Shown here in pieces: positions 1 through 64,000 of a DNA stretch of 64,000 bases (position 1 is its first letter; the number at the start of each line of letters is the position of its first letter). Made by a program: the position numbers and the translations under genes. The notes below the pieces were generated by a model, which saw only the letters and a program-made list of their open reading frames with translations, did no database searches and had not been told where the DNA came from. Source of the DNA: Cymodocea nodosa (Eukaryota > Streptophyta > Magnoliopsida > Alismatales > Cymodoceaceae); NCBI GenBank assembly GCA_036874045.1, contig JAZBRI010000010.1, forward strand, positions 1,322,001 to 1,386,000, given 5' to 3'.

Positions 1-692
1 GTAAAAATTCTTAAGGACAATGTTTGTTTGGCCATTATACTTTATGTTGCATCTGAAAAGATTATCAATATAGATGTTTTATCACATTCTGAAAGTTCAG
101 AAATTAATAGTGATGATGAAACATTATTATCTTTGAGAAACAGAAAATTTGAAGAATTGAAAAGACAACAAATTAGTTCAAGTATTTTTATGGGTACAAA
201 TCTTGATGATATGAAAACTACTGAATTTGAACATGAGGTAAATTAAGTTGAATAAGTTATTGCTGAAATTATTGAAAATGTTGAGCCAGAAACATGTTCA
301 ATGATTGCCATGTCTAGGGTGGAGTCAATTGAAAAAGAAAAGGCTCTAGAATGACTTAATGAAATTCGATTAGAAAATTTTACAGAAATAGAAACAATGG
401 ATTCATAGCATGAGGAAATTGAGATATCTATCGAGAAAAACGTTGAAGAACAAACAGATACAAGAGTTGTTGAATCTGAAGAATAAGATAATTCTAAATT
501 TTTTGTGGAAACTGAAATTTTGGTTGTAGAAAATATTGAAGAAGTTCTTTATATTGTTGAAGTTGAAGGTACAAGTTTATTGTTGAACTTCAAGATACGA
601 TTATGTTAGAGAAACACATTAACATTCATATTGAAGAAGATAGAATAGAAGACAATCTTGAGGAGAACATTAATTTAGAAAATAGGCTTTAA
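1..692 (+). pseudogene. Decayed acidic reading frame, unidentified, cut by window edge
   Basis: One frame can be followed from the left edge to about 609. It is interrupted by TAA, TGA, TAG and TAA at about 247-485, at places where Gln, Trp or Arg codons would fit. A one-base shift near 575 leads into a second open stretch ending at 691 (frame ending ...NLEENINLENRL). The product is rich in Glu, Asp, Ile and Asn, with no membrane segment and no motif I recognise. It could be an exon of a decayed gene or part of a mobile element continuing to the left. Composition and stop pattern match the decayed elements to its right. No function is assigned. Confidence 0.3.
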
Positions 693-960
693 GTGTCGCC
701 TACTATTTTAAGTGGATTACAACATGCACTTCTTTGTTCAAATTTCCATTACACCCCTTTATTGTTGTTGCATATTACTTTATTTGAATAGTTAATCTTC
801 CTTTGTTGTTACACTATTTTGGCATGTTAGCTACTTCTTTTAATATCTTTAATGTGCAATTGAAATAGTACATGTGAATCTTTTGATTTATATGTATGTG
901 TTGCAAATTAGATATGACTAGTATAAAAAATACAATACAAAGCAGATAAAGATCTTACAT
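693..960. other. AT-rich spacer, nothing recognised
   Basis: This stretch lies between the acidic reading frame and the Myb/SANT-like remnant. I see no open frame, repeat or RNA gene in it. Confidence 0.4.
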
Positions 961-2050
961 CAGTTGGAATGCAAAAATAGATGCCACATTTTTAGGTATA
1001 TTAGAAGATGTTTTAAATGAAGAGAATAGAAAGACATGATGGAAAAGTTAAAGTAAAAATATAGAACAAGATAATAGAGAAATACAACAAAGACACAAAT
1101 ATAGGTATCATAAAGAAAAATGTTAATAGTTGAATTAAAATATGATGACAAATGTATTGCAACTACACCAAAATTATGTCTCAAAGTGATTGGGGATGAA
1201 ATTATATACAAGGCTATATAGATATTTTAGATAAAGATTGGAATGAATTTGTTAAGGTAACATCTTCGAATGTGTTATTATAATTTGTTTGTCCTATATG
1301 TGTTAACATTTTTCCAATATTATAGAAATATCTAGATTATGCCTCTCTTAAAGGAAAATCATGTCTTATTTATGGTCAATTGCAATTGCTATTTGAAAGT
1401 AATATGATTACAAGGAATGTTAATAAAGACCTTGAAGATGATAGAATTGAGGACTCATTGAAATGAATGAACCAAATGAATTGACACTTTCACCAAATGA
1501 AAATTATTTTCAATATTTCACACCATCAAGTGACAGTCCAATGGATATAGATGATACCTAGGTTTAAGCTCCAACTTTTACATCAAGAAGGTTCATTGAG
1601 ATGAGAAAGACAAAGTGTTTAATCTAAGAACACGTGCAGAGTCAACATAACTTATGACATCTTCATTTAAAGATGTTATATCTACTATCATGTCATTATG
1701 TGAAAAAGAAGAGGATAAAACTAAAGTTTAACAATAATATTATGATAATGTGACAAACATACAGAAAAAATAACTTGAAGTTCAAAAATAGTAGGTTAGA
1801 ACTCAAGAGAGGTAGGTTAAAGTTTAAGAGAGGTCGAATCTATTTATGAGAGGTAGATTTAAGTACAAGAGAAAATACTGTAATTAAAAGTGAAAGAAGG
1901 AAGTCTTACAACATAGGCTATAGAAACATTATTACAAATTGAAAGTCTTAGTAACAATGAGAAATTCAAAGCAATGACTTTGTTAATAAAAAAAGAATTA
2001 ACAAAACAATTTCTAAGCATCCCAACAGAAATGTGAATAGAATGGATAGA
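961..2050 (+). pseudogene. Myb/SANT-like gene remnant (PIF/Harbinger-associated ORF1 type)
   Basis: Read across frames, the segment follows the plant Myb/SANT-like domain pattern. Near 965 is a W..KIDATFL block (family: W....D..LL). At about 1220-1255 is DKDWNEFVK, followed by a likely intron (GT at 1256, AG about 1324). Then comes KYLDYASLKGK near 1326, matching the family's 'yd.l..i.g' block. Near 1515-1560 is YFTPSSDSPMDIDDT, and a tail near 1915-2050 reads ...MTLLIKKELTKQFLSIP, like the usual C-terminal helix. Such proteins bind DNA and are encoded beside the transposase in PIF/Harbinger elements, as here. Many stops show it is dead. The match is by pattern only, so moderate confidence. 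Confidence 0.5.
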
Positions 2051-2413
2051 GTATCATAATCTATGAATGTTCTTTTTTATTGTTGAGTAATGTTAAATAA
2101 TGTGGTGAACTTTCTTATTATGGTGAAAAATGTCTAATATTGAATTTTAGACAATGATAACTATTGATTTTCATGTGTAAATGCTTAATTGCTTGATACT
2201 TTATATAAATCTTATTATGTGAAATAATTATTTTTATTATTGTTGAAGATTCTTATAAGTGAATGAAAAATTTGTACTAATCTCATTCCTTATTGTATGT
2301 AATAATGGAAAGGAATAGTATGGATGGTTTGGAATGATTAAAAAATATGATCGAGGAAGAAGTAGAAAAACGACGAACGTTATTTTTTTTAACGTGAAAC
2401 TTCCTTGTAGGCA
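2051..2413. other. AT-rich spacer between the two Harbinger-type genes
   Basis: I see no coding frame. This is the expected place for the intergenic part of a two-gene Harbinger element. I found no terminal inverted repeats here or at either end of the gene pair. Confidence 0.4.
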
Positions 2414-3275
2414 TTGCATGTATGTAAAAGTACATTGACTAGTACTATACATTGCATTTATAGTAGAGAAGGACATGATTACATTAGAAGATTATTAGAT
2501 TCATCATTACTATATCAAATATATAACTATCGAAAAATATATAGAATGAGTCAACATATATTCCTTGACTTTTGTAATTTGTTTCAAAGAGAATGTGACA
2601 TGGGAAATACAAGCAATATCAATGTAGAAGAAAAGTTTATAATCTTTTTCGTCACTGTTGGTCAAAACCAACGATATAGAGTAATAAGGGAGTGCTTCAC
2701 TCGATCTGCATGGACTGTTAGTATCTACTTTAATGAAGTACTTGATGTGATTTTAAACTTACATAAAAAACTTCTTGCAACACCTTCAACATCAACTTCA
2801 AGTAGAATATTGAATGATTCAAATGTGTATTCTTATTTTAAGGTAAATATGTATTTTCATATTGAATTGGTTTGTACATTATTTTTTGATAAATTTTTTA
2901 TGTTATGTTAATAGAATTGTATTAGTATTGTTGATGGAACACATATTATGATAATTATTTATAGACGACAAACAATAAGATTTAGAAATAGAAAAAGAGA
3001 GTTAAGTTAAAATATTATGGCTGCATGTAATTTTGATATGAAATTTACATAATTCTCAGTAGTTGGGAAAAATCAGCTTTTGATGTAGTCACTAGATGTC
3101 ATCCATTTAATGTTTCACTAGGTATGAAGTGAAATTGTTAAACATATTTTTGTTGTTTATACTAAATTTTAATTATATATAGGTAAATTTTACTTGGTTG
3201 ATGTTGGTTATCCTAATCGATTTCAATTAACTATATTATGAATAGATAAGGCATGTAGAAGTAGATTAGTGCATT
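2414..3275 (+). pseudogene. PIF/Harbinger DDE transposase (HARBI1-like nuclease) remnant
   Basis: The first exon-like ORF (to about 2840) carries the family's N-terminal pattern: a Y..YRKIYRMSQ..F block, NVEEKFIIFFVTVGQNQRYR, RECF.RSAWTVS.YFNEVL. A probable intron follows (GTAAAT at 2842 to AG at 2930). Next comes NCISIVDGTHI, the first catalytic Asp block, then RQTIRFRNRKRELS and the AACNFDMKFT strand. A W-K-S-A-F-D-V block near 3070 corresponds to the second Asp. GKFYLVDVGYPNR at 3181-3220 matches the block just before the last catalytic region, which is degraded. The enzyme family cuts and joins DNA for cut-and-paste transposition. Internal stops and frame changes show it is inactive. It lies 0.4 kb after its usual partner, the Myb/SANT-like gene. 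Confidence 0.75.
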
Positions 3276-3480
3276 TAGTTAGTACAACATGTAGTGTAGC
3301 CTTTTTCCAACCTTAGATTCTTTACTAACTCATTCTTTCATTCTTCGCATGTCATATGTACTTGGGAGTTCAGATTTGTTTCATACTAGGTTCTTTGTGG
3401 TTCAACCTGTATTTATATGTTTTTTACAATTGTCATCATGCACTTACAGTATAAATATAAAATTAGAATTAATGACACAT
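3276..3480. other. Spacer between transposase and SPRY pseudogene
   Basis: No recognisable motif. An open frame runs through it on the plus strand, but only its downstream part (from about 3490) resembles a protein family. Confidence 0.4.
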
Positions 3481-3925
3481 CTTAAATTTATACAACTATC
3501 TCCTCTTGAAAGCTTTTACAAAGGGGATGTCATTGGGTTCTACATTAATCTTCCTCATGGGAGTTTGTATGCTCCTAAGCCACCACATTTTGTCTGTGCA
3601 AAGGGTAGAGATGCATATATCCTGCAGATTCCAAGGATGAACCATCAAAACTATGCCTGGAAGTGAGTTATCCTTTTTCAAGAATGAAGTATGCCAAGGT
3701 GTTGCTCTCTCAAATCTTCTTGGTGGTCGATACTATCCTACCGCGTCCTTGTAAACACTTCCAAACCAATCGAACTGTGAGGTGAGATTTAACTGCGGCC
3801 CTGATTTTGATTTCTTTCCCCAAGATTTTGGCAGTCGTCCTACACCTAGACCCATGATTGAAGCTCCGTATCATGTATTTGTCAAGTTGAAAGTCTTGCT
3901 GAAATCGGTATAGCTGAGAAAAATA
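3481..3925 (+). pseudogene. SPRY-domain fragment of an ASH2/TRAUCO-like protein
   Basis: Plus-strand translation gives [15 protein letters not shown] then YAPKPPHFV. After a frame change come [54 protein letters not shown] and [13 protein letters not shown]. This is the order of the SPRY core of ASH2L and its plant homologue TRAUCO, a subunit of the COMPASS-like complex that methylates histone H3 lysine 4. About 120 to 140 codons are present without introns, so it may be retrocopied or a single captured exon. It has at least two frame changes and one stop (near 3748), and lacks the N-terminal and zinc-finger parts. It lies 0.2 kb after the transposase. Family assignment is strong; gene identity is an inference. 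Confidence 0.75.
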
Positions 3926-4389
3926 ATTAGTTATATTCTCTTTAATGGGTTGGGTGTCTAATTTTAATTGCAGATACAATTGAGATTGTATTTGTGATGA
4001 CTAACCAAGAAAGTTTTATTATTTAACCTAATCAATTCTTAATTAAAAAAATAACCTTGGAGAGTGTAATGAGAGTTTAGAAATATGACTTAGACATTGG
4101 AAGCACTGGGGTGCACATTGCTTGGACCTAAAGTTCATTTAAGTATTGGAGGCCTAGAAAAGAAATTGATGACATTATGCACAGTAACCTTGGGAGAAAG
4201 TTTTCACAATTTCCTTAATTGAAAATTTTGTTGATTATGGGATTATAAAGCAGATTATGGGTTTTGTTCTTATAGTCTACTAGAGTATAATCTCATCTAA
4301 AATGATTTTTTATGGATGTAAATAATACCTTAAAATTGTGATAATGATGACTATAATAATAATAGTCTATGCTATAATCTCACTATATG
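3926..4389. other. Intergenic, nothing recognised
   Basis: AT-rich sequence between the SPRY pseudogene and the 3' end of the minus-strand LINE. Part may be LINE 3' untranslated region, but I cannot show it. Confidence 0.35.
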
Positions 4390-6056
4390 GTGTTGATCAT
4401 ATGAATCTTTTTCTTCCCTTTAATTCTATTTATAGTCAAATCTTTAGTTAAACTAAATAAGTTTAAATCTTTTTTTCACAATTCCTAAGCAAGTACTTTT
4501 AAACATTTTTCTCTCTTTTACTTTTTTCTATATTAATTAATTCTTATATTTTAATTGGTGTATCATTTAGCCTCATAAGGATATATTCAAATCACCCAAG
4601 TTGTTTTTCTTTTATCTTATCTTCAATTAGTGGAACTCTTACTCTATTCTTAATAAAATCATTTTTAACTTATCCTTTATAGTATTATCACTTATTTATT
4701 TAAGTATTTGTGTCTCTTTTAAGTATGGTCATGTTTTACTATCCAACATTCTAAACTATAAAATATAGTTAGATGAATAGCAATTCTATAGAATTTTACT
4801 TTTAATGTTAAGGGTATCTTCATATCATCTAACACTTCAAAAGCATTTCTCCACTTTATTTTAATCTTATGAATAATATCTGTTGTAATTTCTTCATTGT
4901 TATTTATTATAAATTTTAAGTATTTAGAAGTCTTAAAAGTACTTCATTGCTACTTTTATGAATCTCATGGCTATTTATATACCTTTATCATCATTCCTAT
5001 TTTCATTGAACATATATTTCATATATTCAATTTATATCATTTAGACTTAAAGTATCTCTCCACAATTATAATTTAGAATCAATTCTTAACTTATTTTTGT
5101 TGACTATAATGATGTCATTAGCAAATAACATATATTATGATATTTTGCTTTGAATTGCCTTAATTATTTCATCCATAAGACAAACAAATATAGATTTAAA
5201 GAAGATCCTTGGTGTAAACTTGCCTATTAAAAATTCCTTAATTTCACTTCTTATAGTTTTAACACTAGTAACTGGTTTTTATACATGCTCTTTTTAATAT
5301 CAATATATCTTATGATTACTTTTCTTTTTAAAATCTATTACAATAGGTTTCTAGGTACTTTGTCATAAGTTTTTTCTACATTAGTGAAAGTGAAAACCAT
5401 ATAGAGGTCTTTTTTCTTAACTCAAATTTTCTACTAGTTATTTAAGTAAATATAAATTTTGTATGATTTTAATTACATGTTTTATTTTTTGTTTAATTAC
5501 TCTTTTTCATAATTTCACAGAATGGCTTGTTAACTTGATACCATGATAATTTTGCAATTTTTGACTTTTTTCTTTTCTTAACTTTTTGCTGTGCACAAAC
5601 AGATCTTAAAAAACTCTTCTCCATTCATTTGACATCTTTATCTTTAAAATTATATTAAAAAGTTTAATAAGCCACTTAATCTCTATTTCACCATACTTCA
5701 ATAGGAATATCATCTAGTCCATGTCTTTTTACATTTCATTTTCTTTATAGCTTCTTTTGCCTTCAAAGTATTTGTTCTTCTAAAATAACTCTAGTTTATA
5801 TTCTTTGTACTGCAATCCAAATTTTGCAAGAGATTTTTATGATATTCATTAAAAATTTACTAAAATACCTACGTTATCTATCTTTTATTTCATTTTCTTT
5901 TACTGAAACTTTACCATTTTCATCCTTAATACGTTTGACGCAAATATCTAGATTTCCTTTCTTTAGCCTTAATCAATTTATGTATTCTATTTTTTCTTTA
6001 TTTTGCGTTCAAACTATCATATGATTTCTTATAGACTTGATTTTTAACTTTACTAA
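4390..6056 (-). mobile_element. L1-like LINE, reverse transcriptase and C-terminal part, degenerate
   Basis: Minus-strand blocks run in the expected order from high to low coordinate: ERKSRYLRQ and a KDENGKVSVKENEIK linker near 5880-5970; ALKKMKCKK near 5740; VEKTYDKVPRNLL (RT motif) near 5340-5400; MLFANDIIIVNK (catalytic ADD block, here AND) near 5105-5140; KWRNAFEVL near 4850; AIHLTIFYSLECWIVKHDH near 4730-4795; VPLIEDKIKEKQLG near 4600-4640; RLNDTPIKI near 4550. These are the RT fingers, palm and thumb and the C-terminal region of plant L1-type elements. It is old, with many stops. It is the downstream part of the same element as 8743-9770, split by the solo LTR. Confidence 0.85.
6052..6056. 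repeat. Target site duplication of solo LTR, left copy (ACTAA)
   Basis: ACTAA directly precedes the TG that opens the 6057-8742 insert and is repeated directly after its closing CA (8743-8747). Five bases is the usual length for LTR retrotransposons. Confidence 0.75.
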
Positions 6057-6730
6057 TGTTGACACCTTGAATTTAGCCTTCGGTACGATGGATCAAGTGA
6101 TGTTTGACATTTCTTCCTCACATGAATTCTTCATTAATGATGTGTGTCCCTTATTGCATATTACCACATGTTCATTGGTCATTTGCCACGTGTTCATTTG
6201 TTGGTTGCTATGTGTTTGCTTATTGTCATATGTTTATTCATATGTAGTGGCTGACTGCACTCTTGTTTTTAATCTATTGATGCATGTGGACTGTTGGTGT
6301 CTCTTGTTGTCTCCGTTTCACATCTCCTAACAACACCTTTCAATTCATTATTGTTGATTCGAGATGGTTGGCATCTGTTCTTCCACTTATCGTTGACCAG
6401 TCCACCATTACACCATTACATGAAGGGTGCAAATGTTCGGTGTTAGCTATCCAGTACTTTGGACCAGGAAGGGTGAACTTTTGGGGGTAGATGTTTGGTA
6501 TTCCATGACATAGGAGGGATGGATATCCAGTATAAACCGTTCGGTCCTTTGGGTTTTATATGATAGATTTCTAGACGTAGTTGCTTGGTAGTTCACCGTT
6601 TAAAATGTTGACGTTCTGGAATGTTTCCAAGTCATACTCAGTTATGAGAGCAGTCCTTACTAATTACTATTTTTCACATCACTCATTTATTAATTGCCAT
6701 CTTTCCACGGCACTTCATTTTACAACAATT

Positions 6731-6846
6731 ATTTTCTACATTGTTCACACTCAAAGTCTTTTTGTCCATGTTGTTGAATGTCTGACCTATTTTCTACATT
6801 GTTCACACTCAAAGCCTTTTTGTCCATGTTGTTGAATGTCTGACCT
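6731..6846 (+). repeat. 58-bp tandem duplication inside the solo LTR
   Basis: Two nearly identical 58-base units (6731-6788, 6789-6846) differ at one position (AAGTCT versus AAGCCT). A truncated third unit starts at 6847. It lies upstream of the TATA box, where LTRs often carry repeated U3 elements. Confidence 0.8.
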
Positions 6847-7058
6847 ATTTTCCACATCTTTGTACACTCGGCTGTTCGCACTACATCACCCGACTTCTTT
6901 AATGACTGTCTATGCCATCAATTACCTCATCAATTTCTTCTCCTTCGTAATGACCCTTTTCACGTAGCAACAACCTTCCACTCACTTGCTAACTGCTCCA
7001 ACAACTTAGTTCTCCATGTCAGCATAACCACCTTATCAAACTTCTCTCCCTTGGGGCC

Positions 7059-7066
7059 TATAAAAG
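7059..7066 (+). promoter_or_regulatory. TATA box of solo LTR
   Basis: TATAAAAG in a GC-richer context (GGCC before, GGGGGG after). It is the best promoter-like signal in the insert and marks the probable U3/R boundary a few tens of bases downstream. Confidence 0.55.
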
Positions 7067-8742
7067 GGGGGACTCCTGAAGTTCAAGGGATCCTTTTTTG
7101 GAGGGAGGAGGGGTCAGCACTTATCGATTTTCAACTCTTCTAATCTTTCCTGTACTTGTCTCGACACACCAGACCTATACAACTCTCCACTGGTCAGCCA
7201 TTCGTCTTATGTTATGCATAGTCATGCATAGTCACCTCTCACAAAGATTTGATCATCAATTTTTGAAGGTTGTCTTCTGTTGGCTGTTCTTTGTACTTCT
7301 TTCTCAAATCTCCAATTTCATCACTTCTTCAGTCATGTCCGAGTGTTGCAGAACGCTCATCGGTTAGTCATCCCACGTTTGTTGATTGATCACTCCTGCA
7401 TGCCAGTCATGTTATTGTTATTTCTATGCTAGTACATTCCAGTTTGATACTTCAGAGCATAACTGTTTGAGTTGATTCTAGACCATTTCTCCACTTGATC
7501 CATCTTTCTGAAGGGGTTTTTCTATGATTATCAGAGTCAACATAACAAAATTTGTAAGTTTTGCTTTATTTTTCCAAGATCTCTTTAAGTTTGTACTTGC
7601 ATTTTGTGAATTTTATCTCCTCTTCACCTCAAGAGTTTAAAATGCTTATTGATGTGTTCATGCGATTATACATTTTGATATATTTTGTTCATGGATGTTT
7701 TGATTGGATTTGTCATTGAGAATCATGAAATATGAACAAATCTCATTGTATCTAGTCAGATTTATCTTGAGTTCATATCTGTTAGTGATTTTTGATCATT
7801 CAAGAATACTTATTTCATTACCCTGCAATTGTGCCCTTTGTCTTAAATTCTTGCCTTTGAGATAAATTTTTTGTGAAGTATTTCATCAAAATTGATGAAC
7901 TTGCAGGATTAGTAGTGCTTGGACGATTTTGCATTTGTTCATATGGTTCCTTTGATGTGATTTCAATATTCACAAATAGACGGAATTGTCAGTATTTGTT
8001 TTTACACTTGGTGAATCCACAGTTTGTTTTGACGACGTTCCTCCAATTTTGATTGAATATGTTTTTGATAAGCTTTTACCTGAGCTTTCAGATGATTTTA
8101 TTTTTTTACATCATGTTTTCTATATTCCCTTTCATGTACTTAGCTATATCTCATTTAGAACTACCTGTTTTGCATTTTCATTTTATACATAAAACTTGCT
8201 CAACATGGCCATTCACACACACTATGTTAGGACACTTTGGTAGCACTCAGATTATTTCCTCCTAACTGCAAAGGGAAGGAAATTATCATTCAGCTCTCTC
8301 CTCCTTTAGCTTTTCAGGTCCTAGTCTTCTCATCCCCTCTATTTTGTCTTATATGTATCATGTTAGATTCATTCTTTCCATCTTTTCTCATGTAGGTTTC
8401 ACATCACTCTAGCTCTAGTTTAGCATAAATCACCCATTAAGTCATATTTATAGTAACTTGCATCTACTTAAGAATAATCGAGAAGTCCAGTAATTTAGAC
8501 ACATATAGGATATTTAACATCTTTCCTCTATATACTCTGAGCACTTATCTAAATCTATAGTTTGCAAATCAAACCTTATCCCTACACATAAAAGACACTA
8601 TTCTTTTATATAGCTTTCCTTAATTTTTCCCTAATAAAATTAGGTGACAACTCTTCTTTGTTTCTCTTTTCTTCCCATATTGGGAAGAATTAGTGTTGTC
8701 GCTATAGAGGTTCTCACCAACTTTATAATTTTCAACATTGCA

Positions 8743-9770
8743 ACTAACAATTTTCTTGACATTCCTTTTTGCTAACTTATATTTCTCTAAAATTTTCTCA
8801 TTTTTACATTTATAATAGGTTTTATTGCATTTTTCTTTTTTTTAAATTTTTTGTACATCTGCATTCCACCACTTTCTTTTCTTATAGGAGCTACATAATG
8901 AGGTTCTTAAAGTTTCCTTAGCAATATTTTTTAATGCAATTAGTCATTTCGTTTGAAAGTTTACTTACCTCTCCACCTAGTTTCTATATTTCTTTTAATA
9001 TGCTATCTCTAAATATCAATTTTTCCTTTTTTAGATTACACCCTTAATCTTTAGGTTTTTATGTACTTTAGTCTTTCTTTCCCTAATTTGCATACTAACA
9101 TTTAAAACTAACAATCTATGTTCTCGGAATAACCTTACCACCTTTGTACATTCTTGATCTATTATTATTAGTAAGTAAAAAATCTATTTGACTAGCATTT
9201 GGACTACCTTTAAATGTAATTAAATATTTTTCTCTTTTTTAAAAATAAGTTTGTTACGAAAATGTTGCGAGCTATAAAAATGTAAAATTGAATTTTCTTC
9301 TTTATTTCTATTATCAAAAATCAGATCTTCCATGGTTCTTTCATGTCTATTTTTCCCCCCTATATGACTATTTGGATCTTTTTCAATAAAGAGTTTTTAC
9401 TAATAAATAAACTATGAACTAAATCTGTTTGGCAGGTTCTCCTAAATCTACTTGTGGATCATATACTCTAATTATATTAATTATCTCATTTTTCATCATA
9501 AGTTTAATCATTATAATTTTATCTTCTATCATCATTACCTCATGAACTTTGTTTTTTAGACTGTTATCAACTATTATTCTTACTTCATTCCTATGCTTAC
9601 ATTTTCTTGCATACTATAATTTAAAACCACTTTCTTCAGTTAATATAAACTTTTCTCTCACCCATTTAATTTCTTGTAAGCATAATATTTTAATTTTCTT
9701 ATCATTATACCCATTAATTCCAAACTTTTACTAGTTAAGATTCTTATATTTGAAGTTAGCTTAATTTTGG
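8743..9770 (-). mobile_element. L1-like LINE, AP endonuclease part, degenerate
   Basis: Minus-strand order: a KILCLQEIKWV block (endonuclease motif) near 9690; ESGFKL near 9620; IIVDNSLKNKVHEV near 9535-9570; MIKLMMKNEIINIIRVYDPQVDLGE (endonuclease core) at about 9440-9510; ESWWWNADVQK near 8850-8880; KLAKRNVKKIV near 8755-8790. This is the N-terminal endonuclease and linker of the element that continues at 4390-6056. Stops and frameshifts are frequent. ACTAA at 8743-8747 is the right copy of the solo-LTR target duplication. Confidence 0.85.
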
Positions 9771-10368
9771 TGTTTTGGACTAACTCTTTTACTCACACCC
9801 ATCTATTAAGGTGTAAGAACCTTTGTTTATTTTCATCTATATTCAAACATTGATATAGGGTTCCTAGTTTAACAACGATGCATGTAGTGTATACAATGCT
9901 TTCCTCTTATTTTCATTTTATTGTACCTGAGGTCTAGTACAACATATTATTAAGAGGGTTATGTCGTAAGGAATTATATTTGATATTTATGTTTCTGAAG
10001 GGTTGATAAGGCTATTTACCTAGTACTAAACTCTTCTTTATAGGCTGTAAAAGAGTTGACCTTCATAGGCGGAGTTGATAATGATGACTAACTCGTAAAT
10101 TTGTATAATCCCCATCATATAATCTTGACATTCAATAATCAAAATCAAACGCTATTATTTTCAGCTGGGTTTACCTAGTTTGAAAAGGACATCTTTGTTT
10201 GCAGTTTTTAGTGGATAGGAAGTGTAATGATTCATTGAAAAATAAATATTTCCTTGGTAATTTTAGAAGAAAAACGAAATGAACTCTTCATTTTTGTGTT
10301 CAGAGACTCACCACGTTACCAAATTTGGTTCACGAGTGGGCTCAGAAGAAGAATTGATTTTAGCACGT
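9771..10368. other. Intergenic, nothing recognised
   Basis: AT-rich sequence upstream of the LINE endonuclease region. It may include LINE 5' sequence. I see no coding or RNA feature. Confidence 0.35.
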
Positions 10369-10640
10369 ACCAATTCTGTCTAATAAGCAGCAAAGCGTAT
10401 TTACTTTATTTTTTCATATGTTAATGGTTGCTTGATTTACTTTGGCTTCTGTGAATTTCCACAAGATCTCTTGAAGGAATTTTAGTCTTTATACTGTGAA
10501 TTTCCACAAGATCTCTTTTATCGCATACCAATCCTGTCTTATAAGCAGCAAAGCGTATTTATTTTCTTTTCCCATATGTTAATGGTTGTTCCCTTGATGT
10601 GGCTTCTTGTTTCTCCTTGAAGGAATATCGGCCATTCAAA
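10369..10640 (+). repeat. Imperfect tandem duplication, period about 159 bp
   Basis: A block beginning ACCAATTCTGTC at 10369 recurs as ACCAATCCTGTC at 10528. It shares AAGCAGCAAAGCGTATTTA, a CATATGTTAATGGTTG block, a GGCTTCT block and CTTGAAGGAAT. A shorter phrase, GTGAATTTCCACAAGATCTC, occurs near 10449 and again near 10495, so the duplicated unit itself carries a small internal repeat. Confidence 0.7.
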
Positions 10641-11829
10641 TGTGAATTTCGACAAATTCGGATCAAGGAAGATTTCAGAATGTTCAAAAGCATGTATGTA
10701 TGTATTCCCATTGGAGTTGGACAAGAGTGTACATGTCGAGCGATTCACATTGGTGCCGAAGGAAAATTTTTCTCATCCCTTTACAGTCAGATTTGGATTC
10801 AGGAAAACTTCCTGATGAATGGCTGGTTATGTTCAGTTTCCATGACCTATTTGCCAAAGTGGGGTTTCCGGTAATCATTTATTTTATGTACGCCTTAGAA
10901 TACAGGCGATGAAGGTGGTACTCCATTCTATTGGTTGGCACGTAAATTAGATGAGAATCCATGCTACTACTATGGGATGTTTGACAAGAGAATCTTTCTT
11001 TCTCATGCGTGAAAACTGTCGATGGCTGCCCCACGCGTTAAAAGTCGTCGACTTAAAAAGAAAAGAGACGAAACGAAAAGCAGCGGACGTCCCAAATGCT
11101 ATTGTCATTCCATACGTGTGAATTCTATTTTACGCCTTATTCATCACCGTCGACATGTGAATAAATTCTTCGATATTCATTCGTCTCGTGGGAATGCTTC
11201 CCACATGTCCGTTTAATCTGTGGAGACGGCCTTAGGACACATGGATCAAACTTGAAGTGTCGAGAAAAGCAATGCGGATATACCGAAGATGTCAACTAAA
11301 AGGATTTATCTTAGTAGACTCATGGGTTAAGGTGTGAGTCCGGTGTGTGCATGTGCGCTTGCGTGTTTAAGAAAAAGTACTGATTTTGATGGTAATTGAT
11401 GTCATATTAATCTCTTGAACTTTTTTTTTAACTGGAAAATGAATATTGGTGGATATTTTTAACATAAAATTATCACCAAAAAAAGGCAGTAGGTTTTAAA
11501 AATCATCCAAAAATTTTCTAAATGTAAAATTTGATATTCAAACTAAATAAATGTCCTCTAAACACGAAATGTGGTTCAAATAATTGGCTTTGCAGCAAAT
11601 ATGATATGAAATAAGATGCCTATACATTTCCTGCCAATTAACTCGTTTACTTTACGTTTAACATTCAAGATACACGCAAAACAAAGTAAGTGGGGGGGGG
11701 GGGGGGGTTTGTGTTGGCAGAAAGAGTGAAAAATAAAATGATGGGAAATGAATTTTGTCTAACAAGGATATTTATGCATGTAGAAATGAATTTTCATAAT
11801 TTTTATTATATAAAAGTTAAAGGATCTCT
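10641..11829. other. Unidentified low-copy segment with short open frames
   Basis: Short overlapping open frames lie at 10599-10912 and 11022-11216. The second is basic (Lys, Arg and His rich). Base composition here is less AT-rich than the flanks, which could reflect a decayed gene. None of the translations gave me a family match, so no product is assigned. From 11220 to 11690 I see nothing. A G16 run at 11692-11707 precedes the retrotransposon fragment at 11830. Confidence 0.3.
11692..11707 (+). repeat. G16 homopolymer
   Basis: Sixteen consecutive G in a strongly AT-rich setting. It could be an expanded polypurine tract (compare C13 at 40775-40787, which in its element's orientation is an expanded G run), but no LTR follows here. 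Confidence 0.8.
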
Positions 11830-12446
11830 AGTTTTAATAAAATGTTAAATTAAGAGTTTTAATTTTTGATGGTCAACATTTAAAATCTTTATCTCTTGAA
11901 TTGACTTATATATTTCTAGAAGAAGAACATACTTGTTCAATCATTGTTGTATCAGATTTAAAGTAAGATCAAATATCTAAATTAAAAGATGTAGTAAAGA
12001 AATATAAAGAAGCAGTAATGTATAATATGACTGACATAAAAGGGTTAAGTTTTATTATATGTCATCATTATATATATTTAGAATAAAATGTTAAATCAGT
12101 TAGAATTCTTGAAAAAGGGTTAAGTTTTATTATATGTCATCATTATATATATTTAGAATAAAATGTTAAATCAGTTAGAATTCTTGAAATAAGATTAAAT
12201 CCAAACCTTAAAGATGTAGTCAAGAATGAAATTGTGAAATTGTTAGATAATGACTTAATATATCTAATTTCTAACAGCTTATGGGTTAGTTCAATCCATG
12301 TAGTTCCTAAGAAACCAGGATTAACTGTTATTAAAAAAGAAAGTCAAGACTTGACATTTACTAGAATTCAATCAAGTTGGAGAGTGTGTAAAGATTATAG
12401 GAAGTTGAATGCTATGACTAAGAAAAATCATTTTTCCTTGCTATAA
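11830..12446 (+). pseudogene. Copy C: Athila-lineage pol fragment (protease/RT junction and RT start)
   Basis: The segment is collinear with 49470-49990 of copy F: the block after protease, MTDIKGLS near 12029, LNPNLKDVVKNEIVKLLDNDLIYLIS at 12200-12270, WVSSIHVVPKKPG near 12280, and WRVCKDYRKLNAMTKK near 12380. It ends abruptly at about 12446, before the catalytic palm. A 75-base in-frame duplication (12039-12188) and stops show decay. In a working element this part begins the reverse transcriptase fingers. Confidence 0.8.
12039..12188 (+). repeat. 75-bp tandem duplication in copy C pol
   Basis: Two adjacent, almost identical 75-base units (12039-12113 and 12114-12188) begin at AAAGGGTTAAG. 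Copy F (near 49660) has only one, so the duplication is private to copy C and recent relative to the divergence of the copies. Confidence 0.85.
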
Positions 12447-13189
12447 AATTGAATGGCTATACAAGAGGAGGGTGAATTGTGTTTTTCAACATATTTAAAT
12501 ATAATTGAAACTTCAATATTAAAAATAAGTCGAGACACTATTTTAATTAAATCATTTTATTCAAGGTTTCAATTACAATATACAATTTAATTCTCCTCAG
12601 AAATTGTAGATGCAATTATATAATGATACCATGTTTCATCTAATCAATTTCATAACTACAAACAGAGAAAACTAATTTGTGGAATTTAAAATATTTTTCC
12701 TTCTTTGAGATTTTTTTTTTCTTCTACAATTCTTCAATGACGAATATTTGACTTTCTCTATTTCATCGAATTTGCTTTTTTCTAATTCTTTAAATCTTCA
12801 GTGACATATTTGACTTTTTCTTATTCACTGAATTTTCTTCTATCTGAGAGCTTTTCCTTAGAGAGGTGTTTTGATCTCTGAAAATATATTTTGTTTGGTG
12901 TGTAGGGATGATTGATCAACGAGAATTCTATGCTTTTTATACTGTATATTCACTTCATGCATATCCTCCACATTTAACCACAATTAGTTTTCCACTTTTC
13001 ACGTCTTCTCTTTTTCTTTCATCGAAATACACACGTTTTGACCCACGTTTTTCTTTTGAATTTTCTTTAATCATTAATCATTGATCTTTGGAAAATTTCC
13101 TGTAAAATAAACTTTCTTGTCTAAAATTTTTCATCAAGTGTAATAACAAGTCGTTGTGTTAATGTTAACTAAATGAGTAAAACAAGTAG
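12447..13189. other. Unidentified insertion between pol fragment and LTR fragment
   Basis: It starts with GAGGAGGGTGAATTGTG at about 12463, a phrase style common at the start of plant repeat transcripts. It includes two near-identical phrases around TTCAATGACGAATATTTGAC and TTCAGTGACATATTTGAC (near 12733 and 12797). No coding domain seen. It has no match in the other element copies, so it is probably a separate repeat. Confidence 0.3.
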
Positions 13190-13771
13190 ATTTATAACTT
13201 AACGTAGCTAACTTAACAAGTTTATTATGTGCCAAATCACATGACAAGAACTGTAGCTAACTCAACAAACTAAGTTCGTGGTGTTATGCTAACTTAACGA
13301 ATTAGCTTCGTGGTGTTATAGATAACTCAATGAACTAATTTCGTAGTGTTACAGATAACTCAACGAACCAACTTAACATTTCTTTCAGAAGGTTAAACGC
13401 TAACTCACCAAAAATAGTTTAAGTATCGAATAGTTAAGTTTTCTAAGTATCTGAAAATCTGATAACTCACCGATCCAGTAATAAACAAATGTTTTTACAA
13501 TAAGGTATTAACCATGTGCAATAATAATAACTTTAAGTTTATAACGCTAACCTAATACATTGCCTTAGTGTTCAATATAGCAACTCAATGTATTTAGTTA
13601 TGTTAACTTAATGAGTTAAACATGTGTAACTCATGTGGTACAATATAACATTCGTAAACTTTAATTTCATCACGTGCATAATACTAACTTAACGAGTTCG
13701 TCTCTTCATTTTAATCTTTTGTTCACTAACTTAACAAGTTCTCGCGTGACCTATTTTAACCTTTAGTAGAC
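13190..13771 (-). mobile_element. Divergent Athila-family LTR, U3 fragment (minus)
   Basis: It is about 90 percent similar by eye to 31443-32060. In reverse complement it shows U3 hallmarks of the family: CACGTG or CATGTG next to AACTCGTTGAGTTA-type units, GCACGTG and TATCCGATAC phrases. It joins copy D's transposon-protein ORF within a TTTAGTAGACC phrase near 13771, replacing that ORF's C-terminal part. Confidence 0.6.
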
Positions 13772-15330
13772 CTTGGAACTCAAATAATTCTTTAATGTCA
13801 TTCATACCATCCTAGTTTACTGGTCTACTGTATATAATATCATAACCCCTAATCTCTTGATATTTGTTGTATGCTTCCTAACTCCAAAAGTGTGCTTCAT
13901 TTAGAACTATTACTTCAGCTAGGTTAGGAATTTGAATTTGTTGCTCTAGAGGGGTTTGTTCTTGAATTTCTTCTTCAATATGCTGAACTTAAACTTGTTG
14001 GAAATAATCCAAAGATTCTTGCATTTCAACTCCTCTTTCTATCTGTAGTGGAGAGTTGGCAGAACTCTCCACTCTTCTTTCTTGAATCCTCTCAAAAATT
14101 TGCTGAAGAGTCTCTCACTCTTTAGTGGAATCTGTCGAGACTTTCCTTCTTGTTCCATATGCTTTTGTTCAGCTTCTTGTTTAGTTTCTTCTCTTTCTTC
14201 TTCCTCCTAACTACCAATCTGTATTATCATTGTTCTTTCTGATTCTGTAGCAAATTGAGATGGAGTCGCGAGTAAATTAGCTTCTGCTCTAATTTTAGTT
14301 TCTTCTATTTGTACAGGTTGTAGACTAATTTCAACTTGTTTTTCTTCTTCTCTTTGCTCTTGCTGCTGCTACTCTTACTCCTCCTCAGATTTGGATAATA
14401 AGTCTATAAAAATGGGCTCTTTAAGCCCTTTTGATATTTTCATCTTAGTTTTAATCTCTACAGGAGCTTTAGACACACTCTCTTTTCCTTTCCTTCTACT
14501 AAATAGCTGTGTTTGGTCTTCCTCTTCCTCCTCTAAGATTAAATCTATAAAAATAGGTTCTACAGGCCCTCGAGCCACAAGTACTCGCTCTTCTTGTTTT
14601 ACTTTTTCTATAATTACTGGTCTCGAAGGACCAGCTTCAGTTTCTCTTGTAGTAGGTATGGTAGTAGCTTCTTGATGCTGTTCAACTTTAACTTTGTATT
14701 GGGCCTTCAACTTTTCTGCAACCCTCCTTTTATGAAGTGCATCAAACACCAGATGTGCTTTAGCTATTGCCAAATCTTCTGGTTCTCCTTGGTTTTTCCC
14801 AACTCGAACCAGTTCTTCAAATTCTCTTAATTCTTCTTTAGTAGAAGGCCCCATAACTACCACCCTTTCTAGTGGTTTAGGTGGTGCAACTGAAGGTCTT
14901 GGCTGTTGTTCCTTAGTTACCGGTCTTTCAACAGTCGACTTTGCAGCTGTAGGTTCTTCAGCTGTCTTCCTTTGTTGCTCCTAGATTGCGCATCGGGCAT
15001 GTTCACCAATATGTCGTACGAACCATAACTTGGACTTACGTTGGATCAATTCTAGGGCAACCTTGTTGTTTGGCCTGATTTTTCTTTCTCGATTCACAGC
15101 AACTTCTGTTGCTACTTTAATCCTTATTTCCACAATCTTAGGTATGCTAATATCTAAATCTACTAAAACTTTCCTCCAGTAGAAGATGTCAGATTCTACC
15201 TTTTCTAGTTCTTTTTCCCGTGTTGTGTTCCTGATCTTTTGTCTCATATGCCATTCTTTTGATTCTTTGAGAAATCTTGTGGTGTCAACTTCCTCCTAAA
15301 ACTCTAGTGTTATCTTGACTTCGTAGTATG
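13772..15330 (-). pseudogene. Copy D: 'putative plant transposon protein' ORF, C-terminally truncated
   Basis: The minus-strand frame carries WHMRQKIRNTTREKELEKVES, then a NNKVALELIQRKSKLWF block, a Pro-rich segment, GPSTKEELREFEELV, LVFDALHKRRVAEKLKAQYKVK, and two EPIFIDL repeats flanked by Glu-rich tracts. It then runs to a WSQEAYNKYQEIRG-like block near 13870. The downstream core domain (present in copies A, B and F) is missing because the copy breaks at about 13771. The 162-codon open stretch at 14375-14863 is one of the longest intact pieces of this ORF in the window. Function is unknown; ORFs of this type accompany Athila/Tat retrotransposons. Confidence 0.75.
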
Positions 15331-15473
15331 ACGGAACAGAACAGAATCGCTCTGATCTCTACTATTCTAAGTTCTAAATGATTCTACGGATAATGCCCCC
15401 AAACCCTAAGTTTTAGGCGGGTAGTCAGGTCATTTTCCTGCACAAACTCTCACTATCTCACTCACTTCTCTAT
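15331..15473 (-). other. Copy D: 5' leader of the transposon-protein ORF
   Basis: Short noncoding segment collinear with 52916-53074 of copy F, including a CTTAGGGTTTGGGGGCATTAT-like phrase (read on the minus strand) found before this ORF in copies A, B and F. Confidence 0.55.
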
Positions 15474-15622
15474 AGAGTTACTGTTAACTCCACGGACTAA
15501 GTTCATGGACTTAACTACAATACTCTATTGAGTTACAGCTAACTCAACGAGGTAAGTTCGTTAACTTATCTTAGACTTAATGGAGTAAGTTCGTTGAGTT
15601 AAGCGTAACTCAACAGACTTCC
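15474..15622 (-). repeat. Copy D: AACTCAACG inverted-repeat array
   Basis: At least six alternating units of AACTCAACG-type and CGTTGAGTT-type (some with TCCACGG/CCGTGGA variants) lie within 150 bases. They are spaced about 10 to 20 bases apart, so neighbouring units can pair as hairpins. Collinear arrays sit at the same module boundary in copies A, B and F. Confidence 0.85.
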
Positions 15623-15659
15623 TGTAAAGTTATAACTAATAAAAATACTTATAATAATA

Positions 15660-15985
15660 ATTTTGTACTTCGGTCAAGACTGAAAATTTTTCAGTCAGAT
15701 CGACTCTTAATTTTTCAATATTTTAGAATTTTAGTCAAACCGTTATATTCCTCGGTTGAACCGAAATTAAATACTTTTTTTTTTCTTTTACTAGTTGAAC
15801 CGATACTATCTTCGGTAAAATTGACATTTTACTCAATATAATATATAGATTTTTTTATGTTTTTATGTTTCGATCAGACCGATGGATCTTATCGGTTGAA
15901 CCGCAACAACTTTTTTCCTTTTTTTATATGTTTCGATAAAATTGATAATTTCTTTCGGTTGAACTGTGACTATTTTTAAATAAGG
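15660..15985 (-). repeat. Copy D: CGGTT-N-AACCG palindrome array
   Basis: About ten units of the type TCGGTT(G)AACCGA, with variants such as CGGTCAAGACTG and CGATCAGACCGA, recur every 20 to 60 bases in AT-rich filler. Each is a near-palindrome of 12 to 14 bases. The array lies between integrase and the AACTCAACG array in copies A, B, D and F. Confidence 0.85.
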
Positions 15986-16025
15986 TTTTTTTTATTTAAC
16001 ATATATAGACTTGGATAATTTCTTA

Positions 16026-17258
16026 CTAAGTAAAGCTCGAGTGGTCCTCTACTCTTACTTCTTCTATAATTCCAAAGAAACTTTTTGGTATTTTCAGAAT
16101 AGGTCTAAGTCTTTGTCCATATACTTTAAATATATTCTGATTTTTAGGATTTTCAATTTCAATAGCTCCATAGGAATAAATATTTCAAATTATATAAGGT
16201 CTTGCCCATCTAAATCTTAATTTTCCTAGATGGTTATGGAGTCTAGTCATGTAAAAATATACTTCTTGTCTTCTTTCAAAAGTTTTTGGAATAATTTCCT
16301 TGTCATGTTAGAGCTTCATTTTCTCTTTTTGTTTTACAGTTTTCGAATAAGCTTTATTCCTAAATTCTTCTAATTCAATCAATTGCATTTTCCTATTTTT
16401 AACAGCTTGATTTAAATTAGTGTTCAGAGTTTTTAATGCCCATTAAGCTTTATGTTCAATTTCAACTGGTAAATGACAACTTTTTCCATATATTAGCCTA
16501 AAAGGTGACATACCTAAGCTTGTCTTATAAGTAGTTCTATAAGCCCAAAGTGCATTTATTAATTTATTAGCCCAATCTTTTCTAGTAGGATTTACTACTT
16601 TTTCTAAGATTAACTTAATTTGTTTGTTTTCACTTTCTACTTGCCCACTTGTTTGTGGATGATATGATGTTGCAATTTTGTGATTTACTCCATATTTCTT
16701 CATTAAGGCTTCAAAACTTCTATTACAAAAATGAGTTTCTCTATCACTAATAATAGCTTTAGGTATTCTAAATCTGGCAATTATATTAGTTCTTATAAAT
16801 TATATTACCACTTTGTTGTCATTAGTTTTTGTAGGAATAACTTCTATCCATTTAGATACATAATCCACCCCCAACAATATATAATTAAATTGATTAGACA
16901 TAGAAAATGGACCCATAAAATTTATTCCCCATACATCAAAGATTTCAACCTCAATAATAAGGTTCAGAGGTATCATATTCCTCTTTGATATTCTTCCTAT
17001 TTGTTGACATCTTAAACAACTTAAGCAGTATTTATGAGCATCTTTGAATAGTGTTGGCCAATAAAATCTACATTGTAGAATTTTGGCAGTAGTTTTCTCT
17101 GAACCAAATTGCCCTCCACATGCTTGGTCATGGTAGAAAGACAATATGCTTTGATATTTAATTTCTACAACACACCTCCTTAAAACTAGATCAAGACATT
17201 TCTTAAATAAGTATGGGTCTTCCCAATAGTAATATTTTACTCTTGAAAAGAACAATTT
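16026..17258 (-). pseudogene. Copy D: integrase (Athila lineage)
   Basis: The minus-strand product has the zinc-binding region (FYHDQACGGQFG ... CLSCLRCQQIGRISKRN), the catalytic core with GINFMGPF (first Asp altered to Asn), IISDRETHFCNRSFEAL (second Asp) and SGQVESENKQIK (Glu). Then come RLIYGKSCHLPVEIEHKA and the C-terminal YFYMTRLHNHLGKLRFRW..PYII block, ending at a stop at 16026-16028. It joins the new DNA copy to the chromosome. Stops interrupt it at several points. Protease, RT and RNase H are missing: the frame passes at 17258 from the zinc-knuckle segment straight into integrase. Confidence 0.85.
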
Positions 17259-17800
17259 CTTATATTGTCTATTCCAATCCTTAGGTTTTCATTTGTGTTT
17301 TCTTGTTGCATAACTTGTAATTTCATTGTAAATTCATCCAATACTTTTAATTTTCTTTCCAAATCATCTAATCTCATTACATTCAATTTTTGATCAATTT
17401 TCATTATGGTTTTTTCAGTTTCGTATATGATATTAATTTTAGGTTCTGAATATTCTTTCCTATAATTTAACTGTTTGACTTCTTGTTGCTGACACATATA
17501 TTGTTCCAGTTTGTCCATGTTTTGCTCAAAGCTACTCTCCAATCTATCATACCTATCCCAAACTTCCTTATCTCTCAACATATTACACATTCTAAACTGA
17601 CCATTAGTTAGGTAAACTATAGTATTCTCATACTCAACTCTATTATATTGAATATAATTCATTTGTTGTTCATGTGATCTAACCATTTATAATCGTCTCA
17701 GTCTTAAACAATCAGAGATGTCATGATCTTCCAAATTGCAGAATTCACATATGCTAACTACAAGTTTTAGAAATCTTTGAGCATAAGCATATGCCACATT
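17259..17800 (-). pseudogene. Copy D: zinc-knuckle (NC) start of the pol frame
   Basis: The frame begins AYAQRFLKLVVS, then ICEFCNLEDHDISDC, a CX2CX4HX4C zinc knuckle with all four ligands. A TAA directly followed by an in-frame ATG comes next, then a coiled-coil-rich stretch (LRDKEVWDRYDRLESSFEQNM, MRLDDLERKLKVLDEFTMKL). The start codon seen in copy F is GTG here. No capsid domain lies between this segment and the primer site, as in copy F. An internal deletion of about 2.8 kb relative to copy F fuses it to integrase. Confidence 0.8.
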
Positions 17801-17854
17801 CTCAATTATAAAATAAAACACACGACACTCCTTCTACTATTAAAACAAAACAGC

Positions 17855-17860
17855 ACTCAC
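17855..17860 (-). promoter_or_regulatory. Copy D: splice-donor-like site in leader
   Basis: On the minus strand the leader reads GCAACT then GTGAGT, a good plant 5' splice-site match. It is collinear with GTAAGTA at 47726 in copy F. See the finding on possible spliced RNAs. Confidence 0.4.
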
Positions 17861-17878
17861 AGTTGCTTAGCTTCTCAT

Positions 17879-17896
17879 TCCTCGGCAACGATGCTA
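17879..17896 (-). promoter_or_regulatory. Copy D: primer binding site, tRNA-Asp type
   Basis: The minus strand reads TAGCATCGTTGCCGAGGA, which matches 14 of 18 bases of the complement of the tRNA-Asp 3' end (TGGCGCCGTTGCCGGGGA), the primer typical of Athila/Tat elements. It lies directly after the LTR end (ACAAGTTTTC). A second LTR-end-like phrase (GCTAGAAAACTTGTTTAAT, plus strand) lies at about 17951, a small duplication. Confidence 0.75.
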
Positions 17897-18975
17897 GAAA
17901 ACTTGTATTATTATGAAAAGTTAAATCATAAACTTGTTTATACAGCAGTGCTAGAAAACTTGTTTAATTTGTTTTTTAGCTTATATAAATAATTACTTTT
18001 AGAAGTAAACAAACAACCTTTCACACATATTAGATATTAAATCCAATTTGTATTTTTAATTGCAAGTGCATAGTGTATATTGTATTTGTGTGCAAGTATA
18101 GTTCGATCCCATAGATATTGAGTAAGAATTGTGTACTGTTCTGATTTTTATATTGGAGTTTATATGTGTTTAGTAAGCACTTCGTTGAGTTACAGTTAAC
18201 TCAACGGACTTAGTTCGTGGACTTAAGTTAACTCCACAAGCTTATTTTTCCAGTTAAATACTGCTATTTACAAAGGAATTCGGTCAACTATTGGGCAGTT
18301 CCATAGAATGTAAATAACATCAATTAAGCTCTTTAATGTTAGGTAATATTAGATTTATCATTAAGCAACACTAACATTCAGATATTTCAAATAGTAACCA
18401 TTAAAATCTTTAAGTATTTGGGACGAATCAATTTCAGTAAACAACAAAACTATTTTTTATTTTCTGAACCAAACAAACATAAAACATTCACAATATTGAG
18501 AATGATAACATTAATCACGATACAAAACAAACAATATAACACTTTAATACTAAATGTAAATACAGATAATTTGTTGTTTTTGGTATTTTTGTTTTGATAT
18601 GTTCCTGAAGATGAACGAAAGGTGAAATGTAAAAATCTCTATCGACAGTAAAAACTTCTGTCACTACATACGACGTGATTACACCACTGAAAACTTAATC
18701 ACTTACAATCTTGCCTCCTTTCCCTGTAGAATCATGAATCAAGAATTGTAAGATGATTTCCTCTTCTGCATACTAGTATCAACTCGAAACCAAGGCTAGA
18801 AGCTTTACGATCTCCTGAGATATGAGTTGGTGCTTGGTGAAAATGGCTTCCCTTCCTGCGACACGATCACTCCTCACAGTAGTTGTTAGTCACCGTGTTT
18901 GGCTTAGAATCGACCTGACATTCAGAAAGTATCCTCACAGACCTTCGATGGTTGGTGATTTTGGTGGTGGTGTGG
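17897..18975 (-). mobile_element. Copy D: LTR, R/U5 part (minus), U3 missing
   Basis: It is collinear in reverse complement with the distal 1.1 kb of the copy F 5' LTR, including the GTGCATAGTGTATATTGTATT phrase split by variants, AACTCAACG units at 18187-18245 and the GC-richer block near 18830-18960. It stops at 18975, where an LTR in the opposite orientation begins. The two form an inverted pair lacking one U3. Confidence 0.8.
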
Positions 18976-20057
18976 TGTTTAGAATGAAAAAGTGCATAAT
19001 ATTAATGATTAAATGATGGTTAATTACATAATTTTTTGCTTATCATATGAAAATTAAGTCATTATATTATAATTGCACTATTATATGCTTTAATGAAAGA
19101 ATCTGTATAATTCCAGGAAATTAGTGTTAATTTAGTACATTTATGAACTGTTGGTAAATTGTAGGCTGTGAAATTCTTTAGTATCCAAATTTTTTATTAT
19201 TTCGGAGAGTTATGTTTAATGTACCAGACAGTTACATTTTAAATGCTTAAAGAATATTTTATTATTTCCTGGATTGCACATGTTGAATTTAAATGCTTTA
19301 GTATATTACGTGAGATGCACATATATAACTCGTTAAGTTAGCATAACTGTACGCGTTGAGTTACATGAATACACACTAAGGTAACACATTAGGTTAGCAG
19401 CTTATTTCTTTAGTGCATGTGTTTTATAGTTAAATCAACGAAGTAAGTCTGTTGAGTTATCTGTAACTCCACGGACCATTTATTTTCTAATATGTCACTA
19501 TAGCGGTTACAGAAATAGGACATTCAAAGGAAAACCACGATTGCACGTATCACACAAGAAATCACTTGTGGAAGGAAGAAGAAATCACCATCGTTGATAT
19601 GAACGAAGGAAATCCAACCGATCATTGAAGCAGAAGCAGTTTCTATTAAGAAATATAAAAGAAAAGGAGAAAAAACAAAGAAGTGTGTGGCTAGTGTGTG
19701 TGTAGAGGAGGAGGATCGTGCTAATTGCAGGCAGTGACGGAAGTTCCCTGAAGTTCCACACTACCATCACCACCATGACCATAATCACCAACCATCGGAG
19801 GTTTGTGAGGATACTTTCCTGATGTCGGGTTGATTTTGAGCCAAACATAGTGCTTGACAACCACTGTGAGGAGTGATGACGTCGCGGGAAGGGAAGCCAT
19901 TTTCACCAAGCATCGACTCATATCTCAGGAGATTGTAAAGCTTTTAGCCTTGGTTTCGGGTTGATGCCAGTATGCTGAAGAGGAGATCAACTTGCAATTC
20001 TGGACTTGTGATTCTATAGGGAGAGGTAACTTGCAATTCTAGGCATTTTGGTTCAAG
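18976..20057 (+). mobile_element. Copy A: 5' LTR, truncated
   Basis: It opens with TGTTTAGAATGAAAAAGTGC, the family LTR start, and runs through U3, the TATAAAAG box (about 19655) and the GC-richer block to about 20025. There it breaks up, with a short repeat of AACTTGCAATTCT. Integrase sequence follows directly. U5, primer site, zinc knuckle, protease, RT and RNase H are all deleted from this copy. Confidence 0.8.
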
Positions 20058-21129
20058 GTAAACTGCTGCAAAAATTTTGCAATGTGGATTTTATTGGCCA
20101 ACACTATTCAAAGATGCTCATAAATACTGCTTAAGCTGTTTAAAATATCAATAAATAGGAAGAATATCAAAGAGGAATATGCTGCCTCTTAATCTTATTA
20201 TTGAGGTTGAAATCTTTGATGTGTGGGGAATAGATTTTATGGGTTCATTTCCTATGTCTAATCAATTTAATTGTATATTGTTGGGGGTGGATTATGTATC
20301 TAAATGGATAGAAGCTATTCCTACAAAAACTAATGACAACAAAGTGGTAATACATTTTATAAGAATCAATATAATTGCCAGATTTGGAATACCTAAAGCT
20401 ATTATCAGTGATAGAGGAACTCATTTCTGTAATAGAAGTTTTAAAGCATTAATAAAGAAATATGGAGTAAATCACAAAATTGCAACATCATATCATCCGC
20501 AAACATGTGGACAAGTAGAAAGTGCAAACAAATAAATTAAGTTAATCTTAGAAAAAGTAGTAAATCCTACTAGAACAGATTGGGCTAATAGATTGATAGA
20601 TGCACTTTTGGCTTATAGAACTGCTTACAAGACATGCTTAGGTATGTCACCTTTTTGGCTAGTATATGGAAAAAGTTGTCATTTACTAATTGAAATTGAA
20701 CATAAAGCTTATTGGGCATTAAAAACTCTAAACACTAATTTAAATCAAGCTGCTGAAAATAGGAAAATACAATTGATTAAATTAGAAGAATTTAGGAATG
20801 AAGCATATTCGAGAACTGTAAGCGAAAAAGAGAAAATGAAGTTCTGGCATGATAAGAAAATTATCCCAAAAACCTTTGAAATAGGACAAGAAGTATATCT
20901 TTATATGACTAGACTCCATAACCATCTAGGAAAATTAAGATCTAGATGGGTAGGACCTTATATAGTTTGAAATATTTATCCCTATGGAGCTATTGAAATT
21001 GAAAATCCTAAAAATTAGAACATATTTAAAGTAAATGGACAAAGACTTAGACCTATTTTGAAGATACCAAAAAGTTCTTTTGGAATTATAGAAGAAGTAA
21101 GAGTAGAGGACTACTTGAGCTTTACTTAG
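20058..21129 (+). pseudogene. Copy A: integrase (Athila lineage), best preserved core
   Basis: It starts inside the zinc-binding region (KILQCGFYWPTLFKDAHKY). The core keeps all three catalytic positions: Asp in GIDFMGSF, Asp in IISDRGTHFCNRSF and Glu in GQVESANK. LVYGKSCHLLIEIEHKAYW and the C-terminal YLYMTRLHNHLGKLRSRWVGPYIV follow, ending at TAG 21127-21129. Stops occur at the Gln after ANK (20533), after PYIV and within the last 40 codons. A 118-codon and a 125-codon block remain open. It is N-terminally truncated by fusion to the LTR, so inactive. Confidence 0.88.
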
Positions 21130-21179
21130 TAAGAAAGTGTCTACGTATATATAAAAAAAAAAAACTTATTTAAAACATA

Positions 21180-21425
21180 GTCACGGTTCAATCGGAAGAA
21201 ATTGTCGGTTTTACTGAAACATGTTTTAAAAAGAAAAAAATCATTATGGTTCAACCGACAAGATTCATCGGTCTGACCGAAACGCAAAAACATAAAATAT
21301 ATATATTATATTTAGTTAAGTGTCGGTGTTACCGAAGTATAGTATCGGTTCAACCGATAATATATAAAAAAAAAAATTAAATTAAGAATAGGTTACACCA
21401 GAAATTCTTCGATTTTGACGAAAGA
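21180..21425 (+). repeat. Copy A: CGGTT-N-AACCG palindrome array
   Basis: Units include CGGTTCAATCGG, CGGTTTTACTGA, GGTTCAACCGAC, ATCGGTCTGACCGA, TCGGTGTTACCGA and ATCGGTTCAACCGAT. They are spaced 20 to 60 bases apart in A/T-rich filler. At least three are perfect or one-mismatch palindromes of 12 to 15 bases. Confidence 0.88.
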
Positions 21426-21475
21426 AGAAATTATTATTATATGTATTTTTATTAGATATAATTTTACGGGAAGTC

Positions 21476-21630
21476 CGTTGAGTTACACTTAACACAACGA
21501 ACTTACTCCGTTGAGTCTAGGAAAAGTTAATGAACTTACCCCGTTGAGTTAATTATAACTCAACGGAGTACTATAGTTAAGTCCACAGATTTAGTCTATG
21601 GAGTTAACTGTAATTCCGCAGATGAGAGAG
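21476..21630 (+). repeat. Copy A: AACTCAACG inverted-repeat array
   Basis: Alternating CGTTGAGTT and AACTCAACG units, with TCCGTTGAG and TCCACAG variants, give several possible hairpins in about 150 bases. Same position as in copies B, D and F: between the CGGTT array and the transposon-protein ORF. Confidence 0.88.
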
Positions 21631-21813
21631 TGAGAGTTGGTGTGGGAAATGATCCGATTACCTGCCTAAACTTAAGGCTTATTTATATTAAACTTAGGGT
21701 TTGGGGGCATTATCCATAGAATCATTTAGAACTTAGAACAGTGAAGATCAGAGCGACTCCGTTCCATTGCATAACTCTACAATGAGGAAGATGTTCTGTT
21801 GCATAACTCCACA
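21631..21813 (+). other. Copy A: leader of the transposon-protein ORF
   Basis: Noncoding leader with the GGGTTTGGGGGCATTATCC phrase near 21697. It contains a 32-base tandem duplication (TTGCATAACTC... at 21767 and again at 21799) that repeats the ATGAGGAAGATG start region, giving two candidate ATGs. The downstream one (21814) is in frame. Confidence 0.55.
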
Positions 21814-23273
21814 ATGAGGAAGATGACACCTGAGTTCTGGGAAAAGACAATAGACACATTAGAATTTCTTAAAGACTCAGAGGAATGGCACACGAGGCAG
21901 AAAATCAGAAATACTACGAGGTAAAAAGAGCTACCAAAGGTAGAATCTGACCTTTTCTATTGGAGGAAAGAGTTAGTAGATTTGGGTATACAAATTCCTC
22001 AGATAATGGAAATTAGAATCAAAGTTGCTACGGAAATTGTTGTAAGTAAAGAAAGAAAAATCAGGCCAAATAATGAAGTTGCCCTAGAACTAATCCATTG
22101 TAAGTCCCGACTCTGGTTCAAAAGACGCATAGGTAGACGAGCTCGATGGGCAATCTGGGAGCAACAAAGGAAAGAAAATGAAGAACAAGAGGAACTGACT
22201 ATTGAAAGACCTGTTCCTGAGGAACAACAGCTAGGACCTTTAGTTCCACCACCAAGGCCATTGGAAAGAGCAGCAATTTTGGGGCTTACTACTGAAGAAG
22301 AACAAAGAGAATTTCAAGAATTGGTTCAAATAAGAAAAGACCAAGGAGAACCAAAAGAATTGGCAGTAGCTATAGCACACCTAGTGTTTGATGCACGGTG
22401 CAAAAAGATGGCTGCAAAAAAGCTAAAAGCCTAATATAAAATCAAAGAGGAACAACATCGTGAAGCTATTGCCAGACCTGCTGTAAAAGGAGATGAAGCT
22501 GGTCCTTTAGGACTAGTAATTATGGAAAGAGTTAAACAGGAAGAGCTAGTACATGTGGCTCAAAGGCCTGCAGAGCCTATTTTTGTGGATTTAATCTCAA
22601 ATGAGGAAAAGGAAGATCATACACAATTAATTAGAAAAAGGAAAGGAAAAGAGATAGTGTCTGAATATCAAGAGGAGATTAAATCTGAAAGACAAATGTT
22701 AGTAGAGCCTGTAGAGCTAAATTTTGTAAACCTGCTATCCGATTCTAAAGAGGAGAAAGAGCAAGAGCAACAAAAGCAAAGAGAAGAAGAAAAACAGGCT
22801 GAAACAGGTTGAAAAAGGCTATCAATCCTAGTGTGTCATTATTAAACAGACTGAAGCACTTAAATGGTAAAGCACACATGGTAGCTAACATTTTGATCAA
22901 AAATGTCTACCAATGACAATGCCATGATATTGAACTAAGTCAATTTGTCAAATGGGCCACATATGCAGTTGTGAACAGAATTCAGATAAATTGGTTTGTA
23001 GTTTTCATCTCCAAGCTGAAAGTAGTAAAGAAGAAATTATTTTATGGAGATCTGATTCCATTGTTGATGGTGGACTGTATTGATTTCATGAAATGGGCAT
23101 CTAAAAAGATCAGATCAAGAACTATTTCAGTTAAAGAATACAGAAATTATGTAGTTGCAGAGATTACTGAACCTTCTAAAGGAATTACAGGAGCTGTAGA
23201 AAGAATTAACCAATTAGAGCAACAAGCAGAGAAGCTCCAAAAGGAAGTAGATGAACTTAGGAGAAAAGATTAA
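21814..23273 (+). pseudogene. Copy A: 'putative plant transposon protein' ORF with internal deletion
   Basis: ATG at 21814 opens MRKMTPEFWE, chosen because it matches MAKMTPEF in copy F. The frame passes a TAA near 21923, then stays open for 150 codons (21982-22434) and, after one TAA, for 96 more. Features in order: basic N-terminal part, Pro/Glu-rich middle, RPAEPIFVDLIS repeat, Glu/Gln tract ending near 22810. An internal deletion then removes most of the WSQEAYNKY core. The C-terminal part resumes with NRLKHLNGKAHMVANILI-like sequence, HDIELSQFVKWATYAVV, FYGDLIPLLMV, and a heptad coiled coil (RINQLEQQAEKLQKEVDEL). Domain type resembles the 'putative plant transposon protein' family; biochemical role unknown. 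Confidence 0.75.
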
Positions 23274-24232
23274 AATTGTATTATTCGTCTACTTGTAATT
23301 GTATATATTTGTATGAAAAATATCTAACTGATTGTAATATACACTATTCATATAAATGAATGTATGTTTATCAGATGTTTTTGCATTTGTGTTTGAGAAT
23401 GATGTACTGGATGAACTATTTTGAATATTAAACAACTATTTGAACATTATGTAATCTGCTGAATGACAAGATTAGAGGCACGATAACTAATTAATGCTTG
23501 AAAATATCTACATGCTGCAAAGTAAAATATAAAATTCTGCACAACATGAAATGAAATGCAAGTTAAATATTTATATAATGTTCAGATGTAAATGAGTTTT
23601 AATTAGAATGCTGCATTAATGACATGTATTTAATTTTATTTAAGTTGGAAAAATGCAGAAGAGAAGAAAAGTATAGAAGTTAATACGAGGAGTAAACTTA
23701 GAGGTTGCTAAGTGTTAACTCAACGAAGTAAGTTCGTTGAGTTAACCTTAACTCCATGAGGCCAATAATATAATATAAGGGCACTCCGTTGGGTTATCTG
23801 TAACTTAATAAAGTTAGTTCGTGGAGTTAGCATTAGTAACCGAATCTAGCTCGTTGAGTTATCTGTAACTCAACAAGGTTAGTTCGTGGATTAAGCTAAA
23901 CGGTTATTCTTTTAGCCACAAATGAAACTTCATGGGTTTAGCGATTACTGTAATTTGAAATTAGAAGTGGCACACGTACCCATAAAAATAGGAACCATAT
24001 TGCACGTTACAAGACACATTCTTGCAACGAGATTCATTTGCTTTATGAACGTGCATTATAAATATAGAACAAAATGTTGTTTACAAGTTACCAGCATTTG
24101 AGAAAAGAAAATTCATTGGGGAACTAAAAGGAGAAGCAGCTGATTCAACTTCATTCGTTAACAACTATCTACTGAATATAAAGCTTTAGACTGGTACGTA
24201 ATTAATCTTCTATTATTTTCTGTTAAGAGTTT
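23274..24232 (+). other. Copy A: spacer between transposon-protein ORF and gag, with AACTCAACG array
   Basis: No coding sequence. Positions 23705-23905 hold the third AACTCAACG/CGTTGAGTT array. The last 300 bases, including CCCATAAAAATAGGAACC and CATTATAAATATAGAA near 24051, are conserved in copies E and F. The second phrase is TATA-like and lies about 170 bases before the gag ATG. Confidence 0.7.
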
Positions 24233-25582
24233 ATGAGCTCATGGATTCGTTCTCCTAGCATTAAACAATTAGTAAGAACTCCTACATAGGATTATTCAAC
24301 ACAGAGACGTACTGAAAAATTTTCTGAATTGGACTTTAACGAAATCCTTAGGGGTGTAGCTAACCTTTCTTTAAAAGAGAACGAAGATATGACTGCCCCA
24401 ATAGAGAAACCATCAGGGGAAATTCTATATGTTGAATTAGTTGATGAACCTTCATGTATTCGATTGCCAAACTTTGAGGGAGATAGGTTTGAACTGAAAT
24501 CTAATTATATTAGTCAATTGCCACATTTTCATGGATTAGAAAGAGAGGATGCCTATTATTTCCTTAGAGAATTTAACGAAGTTTGTCAAATGATGAAAAT
24601 GCCGAATATGAGTATAGATGCTATTAAACTTAGATATATCCCTTTTGCTTTAAAAGACACAGCTAAGAGATGGTTATATACTTTGTCGCCTGATTCAATT
24701 TCTACATAGACTGAATTTTGCTCTGTTTTTCTAGAAAAATATTATCCAACACATCAAACGATTAAAAATAAAAAAGAAATATTAATGTGTAGCCAAAAAC
24801 AGGGAGAATCATTTTGGAAATATTTTAAAAGATTTAAAGATTTGCTGACTCAATGTCCACATCATGTAATGAGTAAAGCACAATTGATTGATATAATTTA
24901 TGAAGGCATAGATGTTTCAACGAAATCTTTATTAGAATTTACTTGTCAGAATGAATTTTTAAAATTGTGTAGTGAAGAAGCATGGACATACTTAGAAAAC
25001 TTTGCAAAAAGAACTGCACAGTGGGAAAACTCAGCTGAAGCTATTATAGATAAAAGAATATTGCCAAGGGGAATGCATGAAATAGATTCAAGCACTATGC
25101 TTGAAGTTAAATTAACTGAATTAACAAAGAAAATAGAAGAGTTATCATTAAATCAAAAACTAGTAGAAAAGAGTGCAAATGTTAATGATTTAGATATTAT
25201 TTATACTAGAAACCAGAAAGATAACTTTGGAAATTCTTATAACCCTAATTGGAGAAATCACTTGAATTTATCTTGGAGAAACAACAATTTCCAGGGAGGA
25301 GAAAATATAAATGACAAAAATATAAGTTATGAAGCATTAATTGAACAAGGATCTAGAATAAAGAAGTTAGAAAAGATAATTCAACAATTAAACAATTGTC
25401 TAGATTTTGTATTTGGAAATGCTGCAATTCAAAATCAAAATATAAATAGAAATATACCCCCTAGATAGAAAGAATCAATAGAAGTTAGACCTATTAGAGG
25501 ATTGCCAATGTAAGTAGTACCTAACCCCATTAATAGAATTGTTAATGAAATTGATACTTCCTTTGGGAGGGTAGCCGAATGA
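24233..25582 (+). pseudogene. Copy A: gag capsid region, located downstream of pol
   Basis: I take ATG 24233 as the start because the same ATG (MSTWIRSPS or similar) lies 96 bases before the common DFNEIL block in copies A, E and F. The product has GGRFELKSNYISQLPHFHG-like capsid sequence, YYFLREFNEVCQMMKMP, IKLRYIPFALKDTAKRWL, QGESFWKYFKRFKDLLTQCPHH (retrotransposon gag signature) and LTELTKKIEELSLNQ. It ends with NSYNPNWRNHLNLSWRNNNFQGG, the typical Athila gag tail. It lacks a CCHC knuckle. Stops at 24287, 24707 and 25466 replace Gln or Trp. A TAG at 25466 and a TGA at 25580 are conserved in all three copies. Confidence 0.88.
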
Positions 25583-25793
25583 AACATCATAACTGAAGTA
25601 ACTATGTATAATATAGTAAGTAGAAAAATATAAAAAAATATAAGTTTAATTATAGTTAGTAGTATCATAGAGTTATTACTTAACTTAACGAACTTAATCC
25701 GTTGAGTTACGACCTAACTCCACGAGGGTATGAAGTAGCTATGTTGATTTTGTCTCTATTAATTTTTATTTATGTCAGACTGAATCACAACAG
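25583..25793 (+). repeat. Copy A: gag/F-box spacer with palindrome and splice-like sites
   Basis: It contains an inverted repeat at 25680-25712 (AACTTAACGAACTTAAT / CCGTTGAGTTACG) and a second half-site, AACTCCACG, at 25715. GTAAGTA at 25616 resembles a splice donor, and a T-rich tract ends in TTTATGTCAG at 25776, 15 bases before the F-box ATG. Confidence 0.7.
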
Positions 25794-27098
25794 ATGAAAT
25801 TGATGAAATTAGCACCAGATGCACTGAGGGAAGTATTGAGTAACCTGTCAGCTAAAGATCTATGCAGATTGTGTTGTGTGTCAAAGGAAATCAAAGACTG
25901 TGTTAGAGAAAAATATTTTCATGGACTACAAGCTGCAAAGATGACTAAGATTAGAGATGGATTTTTATGGAAGTCATTTAATCGTAGTTCAATCAGCTAT
26001 GAATATCTGAATATGGATGAAACTACTGGAATTCCACCCAATACATTAGAAGGAATAGATCATATTATGGGGATGGATGAAGGATTAATTATTTACAGAG
26101 CCAAACCAAGGTATGCAATTCTGTTACCTGATATTTTGATTAGAAATCCTATCACAAGAGAAGAATGCAATATAGGAAGACCTAATAAATATGAAGTACC
26201 AATTGAAAATTGTGGGTCAGCTTTACTCTTTTCTGAAAAAAATTCGATCATTTCTGAAAAATTATATTATTGGAGACCAACTAGAAACTAGGATGAAGAT
26301 TTATGCTTAAGTGTGTATAATTTTCTAAATAGATCTTGGACTGAAAATATTATGATATATCTAGGATAGAAGACATTAATTAATAACATGCATGTCATAC
26401 TTGATGGATATATATATCTAGTCACAGATATATCAATTGCATTTAGATCAGATTTATACATAGTAAGCATAGACAGTTATGATGATTTTATAGAAATATT
26501 ACCTATACCGAGTGATATAGCTAAACCACCATCTGTAGAATATGATAAAATTCAATTAGGAATGTGGTATAATGAATACGATGATCCTACTTTATGTCTG
26601 ATAAGATGGTGGGATGAATTGAAGAAATTTCAAATATGGATTATAAAAGACTTCAATGAATGGAAGTGGGAAGAGGAATATATTGAAATAGATGTAGAAA
26701 TAAAAACAGCTACCTTATCTTGGAACATAAAAGGATCTCTTTCTGCATTTCATTTCATTAATGGAAATACACTTATATTTAGTATTGATAATATACTGTA
26801 AGTTTACAAATTAAAAAGGAAAATAGACTGCATTAAAACAGAATTAATAGCAAGAAGAATTATGCTAAAAAAGTTTACTTGGATTGACACGTTTATTTCA
26901 TTTGTTACTACTTTTGCAATCATGTTCTTGAAGTGTGATTCTGTGTTTTTAATGTTGTGTGTATTTTGCATTTATTTTTATTTTTTTTTTAAAAAAATAT
27001 CAATCCAATTTGTTGGTATCTATTCTAGGAAACCAACTGGCTTGCTTGTGAGCCACCAAAGGCATAGGAGCTTGGGTTCCACACAAGACACTAATTAA
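25794..27098 (+). pseudogene. Copy A: captured F-box protein gene
   Basis: ATG 25794 opens a single frame of 434 codons broken only by three stops (26289, about 26368, 26799). Copies E or F have Trp, Glu or Gln at two or three of those places. Residues about 5 to 40 are an F-box: LAPDALREVLSNLSAKDLCRLCCVSKEIKDC. The rest (about 300 residues, with RNPITREECNIG, LYYWRPTRN, DGYIYLVTD, DDPTLCLIRWWDEL..FQIWIIKD) looks like the beta-rich substrate-binding half of plant F-box proteins with FBA or kelch-like repeats. F-box proteins link targets to the SCF ubiquitin ligase through SKP1. The last 60 codons include a very hydrophobic stretch (MFLKCDSVFLMLCVFCIYFY). Homologues lie at the same place in copies E and F. 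Confidence 0.85.
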
Positions 27099-28640
27099 CA
27101 AGTTATGTTTTGTTATGATTGTTGTTATATATTCTGCTTTTATTTGTAAATGAAAAGTTTTTCAGAATCAAAAATTGGAAGATATTGAAGGAGTTACAAA
27201 AGAACAAGATATGTAATCAATTACCTATCCTGAATTTACATTTTAACTAAGTTTGTTGAGTTAGATGTTAAGTCAACGAAACAATATTCATGCTTGCTGC
27301 AATTACTGTATTTACTGAAAAAAATTTTACATTGAGGACAATGCAAAATGTAGGTATGGGGGGAGGTAATTAAAGTAACAGCCATGTAATTTTGTTAATT
27401 AGAGGAATTAGAATAGTATTGCAAAAGTTCTGCAACTATCCGATATTTGAAATTGTAAATTTTTTTTTTAAGAACTGTAACTACTAGAATGTTATATTTA
27501 TAATCTTATATAAGATGCTACAAATTTTACTACTCATACAAATCTCGGTATAGTATCTTATGTTTTTGCTGAAATTTATAAGTTTAACAGTTTCACGATT
27601 TTAAAAAGAAATCAGAATGTTTAACTGAAACTCAGTAAATTATCTAAAATCTTGAAAGAGCTGAAATGTTGATTTTTGGATTTAAGGAAATACATATGAT
27701 CAATGATACATTTAATTTGATTGATTAAACTTGTAGAATGATTTATGTTTAAATCTTATTAAACTATAGAAAAAGTATGAGCTTATTGATATGGATTCAT
27801 ATTTTCAGTAAATAATAAGAGCAGGACTATACGAGATTTGTATTTTATTGCATCTATATTAATGAAATACGTACATATACTATGTTGAAAAGAAAAAAAA
27901 GAGAGGAAAAAAAGAGAAAAACTTTGAGAGTTTATTGACTTGTTTGATCACGAGCCTTTTGTACTCGAGCAGATAGGTATGTAAGGATTGTTGACCTGAA
28001 AAAGGACTCTTTAAATCTGGCAACCTAAGATCCTAATCAGATCTAGGATTGTTGATTGAAAGCTCAATACATGGGTACACTAGAAAGCTCTTGTATGATT
28101 CAAGCTTGTCAAATTAACTTTTAAAGTACAAATATGCATATACTATTCTGAAAAGATACAAGTGTTTTGTGAAATACAGATATCTTTTGAATTGAGTATA
28201 TGTTCTGTTATCTGAAATTGCTGAAGTATGAATCTAGAATAGACTTTTGAAGTTGTTTATTTGAGATACAATTCTTTATTCTACTTGTCTTAATCATATT
28301 GAATTGGATTGTGTTTTGATTCATATGTACTTGAAATTTATTCTAGAAATCATATTGGAAAATTCTGGATGACGGATGCTGAAAAGAAAAAAAAAATGAT
28401 AATATAATTAACACCTATGTGATGCTAATATATTTTGTATGTAATTTACATATATTCTAAATATATTTGCAGGTTTAAGAGGAGAAAACAAAGTTAAAAT
28501 AGATTACTGAAACATATAGAATATCTATATAGTAATCTAATTTATTATTCTAAAGAAGAACGAAATGAAGAATTAAATCTAGCACTTTAGAAAGACCAAC
28601 TAGTTAGATCTTAGTTTGCTAATGGACTAGCAAAATTTAA
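27099..28640 (+). other. Copy A: 3' noncoding region with hairpin and internal purine tract
   Basis: A degenerate AACTC-type inverted pair lies near 27250-27282. CATTGAGGACAATG (27330-27343) forms a 5-base-stem hairpin, followed by TATGGGGGGAGG (27355-27366). This hairpin plus purine tract is a recurrent 3' mark of Athila-type elements and also occurs in copy F (59441) and in the second family (40788-40820). The remaining 1.2 kb is AT-rich, with A/G tracts near 27888-27925 and 28380-28398, and is conserved with 59480-60740 in copy F. No ORF. Confidence 0.7.
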
Positions 28641-28652
28641 GTATGGGGGAAG
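28641..28652 (+). promoter_or_regulatory. Copy A: polypurine tract
   Basis: GTATGGGGGAAG directly precedes the LTR start. Copies F (60745-60757) and the 62-kb fragment (62731-62744) have the same arrangement. This primes plus-strand DNA synthesis and fixes the 3' end of the internal region. Confidence 0.85.
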
Positions 28653-30496
28653 TATTTAGAATGAAAAAGTGCATAATATTAATGATTAAATGATGGTTAA
28701 TTACATAATTTTTCGCTTATCATATGAAAATTAAGCTATTATGTTATAATTGCATTGTTATATGTTTTAATGAAAGAATCTGCATAATTCCAGGAAATTA
28801 GCGTTAATTTAGTACATTTATGAATTGTCGATAAATTGCAGGTTGTGAAATTCTTTAGTATCCAAATTTTCTATTATTTTGGAGAGTTATGTTTAATGTA
28901 ACAGATAGTTATGTTTTAAATGCTTAAAGAATATTTTATTATTTCCTGGATTGCACGTGTTGAATTTAAATGCTTTAGTATATCATGTGAGATGCACATG
29001 TATAACTCGTTAAGTTAGCATAACTGTACGCGTTGAGTTACATGAATACACACTAAGGTAACGCGTTAAGTTAGCAGCTTATTTCTTTAGTGCACGTGTT
29101 TTATAATTAAATCAACGAAGTAAGTCCGTTGAGTTATTTGTAATTCCACGAACCATTTATTTTCTAATATGCCACTGTATCAGTTACAGAAATAGGACAT
29201 TCAAAGGAAAACCACGATTGCACGTATCACACAGGAAATCACTTGTGGAAGGAAGAAGAAATCACCATCATTGATATGAATGAAGGACATCCAACCGATC
29301 ATCGGAGTAGAAGCAGTTACTACTAAGAAATATAAAAGAAAAGGAGAAAAAACAAAGAAGTGTGTAGCTAGTGTGTGTGTAGAGGAGGAGGATCGTGCTA
29401 ATTGCAGGCAACGATGGAAGTTTCCTGAAGTTCCACACTACCATCACCACCATGACCATAATCACCAACCATCGGAGGTCTGTGAGGATACTTTCCTGAT
29501 GTCGGGTCGATTCTGAGCCAAACACAGTGCTTGACAACCACTATGAGGAGTGATCGCGTCGTGGGAAGGGAAGCCATTTTCACCAAGCACCGACTCATAT
29601 CTTAGGAGATTGTAAAACTTCTAGCCTTGGTTTCGGGTTGATGCCAGTATGTTGAAGAGGATATCAACTTGCAATTTTGGACTCACGATTTTATAGGGAG
29701 AGGAGACAGAATTGTAAGTGGTTAAATTTTCAATGGTGTAATCGCGTCGCATGAGTGACGGAAGGTTTTTTTACTATCGATAGAGATTACTTTTACATTT
29801 CACCTTTCACCCATTTTCATGATCATATCAAAACAAAAATACTAAAAACAACTTATCTGTGTTTATAGTTAGTATTTGAGTATTGTATTGTTTGTTTTGT
29901 ATTGTGATTAATGTTATCATTGTCAATGTTGTGTATGTTTCATGTTTGTTTGATTTAGCAAATAGAAAATAGTTTTATAGTTTACTGAAATTGAATCGTT
30001 CTTGATACTTAAAGATTTTAATGGTTACTATTTAAAATATCTGAATGTTAGTGCTGCTGAATGATAAATCTTATATTAACTAGCATTAAATAGCTTAATT
30101 GATATTATTAACAATCTGTGGAACCGCCCAATGGTTGACCGAATTCCTCTGTAAATAGCATTATTAAACTGGATAGATAGCTTCGTTGAGTTAATTCAAT
30201 TTTATGAGGTTAGTTCGTTGAGTTAACTATAACTCAACGGAGTGCTTACTGAATATATAAATTTCATTATTAAAAACGGAACAGTACACAATTCTTGCTC
30301 AATTCTTTGTGAGATCGACCTGTACTTGCACACAAATACAATATACACGATGCACTTGTAGTTAAAACACAAATTGGAATTAATATCTAATTTGTGTGAA
30401 AGATTGTTTGTTTACTTCTAAAAAAAGAATTATTAATGAGCATAAAGACAAATTAACTAAGTTACAAATAGAAGTTAACAAGCCAAATAAGTTTTC
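28653..30496 (+). mobile_element. Copy A: 3' LTR (1.84 kb)
   Basis: It starts TATTTAGAATGAAAAAG (family TGTTTAG with G to A). It runs through U3 with AACTCGTTAAGTTA units and CACGTG motifs, TATAAAAG at 29331-29338, the GC-richer block 29400-29620 and U5 with AACTCAACG units near 30200. It ends at ACAAGTTTTC-like GTTTTC before a primer-site sequence. Because a primer site follows, this LTR also served as, or recombined with, a 5' LTR. Confidence 0.85.
29331..29338 (+). promoter_or_regulatory. Copy A 3' LTR: TATA box
   Basis: TATAAAAG in the context AAGAAA-TATAAAAG-AAAAGGAG, conserved at 46506 and 61634. It is the probable promoter of the family. Confidence 0.65.
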
Positions 30497-30514
30497 TAGT
30501 GTCGTTGCCGAGGA
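30497..30514 (+). promoter_or_regulatory. Primer binding site after copy A 3' LTR, tRNA-Asp type
   Basis: TAGTGTCGTTGCCGAGGA matches the tRNA-Asp 3' complement at 14 of 18 bases. A second partial LTR-end/primer phrase (ACAAGTTCTCTGGTGTCGCC) follows at 30519. A primer site after a 3' LTR means another internal region was once attached here. Confidence 0.7.
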
Positions 30515-30554
30515 ACTAAACAAGTTCTCTGGTGTCGCCTAAAAACACCAAACA

Positions 30555-31442
30555 TGTGAAGCTTTAGGGAACTTTCGACGCTTTTTGCAGTTAGCACGGT
30601 TCTCCACCTCTACACACACTTTTTTTCATCTTTCTCCTCTTCTTTTATATTTCTTTCCGTAGTAACTGCTTCTACTTAGATGATCGGTTGGGTTTCCTTC
30701 ATTCATATCAATGATGGTGATTTCTTTTTTATTCTACGAGTGAATTCTTGTGTGATACATGCAATCGTGTTTTTCCTTCGAATTTCCTGTTCTGCAACTT
30801 CTACAGTGGCATATTAGAAAATAAATGGTCTGTGGAGTTATAGATAACTCAACGGACTTACTTCATTGATTTAACTAGAAAACACGTGCAATAAAGAAAT
30901 AACTTCTAAGCTACTAACACAATACGTTACCTTAGTTTATATTTAAGTAACTCAATGCATATAGTTATGCTAACATAACGAGTTATACATGTGCAACTCA
31001 CATGACATAATAAAGCATTTAAATTTAACATGTGCATAATTCTAGCTTAACGAGTTTAGATATACAACTTACGATTTTTACTCACTAACTTAATGAGTTA
31101 TTACTTGGTACTTTTTACACCTTGAAGCCTTTAACTCAATGAGTTGTTACTGTGCACCTGAATATTCTTTTAGCGTTTAAAACATAACTGTCTGGTACAT
31201 CAAATGTAACTCTCCGAAATAACAGAAATTTTGGATACTTAAGAATTTCAAAGCCTATAATTCACCGACAATTTAGAAATGTACTTAATTAATACTAATT
31301 CCTTGAGATTATGTAGATTCTTTCATTAAAGCATATAATAGTGTAATTATAATATAATGACTTAATTCTCATATGGTAAGCTAAATATTTTGTAATTAAC
31401 CATCATTTAACCGTTAATATTATGCACTTTTCATTCTAAACA
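30555..31442 (-). mobile_element. Family LTR fragment, U3 to R, minus orientation
   Basis: The reverse complement starts TGTTTAGAATGAAAAGTG at 31442 and runs through U3, the CTTTTATATTTC (TATA box reversed, near 30645) and into the GC-richer block, ending near 30555. It lies head to head with the copy A 3' LTR, separated by about 60 bases. Confidence 0.8.
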
Positions 31443-32230
31443 TGTGCCAAATCATGTGACAAGAACTGTAGCTAACTCAATAAACTAAGTTTGTGGTGTT
31501 ATGCTAACTCAACGAACCAGCTTTGTGGTGTTACAGATAACTTAATGAACTAACTTCATTGTGCTACAAATAACTCAATGAACTAACTTAACCTTTCTTT
31601 TGGAAGGTTAAACGCTAACTCACTGAAAACAATTTAAGTATCGGATAGTTAAGTTTTCTAAGTATCCGAAAATCTGATAACTCATCGATCCAGTAATAAA
31701 CAAATGTTTTTACAATAAGGTATTTACCACGTGCAATAATAATAACTTTAAGTTTATAATGCTAACCTAACACGTTGCCTTAGTGTTTAATATTGCAACT
31801 TAACATGTTTAGTTATGTTAACTTAACGAGTTAAACATGTGCAACTCACGTGATACAATACAACATCCGTAAACTTTAATTTCACTACGTGCGTAATACT
31901 AACTTAACAAGTTCGTCTCTTCATTTTAACCTTTTGTTCACTAACTTAACGAGTTCTCACATGACCTATTTTAACCTTTAAGCCTATAACTCAACGAGTT
32001 CTCATGTGACCTATTTTAACCTTTAAGCCTATAACTCAACGAGTTATCACGTGACTTTTTTACAAATAACGTACTAATTCAACAAATTGTCTTAACGTAT
32101 ACTATACATGATATAGAAAATATAACTTTAAAACATATCATGTTTTACAATAAAAATATACGTTAACTTAACGTTTAGTTAAATGAAAAGTTAGTATAAC
32201 TTAACGACTAGTTATTTAACTTAGCATAAA
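31443..32230 (-). mobile_element. Divergent Athila-family LTR, U3 fragment (minus)
   Basis: It is collinear with 13190-13771. In reverse complement it carries repeated units of CACGTG or CATGTG followed by AACTCGTTGAGTTA. Two adjacent units (about 31950-32030) are nearly identical at a period of about 52 bases. It ends against copy B's RT fragment. The last 170 bases (32060-32230) are AT-rich with AACTTAACG variants and have no clear counterpart. Confidence 0.6.
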
Positions 32231-33045
32231 ATGCTATTTAACAATTTAAACCGAGTATTAAAATGCTATGTAGAAAAGAATCTGGTTCTAAATTGGGAAA
32301 AATGTCACTTCATGGTGAAACACAAAATAGTTTTGAGACATGTTTTAATAAAAGGACTTGAAGTGGACAAAGCTAAGATAGAAGTAATATGTAATCTACC
32401 AGAACTTAAATCAGTAAAAGATATTAGATCATTTCTAGGACATGTAGGATTTTATAGGAGATTTATCAAAGATTTTCGCAAAATAGCTAGACCTTTAATG
32501 AATTTACTAAAAGATATTCCATTTAATTTTGATAGAAATTGCAAAGAAGCCTTGTATAAGCTTAATACTAGCTTAATTACAACTCCTATAATACATGCAC
32601 CTAATTGGAGCTATCCATTTGAGTTAATGTGTGATGCATCTGATTTTGCTATCGGAGTAGTGTTGGGATAGAAGATAGAAAAATCTCCTAGAGTGATTCA
32701 TTATGCAAGTAAGACTCTAAATGATGTTTAAGTTAATTATACAACTACTGAAAAAGAATTATTAATTGTTGTGTTTGCTTTAGAAAAATTTAGATCATAC
32801 TTAATAGAAACTAAAGTGATAGTATACACAGATCATTCAACTCTAAAGCATTTAATAGCAAAGAAAGAAACTAAACCTAAATTGATTTGGTGGATATTAT
32901 TATTGCAAGAATTCTATTTAGAAATTAAAGATAAAAAAGGATGTTAAAATGTAGTAGCAGATCATTTGTCAAGATTGCATATAGAAAAATCAAACATTGT
33001 GATTAAAGATCATTTTCATGATGAACAATTGATGACCATAAAATA
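32231..33045 (+). pseudogene. Copy B: RT thumb and RNase H (Athila lineage)
   Basis: It begins after the catalytic palm, with VLKCYVEKNLVLNWEKCHFMV, then VDKAKIEVI, SFLGHVGFYRRFIKDFRKIARPL (RT connection) and ELMCDASDFAIGVVLG (RNase H first Asp). The Glu block [17 protein letters not shown] and [11 protein letters not shown] follow. Stops at 32669 and near 32730 and 32945 stand where copy F has Gln or Val. The 146-codon open stretch at 32231-32671 keeps the connection domain that copy F has lost to frameshifts. The 5' half of pol is missing. Confidence 0.85.
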
Positions 33046-33059
33046 ATGCCTTGGTATAC

Positions 33060-34328
33060 AGATATAGTTAATTATTTAGTTATAAGTTTAACACCTAAGG
33101 AATGGAATAGATAGGATAAAAAATTATTCTTTCAAGAGTGAAATATTACTATTAGGAAGACCCATATTTATTTAAGAAATGTCTTGATTTAGTCATAAGG
33201 AGGTGTGTTCTAAAAACTGAATATCATAACATATTATACTTCTGTCATGACCAAGCATGTGGAGGACATTTTGGTTCAAGAAAAACTACGACCAAAATTT
33301 TACAATGTGGATTCTATTGGCTAATACTATTTAAGAATGCTCACAAATACTATTTAAGTTGTTTAAGATGTTAACAAATAGGAATGATATCAAATAGAAA
33401 TATGATGCCTCTAAATCCTATTGTTGAAGTTGAGATTTTTGATGTATGGAGAATTGATTTTATGGGTCTATTTCCTATATCTAATCAGTTTAATTATATA
33501 TTGTTAGGTGTGGATTATGTATCTAAATAGATAGAAGCTATTCCTACAAAAACTAATGACAATAAAGTGGTAATACATTTTATAAAAACTAATATAATTG
33601 CTAGATTTGGAATACTTAAAGCTATTATTAGTGATAGGGGAGCTCATTTTTGTAATAGAAGTTTTGAAGCTTTAATGAAGAAATATGGAGTAAATCACAA
33701 AATTGCAACTTCATATCATCCACAAACAAGTGGACAAGTAGAAAGTGCAAACAAACAAATTAAATTAATTTTAGAAAAAGTAGTAAATCCTACTAGGAAA
33801 GATTGGTTAATAGATGTACTTTGGGTTTATAGAACAACTTATAAAACAAGCTTAGGTGTGTCACATTTTAGAATTGTATATGGAAAAAGTTGTCACTTAC
33901 CTACTGAATTAGAACATAGAGCTTATTGGACATTAAGAACTCTAAATACTAATTTAAATTAAGTTGTTGGAAATAGAAAGATACAATTAATCGAGTTAGA
34001 AGAATTTAGGAACGAAGCTTATTCGAGAACTATAAAAGAAAAAGAAAAGATAAAATTATGGTATGACAAGAAAATTATTTCAAAAGCTTTTAAAAAAGGA
34101 CAAGAAGTATATCTTTACATGACTAGACTTCATAACCATCTAGAGAAATTAAGATTTAGATAGGTAGGACCATACATAATTTGAAACATTTATTCCTATG
34201 GAGTAATTGAAATTAAAAATCTCAAAAATTAAAATATATTTAAAGTAAATAGACAAACTTAGACCTATTCTTAAATTTTCAAAAGTTCATTTGGAATTAA
34301 AGAAGAAGTAAGAGTGGAGGACTACTAA
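33060..34328 (+). pseudogene. Copy B: integrase (Athila lineage)
   Basis: Zinc-binding region near 33240-33400 (HDQACGGHFG; CLRC replaced partly by a stop). The core has R-I-D-F-M-G (first Asp kept), IISDRGAHFCNRSFEAL and SGQVESANKQIK (Glu kept). RIVYGKSCHLPTELEHRAYW and LYMTRLHNHLEKLRFR follow, ending at TAA 34326-34328. Several Trp codons have become TAG (for example KW in the core near 33528). A 131-codon block, 33567-33962, is open. Inactive. Confidence 0.85.
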
Positions 34329-34394
34329 GGTCCTATTACGTATATATATATATATAAAATAATATATATATATTATTAATATATTTTACTATCA

Positions 34395-34770
34395 TAATAG
34401 TTTGATTAAGAGAAATCATTGGTCTAACCGAATTAGGGAATATATAAACTTTTATTTATGTGTTTTGCCTAGTAAAATTGAGAGAAACTATAGGTTTTAC
34501 TGAAGTAGAAGAATAGAAAAAGAAAGAAAAATTTTGTTTCGACAACATTGAAAAAGATCCATCGGTTTAATCGAAGCTAAAAGAAAAAGTTTTATATTAA
34601 GAATACTTCTCGGTTCAATCAAAATATAGTATTAGTTTAACCTATTGTCTAATAAAATGTGCTAGTTTGATTGAAGAAAAATATCAGTTCGACCAAAATT
34701 AAGAAAACTAGTAAAATCAAGAGTCGGTCAGACCAGAGATTCTTCAGTTTTGACCAAATAAAAAAGATTA
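34395..34770 (+). repeat. Copy B: CGGTT-N-AACCG palindrome array, decayed
   Basis: Same position as in copies A, D and F. Units include TGGTCTAACCGA, CATCGGTTTAATCGA, TCGGTTCAATCA, AGTTCGACCAA and GTCGGTCAGACCAG. Most have one or two mismatches and at least eight are visible. A TATATATATATATA run lies at 34340-34375. Confidence 0.75.
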
Positions 34771-34799
34771 TATTTAAATTATTTTATTAGATATAACTT

Positions 34800-34965
34800 T
34801 TCAGAAAGTTCATTGAGTTAAGCTTAACTCAACGAACTTACTCCATTGAGTCTAGGGTAAGTCCACGAATTTATTCTGTTGAGTTAATTGTAACTCAACA
34901 AAGTACTAAAGGTAAGTTTACAAACTTAGTCCGTGGAGTTAACTGTAACTCTATAGAGTAGTAAG
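34800..34965 (+). repeat. Copy B: AACTCAACG inverted-repeat array
   Basis: Alternating TTGAGTTAAGCTTAACTCAA, CTCCATTGAG, TTGAGTTAATTGTAACTCAA and CCGTGGAGTTAACTGTAACTC units. Two are nearly perfect 18- to 20-base palindromes. Confidence 0.85.
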
Positions 34966-35132
34966 TGAGAGAAGCGAAAAGGTTGCATGGGAAATAACTC
35001 GATTACCTACTAAAAACTTAGGGTTTATTTAAACTTAAACTTAGGATTGAGGGCATTATCTGTAGAAATCATTTAGCACTTAGAATAGTAAAAATTAGTT
35101 CTGTTCTATTCCACAACACCACAAAGTTGAAG
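34966..35132 (+). other. Copy B: leader of the transposon-protein ORF
   Basis: Noncoding, with the conserved GAGGGCATTATCTGTAGAA phrase found before the same ORF in copies A, D and F. Confidence 0.5.
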
Positions 35133-37252
35133 ATGACACAAAACTGGTGGGATGAGATTGACATTACAAAGTTCCTCCGACGCTTGGAAGATTGACATTC
35201 AAGGAAGAAAATTCAGAATACAACTAGAGAGAAAGAGCTGCAATAGGTAGAAGAAGATATTTTTCATTTACATAAAAGATTGTAGATTTAAATGTCAGAA
35301 TACCAAACATTGTGGAAACAAGGATAAAGGTAGCAACTGAAACAGTCGTTAATAGGGAAAGAAGGTTATGCCCTAATAACGAAGTTGCCCTAGAACTAAT
35401 CAGTTGTAAATCCAAACTGTGGTTTTTGAAAGAAATAGCATACCGTGCAAAGAAATTCATAATGGAACAACAACAGTAAGAGGAACAACAACAATCAGAA
35501 CCATCAACACAACAACAAGTAGGACCCTTAGATCAGCAACCACTAAGACCAACAGAAAAATTATATTTGTAAGTCTAGGATTTGAGGAGGAGATAAAGGA
35601 ATTTAAAGATTTGGTTAAACTCTAGAAAGAATAGGGTGTTGATGAATCAATGGTAGTAGTTGAAGCACACATTTTGTTTGATGCAATTTAAAGGAGAAGG
35701 ATTGAAGAAAGAGTAAAAACAAAATATAAAGTTAAATTAGAACAACATTAGGAAGTAGTTGGAATACTAATTGCAAAAGAAGTTGAGGCTGGTCCTTTAA
35801 GATCAATAACTACAGAGGAAAAAGAGCCAGTTCTTGTGGCTTGAAGGTAGCTAGAGCTCATGTTTGTTGATTTACTTTCTAAGGAAGAAGAGAAAGAATA
35901 AGCACAATTAATAAGAATGAGAAAAGGAAAGGAAAAAGTGCTTGATGCTTAGGAAATTAAACCTGAGCCAAAAACATTTATAGTGGGGCCTCAAGAGTCC
36001 ATTTTTATTGACTTGCTATTAGAAGAAGAAGAAGAGTTAGAGCAACAGCAAAGAAAAGAAAAATAGGCTGAAATTAATCTACAGCTTGAAGAAATTGGAG
36101 AAAAAGAAATTAGGGCAAAATCTACTATGCTCGAGACTCCATCCCATTTTTCCATAGAGACTGAAAGAACATTAACAATGGAATATGGAGAAGAGGAGGA
36201 AGAAAAAGAAAGAGAACAAGCTAAACAAGGAAGTATAGAAACAAAAGAAAATAATTTGATAGATTCCATTGAAGAGAATGAAACTCTTTAGCAATATATG
36301 GAGGAATTAAAAGATAAAAGTGTGGAAAGTATTACAAGCTCTCCACCACAATCAAGCCCCTATGGAGCAACAAATTTAGATTCCTGACCCCTCTAAAACA
36401 ACAACGATGAATGAAGTTCATTTCTGGAGTCAAGAAGTATATACTAAATACCAAGAAATAAAGGGGTACAATATCATATACAGTAAGCCAATTGATTGGA
36501 TTGGAATCAAAGATATTAGTGAACTATTTGAATTCTAGGGTCTACTGAATATAAATTCAAAGATAAGTGGGCATGCAATCTATGAAAATTTAGTGCCTAT
36601 CTTTTATGCAAATTTAAGAGAGGAAGATGGAATTTTAATTTCAAATGTGGAGGATGTTGAGATATAGTTAACACTTGAGCTCCTTCACAATTTATTCAGA
36701 TTAAGGAATGAAGAAATAGAAATTTTGGAAAATACAACTGCAATGGAATGGACAGAACAACAAATCAAGGAATGTTTAGCCATCGATTCTAGTGTACCAA
36801 TACTTAACAGAATGAAGTACTTAAAAGGAAAGGCACATATGGTGGCTAACATTTTAATTAAAACTGTCTATCAGAGACATGACCATGATATTGAACTTAG
36901 TTAGTTTGTCAAATGGGTCACGTATGCAGTTGTAAATAAAATTCAAGTAAATTGGTGTCAAGTTTTTCTATCAAAGATCAGATTTGCAAAGAAGAAACTA
37001 TTCTTTGGTGACTTGATACTAGAATTGATGGTGGAAGGTATTGACTTCATGAAATGGACATAAAAAAGGATTAGATTAAAGGCTATTTCAGTGAAAGAAT
37101 ACAAGAATTATACTGCTACCACTACTACTACTGATAATAGGATTGCAAGACCTTCTGGAGAAACATCAGAAGCTTTAGAAAGGATAAATCAATTAGAGCA
37201 ATAATTAGAAATGCTCTAGAAGGAAGTAGATGAATTAAGGAATAGAGATTAA
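35133..37252 (+). pseudogene. Copy B: 'putative plant transposon protein' ORF, full length but decayed
   Basis: ATG 35133 (MTQNWWDEIDITKF) aligns with the ATG of copies A and F. Order of blocks: N-terminal RKKIQNTTREKELQ; NEVALELISCKSKLW-like; FVSLGFEEEIKEFKDLVKL; two Glu-rich tracts around FVDLLS and FIDLLLEEE; TMNEVHFWSQEVYTKYQEI near 36410; SKPIDWIGIKDISELFEF; VPIFYANLREEDG; CLAIDSSVPILNRMKYLKGKAHMVANILIK near 36780; HDIELS..VKWVTYAVV; and a C-terminal coiled coil (RINQLEQ...DELRNRD). The central WSQE...YANLR and KAHM...WVTYAVV parts give the match to the plant transposon-protein domain. Many TAG/TAA and at least two frameshifts. Confidence 0.75.
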
Positions 37253-37796
37253 ATGTATTAATCATCTACTTGTAATGTAAAATGTCTAATTGTATGTAAT
37301 TCAAATAATTTATATATATGCTGTGTGAGAATTAATTTGTTTTTGAAATGAGATGAATGTAAAGGAATGATTTAATTCAAAGCTGTATTGAAATCCAAAT
37401 ATATATCTATGTTTGAAGCATTACAAGACTATTTTAAAAATTATGATTATGAATGAGATGATTAAATGCCAAAGGATTTGGAAAATAGATAAATATTTGC
37501 ATATTGAAGAGAAAAAATTTGTTTTCTACAAAATAGCAAATGAATTTTGATTTAAATATACATTTATGGTTGGAAGTAAAGGAAATTAAATGAATTTGAA
37601 TTTGAATACTGAATTAATTCTATGTATTTAATTGTATTCATGTTGATAATATACAAGAAAGAAATTTAGAAGTTAATATGAGAAGTAAGCTTTTTTAGGA
37701 AAATTTGCCAAGTGTTAACTCAACGAAGTTAATTTGTGGAGTTAACCTTAACTCCACGAAGTCGGTAATAGAATATAAGGTCACTTTGTTGAGTTG
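37253..37796 (+). other. Copy B: 3' spacer with AACTCAACG array, cut by second-family LTR
   Basis: AT-rich noncoding sequence collinear with 55294-55830 of copy F. The AACTCAACG array starts at 37717, and copy B stops at 37796 inside the motif GTTGAGTT. The LTR of the second family follows directly. Confidence 0.65.
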
Positions 37797-39471
37797 TTGT
37801 TTAGGGTTTATATGTTATGAAATTAACATGCAACCAAATTTTAATATTTATAACCACAAGCACACGAAGTCAATTATAGAAAGCATGCAAAAACAGGTCG
37901 AGTCCATAGGGACCAGCAATTAAGAAATAAATTCACTAGAGTTTAGAGATATGCCTTGTGTAAATACATTCTCCTCACATGATTGCCTTAACAATCATGG
38001 ATATGTTAGAAATGATTTCATATAGATTTGAATTAGGAATGATTAATCTCATTCATGTTTTCCGCTATCCATCATTTAAGAGAATGCATTACACAATAAT
38101 TAATTGATACACTACATATACGAAAATAACATCACACTATGCTACACTACCAATTCTACTACAAAACTAGCATACATGGACTTATAACCATACATCTAAA
38201 TCCATGTATGCCTTGATCTACTAAGTATAAGCTATATACAATCAAAACCAAGTAAATCAGGAGGTTAGAGTTAAGGAAAAAAATGTCTAAACTATGTTAG
38301 AGTTAGAGGAACAAACATTGAGTAGAATTCACACCAAGAAACATAAAATCAAACACATAGAGGGCAAAAACTCAAACTAAACTTAGAATTGAAGAACATG
38401 GAAATAAGAATAAGAATTCAACATTACAATAAAGGGAAATCACATGGAATATACAAACAATAACAATTCATAAACATATACTATTGAAATTGAAATTACA
38501 ACTCCATCTCCACTCAAATGCCTACTCCTATTACCTTGAAATCACAACTCCAAGTGCTTGAACTCAAGGGATGTCAACTCCTTGCTTCAACCACTAGAGA
38601 TGACCACCTTCTCCAGCAATCATCCACGTCCAAGGTAGCTTGTTCTCTCCATGAATTGCAGGTCCAACGTTAGAGAGAATGTAGCAAACGTAGAAGACAA
38701 TTGGAGAGCTCTCTTGGATGCAAGTTTCCACACCTTCAAGTGTATCTCCAATGTAGCTTCATCCACGAATTCATCACCAACAAGAGGGGATTTCTTCCTT
38801 CAACTTGTTTGGAGCACCAAGGGGAATTTCGAATTTTGGAGTGGGAGGAGTGACTCTAGTGGATCCCAAGGCCTATTTATAGAGTGCTTTCGTCATCAAG
38901 GAATTGATGATCTCAAAGCTTGATCTAAGGGCCCTCATTAACCTATAATCAAATCTATTTAAGTCATGCATGTAATGTTAGTAATACATGCCAAAAATAA
39001 CTCTAATTATGAACTTGAAATATATTTATTTCTAAGGTATGTAACATTCATTTTAACATGTTTACAAATGTGAAATGTAAGTTCATCCATGAATGAATCA
39101 ATTAGTAACATGTATTTAAAATTATTCATAACTAATGTCACATTATTGCATTTAATGTCCACAAGTTCATAACCATAGTGTATAAAATATATGTAGCCAT
39201 ATCAAATTATTTTAATACCTTGATGACCTTTTGTAACCCTATAAACTTTCTTCCTTGGTCTCTAAATTATTAAATCAAACATTCAAGCATATGAACATAT
39301 AATATGTTTGCTGAAAATTACATTAAAGTGGTGCATTTGTGCACATATTCATGCAATGTCATAATAATGTGATTAAAATGTATTTTCTTGTACAAGTGCA
39401 TGTAACTTGAGTTTCAAGACGTAAAATGCATGAATTATCATATAAAAATGTGCACAAATATCATCCATACA
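37797..39471 (-). mobile_element. Second Athila-like family: LTR (about 1.67 kb), minus
   Basis: In reverse complement it starts TGTATGGATGATATTTGTGC right after a GTATGGGGGAA polypurine tract. It ends near 37797 with a U5 that has the Athila-like GGTCCCTATGGACTCGACCTG phrase (near 37900). It contains GC-richer sequence at 38520-38930, with an open plus-strand frame of 90 codons that I take as chance. Sequence differs from the main family apart from short U5 phrases. The 3' end is set by where copy B stops. Confidence 0.75.
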
Positions 39472-39486
39472 AATTCCCCCATACCT
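39472..39486 (-). promoter_or_regulatory. Second family: polypurine tract
   Basis: On the minus strand, TTTAGGTATGGGGGAATT precedes the LTR start. The preceding GCTAAGGGACTAG phrase (near 39508) is shared with copies A and F of the main family just before their tracts, so the two families share a 3' end design. Confidence 0.75.
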
Positions 39487-41254
39487 AAACTTTCTAGTCC
39501 CTTAGCAAAATCTAAGCTAAAATAAACAAAACATACAAATGCTAAATGAATGAATGACTTTATTCAAGACATAGTAAAATTAGAATGGGAAATCCTAACT
39601 CACTTTTGTAGGAATCACAGTTGCATTTAGCCTATGCAACAAGCCATTAAACCCCTAAGTCATCCTAGCAGTGGAGTGTTGTCTCCAGAGGGTTTTCAGC
39701 AGATAACCCACAAAATTTAAAAAATGAAAAACACAAGTCAAAACAAACGTTAAAACACAAGAGCACGAACAAAACCTTATAAATTACAAAAATACACATA
39801 ATAAGGACAAAAGTTAACATACCCAAGATTACTTAAACATGCATGAAGTTACTTACAAAGTTTCTAGTTTAACCTTTTTCGCTTCACCTTTATTCCAACA
39901 CCTTTATCCTTTTAGGTTTAAACTTAATTGCTTATTCTCATTTCATCCTAAGAAAATAAGTACACACATATATAGGTGTAAGTGACATGGCCAAAACTTG
40001 AAATTCACATAGTAACCTACTCACTTCATCCATGTTACTTAAATAATCTTCAAAAGTCTATCCTCAAGTACATTGTCTCTTTTATTTTATTCCTCTCTCT
40101 TCTTCTTTTTTCTCTTTTGTTTTCTTTTTTTTGTTTTTTATTTAGTTTTCTCTTCTTCTCTTTTTCCTTTCTCTTTTTTTCTTTTATAACTTTCTTTTTT
40201 TTCTTCTCTGTTTTTTTTTTTTAAAACTCTTTGCCTACATCTACCCTTAGGATTACCTCCTACTCAGGAATATAGTTCTACGTGAATATTAAAAGGTTGC
40301 TTAGCCTCTATACCTAGCTACTAAATATCCTTTGTAAGAATGAGTAATCACCTTATTCCCTTTTTACTACCCTTCTCGAGAGACAACCCATTGGATATCA
40401 CTTTAGACTATTACTTAAGTTTCACTTCAAAAAGGAATAAGCTAGTTATGTTCTTTTTTAGTTAAGGCCTTGTGGTTGTGCAATACCTATATATAATAAT
40501 CGTATGAGTGAAAATTGAATTTACTCTTAAGTTCTTACCTTTAGATTCAAGGGTATTATCCTATTAGTGTTACCTCTAAGGTTCAACTAATAAACATTAC
40601 ATAAGCACTTCATTATTTAAGACCTTAGGTATGCCAACAAAAGACACAAAACACACAAATAAATCGACAAACAAAATGTGACTAATAACATTCCTAAGAA
40701 CAAACAATGAAGATTGAGTAGCCTGCTAATAGGAATATTGTCAATCACAAAATGCAAAATACTCTTCACAACGACCCCCCCCCCCCCATACCTATCTTGT
40801 ACATTGTCCCTAAAGTACTCGTAAGTATGAAATTGGCCAACTTGTGAAGCAAAAACAAAAATAAAAATAACAAGCAACACAAGACGAATTGCCACAACAA
40901 ACACAGGATAGTATTGCAACAGACTCCTACATGCATGCAACTGATATGAAAGAGGACATTCTAAGCAGGAAAATATATAAGGAGAATGAAATGCATACCT
41001 ACACTGTAGTAAGAATTCATAACTGAAAACATGAACAAACACATCAAACAATTCTAGGAAAAGAGATGTAAAAATACAATACAAATATATAGTAATACAA
41101 ATGAAAGAGCATCAACTAGAAGTGGAAGTATCAAATGGTTGATTAGAAACACACAAATAAAAAAATAAACTAAAAACACACAGCAAAAAAGAAAACAAGA
41201 AAAATACAACTACAAATACAAAATGAGCTAAAATATTAAGCATTCAAACCTAGC
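39487..41254 (-). other. Second family: 3' noncoding region with hairpin, C13 run and pyrimidine tract
   Basis: Between integrase and polypurine tract there is no gag, transposon-protein ORF or F-box gene. On the minus strand the GGGACAATGTACAAGATAGG phrase is followed by a G13 run (C13 at 40775-40787 on the plus strand), matching the hairpin-plus-purine mark of the main family. A long T/C-rich tract lies at 40075-40225 on the plus strand. The open frames over this tract (39982-40224) and at 40617-41084 are low-complexity or chance. Confidence 0.65.
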
Positions 41255-41892
41255 TCAAGTATAAGAAGGCTCATCTAAAGTAATCTCTTCACCACTATAA
41301 TGTCTTATTATTAGATAAAAATAATTTCAACTGATGACCATTAATCTTAAAATGTCTCCCCTTTTCATATTTTCTATATCTACTACACCATGGGGATAAA
41401 CTTTCTTAACCAAATAAGGTCTAGTCCATTAAGATCTAAACTTCCCAAGAAAAATGTGCAATCATGAATTATATAATAGAATCTTTTGGCCTACTACAAA
41501 TTCTCTCCTCAAGATATGCTTATCATGAAATATTTTGGCATTTTCTTCTACAATTCTAGAATTCTCATATGCCTCATGACGAATTTCTTCCAATTCAAAT
41601 AATTCTAGTCTCCTCTTCTTCTTTGTTGCCTCTAAATCCAAATTAAATCTTTTTATTGCCTACATAGCTCTATGTTCTAATTTTGCGAGCAAATGACAGG
41701 CTTTACCATATACAGTCCTAAAAGGAGACATACCTAGGACAAACTTATGGGCAATTCTGTAAGCCCACAAAGCTTCATTTAGTCTATCTACCTAGTCTTT
41801 CCTAGAAGGTCCAATAGTCATTTCTAAAATATTTTTGATTTGTCTATTAGCATTCTTGACTTGTCCATTTGTTTGTGGATGCTAAGGAGTAG
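41255..41892 (-). pseudogene. Second family: integrase C-terminal part (Athila lineage)
   Basis: Minus-strand blocks: HPQTNGQVKNANRQIKNILE (the Glu position is Lys), DRLNEALWAYRIAHK, LGMSPFRTVYGKACHLLAKLEHRAM, ELFELEEIRHEAYENSRI, and a C-terminal HIFLGKFRS..TRPYLVKKVYPHGVVDIEN. It ends near EEITLDEPSYT. It is truncated at 41892, where an LTR of the main family begins in the opposite orientation. Only about the last third of integrase is present. Confidence 0.8.
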
Positions 41893-42937
41893 TGTTTAGA
41901 ATGAAAAAGTGCATAATATTAACGGTTAAATGATGGTTAATTGCATAATATTTAGCTTATCATCTGAGAATTAAGCCATTATGTTATAATTGCACTATTA
42001 TATGCTTTAATGATAGAATCTACATAATTTCAGGAAATTAATGTTAATTAAGTACATTTCTAAATTGTTAGTAAATTATAGGCTTTGAAATTCTTAAGTA
42101 TTCGAATTTTCTGTTATTTCGGAGAGTTATATTGAATGTATCAGACAGTTATGTTGTAAATGCTTAATGAATATTTTATTATTTTCTAGAGTACACGTGT
42201 TGTAACCATAATGCATGACTTAAGTGAATTTTCGGTAAGTTATTTGTTAACTATCCGAAATGCATTTGAGCATCAGATAGTTAGATTTTTAAGTATCTGA
42301 AACATCTTTTTATCATAAAACTTACTAAGGGCACGTGTCGTTATCTGAAAACTTGATTTAAGTGTGGTTTTATAGTATTAAACATGATCTATTTTATTTG
42401 CATATATTTATATCATGTACAGGTGCACAATAATAACTCGTTGAGTTACAGGTCTAAAGGTATAAAAAGATCACGTGAGAACTCGTTGAGTTATTGAGTA
42501 AAAACCGTAAGTTATATATTTGAACTTGTTAAGTTAGAATTATGCACGTGTTGAATTTAAATGCTTTATTATGTCACGTGAGTTGCACATGTTTAACTCA
42601 TTAAGTTAGCATAACTATACGCATTGAGTTACTTGAATATACACTAAGGTAACACGTTGTGTTAGTAGCTTATAAGTTATTTCTTTATTGCACGTGTTTT
42701 ATAGTTAAATCATCAAGGTTAGTCTGTTGAGTTAACCATAACTTCACGAACTAAGTCCGTTGTGTTAACTATAACTCAACGGAGTGCTTAATTGAACACA
42801 TAAAAACTCTAATATAAAAATCGGAACAATACATAATTCTTACTCAATCTCTATGGGATTGACCTGTACTTGCATGCAAATACAATATGCACCGTGCACT
42901 TGCAGTTAAAATACAAATTGGAATTCATATCTAATTT
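41893..42937 (+). mobile_element. Copy E: LTR with internal deletion
   Basis: It starts TGTTTAGAATGAAAAAGTGC inside the second family's integrase. U3 is complete, with TATCCGAAA and CACGTG units, to about 42720. It then passes within an AACTCAACG/GTTGAGTT cluster straight into U5. About 1.1 kb, including the TATA box and GC-richer block, is lost. It ends near GAATTCATATCTAATTTG, after which the sequence jumps to the pre-gag spacer at TAACTCAACG. Confidence 0.8.
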
Positions 42938-43316
42938 GTAACTCAACGAGGTTAATTCATAGATTAAGCTAAATGATTATTCTTTTAGCCACGAATGAAA
43001 CTTCGTGGGTTTAGCAGTTACTGAAATTTGAAATTAAAAGTAGAACATGCATCCATAAAAATAGGAACCACACTACACGTTACAAGACACGTTCTTGCAA
43101 TGAGATTCATTTGCCTTATGGACGTGTATTATAAATAGAGAATAACATGTTATTTACTATTTACCAACACTTAAGGAAAGAAAAAAAAATTTCGTTGGGG
43201 AACTGGAAGGAGAAGTAGCTGATTCAACTTCATCCGTCAACAACTATTTATTGAAAACAAAGCTTCAGACTAGTATGTAATTAATCTTCTGCTATTTTAC
43301 TTTATGTTAAGAGTTT
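42938..43316 (+). other. Copy E: pre-gag spacer
   Basis: Collinear with 23870-24232 and 55900-56274. It begins inside the AACTCAACG array. CCATAAAAATAGGAACC and GTATTATAAATAGAGAA (TATA-like, near 43127) precede the gag ATG by about 190 bases, as in copies A and F. Confidence 0.65.
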
Positions 43317-44664
43317 ATGAGCACATGGATTCGTTCTCCTAGCACTAAATGATCAGTAAGAACACCTATACAAGATTATTCAACATAGAGGCGTACTGAA
43401 ATATTTTCTAAATTAAACTTTAACGAAATCCTTAGAGGTGTAGCTAACCTTTCTTTAAAAGAGAACGAAGATATGATTGCTCCAGTAGAAAAACCATTAG
43501 GGGAAATTCTATATCCTGAATTAGTTGATGAACCTTCATGTATTTGATTGCCAAACTTTGAGGGAGATAGGTTTGAACTAAAATCTAATTATATTAGTCA
43601 ATTGCCACACTTTCATGGATTAGAAAGAGAAGATGCCTATTATTTCCTTAGAGAATTTAACGAAGTTTGTCAAATGATGAAAATGCCGAACATGAGTATT
43701 GATGCTATTAAACTTAGATATATCCCTTTTACTTTAAAAGACAGCTAAAAGATAGTTATATATTCTGTTGCTTGATTCAATTTCTGCATGGACTAAATTT
43801 TACTCTATTTTTTTAGAAAAATGTTATCCAACACATCAAATGATTAAAAAGAAAAAGGAAATATTAATGTGTAACCAAAAACAGGGAGAATCATTCTGGA
43901 AATATTTTGAAAGATTTAAAGATTTACTAACTCAATGTCCACATCATGCAATGAGTAAAGCACAATTAATAGGTATAATTTATGAAGGCATAGATGTTTC
44001 AACGAAATCTTTATTAGAATCTACTTGTTAGAATGGATTTTTAAAACTGTGTAGTGAAGAAGCATGAGCATATTTAGAAAACTTTGCAAAAAGAACTATA
44101 TAGTGAGAAAACTCAACTGAAGCTATTACAGATAAAAGAATATTACCAAGGGGAATGTATGAAATAGATTCAAGCACTATGCTTGAAGTTAAATTAATTG
44201 AATTAACAAAGAAAATAGAAGAGTTATCATTAAATCAAAAACTAGAAGAAAAGAATGCAAATGTTAATGACTTAGATATTATTTATGTTAGAAACCAGAA
44301 AAATAACTTTAGAAATTTTTATAACCCTAATTGGAGAAATTACCCGAACTTATCTTGGAGAAACAACAATTTCCAGGGAGGAGAAAATATAAATGACAAA
44401 AATATAAGTTATGAAGCATTAATTGAATAAGGATCTAGAATAGAGAAATTAGAAAAGATAATTCAACAATTAAACAATCGTCTAGATCTTGTATTTGGAA
44501 ATGCTGCCATTCAAAATCAAAATATGAATAGAAATATACCCCCTAGATAGAAGGAATCAATTGAAGTTAGACCTATTAGAGGATTGCTAATGCAAGCAGT
44601 ACCTAACCCTATCAACAAAACTGTTAATGAAATTGATACCTCCTATGGGAGGGAAGCTGAATGA
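43317..44664 (+). pseudogene. Copy E: gag capsid region
   Basis: ATG 43317 opens MSTWIRSPSTK, then a TGA where copy A has CAA (a former CGA would explain both). Blocks as in copy A: NFEGDRFELKSNYISQLPHF, YYFLREFNEVCQMMKMPNM, the Trp in SISAWTKF kept here (TAG in A and F), QGESFWKYFERFKDLLTQCP, ELTKKIEELSLNQ, and NFYNPNWRNYPNLSWRNNN. One frameshift near 43744 and stops near 44029, 44068 and 44102. TAG at 44548 and TGA at 44662 match the other copies. No zinc knuckle. Confidence 0.87.
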
Positions 44665-44769
44665 AGTAGTATAACTAAAGTAACTATGTATAATATAGGA
44701 AGTAGAAAAATATAAAAAGAAAAAAAAAGTAAGTTTAATTATAGTTAGTAATATCGTAGAGTTATTACT

Positions 44770-44803
44770 TAACTCAACGAACTTAGTTAAGTTCGTTGAG
44801 TTA
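44770..44803 (+). repeat. Perfect 34-bp inverted repeat between gag and F-box (copy E)
   Basis: Arms TAACTCAACGAACTTA and its exact reverse complement are separated by only GT. This is the longest perfect palindrome of the family that I can see, at the gag/F-box boundary. Copies A (25680) and F (57728) have decayed or shorter versions. Confidence 0.95.
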
Positions 44804-44889
44804 TGACCTAACTCCACGAGGGTAAGTAAGTAGTTATGTTAATTTTATCTCTATTAAATTTTTTTTTATGTTGTATAGAATCACAATAG

Positions 44890-45628
44890 ATGTAATTGAT
44901 GAAATTACCACTGGATGCACTAAGGGAAGTACTGAGTAACCTGTCAGCTAAAGAACTGTGCAGATTGTGTTGTGTATCGAAAAAAATTAAAGACTGTGTT
45001 AGAGAAAAATATTTTCATAGACTACAAGCTGCAAAAATGACTAAGATTAGAGATGGATTTTTATGGAAGTCATTTAATCGTAGTTCAATCAGCTATGAAT
45101 ATCTAAATATGGAAGAAAATGTTGGAATTCCACCCAATACATTAGAAGGAATAGATCATATTATGGGGATAGATAAGTGATTAATTATCTATAGAACCAA
45201 ACCAAGGTATGCAATTCTATTATCCGATATTTTGATTAGAAATCATATCACTAGAGAAGAATGGAATATAGGAAGGCCTAATAGATATTAAGTTCCAACT
45301 AAAAATTGTGGGTCGGCTTTAACATTTTCTGATAAAAATTCAACCATTTCTGAAAAATTATATTACTGGAGACCAACTGAAAATTGGGATGAAAATTTAT
45401 GCTTAAGTGTGTATAATTTTCTAAATAGATCTTGGACCAAAAATACTATGATATATCTAGGATAGAAAGCATTAATTAACAACATACATGTCATACTTGA
45501 TGGATATATATATCTAGTCATAGATATATTAGTTGCATTTAGATCTAATTTATATATAGTAAGCATAGATAGTTATGATGATGACTTTATAGAAATATTG
45601 TCTATACCGAGTGATATAGCTAAACCAC
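44890..45628 (+). pseudogene. Copy E: captured F-box gene, 3' truncated by LTR
   Basis: The ATG at 44890 is followed at once by TAA; the next in-frame ATG is 44899. F-box residues: LPLDALREVLSNLSAKELCRLCCVSKKIKDC. The middle (FLWKSFNRSSISYEYLN, GIPPNTLEGIDHIMG) and FBA-like part (YYWRPTENWDENLCL, with the Trp that is a stop in A and F) follow. The gene stops at 45628 after IAKP, where an LTR begins. About the last 40 percent is missing. A T-rich tract ending in TAG lies 11 bases before the ATG. Confidence 0.83.
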
Positions 45629-45974
45629 TATTTAGAATGAAAAAGTGCATAATATTAATAGTTAAATGATGGTTAATTGCATAATATTTAGCTTACCATA
45701 TGAGAATTAAGCCATTATGTTATAATTGCACTGTTATAAGCATTAATGAAGGAATCTGCATAATTTCAGGGAATTAATGTTAATTTAGTACATTTTTGAA
45801 CTATCGTTAAATTGCAAGCTGTGAAATTCTTAAGTATCTGAAATATCCTTTTATTCATAAAACTTATTAAGGACATGTGTTGTGATCTAAAAACCTGATT
45901 TAAGTGTGGTTTTATAATATTAAGCATGATCCATTTTATTTTCATATATTTATATCATGTACAAGTGAACAGTA

Positions 45975-46235
45975 ACAACTCGTTGAGTTAGTGTTCTTTT
46001 TGTTAAAAGATCGCGTGCCAACTCGTTGAGTTACAAGTTTAAGGTATAAAAAGATCACGTGAGAACTTGTTGAGTTAGCAAGTAAAAACTGTAAGTTATA
46101 TATCTGAACTCGTTAAGTTAGAATTATGCACGTGTTGAATTTAAACGCTTTATTATGTCACATGAGATGCACAAGTTTAACTCGTTAAGTTAGTATAATT
46201 GTATGCGTTGAGTTACATGAATATATACTAAGGTA
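45975..46235 (+). promoter_or_regulatory. U3 tandem cluster of AACTCGTTGAGTTA units and ACGTG motifs
   Basis: At least six AACTC-GTT-GAGTT or AACTCGTTAAGTTA units (5-base arms, 3-base loop), spaced 40 to 75 bases. Several are preceded by CACGTG or GCGTG (for example CACGTG at 46056-46061, TGCACGTGTTG near 46127). ACGTG is the core of plant G-box/ABRE sites, so stress-responsive control is plausible but inferred. The 3' LTR has the same cluster at 61105-61350. Confidence 0.6.
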
Positions 46236-46505
46236 ACACGTTATGTTAGCAGCTTATTTCTTTATTGTACGTGTTTTATAGTTAAATCAACAAAGTAAGT
46301 CCGTCGAGTTATCTGTAACTCCACGGACCATTTATTTTCTAATATGCCACTATAGCGGTTACAGAAACAAGACATTCGAAGGAAAACTACGATTGCACGT
46401 ATCACACAAGAATTCACTCGTGGAAGGAAGAAGAAATCACCATCGTTGATATGAATGAAGGAAATCCAACCGATCATCTAAGCAAAAGTAGTTACTACTA
46501 AGAAA

Positions 46506-46513
46506 TATAAAAG
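46506..46513 (+). promoter_or_regulatory. Copy F 5' LTR: TATA box
   Basis: TATAAAAG in the context AAGAAATATAAAAGAAAAGG, conserved in all LTR copies that retain this region. Confidence 0.65.
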
Positions 46514-47689
46514 AAAAGGAGAAAAGATGAAGAAAGTGTGTATGCAGAGGTGGAGGACCGTGCTAACTGCAAGCAACGTCGGAAGTTCCCTGAAGCTCCA
46601 CACAACATCACCACCATCACCATAATCACCAACCATCGGAGGTCTGTGAGGATACTTTCCTGATGTCGGGTCAATTTTGAGCCAAACACAGTGCCTAACA
46701 ACCATTGTGAGGAGTGATCGTGTCGCGGGAAGGGAAGCCATTTTCACCAATCACCGACTCATATCTCAGGAGATCGTAAAGCTTCTAGCCTTGGTTTCGG
46801 GTTGATGTTAGTATGTTGAAGAGGAGATCATCTTGCAATTCTAGACTTGCGATTCAATAGGGAGAGGAGACAGGATTGTAAGTGATTAAGTTTTCAATGG
46901 TGTAATCGTGTCGCATGTAGTGATGGAAGTATTTAATGTCGATAGAGATTTTTACATTTTACCTTTCACCCATTTTCATGAACATATCAAAACAAAAATA
47001 CCAAAAACAACTTATTTGTGTTTACATTTAGTATTTAAGTATTGTATTGTTTGTTTTGTATTGTGATTAATGTTATCATTGTCAGTATTGTGAATGTTTA
47101 TGTTTGTTTGATTCAGAAAATAGAAAATAGTTTTACAGTTTACTGAAATTGATTCGTTCCAGATATTTAAAGATTTTAATGGTTACTGTTTGAAATATCT
47201 AAATCTTAGTGTTGCTTAATGATAAATCTAATATTAACTAGCATTAAAGAGCTTAATTGATGTTATTTACAATCTGTGAAACTGCCCAATGGTTGGTTGG
47301 ATTCCTCTGTAAATAGCAGTATTTAATTGGAAAGATAGGCTCGTGGAGTTAACTTAAGTCTACGAGGTTAGTCTGTTGAGTTAGCCATAACTCCACAAAC
47401 TTAGTCCGTTGTGTTAACTGTAACTCAACAGAGTGCTTAACTGAACACATAAACTCTAATATAAAAATTAGGACAGTACACAATTCTTATTCAATCTTTG
47501 TGAGTTCGACTTGTACTTGCACACAAATACAATATACACTATGCACTTGCAGTTAAAATACAAATTGGAATTAATATCTAATTTGTGTGAAAGGTTGTTA
47601 GTTTACTTCTAAAGGTAATTATTGATATAAGCATAAAGACAAAGTAAACAAGTGTTTGATTTAATCTTTCACAACCAATACAAGTTTTC

Positions 47690-47707
47690 TTGCGCCATTA
47701 TTGGGGA
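47690..47707 (+). promoter_or_regulatory. Copy F: primer binding site, tRNA-Asp type
   Basis: TTGCGCCATTATTGGGGA follows the LTR end. Compared with the tRNA-Asp 3' complement it has four to five mismatches; GCGCC and GGGGA are kept. Copies D and A keep the GTTGCC part instead, so together they support the assignment. Confidence 0.7.
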
Positions 47708-47723
47708 TTGAGTAGCTAAGCAA

Positions 47724-47732
47724 TTGTAAGTA
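47724..47732 (+). promoter_or_regulatory. Copy F: splice-donor-like site in leader
   Basis: TT-GTAAGTA, 20 bases after the primer site and 63 bases before the pol ATG, fits the plant donor consensus. The collinear site in copy D is GTGAGT. No acceptor close by gives a normal-length intron, so a distant acceptor would be needed. Confidence 0.4.
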
Positions 47733-47788
47733 TTGTTTTGTTTTAATAGCAAGAGGAGTGTTGTGTGCTTTATTCTATAATTCAGAAT

Positions 47789-48840
47789 ATGACATATGCT
47801 TATGCTCAAAGATTTCTAAAACCTGTAGTAAGCATATGTGAATTCTACAATTTGGAAGGTCACGACATTTCTGATTGTTTGAAACTGAGACAATTGTAGA
47901 TGGTAAGATTACATGAACAACAAATGAATTATCTTCAATATAATAGATCTAAGTATGAGAATCCTATGGTTTACCCAACTAATGGTCAGCTTAGAATGTG
48001 TAATATGTTGAGAGATAAAGAAGTTTGGGATAAGTATGACAGATTGGAGCGTAGCTTAGAGCAAAACATGAACAAACTGGAACAATATATTTGTCAGCAA
48101 TAAGAAGTCAACCAATTAAACTATAAGGAAGCATATTCAAAACCTAAAATTGATATCATTTACGAAACTGAAAAAACCATAATGAAAATTGATCAAAAAT
48201 TGAATGCAATGAGATTAGATGATCTGGGAAGAAAACTAAAAGCATTAGATGAATATACAATGAAATTACAAGTTATGCAATAGGAAAACACAAATGAAAA
48301 CTTTAATGTTACAGATCTGCATAATTTGCAAGACATACAAACAAAAGAAAATACTAATGCAATAGAATTTAATGAATGCAATTTAAAACTAAAAACAGTT
48401 GAAGATCATTATCACGAAAATGATATACAAGAACATCAAGAAAGTAACGAAAATCTGGAAGATGTATGTATAACATTAAGATCTGGAACTGATATACCAC
48501 CAAGAATTCAAAAAGAAAATAATGTGAAGGTGGATAAGAGAAAAAATCAAAATGATAATGAAAATGTAATAACTGAAAACTTAGAAATCAATAAAGAAAA
48601 ATCTGAATCTGAAAATGAGACTAAAAATGACCAAACAAATCAAATGAAAGAGAAAGAATCTTTTAAAAAACAAGAAAAAATTAGAAAATCTTTTGAAAAA
48701 GTAAAAGTTAACATTCCTTTGTTAGACTTATTGCAAAAAATGCCAACTTATGCTAAATTTCTTAAGGATTAGTGTACTAAGAAAAGAGAGTGAAAAGTTT
48801 TAAGGAAAGTCTTTTTATCTGAGCAAAGTAGTTCCCTATT
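47789..48840 (+). pseudogene. Copy F: zinc-knuckle (NC) and linker at the start of the pol frame
   Basis: ATG 47789 opens MTYAYAQRFLKPVVS then ICEFYNLEGHDISDC, a CCHC knuckle whose second Cys is Tyr (copy D keeps Cys). A TAG at 47897 is directly followed by in-frame ATG 47900. The linker has charged coiled-coil stretches (LRDKEVWDKYDRLERSLEQ, LDDLGRKLKALDEYTMKL). It then has EDVCITLRSGTDIPP and VNIPLLDLLQKMPTYAKFLKD, both standard just before Athila protease. Stops near 48102, 48283, 48770 and 48791. The frame continues unbroken in register to 50401, so knuckle, protease and RT were one polyprotein. There is no capsid domain before it. Confidence 0.82.
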
Positions 48841-49426
48841 TCTACCACAAATTCCTAAAAAGTTATCTGATCTTGGAATTCTGGTTATATCATACACCAT
48901 AGGAAATATCATTCTAGAAAAAACCTTAATAGACCTAGGTGCAGGTATAAATGTTATGCTAAAAGATATATTTGCATCCTTAGGATTAGAAGGCTTAATC
49001 CCTACTAGGACTATTATTCAATTAGCTGATAGAAGTATAAGATACCCTAGAGGAAAAATAGAGGATGTCTTAATTAAAATCAAAAGCTTCATATATCTTG
49101 TTGATATTGTAATTTTGGATTCCCAACAAATTAAGCATAAAAACAATGATACATCTTTAATTTTGGGAAGACCATTTTTAGCAACATCAGGGGCTGTTAT
49201 TAATTGTAAAATTGGAGTAATGAAGTTAACATATGGTAATGAGGATACTCAATTAAACATTTTCAAACTAGAAAAGTTTAAGGAGTTAGAAATGTCCTTA
49301 CATACTATAGACTTTTTAGAGGATGAAGGAGATATGTTAGATGATGCGATTCAAGAAGAATTAAATAGGCAACTCAATTCTGAAAATTTAGAAGAAAGTG
49401 AAAGCATAAATATAGAAGGAGATTAG
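48841..49426 (+). pseudogene. Copy F: aspartic protease (Athila lineage)
   Basis: PKKLSDLGILVISYTIGN, then LIDLGAGINVM at 48926-48958 (active site D-L-G-A with Ser changed to Gly at the next place), ASLGLEGLIPTRTIIQLADRS-like sequence, PRGKIEDVLIKI, SLILGRPFLATSGAVI and an acidic tail. It would cut the polyprotein. Of all domains in copy F this has the longest clean run: 156 codons open from 48956 to a TAG at 49424. Confidence 0.87.
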
Positions 49427-50640
49427 GAAGAAATTAATTTAGAAAATGATGATGTTTAGTTAGGAGCTTTAGCTTTTGATGGGCAATAGTTAGAATTAAA
49501 ACCTTTATCTCCTGAATTAACCTATATATTTCTAGAAGAAAAACGAACATGTCCAATCATTATTGCTTCAGATTTAAAAGAGGATCAAATTGCTAAATTA
49601 AAAGATGTAGTAAAAACTTATAAAGAAGCAATAGTATGGACTATGACGGATATAAAAGGGTTAAGTGCAACTTTATGTTGTCACCACATATATTTAAAAG
49701 AGAATGCTAAACCAGTTCAAATTCCTGAGAGGAGATTAAATCCAAATCTTAAAGAAGTAGTTAGGAAGGAAATAGTGAAATGGTTAGATAATGACATAAT
49801 TTATCTGATTTCTGATAGCTCATGGGTTAGTCTAATCCATGTAGTTCCTAAGAAATCAGGATTAATAGTTATTAGTAATGAAAGTCAAGACTTGATACCT
49901 ACTAGAATTCAATCATGTTGGAGTGTGTGTATAGACTATAGAAAGCTGAATGCTGTGACTAGGAAAGATCATTTTCCCTTACATTTCATAGATCAAATGT
50001 TAGAAAAATTAGCAGGGCAAGACTATTTTTGTTTCTTAGACGGGTATTCAGGATATAACCAAGTCCCAATGGCATTAGAAGATCAAGAGAAAATAACTTT
50101 CACATGTCCTAATGGAACTTATGCTTTTAAGAGAATGCCATTCGGATTGTGCAATGCACTAGCCACCTTTCAAAGGTGTATACAAGGCATATTCACTAGA
50201 ATGACTAAAGATTTTTTAGAAACTTTTATGGATGATTTTACTCTTTATGGAACTTCATATGAAGTGTGTTTAAACAATTTGGACCAAGTATTAAAACGCT
50301 GTGTAGAAAAAAGTCTGGTTCTAAATTGGGCGAAATGTCACTTCATGGTTAATCAAGGAATAGTCTTAGGACATGTTGTTTCAAAAAAAGGGTTGAAGTA
50401 GATAAAGCTAAAATAGAAGTAATTTCTAATCTAGTAAATCAGTAAGAGATATTAGATCATTTCTAGGACATGTTGGATTTTATACAAGATTTATTGAAGA
50501 TTTTAGCAAAATAGCTAGACCTTTAACTAATCTATTAAAAGATGTCCCATTCAACTTTGATAAAAATTGCAAATAAGCATTTTTCAAACTTAAAACTAGC
50601 TTAATTTCAACTCCTATAATACAAGCACCTGATTGGAACC
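49427..50640 (+). pseudogene. Copy F: reverse transcriptase (Athila lineage)
   Basis: It keeps TMTDIKGLSATLC, RRLNPNLKEVVRKEIVKWLD, SSWVSLIHVVPKK, CIDYRKLNAVTRKDHFPL, QDYFCFLDGYSGYNQV, ITFTCPNGTYAFKRMPFGL and ETFMDDFTLYG (catalytic FMDD at about 50225), then LVLNWAKCHFM. A stop-free run spans 49643-50401 (252 codons), the longest ORF in the window. A one-base gain near 50390 and a seven-base loss near 50440 (compare copy B at 32395-32415) then disrupt the connection domain. Stops lie at 49456-49490 upstream. Confidence 0.92.
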
Positions 50641-51099
50641 ATCCATTTGAATTAATGTGTGATGCATTTGATTTTGCTGTAGGAGTAGTGCTGGGACAAA
50701 AGATAGAAAAATCTCCTAGAGTTATTGATTATGCAAGCAAAACTTTAAATGATGCTCAAGTTAATTACACAACTACTGAAAAAGAGCTGTTAGCTATAGT
50801 GTTTGCCTTAGAAAAGTTTAGATCATATCTGATTGGAGCTAAAGTGATAGTATACACGGATCATTTAGCTTTAAAACACTTAATAGCAAAGAAAGAGACT
50901 AAACCTAGATTGATCCGAAGGATATTATTATTACAAGAATTTGATCTAGAAATTAAAGATAAAAAAGGTTGTGTGAATATAGTAGCAGATCATTTATCAA
51001 GATTACAAGTAGACAAATCAAATATTGAAATTAAGGATAATTTTCTTGATGAACAATTGATGACCATCAACACAATGTCTTGGTATGTAGACAGTTAAT
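50641..51099 (+). pseudogene. Copy F: RNase H (Athila lineage)
   Basis: Open for 147 codons from 50655. [15 protein letters not shown] has the first Asp, [16 protein letters not shown] the Glu, [11 protein letters not shown] the second Asp, and [11 protein letters not shown] the last Asp. It degrades the RNA strand of the RNA-DNA hybrid. Not in frame with RT because of the shifts at 50390-50440. Otherwise intact, and better preserved than copy B. Confidence 0.9.
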
Positions 51100-52368
51100 T
51101 ACTTAGTTACTAGTTTAACATCTAAGGAGTGGAATAGACAGGATAAGAAATTATTCTTTTCAAGAGTAAAATATTACTATTGGGAAGACCCATACTTATT
51201 TAAGAAATGTCCTGATCTGGTTTTAAGGAGATGTGTTCTAGAAACTGAATATCAGAGCATATTGTCTTTCTACCATGACCAAACATGTGGAGGGCATTTT
51301 TGTTTAAGGAAAACTACTGCTAAAATTCTACAATGTGAATTTTATTGGCCAACACTATTTAAAGATGCTCATAAATATTGCTTAAATTACTTAAGATGTC
51401 AACAAATAGGAAGAATATCAAAGAGGAATATGCTGCCTCTTAATCCTATTGTTGAGGTTGAAATCTTTGATGTATAGGGAATAGATTTTATGGGTCCATT
51501 TCCTATGTCTAATCAATTTAATTATATATTGTTAGGGGTGGATTATGTATCTAAATGGATAAAAGCTATTCCTATAAAAACTAATGACAACAAAGTGGTA
51601 ATACATTTTATAAGAACTAATATAATTGCCAGATTTGGAATACCTAAAACTATTATCAATGATAGAGGAACTCATTTCTGTAATAGAAGTTTTGAAGCCT
51701 TAATGAAGAAATATGGAGTAAATCACAAAATTGCAACATCATATCATCTGCAAACAAGTGGATAAGTAGAAAGTGCAAACAAACAAATTAAGTTAATCTT
51801 AGAAAAAGTAGTAAATCCTACTAGAATAGATTGATAGATGCACTTTGGGGCTTATAGAACTGCTTATAAGACAAGCTTAGGTATGTCACCTTTTAGGCTA
51901 GTATATGGAAAAAGTTGTCATTTACTAGCTGAAATTGAACATAAAGGTTATTGGGCATTAAAAACTATGAACACTAATTTAAATCAAGCTACTGAAAATA
52001 GAAAAATACAATTGATTGAATTAAAAGAATTTAGGAATGAAGCTTATTCGAAAATTGTAAGAGAAAAAGAGAAAATGAAGTTCTAGCATGGTAGGAAAAT
52101 TATTCTAAAAACCTTTGAAATAGGACAAGAAGTATATCTTTACATGACTAGACTCCATAACCATCTAGGAAAATTAAGATCTAGATGGGCAGGACCTTAC
52201 ATAGTTCGAAATATTTATCTCTATGGAGTTATTGAAATTGAAAATCCTAAAAATCAGAATATATTTAAAGTAAATGGACAAAGACTTTGACCTATTTTGA
52301 AAATATCAAAAAGTTCTTTTGGAGTTATAGAAGAAGTAAGAGTAGAGGACTACTCGAGCTTTATTTAG
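51100..52368 (+). pseudogene. Copy F: integrase (Athila lineage)
   Basis: Frame differs from RNase H. The zinc region is FYHDQTCGGHF..KTTAKILQCEFYWP and YLRCQQIGRISKRN. The core is GIDFMGPFPMSNQFNYILLGVDYVSKW (Asp), IINDRGTHFCNRSFEAL (Asp), and SG-stop-VESANKQIK where TAA replaces Gln before the catalytic Glu. Then RLVYGKSCHLLAEIEHKGYW and the C-terminal LYMTRLHNHLGKLRSRWAGPYIV. Stops at 51475 (Trp in copies A and D), 51763, 51834 (in a small rearrangement) and 52084. Ends TAG 52366-52368. Confidence 0.9.
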
Positions 52369-52417
52369 TAAGGAAATTTCTAAAAATATATAATAAAAAA
52401 ACCTTATTTAAACATAG

Positions 52418-52730
52418 TCATGGTTCAATCGAAAGGAATTATCGATTTTACTGAACATATTTTAAAAGAAAAAAAATCATTGCGGTTCAACCGATAGGAT
52501 CCATTGGTCTGATCGAAACATAAAAAAATCTATATATTATATTTAGTTTAATGTTGGTGTTACTGAAGTATAGTATAGGTTCAACCGACACAACAAAAAA
52601 AAAGAAAATATTTAATTTCGGTTCAACCAAGGAATATAATGGTTTGATCGAAAAATTTTAAAATGTTGGAAAATTAAGAATCGGTTAGACCAAAAATTCT
52701 TTAGTCTTGACCGAAGTAAAAAGTATTATT
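52418..52730 (+). repeat. Copy F: CGGTT-N-AACCG palindrome array
   Basis: Units include TGGTTCAATCGA, ATCGATTTTACTGA, GCGGTTCAACCGATA, TTGGTCTGATCGA, GGTTCAACCGAC, TCGGTTCAACCAA, TGGTTTGATCGA, ATCGGTTAGACCAA and CTTGACCGAAG. About nine in 310 bases, in AT filler. Same place as in copies A, B and D. Confidence 0.87.
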
Positions 52731-52767
52731 ATATGTATTTTTTATTAGATATAACTTTACGTAAAGT

Positions 52768-52915
52768 TTGTTGAGTTACACTTAACTCAACGAACTTACT
52801 CCGTTGAGTCTAGGATAAGTCAACGAATTTATCCCGTTGAGTTAACTATAACTCAACGGAGTACTATAGTTAAGTCTATTGACTTAGTCCGTGGAGTTAA
52901 CCGTAATTCCACGGA
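52768..52915 (+). repeat. Copy F: AACTCAACG inverted-repeat array before the transposon-protein ORF
   Basis: Seven half-units: TTGAGTTACACTTAACTCAA (palindrome with 4 central mismatches), CTCCGTTGAG, CCCGTTGAGTTAACTATAAC then TCAACGGAG (strong hairpin), and CCGTGGAGTTAACCGTAATT then CCACGG (strong hairpin). Stems reach 14 to 15 bases. Confidence 0.9.
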
Positions 52916-53074
52916 TGAGAGAGTGAGAGTTTGTGTAGGAAATGACCCGATTACTCGCCTAAACTTAGGGCTTATTTATACTTAACTTAGGGTTTGGGGG
53001 CATTATCCGTAGAATCATTTAGAACTTAGACCAGTAGAGATCAGAGCGATTCCATTCCGTTGCGTAACTCCACG
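52916..53074 (+). other. Copy F: leader of the transposon-protein ORF
   Basis: Noncoding, with the GGGTTTGGGGGCATTATCCG phrase conserved before this ORF in all copies. No ATG precedes 53075 in a frame that stays open. Confidence 0.5.
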
Positions 53075-55293
53075 ATGGCAAAGATGACACCAGAATTCTT
53101 AGAGGCCGTAGTTGACACTTCAGAATTTCTTAAAGATTTAGAGGAATGGCACACAAGGCAAAAAATCAGGAATACGACGAGGGAAAAAGAGCTTCAAAAG
53201 ATAGAATCTGACCTTTTCTACTAGAGGAAAGTGTTAGTTGATTTAGGCATAAAAATACCTCAAATGATGGAAACTAGAATCAAAGTTGCTACGAAAGTTG
53301 CTGTAAGCAGAGAGAGAAGAATCAGGCTAAATAACGAAGTTGCCCTAGAATTGATCCAACGTAAGTCCCGACTTTGGTTTAAAAGGCGCATAGGTAGACA
53401 GGCTTAGAGGGTAATCTAGGAGCAACAAAGGAAAGAAAATGAAGAACAAGCAACTAAAGAACAAGAGGAGCCAACTGTTGAAAGACTTGTCCTTGAGGAA
53501 CAGCAGCCAAGACCCTTAGTTCCACCACTAAGGCCGTTAGAAAGAGCAGCAATTTTGGGGCCTTCTACGGAGGAAGAAATAAGAGAATTTCAAGAATTGA
53601 TTCAAATTGGAAAAGACCAAGGAGAACTAGAAGAGTTGGCAGTAGCTATAACACATCTGGTGTTTGATGCACAATGCAAAAAGAGGGTTGTAGAAAAGTT
53701 GAAAGCCCAATATAAAATCAAAGTTGAACAGCATCAAAAAGCCACTACCAGACCTATTGTAAGAGGAACTGAAGCTGTCCTTCGAGACCAGCAATTATAG
53801 AAAAAGTTAAACAGGAAGAGTCAGTACCTACGGCTCAAATGCCTATAGAGCCTATTTTTGTAGATTTAATCTCAGAAGAAGAAGAGGAAGACTAGGCACA
53901 ATTAATTAGAAAACAGAAAAGAAAAGAGATAGTGCCTGAACATCAAGAAGAGATTAAATTTGATATGCAAATAGCAATAGGGCCTGTAGAGCCGATTTTT
54001 GTAAACCTGCTATCCGATTCTGAGGAGAAGGAGCAGCAGCAGTAGTAAGAGCAAAGAAGAGAAGAAAAATAGGCTGAATCTAATCTGTAGCCTATACAAG
54101 CAGAAGAAATAGAAATTAGGGCAAAAGCTGATTTGCTCGTAACTCCATCCCAATTTGTCACAAAATCAAAAAGAACAGTGACACTGTAGATTGGTAGTCA
54201 AGAGAAAGAAGAAAAAGAAGAAATTGAACAAGAAGTTGAACAAGTACATATGGAAAGAGAAACTCTTCAGCAAATTTTGGAAAGAATTCGAGACAGAGTG
54301 GAGAGTTCTACCAGCTCACCACCATAGACAAAAGCAGAAGCAAAAATGCAAGAATCTTCGGAGCATTTTTAGGCAATTCAAGTTCAGCACATGGAAGAGG
54401 AAGTTCAAGAACAAACCCTTTTAGAGCAACAAATTTACATTCTTGTCCCGACTGAAGCAACAATTTTAAATGAAGTACATTTTTGGAGTCAGGAAGCATA
54501 TAATAAATACCAAGAGATTAGAGGTTATGATATCATATACAGTAGACTAGTAAATTGGGACGGGATGCAAGAAATTAAAGATTTATTTGAGTTCCAAGGT
54601 CTACTATAGTTTATTTCTCAAGAAAGAGGGTATATAGTATATGAGAATCTAGTGCCCTACTTTTATGTAAATTTAAGATAAGGAGAAAGAGGATTAATTT
54701 CCAATGTGGAGCAAGATGATGTATAGATAACACTAGAGCTTCTCCACAACATTTTAGGATTGAAAAATGAAGGGAAAGAAATTTTGGAAAGCACAACTGT
54801 AGTCGAGTGGACAGAACACATCATAAAGGAGTGTTTAGCCATCAATCTTGGTGTGCCATTGTTAAATAGATTGAAGAATTTAAATGGTAAAGCACACATG
54901 ATAGCTAACATTTTAATTAAGAATGTCTACCAACGATAAGACCATGATATAGAACTGAGTCAATTTGTCAAATGGGTCACATATGCAGTTGTGAATAGAA
55001 TTTCGATAAATTGGTCTGTAGTTTTTATCTTCAAGCTGAAAACAGTAAAGAAGAAATTATTTTATGGAGATCTGATTCCACTGCTGATGGTGGACAGTAT
55101 TGATTTCATGAAATGGGCATCCAAAAGGATAAGATCAATAACCATTTCAGTGAAAGAATATAGAAATTATGCTGCTGCAGAGATTGCTGAACCTTTTGGA
55201 GGAATTATAGGAGCTGTAGAAAGGATAAACCAATTAGAGCAACAATTAGAAAAACTCCAGAAGGAAGTAGATGAACTTAGGAGAAAAGAGTAA
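53075..55293 (+). pseudogene. Copy F: 'putative plant transposon protein' ORF, full length
   Basis: ATG 53075 opens MAKMTPEFLEAVVDTSEFLKD. One frame runs to about 53776, where loss of one G shifts it. The second frame runs to TAA 55291. Total length is about 740 codons. Order: N-terminal basic helix region; Pro-rich REEQQPRPLVPPLRPL-like segment; STEEEIREFQELIQI; LVFDAQCKKRVVEKLKAQYK; EPIFVDLIS and EPIFVNLLS repeats with Glu-rich tracts; long acidic middle; EVHFWSQEAYNKYQEIRGY (54470); ENLVPYFYVNLR; KAHMIANILIKNVY; QFVKWVTYAVV; KKLFYGDLIPLLMV; and a C-terminal heptad coiled coil. The second half resembles the plant transposon-protein domain found with Athila/Tat elements. At least eight stops. 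Confidence 0.78.
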
Positions 55294-56274
55294 ATTGTAT
55301 TGTTCGTCTACTTGTATATATTTGTATGAAAAATATCTAATTGACTGTAATGTAAACTATTCATATAAATGAATGTATGTTTTTTCAAATGTGTTTGCAT
55401 TTATGTTTGAGAATGATATAATGGATGAACTATCTTGAATATTAAATAGTTGTTTGAACAAGATGCAAGATTGTTTAAAAGATATACAAATTTGCTGAAT
55501 GATAGGATTAAATGCAAGATAACTGGTTAATGCTAGAAAATAGCTGCATGCTGCAAAGTAAAATGTAAATTCTGCATAACATGAAGTGAACTGCAAGTTA
55601 AATATTTATATAATGTTCAGATTTAAATGAGTTTTAATTAGAACATTTCATTAATGACATGTATTTAACTTTATTTAAGTTGACAAAATGTAAGAGAAAA
55701 AAAAAATATAGAAGTTAATATGAGAAGTTTTAGAAATTTGCCAAGTGTTAACTCAACAAAGTAAGTTCGTTGAGTTAACCTTAACTCCACAAGGTCAATA
55801 ATATAATATAAGGTCACTTCGTTGAGTTAACTGTAACTCAACGAAGTTAGTCCGTGGAGTTAGCAGTAGTAACCGAAGCTAGTCTGTTGAGTTAACTATA
55901 ACTCAATGAGGTTAGTTCATGGATTAAGCTAAACGATTATTCTTTTAGCCATGAACAAAACTTCTTGGGTTTAGTGGTTATTGAAATTTAGAATTAGAAG
56001 TGAAACACGTGCCCATAAAAATAGGAACCACACTACACGTTACAAGACACGTTCTTGCAATGAGATTCATTTACTTTATGGATGTACATTATAAATATAG
56101 AATAACATGTTATTTACGAGTTACTAGCACTTTTGAAAGAAAAGAAAATTTGTTGGGGAACTGGAAGGAGAAGCAGTTGATTCAACTTCATTCGTCAACA
56201 ACTATTTACTAAATATAAAGCTTCAGACTGGTATGTAATTAATCTTTTGCTATTTTACTTTATGTTAAGAGTTT
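55294..56274 (+). other. Copy F: spacer before gag, with AACTCAACG array
   Basis: No coding sequence. Positions 55745-55935 hold eight or more AACTCAACG / CGTTGAGTT half-units, including CTTCGTTGAGTTAACTGTAA then CTCAACGAAG (stem of about 14). The downstream 300 bases, with CCATAAAAATAGGAACC and CATTATAAATATAGAA near 56089, are conserved in copies A and E. They may hold a promoter or leader for gag. Confidence 0.7.
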
Positions 56275-57623
56275 ATGAGCACATGGATTCGTTCTCCTAG
56301 CACTAAATGATTAGTAAGAACACCTACACATGATTATTCAACACAGAGACGTACTGAAATATTTTCTGAATTGGACTTTAACGAAATCCTTAAGGGTATA
56401 GTTAACCTTTCTTTAAAAGAGAACGAAGATATGGCTGCTCTAGTAGAGAAACCATTAGGGGAAATTCTGTATCCTGAATTAGTTGATGAACCTTCATGTA
56501 TTCGAATGCCAAACTTTGAAGGAGATAGGTTTGAATTGAAATCTAATTATATCAGCCAATTGCCACAGTTTCATGGATTAGAAAGAGATGATGCCTATTA
56601 TTTCCTTAGAGAATTTAACGAAGTTTGTCAAATGATGAAAATGCCAAACATGAGTATAGATGCTATTAAACTTAGATATATTCCTTTTGCTTTGAAAGAC
56701 ACAGCTAAGAGATGGTTATATACTTTGTTGCCTAATTCAATTTTTGCATAGACTAAATTTTGCTCCGTTTTTTTGGAAAAATATTATCCAGCGCATAAAA
56801 TGATTAAAAAGAAAAAAGAAATATTAATGTGTAGCCAAAAACAGGGAGAATCATTCTGGAAATATTTTGAAAGATTTAAAGATTTATTGACTCAGTGTCC
56901 ACATCATGCAATGAGTAAAGTACAATTAATAGGTATAATTTATGAAGGCATAGATGTTTCAACTAAATCTTTATTAGAATCTACTTGTTAGAATGGATTT
57001 TTAAAACTATGTAGTGAAGAAGCATTGGCATACTTAGAAAACTTTGCAAAAAGAACTACACATTGGGAAAACTCGGCTGAAGCTATTACAAATAAAAGAA
57101 TATTGCCAAGGGAATGCTTGAAATAGATTCAAGCACTATGCTTGAATTTAAATTAACTGAATTAACAAAGAAAATAGAAGAGTTATCATTAAATCAAAAG
57201 TTAGCAGAAAAGAATGCAAATGTTAATGATCTAGATATTGTTTATGCTAGAAACCAAAAAGATAACTTTGGAAATTCTTATAACCCTAATTGGAGAAATC
57301 ACCCGAATCTATCTTGGAGAAACAACAATTTCCAAGGAGGAGAAAATATAAATGACAAAAATATAAGTTATGAAGCTTTAATTGAATAAGGATCTAGAAT
57401 AGAGAAATTAGAAAAGATAATCTAACAATTAAACAATCATCTAGATCTTGTATTTGGAAATGTTGCAATTCAAAATCAAAATATAAATAGAAATATACCC
57501 CTTAGATAGAAGGAATCAATGGAAGTTAGACTTATTGGAGGATTACCAATGCAAGTAGTACCTAACCCTGTCAATAGAACTGTTAATGAAATTGATACCT
57601 CCTCTGGGAGGGTAGCTGAATGA
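56275..57623 (+). pseudogene. Copy F: gag capsid region, downstream of pol
   Basis: ATG 56275 opens MSTWIRSPSTK, then TGA (CAA in copy A), and continues RTPTHDYSTQRRTEIFSEL. Capsid blocks as in A and E: NFEGDRFELKSNYISQLPQF, YYFLREFNEVCQMMKMPNM, LRYIPFALKDTAKRWLYTL, QGESFWKYFERFKDLLTQCP, and LCSEEALAYLENFAKRT. After loss of one G near 57110 come ELTKKIEELSLNQKLAEKN and NSYNPNWRNHPNLSWRNNN. TAG at 56749 replaces Trp and TAG at 56989 replaces Gln. TAG 57507 and TGA 57621 match copies A and E. No CCHC motif in any copy of this ORF. Confidence 0.9.
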
Positions 57624-57843
57624 AACAGTATAATTGAAGTAACTATGTATAATATAATACGTAGAAAAATATAAAAAGAAAAAAATATGTAAGTTTAATT
57701 ATAGTTAGTAGTATCGTAGAGTTATTACTTAACTCAACGAACTTAGTCTGTTGAGTTATGACCTAACTCTACGAGGGTGTGAAGTAGCTATGTTAATTTT
57801 GTCTTTGTTAAATTTTTGTTTATGTTATACAGAATCACAACAG
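57624..57843 (+). repeat. Copy F: gag/F-box spacer with palindrome and splice-acceptor-like tract
   Basis: AACTCAACGAACTTAG then TCTGTTGAGTTATG at 57730-57760 forms a hairpin with one mismatch. TTAAATTTTTGTTTATGTTATACAG (split here as a T-rich tract ending ACAG at 57832) lies 11 bases before the F-box ATG. Confidence 0.7.
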
Positions 57844-58990
57844 ATGGAATTGATGAAATTACCACTAGATGCACTGAGGGAAGTATTGAGTAACCTGTCA
57901 GCTAAAGATCTGTGCAGATTGTGTTGTGTATTAAAGGAAATTAAGGATTGTGTAAGAGAAAAATATTTTCATGGAGTACAAGCTGCAAAAATGACTAAGA
58001 TTAGAGATGGATTTTTATGAAAGTCATTTAATCGTAGACCAATCAGCTATGAATATCTGAATATAGAAGAAACTATTGGAATTCCACCCAATACGTTAGA
58101 AGGAATATATCATATTATGGGAATAGATGAATGATTAATTATATACAGAACCAAACCAAGGTATGCAATTCTGTTACCCATATTTTAATTAGGAATCCTA
58201 TCACAAGAGAAGAATGGAATATAGGAAGGCCTAATAGATATGAAGTACCAATTGAAAATTGTAGGTCAGCTTTAATATTTTCTGATAAAAATTCGACAAT
58301 TCCTGAAAAATTATATTATTGGAGACCAACTAGAAATTGAGATGAAGATTTATGCTTAAGTGTGTATAATTTTCTAAATAGATCTTGGACTGAAAATACT
58401 ATGATATATCTAGGAGAGAAAGCATTAATTAACAGCATACGTGTCATACTTGATGGATATATATATCTAGTCACAGATATATTAGTTGCATTTAGATCTG
58501 ATTTATACATAGTAAGCATAGATAGTTATGATGATGATTTTATAAAAATATTACCTATACCGAGTGAAATAGCTAAACCACCATCTGCAGAATATGATAA
58601 AATTCAATTAGGAATGTGGTATAATGAATATGATGATCCTACTTTATGTCTGATCAGATGGTGGGATGAATTGAGGAAATTTCAAATATGGATTATAAAA
58701 GACCTAAATGAATGGAAGTGGAAAGAGGAATATATTGAAATAGATGTAGAATTAGAAACAACTACACTATCTTGGAACAGAAGAGGATCCCTTTCTACAT
58801 TTCATTTCATTTCATTAACGAAAATACACTTATATTTAGTATTGATAACATACTACAAGTTTACAAGCTAAAAAGAAAAACGATCTGCATTAAAATAGAA
58901 TTAATAGCAAGAAGAATTATGCCTAAAAAGTTTGCTTGGACTGACACGTTTATTTCATTTGTTACTACTTTTCAATCATGTTCTTAAACT
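57844..58990 (+). pseudogene. Copy F: captured F-box protein gene
   Basis: ATG 57844 is followed by F-box LPLDALREVLSNLSAKDLCRLCCVLKEIKDC, then GIPPNTLEGIYHIMG, RNPITREEWNIGRPNRYE, LYYWRPTRN, SVYNFLNRSW, DGYIYLVTDILVAFRSDLYIV-like sequence, PPSAEYDKIQLGMWYNEYDD and LRKFQIWIIKDLNEWKW. The 169-codon stretch 58362-58871 is open. Stops at 58018 and 58339 replace Trp. A frameshift lies near 58180, a small duplication (CATTT repeat) near 58806, and a one-base loss near 58973 removes the hydrophobic tail frame seen in copy A. It is collinear with copies A and E, so it was captured before these copies spread. Confidence 0.85.
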
Positions 58991-60744
58991 GTGATTCTAT
59001 ACGTTTAATGTTGTGTGTATTTTGCATTTATTTTTAGAAAAAAAAAGAAGAGAAAATGAAGAAAAATTTTAGTTTTAGTTTTATTTTATAAAAAAAGAAA
59101 AAAAACAAAATATCAATCCAGTTTATTGGTATCTGTTCTAGGAAACCAACTGGTTTGCTTGTGAGCCACCAAAGGTATAGGAGTTTGAGTTCCACACAAG
59201 ACACTGATTTAACAAGTTATGTTTTGTTGTTAAATGTTATTTTGTTATATATTCTACTATTATTCATGAATGAAAAGTTTTTCAGAATAAAAAATCAGAA
59301 GATATTGAAGGAGATACAAAAAGACAAGGTATATAATTAATTACTTATCCTGAATTTACATTTAAACTCAATTTGTTGAATGAGGTGCTAAGTCAATGAA
59401 ACAAAATTCATGCCTACTACATTTACTGTAAATTCTTTTACATTGAGGACAATGCAAAATGTCGGTATGGAGGGGAGGTAATTAAAGTAACAACCATGTA
59501 ATTTTGTTAATTAAATGAATCAGAAGGATACTACAAAAGTTCTATGGAAATTGAAATTTTTTTTATGAATTTGCTGTAACTATCCGATAATTTAAATTGT
59601 AAAATTTTTAAGGACTGTAACTGCTTGAATGTTATATTTAGAATGTCATATAAGATGCTACAGAATTTTACTATTCATACAAATCTAGATATAGTATCTT
59701 ATGTTTTTGTTGAATTTTATGAGTTTAACAGTTTCACGATTTTAAAAAGAAATTAGAATGCTTAACTGAAACTTAGTAAATTATCTAAAATCTTGAAAGA
59801 GCTTAAATGTTGATTTTTGGATTAAATGAAGTACATATGATCAAGGATACATTTAATTTGATTGATTAAACTTGTAGAATAATTTGTGTAGATCTTATTA
59901 AACTACAGAAAAAGTATAAGCTTATTGATAGGGATTCATATTTTTAGTAAATAATAGAAGCAGGACTATATAAGATTTGTGTTTTATTACATCTGTATTA
60001 ATGAAATATGTACATATACTGTGTTGAAAGGAAAAGAAAAAAAAGAGAGAAAAACTTTGAGAATTTATTGACTTGTTTGATCACAAGCCTTTTGTACTTG
60101 AGTAGATAGGTATGTAAGGATTGTTGACCTGAAAAATGATTCTTTAAATCTGGCAACCTAAGATCCTGATCAGATTCGGGACTGTTGACTGAAAACTCGA
60201 TACATGGGTATACTAGAAAGCTCTTGTATGATTCAAGTTTGTCAAATTAACTTTTAAAGTACAAATATGCATATACTGTTCTGAAAAGATACTTTTGAAT
60301 CGAGTATATTTTATGTTATCTAAAATTGCTGAAATATGAATCTAGAATAGACTTTTGAAGTTGTTTATTTGAGATACAAATCTTTATTTTACTTGTCTTA
60401 ATCATATTGAATGGGATTGTGTTTTGATTCGTATATAGTTGAAATTTATTCTGGAAATCATATTGGAAAATTCAAGATGACAAATGCTGAAAAGAAGAAA
60501 AATGATAATATAATTAACACCTATGTGATGCTGATATATTTTGTATGTAATTTACATATATTCTAAATATATTTGCAGGTTCAAGAGGAGAAAACAAAGT
60601 TAAAATAGATTACTAAAACATACAAAATATCTATATAGTAATCTAATTTATTATTCTGAAGAAAAATGAAGTGAAAAATTAATTCTAGCATTTTAGAAAG
60701 TCCAACTAGTTAGATCTTAGTTTGCTAAGGGACTAGCAAAATTT
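58991..60744 (+). other. Copy F: 3' noncoding region with hairpin
   Basis: A/T-rich. CATTGAGGACAATG hairpin at 59441-59454 and purine tract TATGGAGGGGAGG at 59465-59477. A weak AACTCA / TTGTTGAATGAG pair near 59365. The rest matches 27380-28640 of copy A with small indels, including a 40-base loss near 60290. No ORF beyond chance. Confidence 0.7.
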
Positions 60745-60757
60745 AAGTATGGGGAAG
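60745..60757 (+). promoter_or_regulatory. Copy F: polypurine tract
   Basis: AAGTATGGGGAAG directly before TGTTTAG of the 3' LTR, following the GCTAAGGGACTAGC phrase. Confidence 0.85.
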
Positions 60758-62239
60758 TGTTTAGAATGAAAAAGTGCATAATATTAACGGTTAAATGATG
60801 GTTAATTGCAAAATATTTAGCTTATCATATGAGAATTAAGCCATTATGTTATAATTGCACTATTATAAGCATTAATGAAGGAATTTGCATAATTTCAGGG
60901 AATTAATGTTAATTTAGTACATTTCTGAATTGTCGGTAATTTGCAATCTATGAAATTCTTAAGTATTTGAAATATCCTTTTAGTCCTAAAACTTATTAAG
61001 GACATGTGTTGTGATTTGAAAACCTGATTTAAGTGTGGTTTTATAATATTAAGCATGATCCATTTTATTTGCATATATTTATATCATGTACAAGTGAATA
61101 GTAACAACTCGTTGAGTTAGTGTTCTTTTGTTAAAAGATCACGTGCCAACTCGTTGAGTTACAGGTTTAAGGTATAAAAAGATCACGTGAGAACTCGTTG
61201 AGTTAGCGAGTGAAAACCGTAAGTTATATATCTGAACTCGTTAAGTTAGAATTATAAACGTGTTGAATTTAAACGCTTTATTATGTAACGTGAGATGCAC
61301 AAGTTTAACTCGTTACGTTAGTATAATTGTACGCATTGAGTTACATGAATACACACTAAGGTAATGCATTATGTTAGCAGTTTATTTCTTTATTACACAT
61401 GTTTTATAGTTAAATCAACAAAGTAAGTCCGTTGAGTTATCTATAACTCTACAGACCATTTATTTTCTAATATGCCACTATAGCGGTTATAGAAACAGGA
61501 CATTCAAAGGAAAACCACGATTGCACGTATCATGCAGGAATTCACTCATGGAAGGAAGAAGAAATCACCACCGTTGATATGAATGAAGGAAATCCAACCG
61601 ATCATCTAAGCTGAAGCAGTTACTACTAAGAAATATAAAAGAAAAGGAGAAAAGATGAAGAAAGTGTGTGTGTGCAGAGGTGGAGGACCATGCTAAATGT
61701 AGGCAGCGTCGGAAGTTCCTTAAAGCTCCACACCAACATCACCACCATCACCATAATCACCAACCATCGGAGGTCTATGAGGATACTTTCCTAATGTCGG
61801 GTCGATTCTGAGCCAAACACGATGCCTGACAACCATTGTGAGGAGTGATCGCGTTGCAGGAAGGGAAGCCATTTTCACCAAGCACCGACTCATATCTCAA
61901 GAGATCATAAAACTTCTAGCCTTGGTTTCGGGTTGATGCTAGTATGCTGAAGAGGAGATTATCTTGCAATTCTGGACTCGCAATTCTATAGGGAGAGGAG
62001 ACAGGATTGTAAGTGATTAAGTTTTCAATGGTGTAATTGCGTCGCATGTAGTGACGAAAGTATTTACTGTTGATAGAGATTTTTACATTTCACCTTTCAC
62101 TCATTTTCATGAACATATCAAAACAAAAATATCAAAAACAACAACTTATCTATGTTTACATTTAGTATTTAAGTGTTGTATTGTTTGTTTTGTATTGTGA
62201 TTAATGTTATCATTGTTAGTATTGTGAATGTTTATGTTT
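60758..62239 (+). mobile_element. Copy F: 3' LTR, truncated
   Basis: Starts TGTTTAGAATGAAAAAGTGC. It shares the subfamily indels of the 5' LTR, has the U3 AACTCGTTGAGTTA cluster at 61105-61350 and TATAAAAG at 61634-61641. It ends at about 62239 after ATTGTGAATGTTTATGTTTT, where sequence of the F-box 3' noncoding type begins. About 580 bases of U5 are missing. Confidence 0.85.
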
Positions 62240-62744
62240 TGTATCTAATGTATGTTTTTTATGAAATATAGAAATCTTTTGAATCAAGTATATTTTATGT
62301 TATCTAAGATTACTAAAGTATGAATCTAGATTAGACTTTTGAAGTTGTTTATTTGAAATACAATTCATTATTCTACTTGTTTTAATCATATTGAATTGGA
62401 TTGTGTTTTGATTCGTATGTAGTTGAAATTTATTCTAGAAATCATATTGGAAAATTCAGGATAACAGATGTTTGAAAAGAAAAAAGATGATAATATAATT
62501 AACACCTATATGATGCTAATATATTTTGTATGTAATTTACATATGTTTTAAATATATTTGCAGGTTGAAGAGGAGAAAACAAAGTTAAAACAAATTACTA
62601 AAAAATACAAAATATCTATATAGTAATCTAATTTATTATTTTGAAGAAGAACAAAATGAAGAATTAATTCTAGCAACTTTAGAAAGACCAACTAGTTAGA
62701 TCTTAGTTTGCTAAGGGACTAGCAAAATTTAAGTATGAGGGAAG
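62240..62744 (+). mobile_element. Fragment of another copy: 3' noncoding region and polypurine tract
   Basis: Collinear with about 28160-28652 of copy A (post-F-box region), ending AAGTATGAGGGAAG at 62731-62744. It joins copy F's broken 3' LTR at 62239 with no clean insertion signature, pointing to recombination between copies. Confidence 0.75.
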
Positions 62745-63186
62745 TGTTTAGAATAAAAAAGTGCATAATATTAAAGGTTAAACGATGGTTAATTGCATAA
62801 TATTTAGCTTATCATATAAGAATTAAGTCATTATGTTATAATTGCACTACTATATGCTTTAATGAAAGAATCTGCATAATTTCAAGGAATTAACATTGAT
62901 TAAGTACATTTCTGAACTGTCGGTGAATTACAAGCTTTGAAATTCTTAAGTATCCAAATTTTCTGTTATTTAGGAGAGTTATGTTTTATGTACCAAATAG
63001 TTATGTTTTAAACGAATAGTTTATTATTTCCTAGAATACACGTGTTAAAACCTTAATGCATGATTTAAGTGGATTTTCGATGAGTTATCTGCTAACTATC
63101 TGAAATGCATCTAAGCATCGGATAGTTAAGGTTTGTAAGTATCCGAAATAGTAAATGCTAAAAGAATATTCAGGTACTGTTCGTGT
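62745..63186 (+). mobile_element. LTR fragment, U3 start (plus)
   Basis: Starts TGTTTAGAATAAAAAAGTGC. It carries the longer U3 form with CTATCTGAAATGCATC and TATCCGAAATAG, as in copy E, and stops near 63180 against an inverted LTR. Confidence 0.75.
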
Positions 63187-63204
63187 TTTCCTAGTACTAC
63201 ACTA
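63187..63204 (-). promoter_or_regulatory. Degenerate primer binding site (minus)
   Basis: The minus strand reads TAGTGTAGTACTAGGAAA, next to the LTR end GTTTTTC. Only about half the positions fit the tRNA-Asp complement. Assigned by position beside the LTR end. Confidence 0.4.
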
Positions 63205-64000
63205 GAAAAACTTGGATTTGTTACTTCTATTTTTACGTAGTTAATTTATCTTTATGCCTATTCTTTCTTTTAGAAGTAAACAAACAACCTTTAATACAAT
63301 TTAGATATTAATTCTAATTTGTACTTTAACTGCAAGTGCATAGTGTCTATTGTATTAGTGTGCAAGTACAGGTCGATCCCATAGGGAATTGTTGACGAAT
63401 TTAAGAAATGTTTGATTGTGAACAATTCAAATTTATATTCAACAAGCACTCCGTTGAGTTACAGTTAACTCAACGAACTAAGTTCGTTGAGTTATGGCTA
63501 ACTCAACGGACTATCCTCGTGGACTTAAGTTAACTCCACGAGTCTGTCTCTTCTTTATAATACTACTATTTACAGAAGAATTCGGCCAACCATTGGGCGA
63601 TTCCACAGATTGTAAATAACATCAATTAAGCTCTTTAATGCTAGTTAACATTGGATTTATCATTATGCAATACTAACATTTAGATGATTCAAACAGTAAT
63701 CATTAAAATCTTTAAGTTGTTTTGTACAAACCAATTTCAGTAAACTGTAAAATTAAAACTAACATAAAACAATCATAAAACTGATATAGATAACATTAAT
63801 CACGATACAACACAAACAATACAACACTCAAATACAACATACAAACAAAGATAAATTGTTTTTGGTATTTTTGCTTTTATGTGATGGGCGAAAGGTGAAA
63901 TGTAAAGTAATTTCACTTGACAGTAAATACTTCCGACACTACTTGCAACGCGATTACACCACTGAAAATTGAACCACTTACAATTCTGTCTCCTTGCAAT
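63205..64000 (-). mobile_element. Family LTR, U5 to R part, minus, continues beyond window
   Basis: In reverse complement it matches the end of the copy F 5' LTR: CAAGTTTTTC end, GCACTTGCAGTTAAAGTAC, the GATCGACCTGTACTTGCAC phrase near 63365, AACTC units at 63450-63545, and GCCCAATGGTTGGCCGAATT near 63580. The rest of the LTR lies to the right. Confidence 0.8.
63466..63494 (+). repeat. 29-bp palindrome in LTR U5
   Basis: Arms TAACTCAACGAACT and AGTTCGTTGAGTTA are exact reverse complements around a single central A. A second hairpin half (TAACTCAACGGACT) follows at 63499. Confidence 0.95.

Follow-up and report, generated by a model that had tools for sequence, protein, structure and literature searches.

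The window analysed here is a stretch of 64,000 nucleotides of the Cymodocea nodosa genome (375 Mb), taken from the forward strand of contig JAZBRI010000010.1 (positions 1,322,001-1,386,000). It contains a retrotransposon copy, copy F, in which a capsid-type gag lies behind pol, and whose features follow one another as listed:

45629..47682 (end approximate), +, 5' LTR, from the LTR-LTR match, its end placed by comparison with copies K and J and with a minus-strand LTR at 63196-63994
47690..47707, +, decayed PBS-like site, from the sequence and comparison with K and J
47789..47896, +, knuckle-like segment at the head of the pol frame, one motif Cys lost, ending in TAG
47900..48283, +, pol linker, 81% identical to copy D across 67 residues
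48284..48769, +, pre-protease segment, matching the end of the conventional frame P0005 (E 2e-11)
48794..49423, +, aspartic protease (Asp_protease_2, E 0.011, below the Pfam cut-off)
49490..50398, +, reverse transcriptase (RT; PF00078, E 5e-26)
50577..51095, +, RNase H (PF17917, E 3e-34)
51091..52287, +, integrase (PF17921, E 7e-11)
52769..52899, +, palindromic repeat array in the pol-ORF2 gap
53030..55293, +, ORF2, an extra frame with no Pfam family over the cut-off and with a selection signal
55749..55908, +, palindromic repeat array in the ORF2-gag gap
56311..57623, +, capsid gag without knuckle, probable ATG near 56431
57715..57773, +, palindromic repeat array in the gag-F-box gap
57817..58871, +, F-box gene with F-box-associated-like C terminus (PF00646, E 1e-7)
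60747..60757, +, polypurine tract (PPT)
60758..62239, +, 3' LTR, truncated, 6.8% divergent from the 5' LTR

By their coordinates, the knuckle, linker, protease and RT pieces lie in one common frame. The order and shared frame described for this region in the initial annotation are therefore present, but the knuckle is not intact, having lost one Cys and being followed by an in-frame TAG; the capsid gag lacking a knuckle was correctly placed about 4 kb after integrase. The 3' LTR is cut at 62239, so that copy F lacks its own target duplication. Its 5' LTR opens with TA, and those of other copies with TG.

Parts of the same arrangement are found in copies A, D and E of the window:

18976..30554, +, copy A, a bounded insertion within the LTR of copy D (TG at 18976, CA at 30554), comprising part of the 5' LTR, integrase (20029-21048), ORF2 (21740-23270), gag (24269-25600), F-box gene (25758-26811) and 3' LTR (from about 28651)
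17708..17797, -, copy D knuckle, an exact CX2CX4HX4C, after an LTR and a PBS-like site
17240..17686, -, copy D linker frame, with integrase (16107-17288, -) directly next
43353..45628, +, copy E gag and F-box gene, interrupted by copy F

Copy A, whose front half is deleted, is flanked by the target duplication TGTGG/TGTGA (four of five bases match) and has the order integrase-ORF2-gag-F-box-LTR in common with F. Its capsid ORF is recognised by the Pfam profile Retrotrans_gag (E 1e-12), a check proposed in the initial annotation; taken by themselves, the N-terminal parts of gag in A and F gave no Pfam match. The F-box gene of copy A matches PF00646 (E 2e-9) and, below the cut-off, FBA_1 (E 0.017). 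Copy D does show the LTR, primer site and knuckle previously ascribed to it, and has the succession PBS-knuckle-linker in common with F; protease, RT and RNase H are absent between its linker and integrase, the core of the latter being recognised below the Pfam cut-off (E 9e-6). Within the window, read in six frames, the copy D knuckle is the sole exact CX2CX4HX4C, and the TAG after the knuckle, common to F and D, is absent from L027 and L037 elsewhere in the genome. Gag precedes the F-box gene in both A and E, as had been noted, but the PPT attributed to E does not adjoin, since this copy ends where F starts.

Copies bounded on both sides were identified elsewhere in the genome. Copy K is an insertion of 16.2 kb, flanked on each side by a perfectly matching 5-bp target duplication (GTCTC), and contains, in this order, knuckle, part of protease, RT, RNase H, integrase, ORF2, gag and F-box gene. 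It has two LTRs (95.9% identical over 1514 bases), PBS, PPT and target duplication, the features by which LTR retrotransposons are recognised, and the domain order claimed for copy F. In copy J the LTRs are 96.0% identical over 473 bases and 93.5% over a further 246, and in both K and J the PBS is located 7 nt past the LTR end; an apparent PBS inside the 3' LTRs was accounted for by the true LTR end visible in copy K. A copy of a second family (L019/L039) has a PBS before its knuckle-pol frame and a 3' LTR behind gag, its LTRs being 93.9% alike across 1422 bases.

We considered 20 of the 21 top-scoring gag matches in the same genome, a sample of best scorers and not a random one, which were assigned by inspection to three families. 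In all 20 of these loci gag is located 3' of integrase, on the same strand, as claimed from the window, and no copy with its own gag 5' of its own pol was found among them. In L022, a 66-codon family 1 capsid fragment is present about 2.8 kb 5' of the family 3 knuckle, and was taken as a remnant of a neighbouring element from another family. In families 2 and 3 the capsid match starts only about 0.7-0.8 kb past the integrase core. All 150 scored matches of the family 1 gag, including the window copy, have at least 87% identity. The conventional order is known from P0005 and, for the linker-to-protease part, from P0007 (Olea); in nine of the 20 loci P0005 maps as two pieces onto both ends of the element.

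The initial annotation had described a split gag, with the knuckle heading pol and the capsid behind it. A split is not supported: in family 2 the rear gag has its own knuckle in four of five loci (L014, L020, L025 and L026), so that the gag was relocated as a whole, the pol knuckle being additional. The gags of families 1 and 3 have no knuckle where this stretch was read. At the head of pol, an exact CX2CX4HX4C is present in 10 of the 20 loci, in all three families, and also in copy K, and open frames extend from the knuckle into RT over 678 codons (L020) and 741 codons (L023). Pfam zinc-knuckle profiles match this segment below the cut-off (L027, E 0.0053, the best; L013, E 0.18), with no match in L014 and L022, and in L026 the knuckle is 2.1 kb upstream of the pre-protease segment. 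Fewer amino-acid changes than expected by chance were observed for the knuckle-linker region in 7 of 18 comparisons (P<0.05), which share copies and are non-independent, with no signal in family 2 (0/6). When profiles of the pol linker and of the conventional post-knuckle region were compared, the match was not significant (E 0.056, 11 columns), which leaves it unproven that the linker is homologous to gag.

Among 11 loci scanned for the PBS TGGCGCCGTTGCCGGGGA, which we take to be of the tRNA-Asp type, as in Athila, the site is exact in L014 and L025, has one change in L013, L019 and L027, two in L020 and three in L034, and was not found in L026, L033, L035 and L036. The elements presumably resemble Athila, Calypso and Diaspora in PBS type, and do so in the RT-RNase H-integrase order, the pre-protease segment, a gag of the Retrotrans_gag type and an extra frame behind pol. 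They are unlike them in that gag is behind integrase and pol has its own knuckle, whereas in those elements gag is ahead of pol in one frame; Diaspora, in the available part of its description, has CX2CX4HX4C in gag and a single gag-pol ORF, like the Athila and Calypso consensus elements (PMC1142308). The order protease-RT-RNase H-integrase is that of Ty3/gypsy elements, but the REXdb survey, in the sections at hand, defines these by GAG ahead of PROT (PMC6317226), the reverse of what is seen in the 20 loci. Tat elements are described in the same sections as carrying an extra aRH domain (PMC6317226), not seen here: in copy F no second (archaeal-type) RNase H was reported, the integrase zinc domain coming directly after RNase H. 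In Ogre (Tat), moreover, gag stays first, unlike in these elements. No chromodomain was matched by Pfam in copy F (51838-52083 and 52087-52287), the copies being decayed. The Athila ORF-1 domain PF03078 gave no match in the ORF2 pieces tried; it is not required for Athila, being reported from 16% of Athila elements in those sections (PMC6317226). An Athila-type element, as first annotated, is our best reading, based on exclusion, PBS and gag similarity.

Judging from the sequences, the plan would best be read as LTR, PBS, pol (knuckle, linker, protease, RT, RNase H, integrase), optional ORF2, gag, optional F-box gene, PPT and LTR. We propose, with a probability of about three in four, that these are Athila-type Ty3/gypsy elements with permuted gene order, in which gag and Pol would be separately expressed and Pol would be packaged via RNA. 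The order may have originated from a tandem or template-switch product, in which most of the first gag was lost, leaving one knuckle before pol, and the last pol was lost, leaving a whole gag behind integrase. It would preclude the usual Gag-Pol fusion: the full-length RNA would serve for translation of Pol, and gag would come from a separate RNA, spliced or internally started. The knuckle on Pol may bind genomic RNA, through which Pol would be packaged, similarly to foamy-virus Pol; this would explain why the pol knuckle is kept in three families and the gag knuckle lost in two. In foamy viruses gag comes first and Pol is made from spliced RNA, whereas here pol precedes gag and the product made separately would be gag. 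The likeness would thus be one of working mode, with no common membership claimed; foamy viruses (Spumaretrovirinae) are described, in the text available to us, as making Pol without Gag fusion and packaging it through genomic RNA (PMC7828637). BAGY-2 and other env-like elements also have a frame behind integrase and ahead of the 3' LTR, which may need a spliced RNA according to the accessible part of one account (PMC7264820); in those elements gag comes first and the rear position is taken by an env-like frame, whereas here it is taken by gag. Acceptor-like sites were observed 5' of gag in copies A and F and in those loci of families 2 and 3 that were tried, with none in L016, L027 and L030, and no conserved or consistent splice donor was found in the leaders examined. 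Only tentatively do we extend this to a long-lived, abundant plant lineage without Gag-Pol fusion, with whole gag behind pol, knuckle-recruited Pol, a Gag:Pol ratio set by separate RNAs and, in family 1, arrays marking gene starts.

The same anatomy could be served in family 1 by an internal promoter within the palindromic arrays, rather than by a spliced RNA, a possibility that we regard as doubtful. The motif CGTTGAGTTA (at most one mismatch) has 117 occurrences in the window, where 3.4 would be expected; in copy F it is found in the LTR and at each of the three junctions between genes, with 17 matches in 3892 internal non-coding bases versus one in 9182 coding bases, and arrays are present at the equivalent junctions of other family 1 loci. 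Nevertheless, some matches fall in coding stretches (three in copy B and one in the gag of copy E), and factor binding by the arrays is purely putative. No array is present in the six loci inspected from families 2 and 3, each of which has one match at most; the arrays, seen in family 1 only, are thus not the general route for gag expression. The strong hairpin folding of the arrays follows from their being palindromic. Paired changes were no commoner than in shuffles (7 versus 7.4 and 4 versus 5.1), the arms showing no covariation, and an RNA-structure function was therefore set aside.

An improbable reading is that the rear gag is accessory or a duplicate undergoing decay, working Gag being supplied in trans by conventionally ordered Athila elements of the same genome, and the elements being non-autonomous. 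The conventional order does exist elsewhere (P0005, P0007). Gag-less parasite elements have a precedent, BARE-2 being reportedly one of them (cited in PMC11963269), and in the window copies stop codons interrupt gag and pol. In 10 of 17 comparisons, however, the rear gag has fewer amino-acid changes than expected by chance (P<=0.05; these share copies and are non-independent), including all four within family 3, and a gag frame of 454 codons is open in copy J (L027); the 20 fetched top-scoring gag matches are, moreover, all of the rear type. No selection signal was obtained for gag in family 2 (0/3), in the family 1 comparison of J with L028 (104 differences) or in the N-terminal extension of gag, nor for integrase (0/3).

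Retroelement-dense regions are prone to misassembly, and gag could in principle belong to the next element of a tandem array, the boundary having been missed. Both LTRs were read for a minority of the 20 loci and no 3' LTR has yet been seen in family 3; in families 1 (K and J) and 2 (L019/L039), however, gag is flanked by both LTRs of a single element. In the printed family 2 and 3 loci only about 0.35-0.4 kb separates the integrase end from the probable gag ATG, and the 20 loci are spread over ten contigs, which makes such an artefact very unlikely. That copy F is a one-time nested insertion or recombination of two elements, as its densely nested surroundings and truncated 3' LTR might suggest, is refuted by copy K and the 20 loci, the integrase-gag order recurring in A, K, J and two further families.

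In the part of the literature consulted (PMC7264820), LTR retrotransposons are described as sharing a plan in which gag comes ahead of pol, and we found no description of gag behind pol in titles and abstract openings of the open-licence literature. An abundant lineage with reversed order would mean that this plan can be broken by elements still able to spread, and makes Pol packaging without Gag fusion a testable question in plants. The REXdb survey of plants, as far as its text was available, removed every element with unexpected domain order as likely mispredicted (PMC6317226), so that reference sets and gag-based classification may lack permuted lineages. Searches for gag, RNase H and the array motif in viral contigs, for the array motif in GTDB genomes and for protein homologues of the pol linker gave no matches. 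Protein homologue searches retrieved two proteins with gag and six, itself included, with P0002.

Nested AT-rich LTR elements make up the window, and the gene order claimed for copy F in the initial annotation was borne out: the capsid gag lies behind integrase and a knuckle-like segment heads pol. Copy F reads 5' LTR, primer site, knuckle-like segment, linker, pre-protease segment, protease, RT, RNase H and integrase, followed by ORF2 (an extra frame between integrase and gag), gag, an F-box gene, polypurine tract (PPT) and a truncated 3' LTR.

Features of copy F and of the copies compared with it (window coordinates unless a contig, C5, is named)
45629-62239, + strand: copy F, whole element
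47690: primer site of copy F, decayed
47789: knuckle-like segment of copy F
56311-57623: capsid gag of copy F
57817-58871 (F), 25758-26811 (A), 44861-45627 (E): F-box gene between gag and PPT
45981-46325, 47342-47430, 52769-52899, 55749-55908, 57715-57773: CGTTGAGTTA/TAACTCAACG arrays of copy F
C5:4627798-4644008: copy K, elsewhere in the same genome, with a complete LTR pair (95.9% alike across 1514 bases)

The window evidence also argues against copy F being a chimera, since the succession integrase-ORF2-gag-F-box-LTR is common to copies A and F, and LTR-primer binding site (PBS)-knuckle-linker to copies D and F. Copy A, whose front half is deleted, is a bounded insertion within the LTR of copy D (TG at 18976, CA at 30554, duplication TGTGG/TGTGA). 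Its gag was identified as Retrotrans_gag (E 1e-12), a domain also found in the gags of L027, L014 and L013, three of the loci fetched from the same genome (E 2e-21 to 8e-23).

In this genome (374.6 Mb, 28 contigs), 150 of 4640 candidate gag matches were scored, and 20 of the 21 best scorers were taken in list order (the eleventh omitted), each with roughly 8 kb of upstream and 2 kb of downstream sequence. Among these best gag scorers, all 20 of 20 loci have the integrase core first and gag after it on one strand; in L016 and L028 just the end of that core is there. We sorted the 20 loci, by inspection of similarity and layout, into three families: family 1, that of the window (L024, L027, L028, L030 and L031), family 2 (L014, L019, L020, L025 and L026) and family 3 (the remaining ten, L017 and L021 assigned from the alignment pattern alone). 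Within the fetched stretches of family 1, the F-box gene is present in four of five (absent from that of L030), as is ORF2 (absent from that of L027); the 150 scored matches to family 1 gag, out of 6263 candidates and counting the window copy, all have at least 87% identity. Families 2 and 3 share 53-73% identity with the window family in RT and 30-61% in gag pieces, and their capsid match starts 0.7-0.8 kb downstream of the integrase core. In L022, a 66-codon stretch of family 1 capsid (72-269; 86% like that of copy A) precedes the family 3 element and is probably a remnant of a neighbouring element.

In copies of families 1 and 2, the same order is found between paired LTRs. Copy K comprises PBS, knuckle, linker, part of protease, RT, RNase H and integrase, then two ORF2 pieces, gag, F-box, PPT and 3' LTR; it interrupts the integrase gene of a second element from this group (L016 ~6927, L038 ~216; G000:C5), with a perfect target duplication, GTCTC, at both flanks. 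In copy J, also outside the window (spanning L035, L027 and L036), a PBS and a frame covering knuckle and linker are accompanied by a gag frame open over 454 codons; the LTR parts are 96.0% alike over 473 bases and 93.5% over 246, the 3' LTR being traced only partly. In family 2, the copy in L019 and L039 has behind gag a 3' LTR 93.9% like its 5' LTR over 1422 bases; for L014, the 4.7 kb retrieved downstream of gag showed no 3' LTR. One family 1 element holds a solo LTR of family 2 in its ORF2 region (L028, 3152-5745).

An exact CX2CX4HX4C motif heads the pol frame in ten of the 20 loci (L013, L014, L018, L019, L020, L022, L023, L025, L026 and L027), as well as in copy K; in the other ten the pol head is missing, decayed or beyond the fetched stretch, and the matches of the same scan in L015 and L029 fall outside the pol-head pattern. 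The frame is open from the knuckle into RT over 678 codons in L020 and 741 in L023; in L026 the knuckle precedes the pre-protease segment by 2.1 kb. The knuckle call is based on motif and position, since Pfam zinc-knuckle matches at the pol head were under the cut-off (L027, E 0.0053; L013, E 0.18) or absent (L014 and L022).

As judged from its sequence, gag is moved whole behind integrase. Family 2 gag retains its own knuckle in four of five loci (L014, L020, L025 and L026), placed in L014 before the NPNWRNHPNFSW motif. In family 1 (L027, L030 and copy K) and family 3 (L013, L015, L016, L018, L022, L029 and L032) the coiled segment of the gags read directly adjoins NPNWRNHPNFSW, with no knuckle between them, and copy A gag lacks about 33 residues, knuckle included, relative to the fragment P0001. 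P0005, a comparison frame of conventional order, holds the post-knuckle motif, linker, LRSG and pre-protease segment in 251 continuous residues; its first part matches the rear-placed gag and its last part the pol head in nine of 20 loci (L018, L019, L022, L023, L025, L027, L030, L031 and L032), the pieces meeting at residues 116-119, the gag-pol border, in family 3 loci L018, L022, L023 and L032. In none of the 20 loci were the two parts seen adjoining each other.

REXdb defines Ty3/gypsy as GAG-PROT-RT-RH-INT and discarded all elements with unexpected domain order as likely incorrectly predicted (PMC6317226). The gag-first order, a defining feature of the parent class, is absent from the 20 loci, and no description of gag behind pol was found in the open-licence literature, to which the search was confined. 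We would file them as a putative variant of the Athila type, not previously described in that literature.

With pol before gag, a ribosome would be unable to produce the usual Gag-Pol, so that Pol would have to reach particles by another packaging route; readthrough from pol into gag may be an alternative. We infer that Pol could be recruited via RNA through the knuckle at its head, which fits the retention of that knuckle in three families and the loss of the gag knuckle in two. Foamy virus Pol is described as packaged through RNA (PMC7828637), as proposed here.

Expression of gag may be driven in family 1 by internal promoters, as suggested by arrays of the palindromes CGTTGAGTTA/TAACTCAACG, which lie in the LTR and also between pol and ORF2, between ORF2 and gag, and between gag and the F-box gene. 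CGTTGAGTTA has 117 matches in the window (3.4 expected), and in copy F 17 in 3892 internal non-coding bases versus one in 9182 coding bases; coding matches elsewhere are three in copy B RT-RH-IN and one in copy E gag. The arrays occupy the same junctions in copies A, B, D and E, and CGTTGAGTTA also occurs at gene junctions of other family 1 loci. Since the six loci examined from families 2 and 3 showed no arrays (at most one CGTTGAGTTA match each), gag expression in general would need another route, such as a spliced gag RNA; splice acceptor-like sites were present in most stretches tried, with no consistent donors seen in them.

Selection was assessed by randomly re-dealing substitutions among the same bases (2000 shuffles) and comparing observed with expected amino-acid changes, in comparisons that share copies and are not independent. 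Gag gave a signal in 10 of 17 comparisons: F-A (obs/exp 0.80, P 0.002), F-E (0.76, 0 of 2000 shuffles), J against A, F, E and L024 (0.77-0.85, P ≤0.0015) and four of four in family 3 (0.57-0.73, P ≤0.033). It was not significant for J against K, L028, L030 and L031, nor in the three family 2 comparisons, nor for the gag N-terminal extension alone (two comparisons). The knuckle-linker gave P<0.05 in 4/6 (family 1), 0/6 (family 2) and 3/6 (family 3) comparisons, integrase a signal in 0/3, RNase H in 1/1, ORF2 in 4/4 and F-box in 3/3. Young pairs are expected to show little selection, because their differences are mostly post-insertion; the LTRs differ by 6.8% in copy F and likewise in copy A.

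The captured F-box gene is retained across family 1 copies. Some plant viruses have F-box proteins, and by analogy with these the element protein might counter host silencing.

A TAG right before an ATG, between knuckle and linker, is common to copies D and F (F: 47897-47899) and absent from L027 and L037. In copy E (41891-42937) the repeat array before gag directly follows a shortened LTR, pol and ORF2 being gone. Copy B (32156-37795) is an older relative with RT-RH-IN-ORF2; its similarity to copy F stops just before gag and in the ORF2 stretch amounts to only 67-72% in DNA. Further RT fragments of related elements lie at window 11877-12440 (62% like copy F in protein) and at L011 176-1085 (83-84%).
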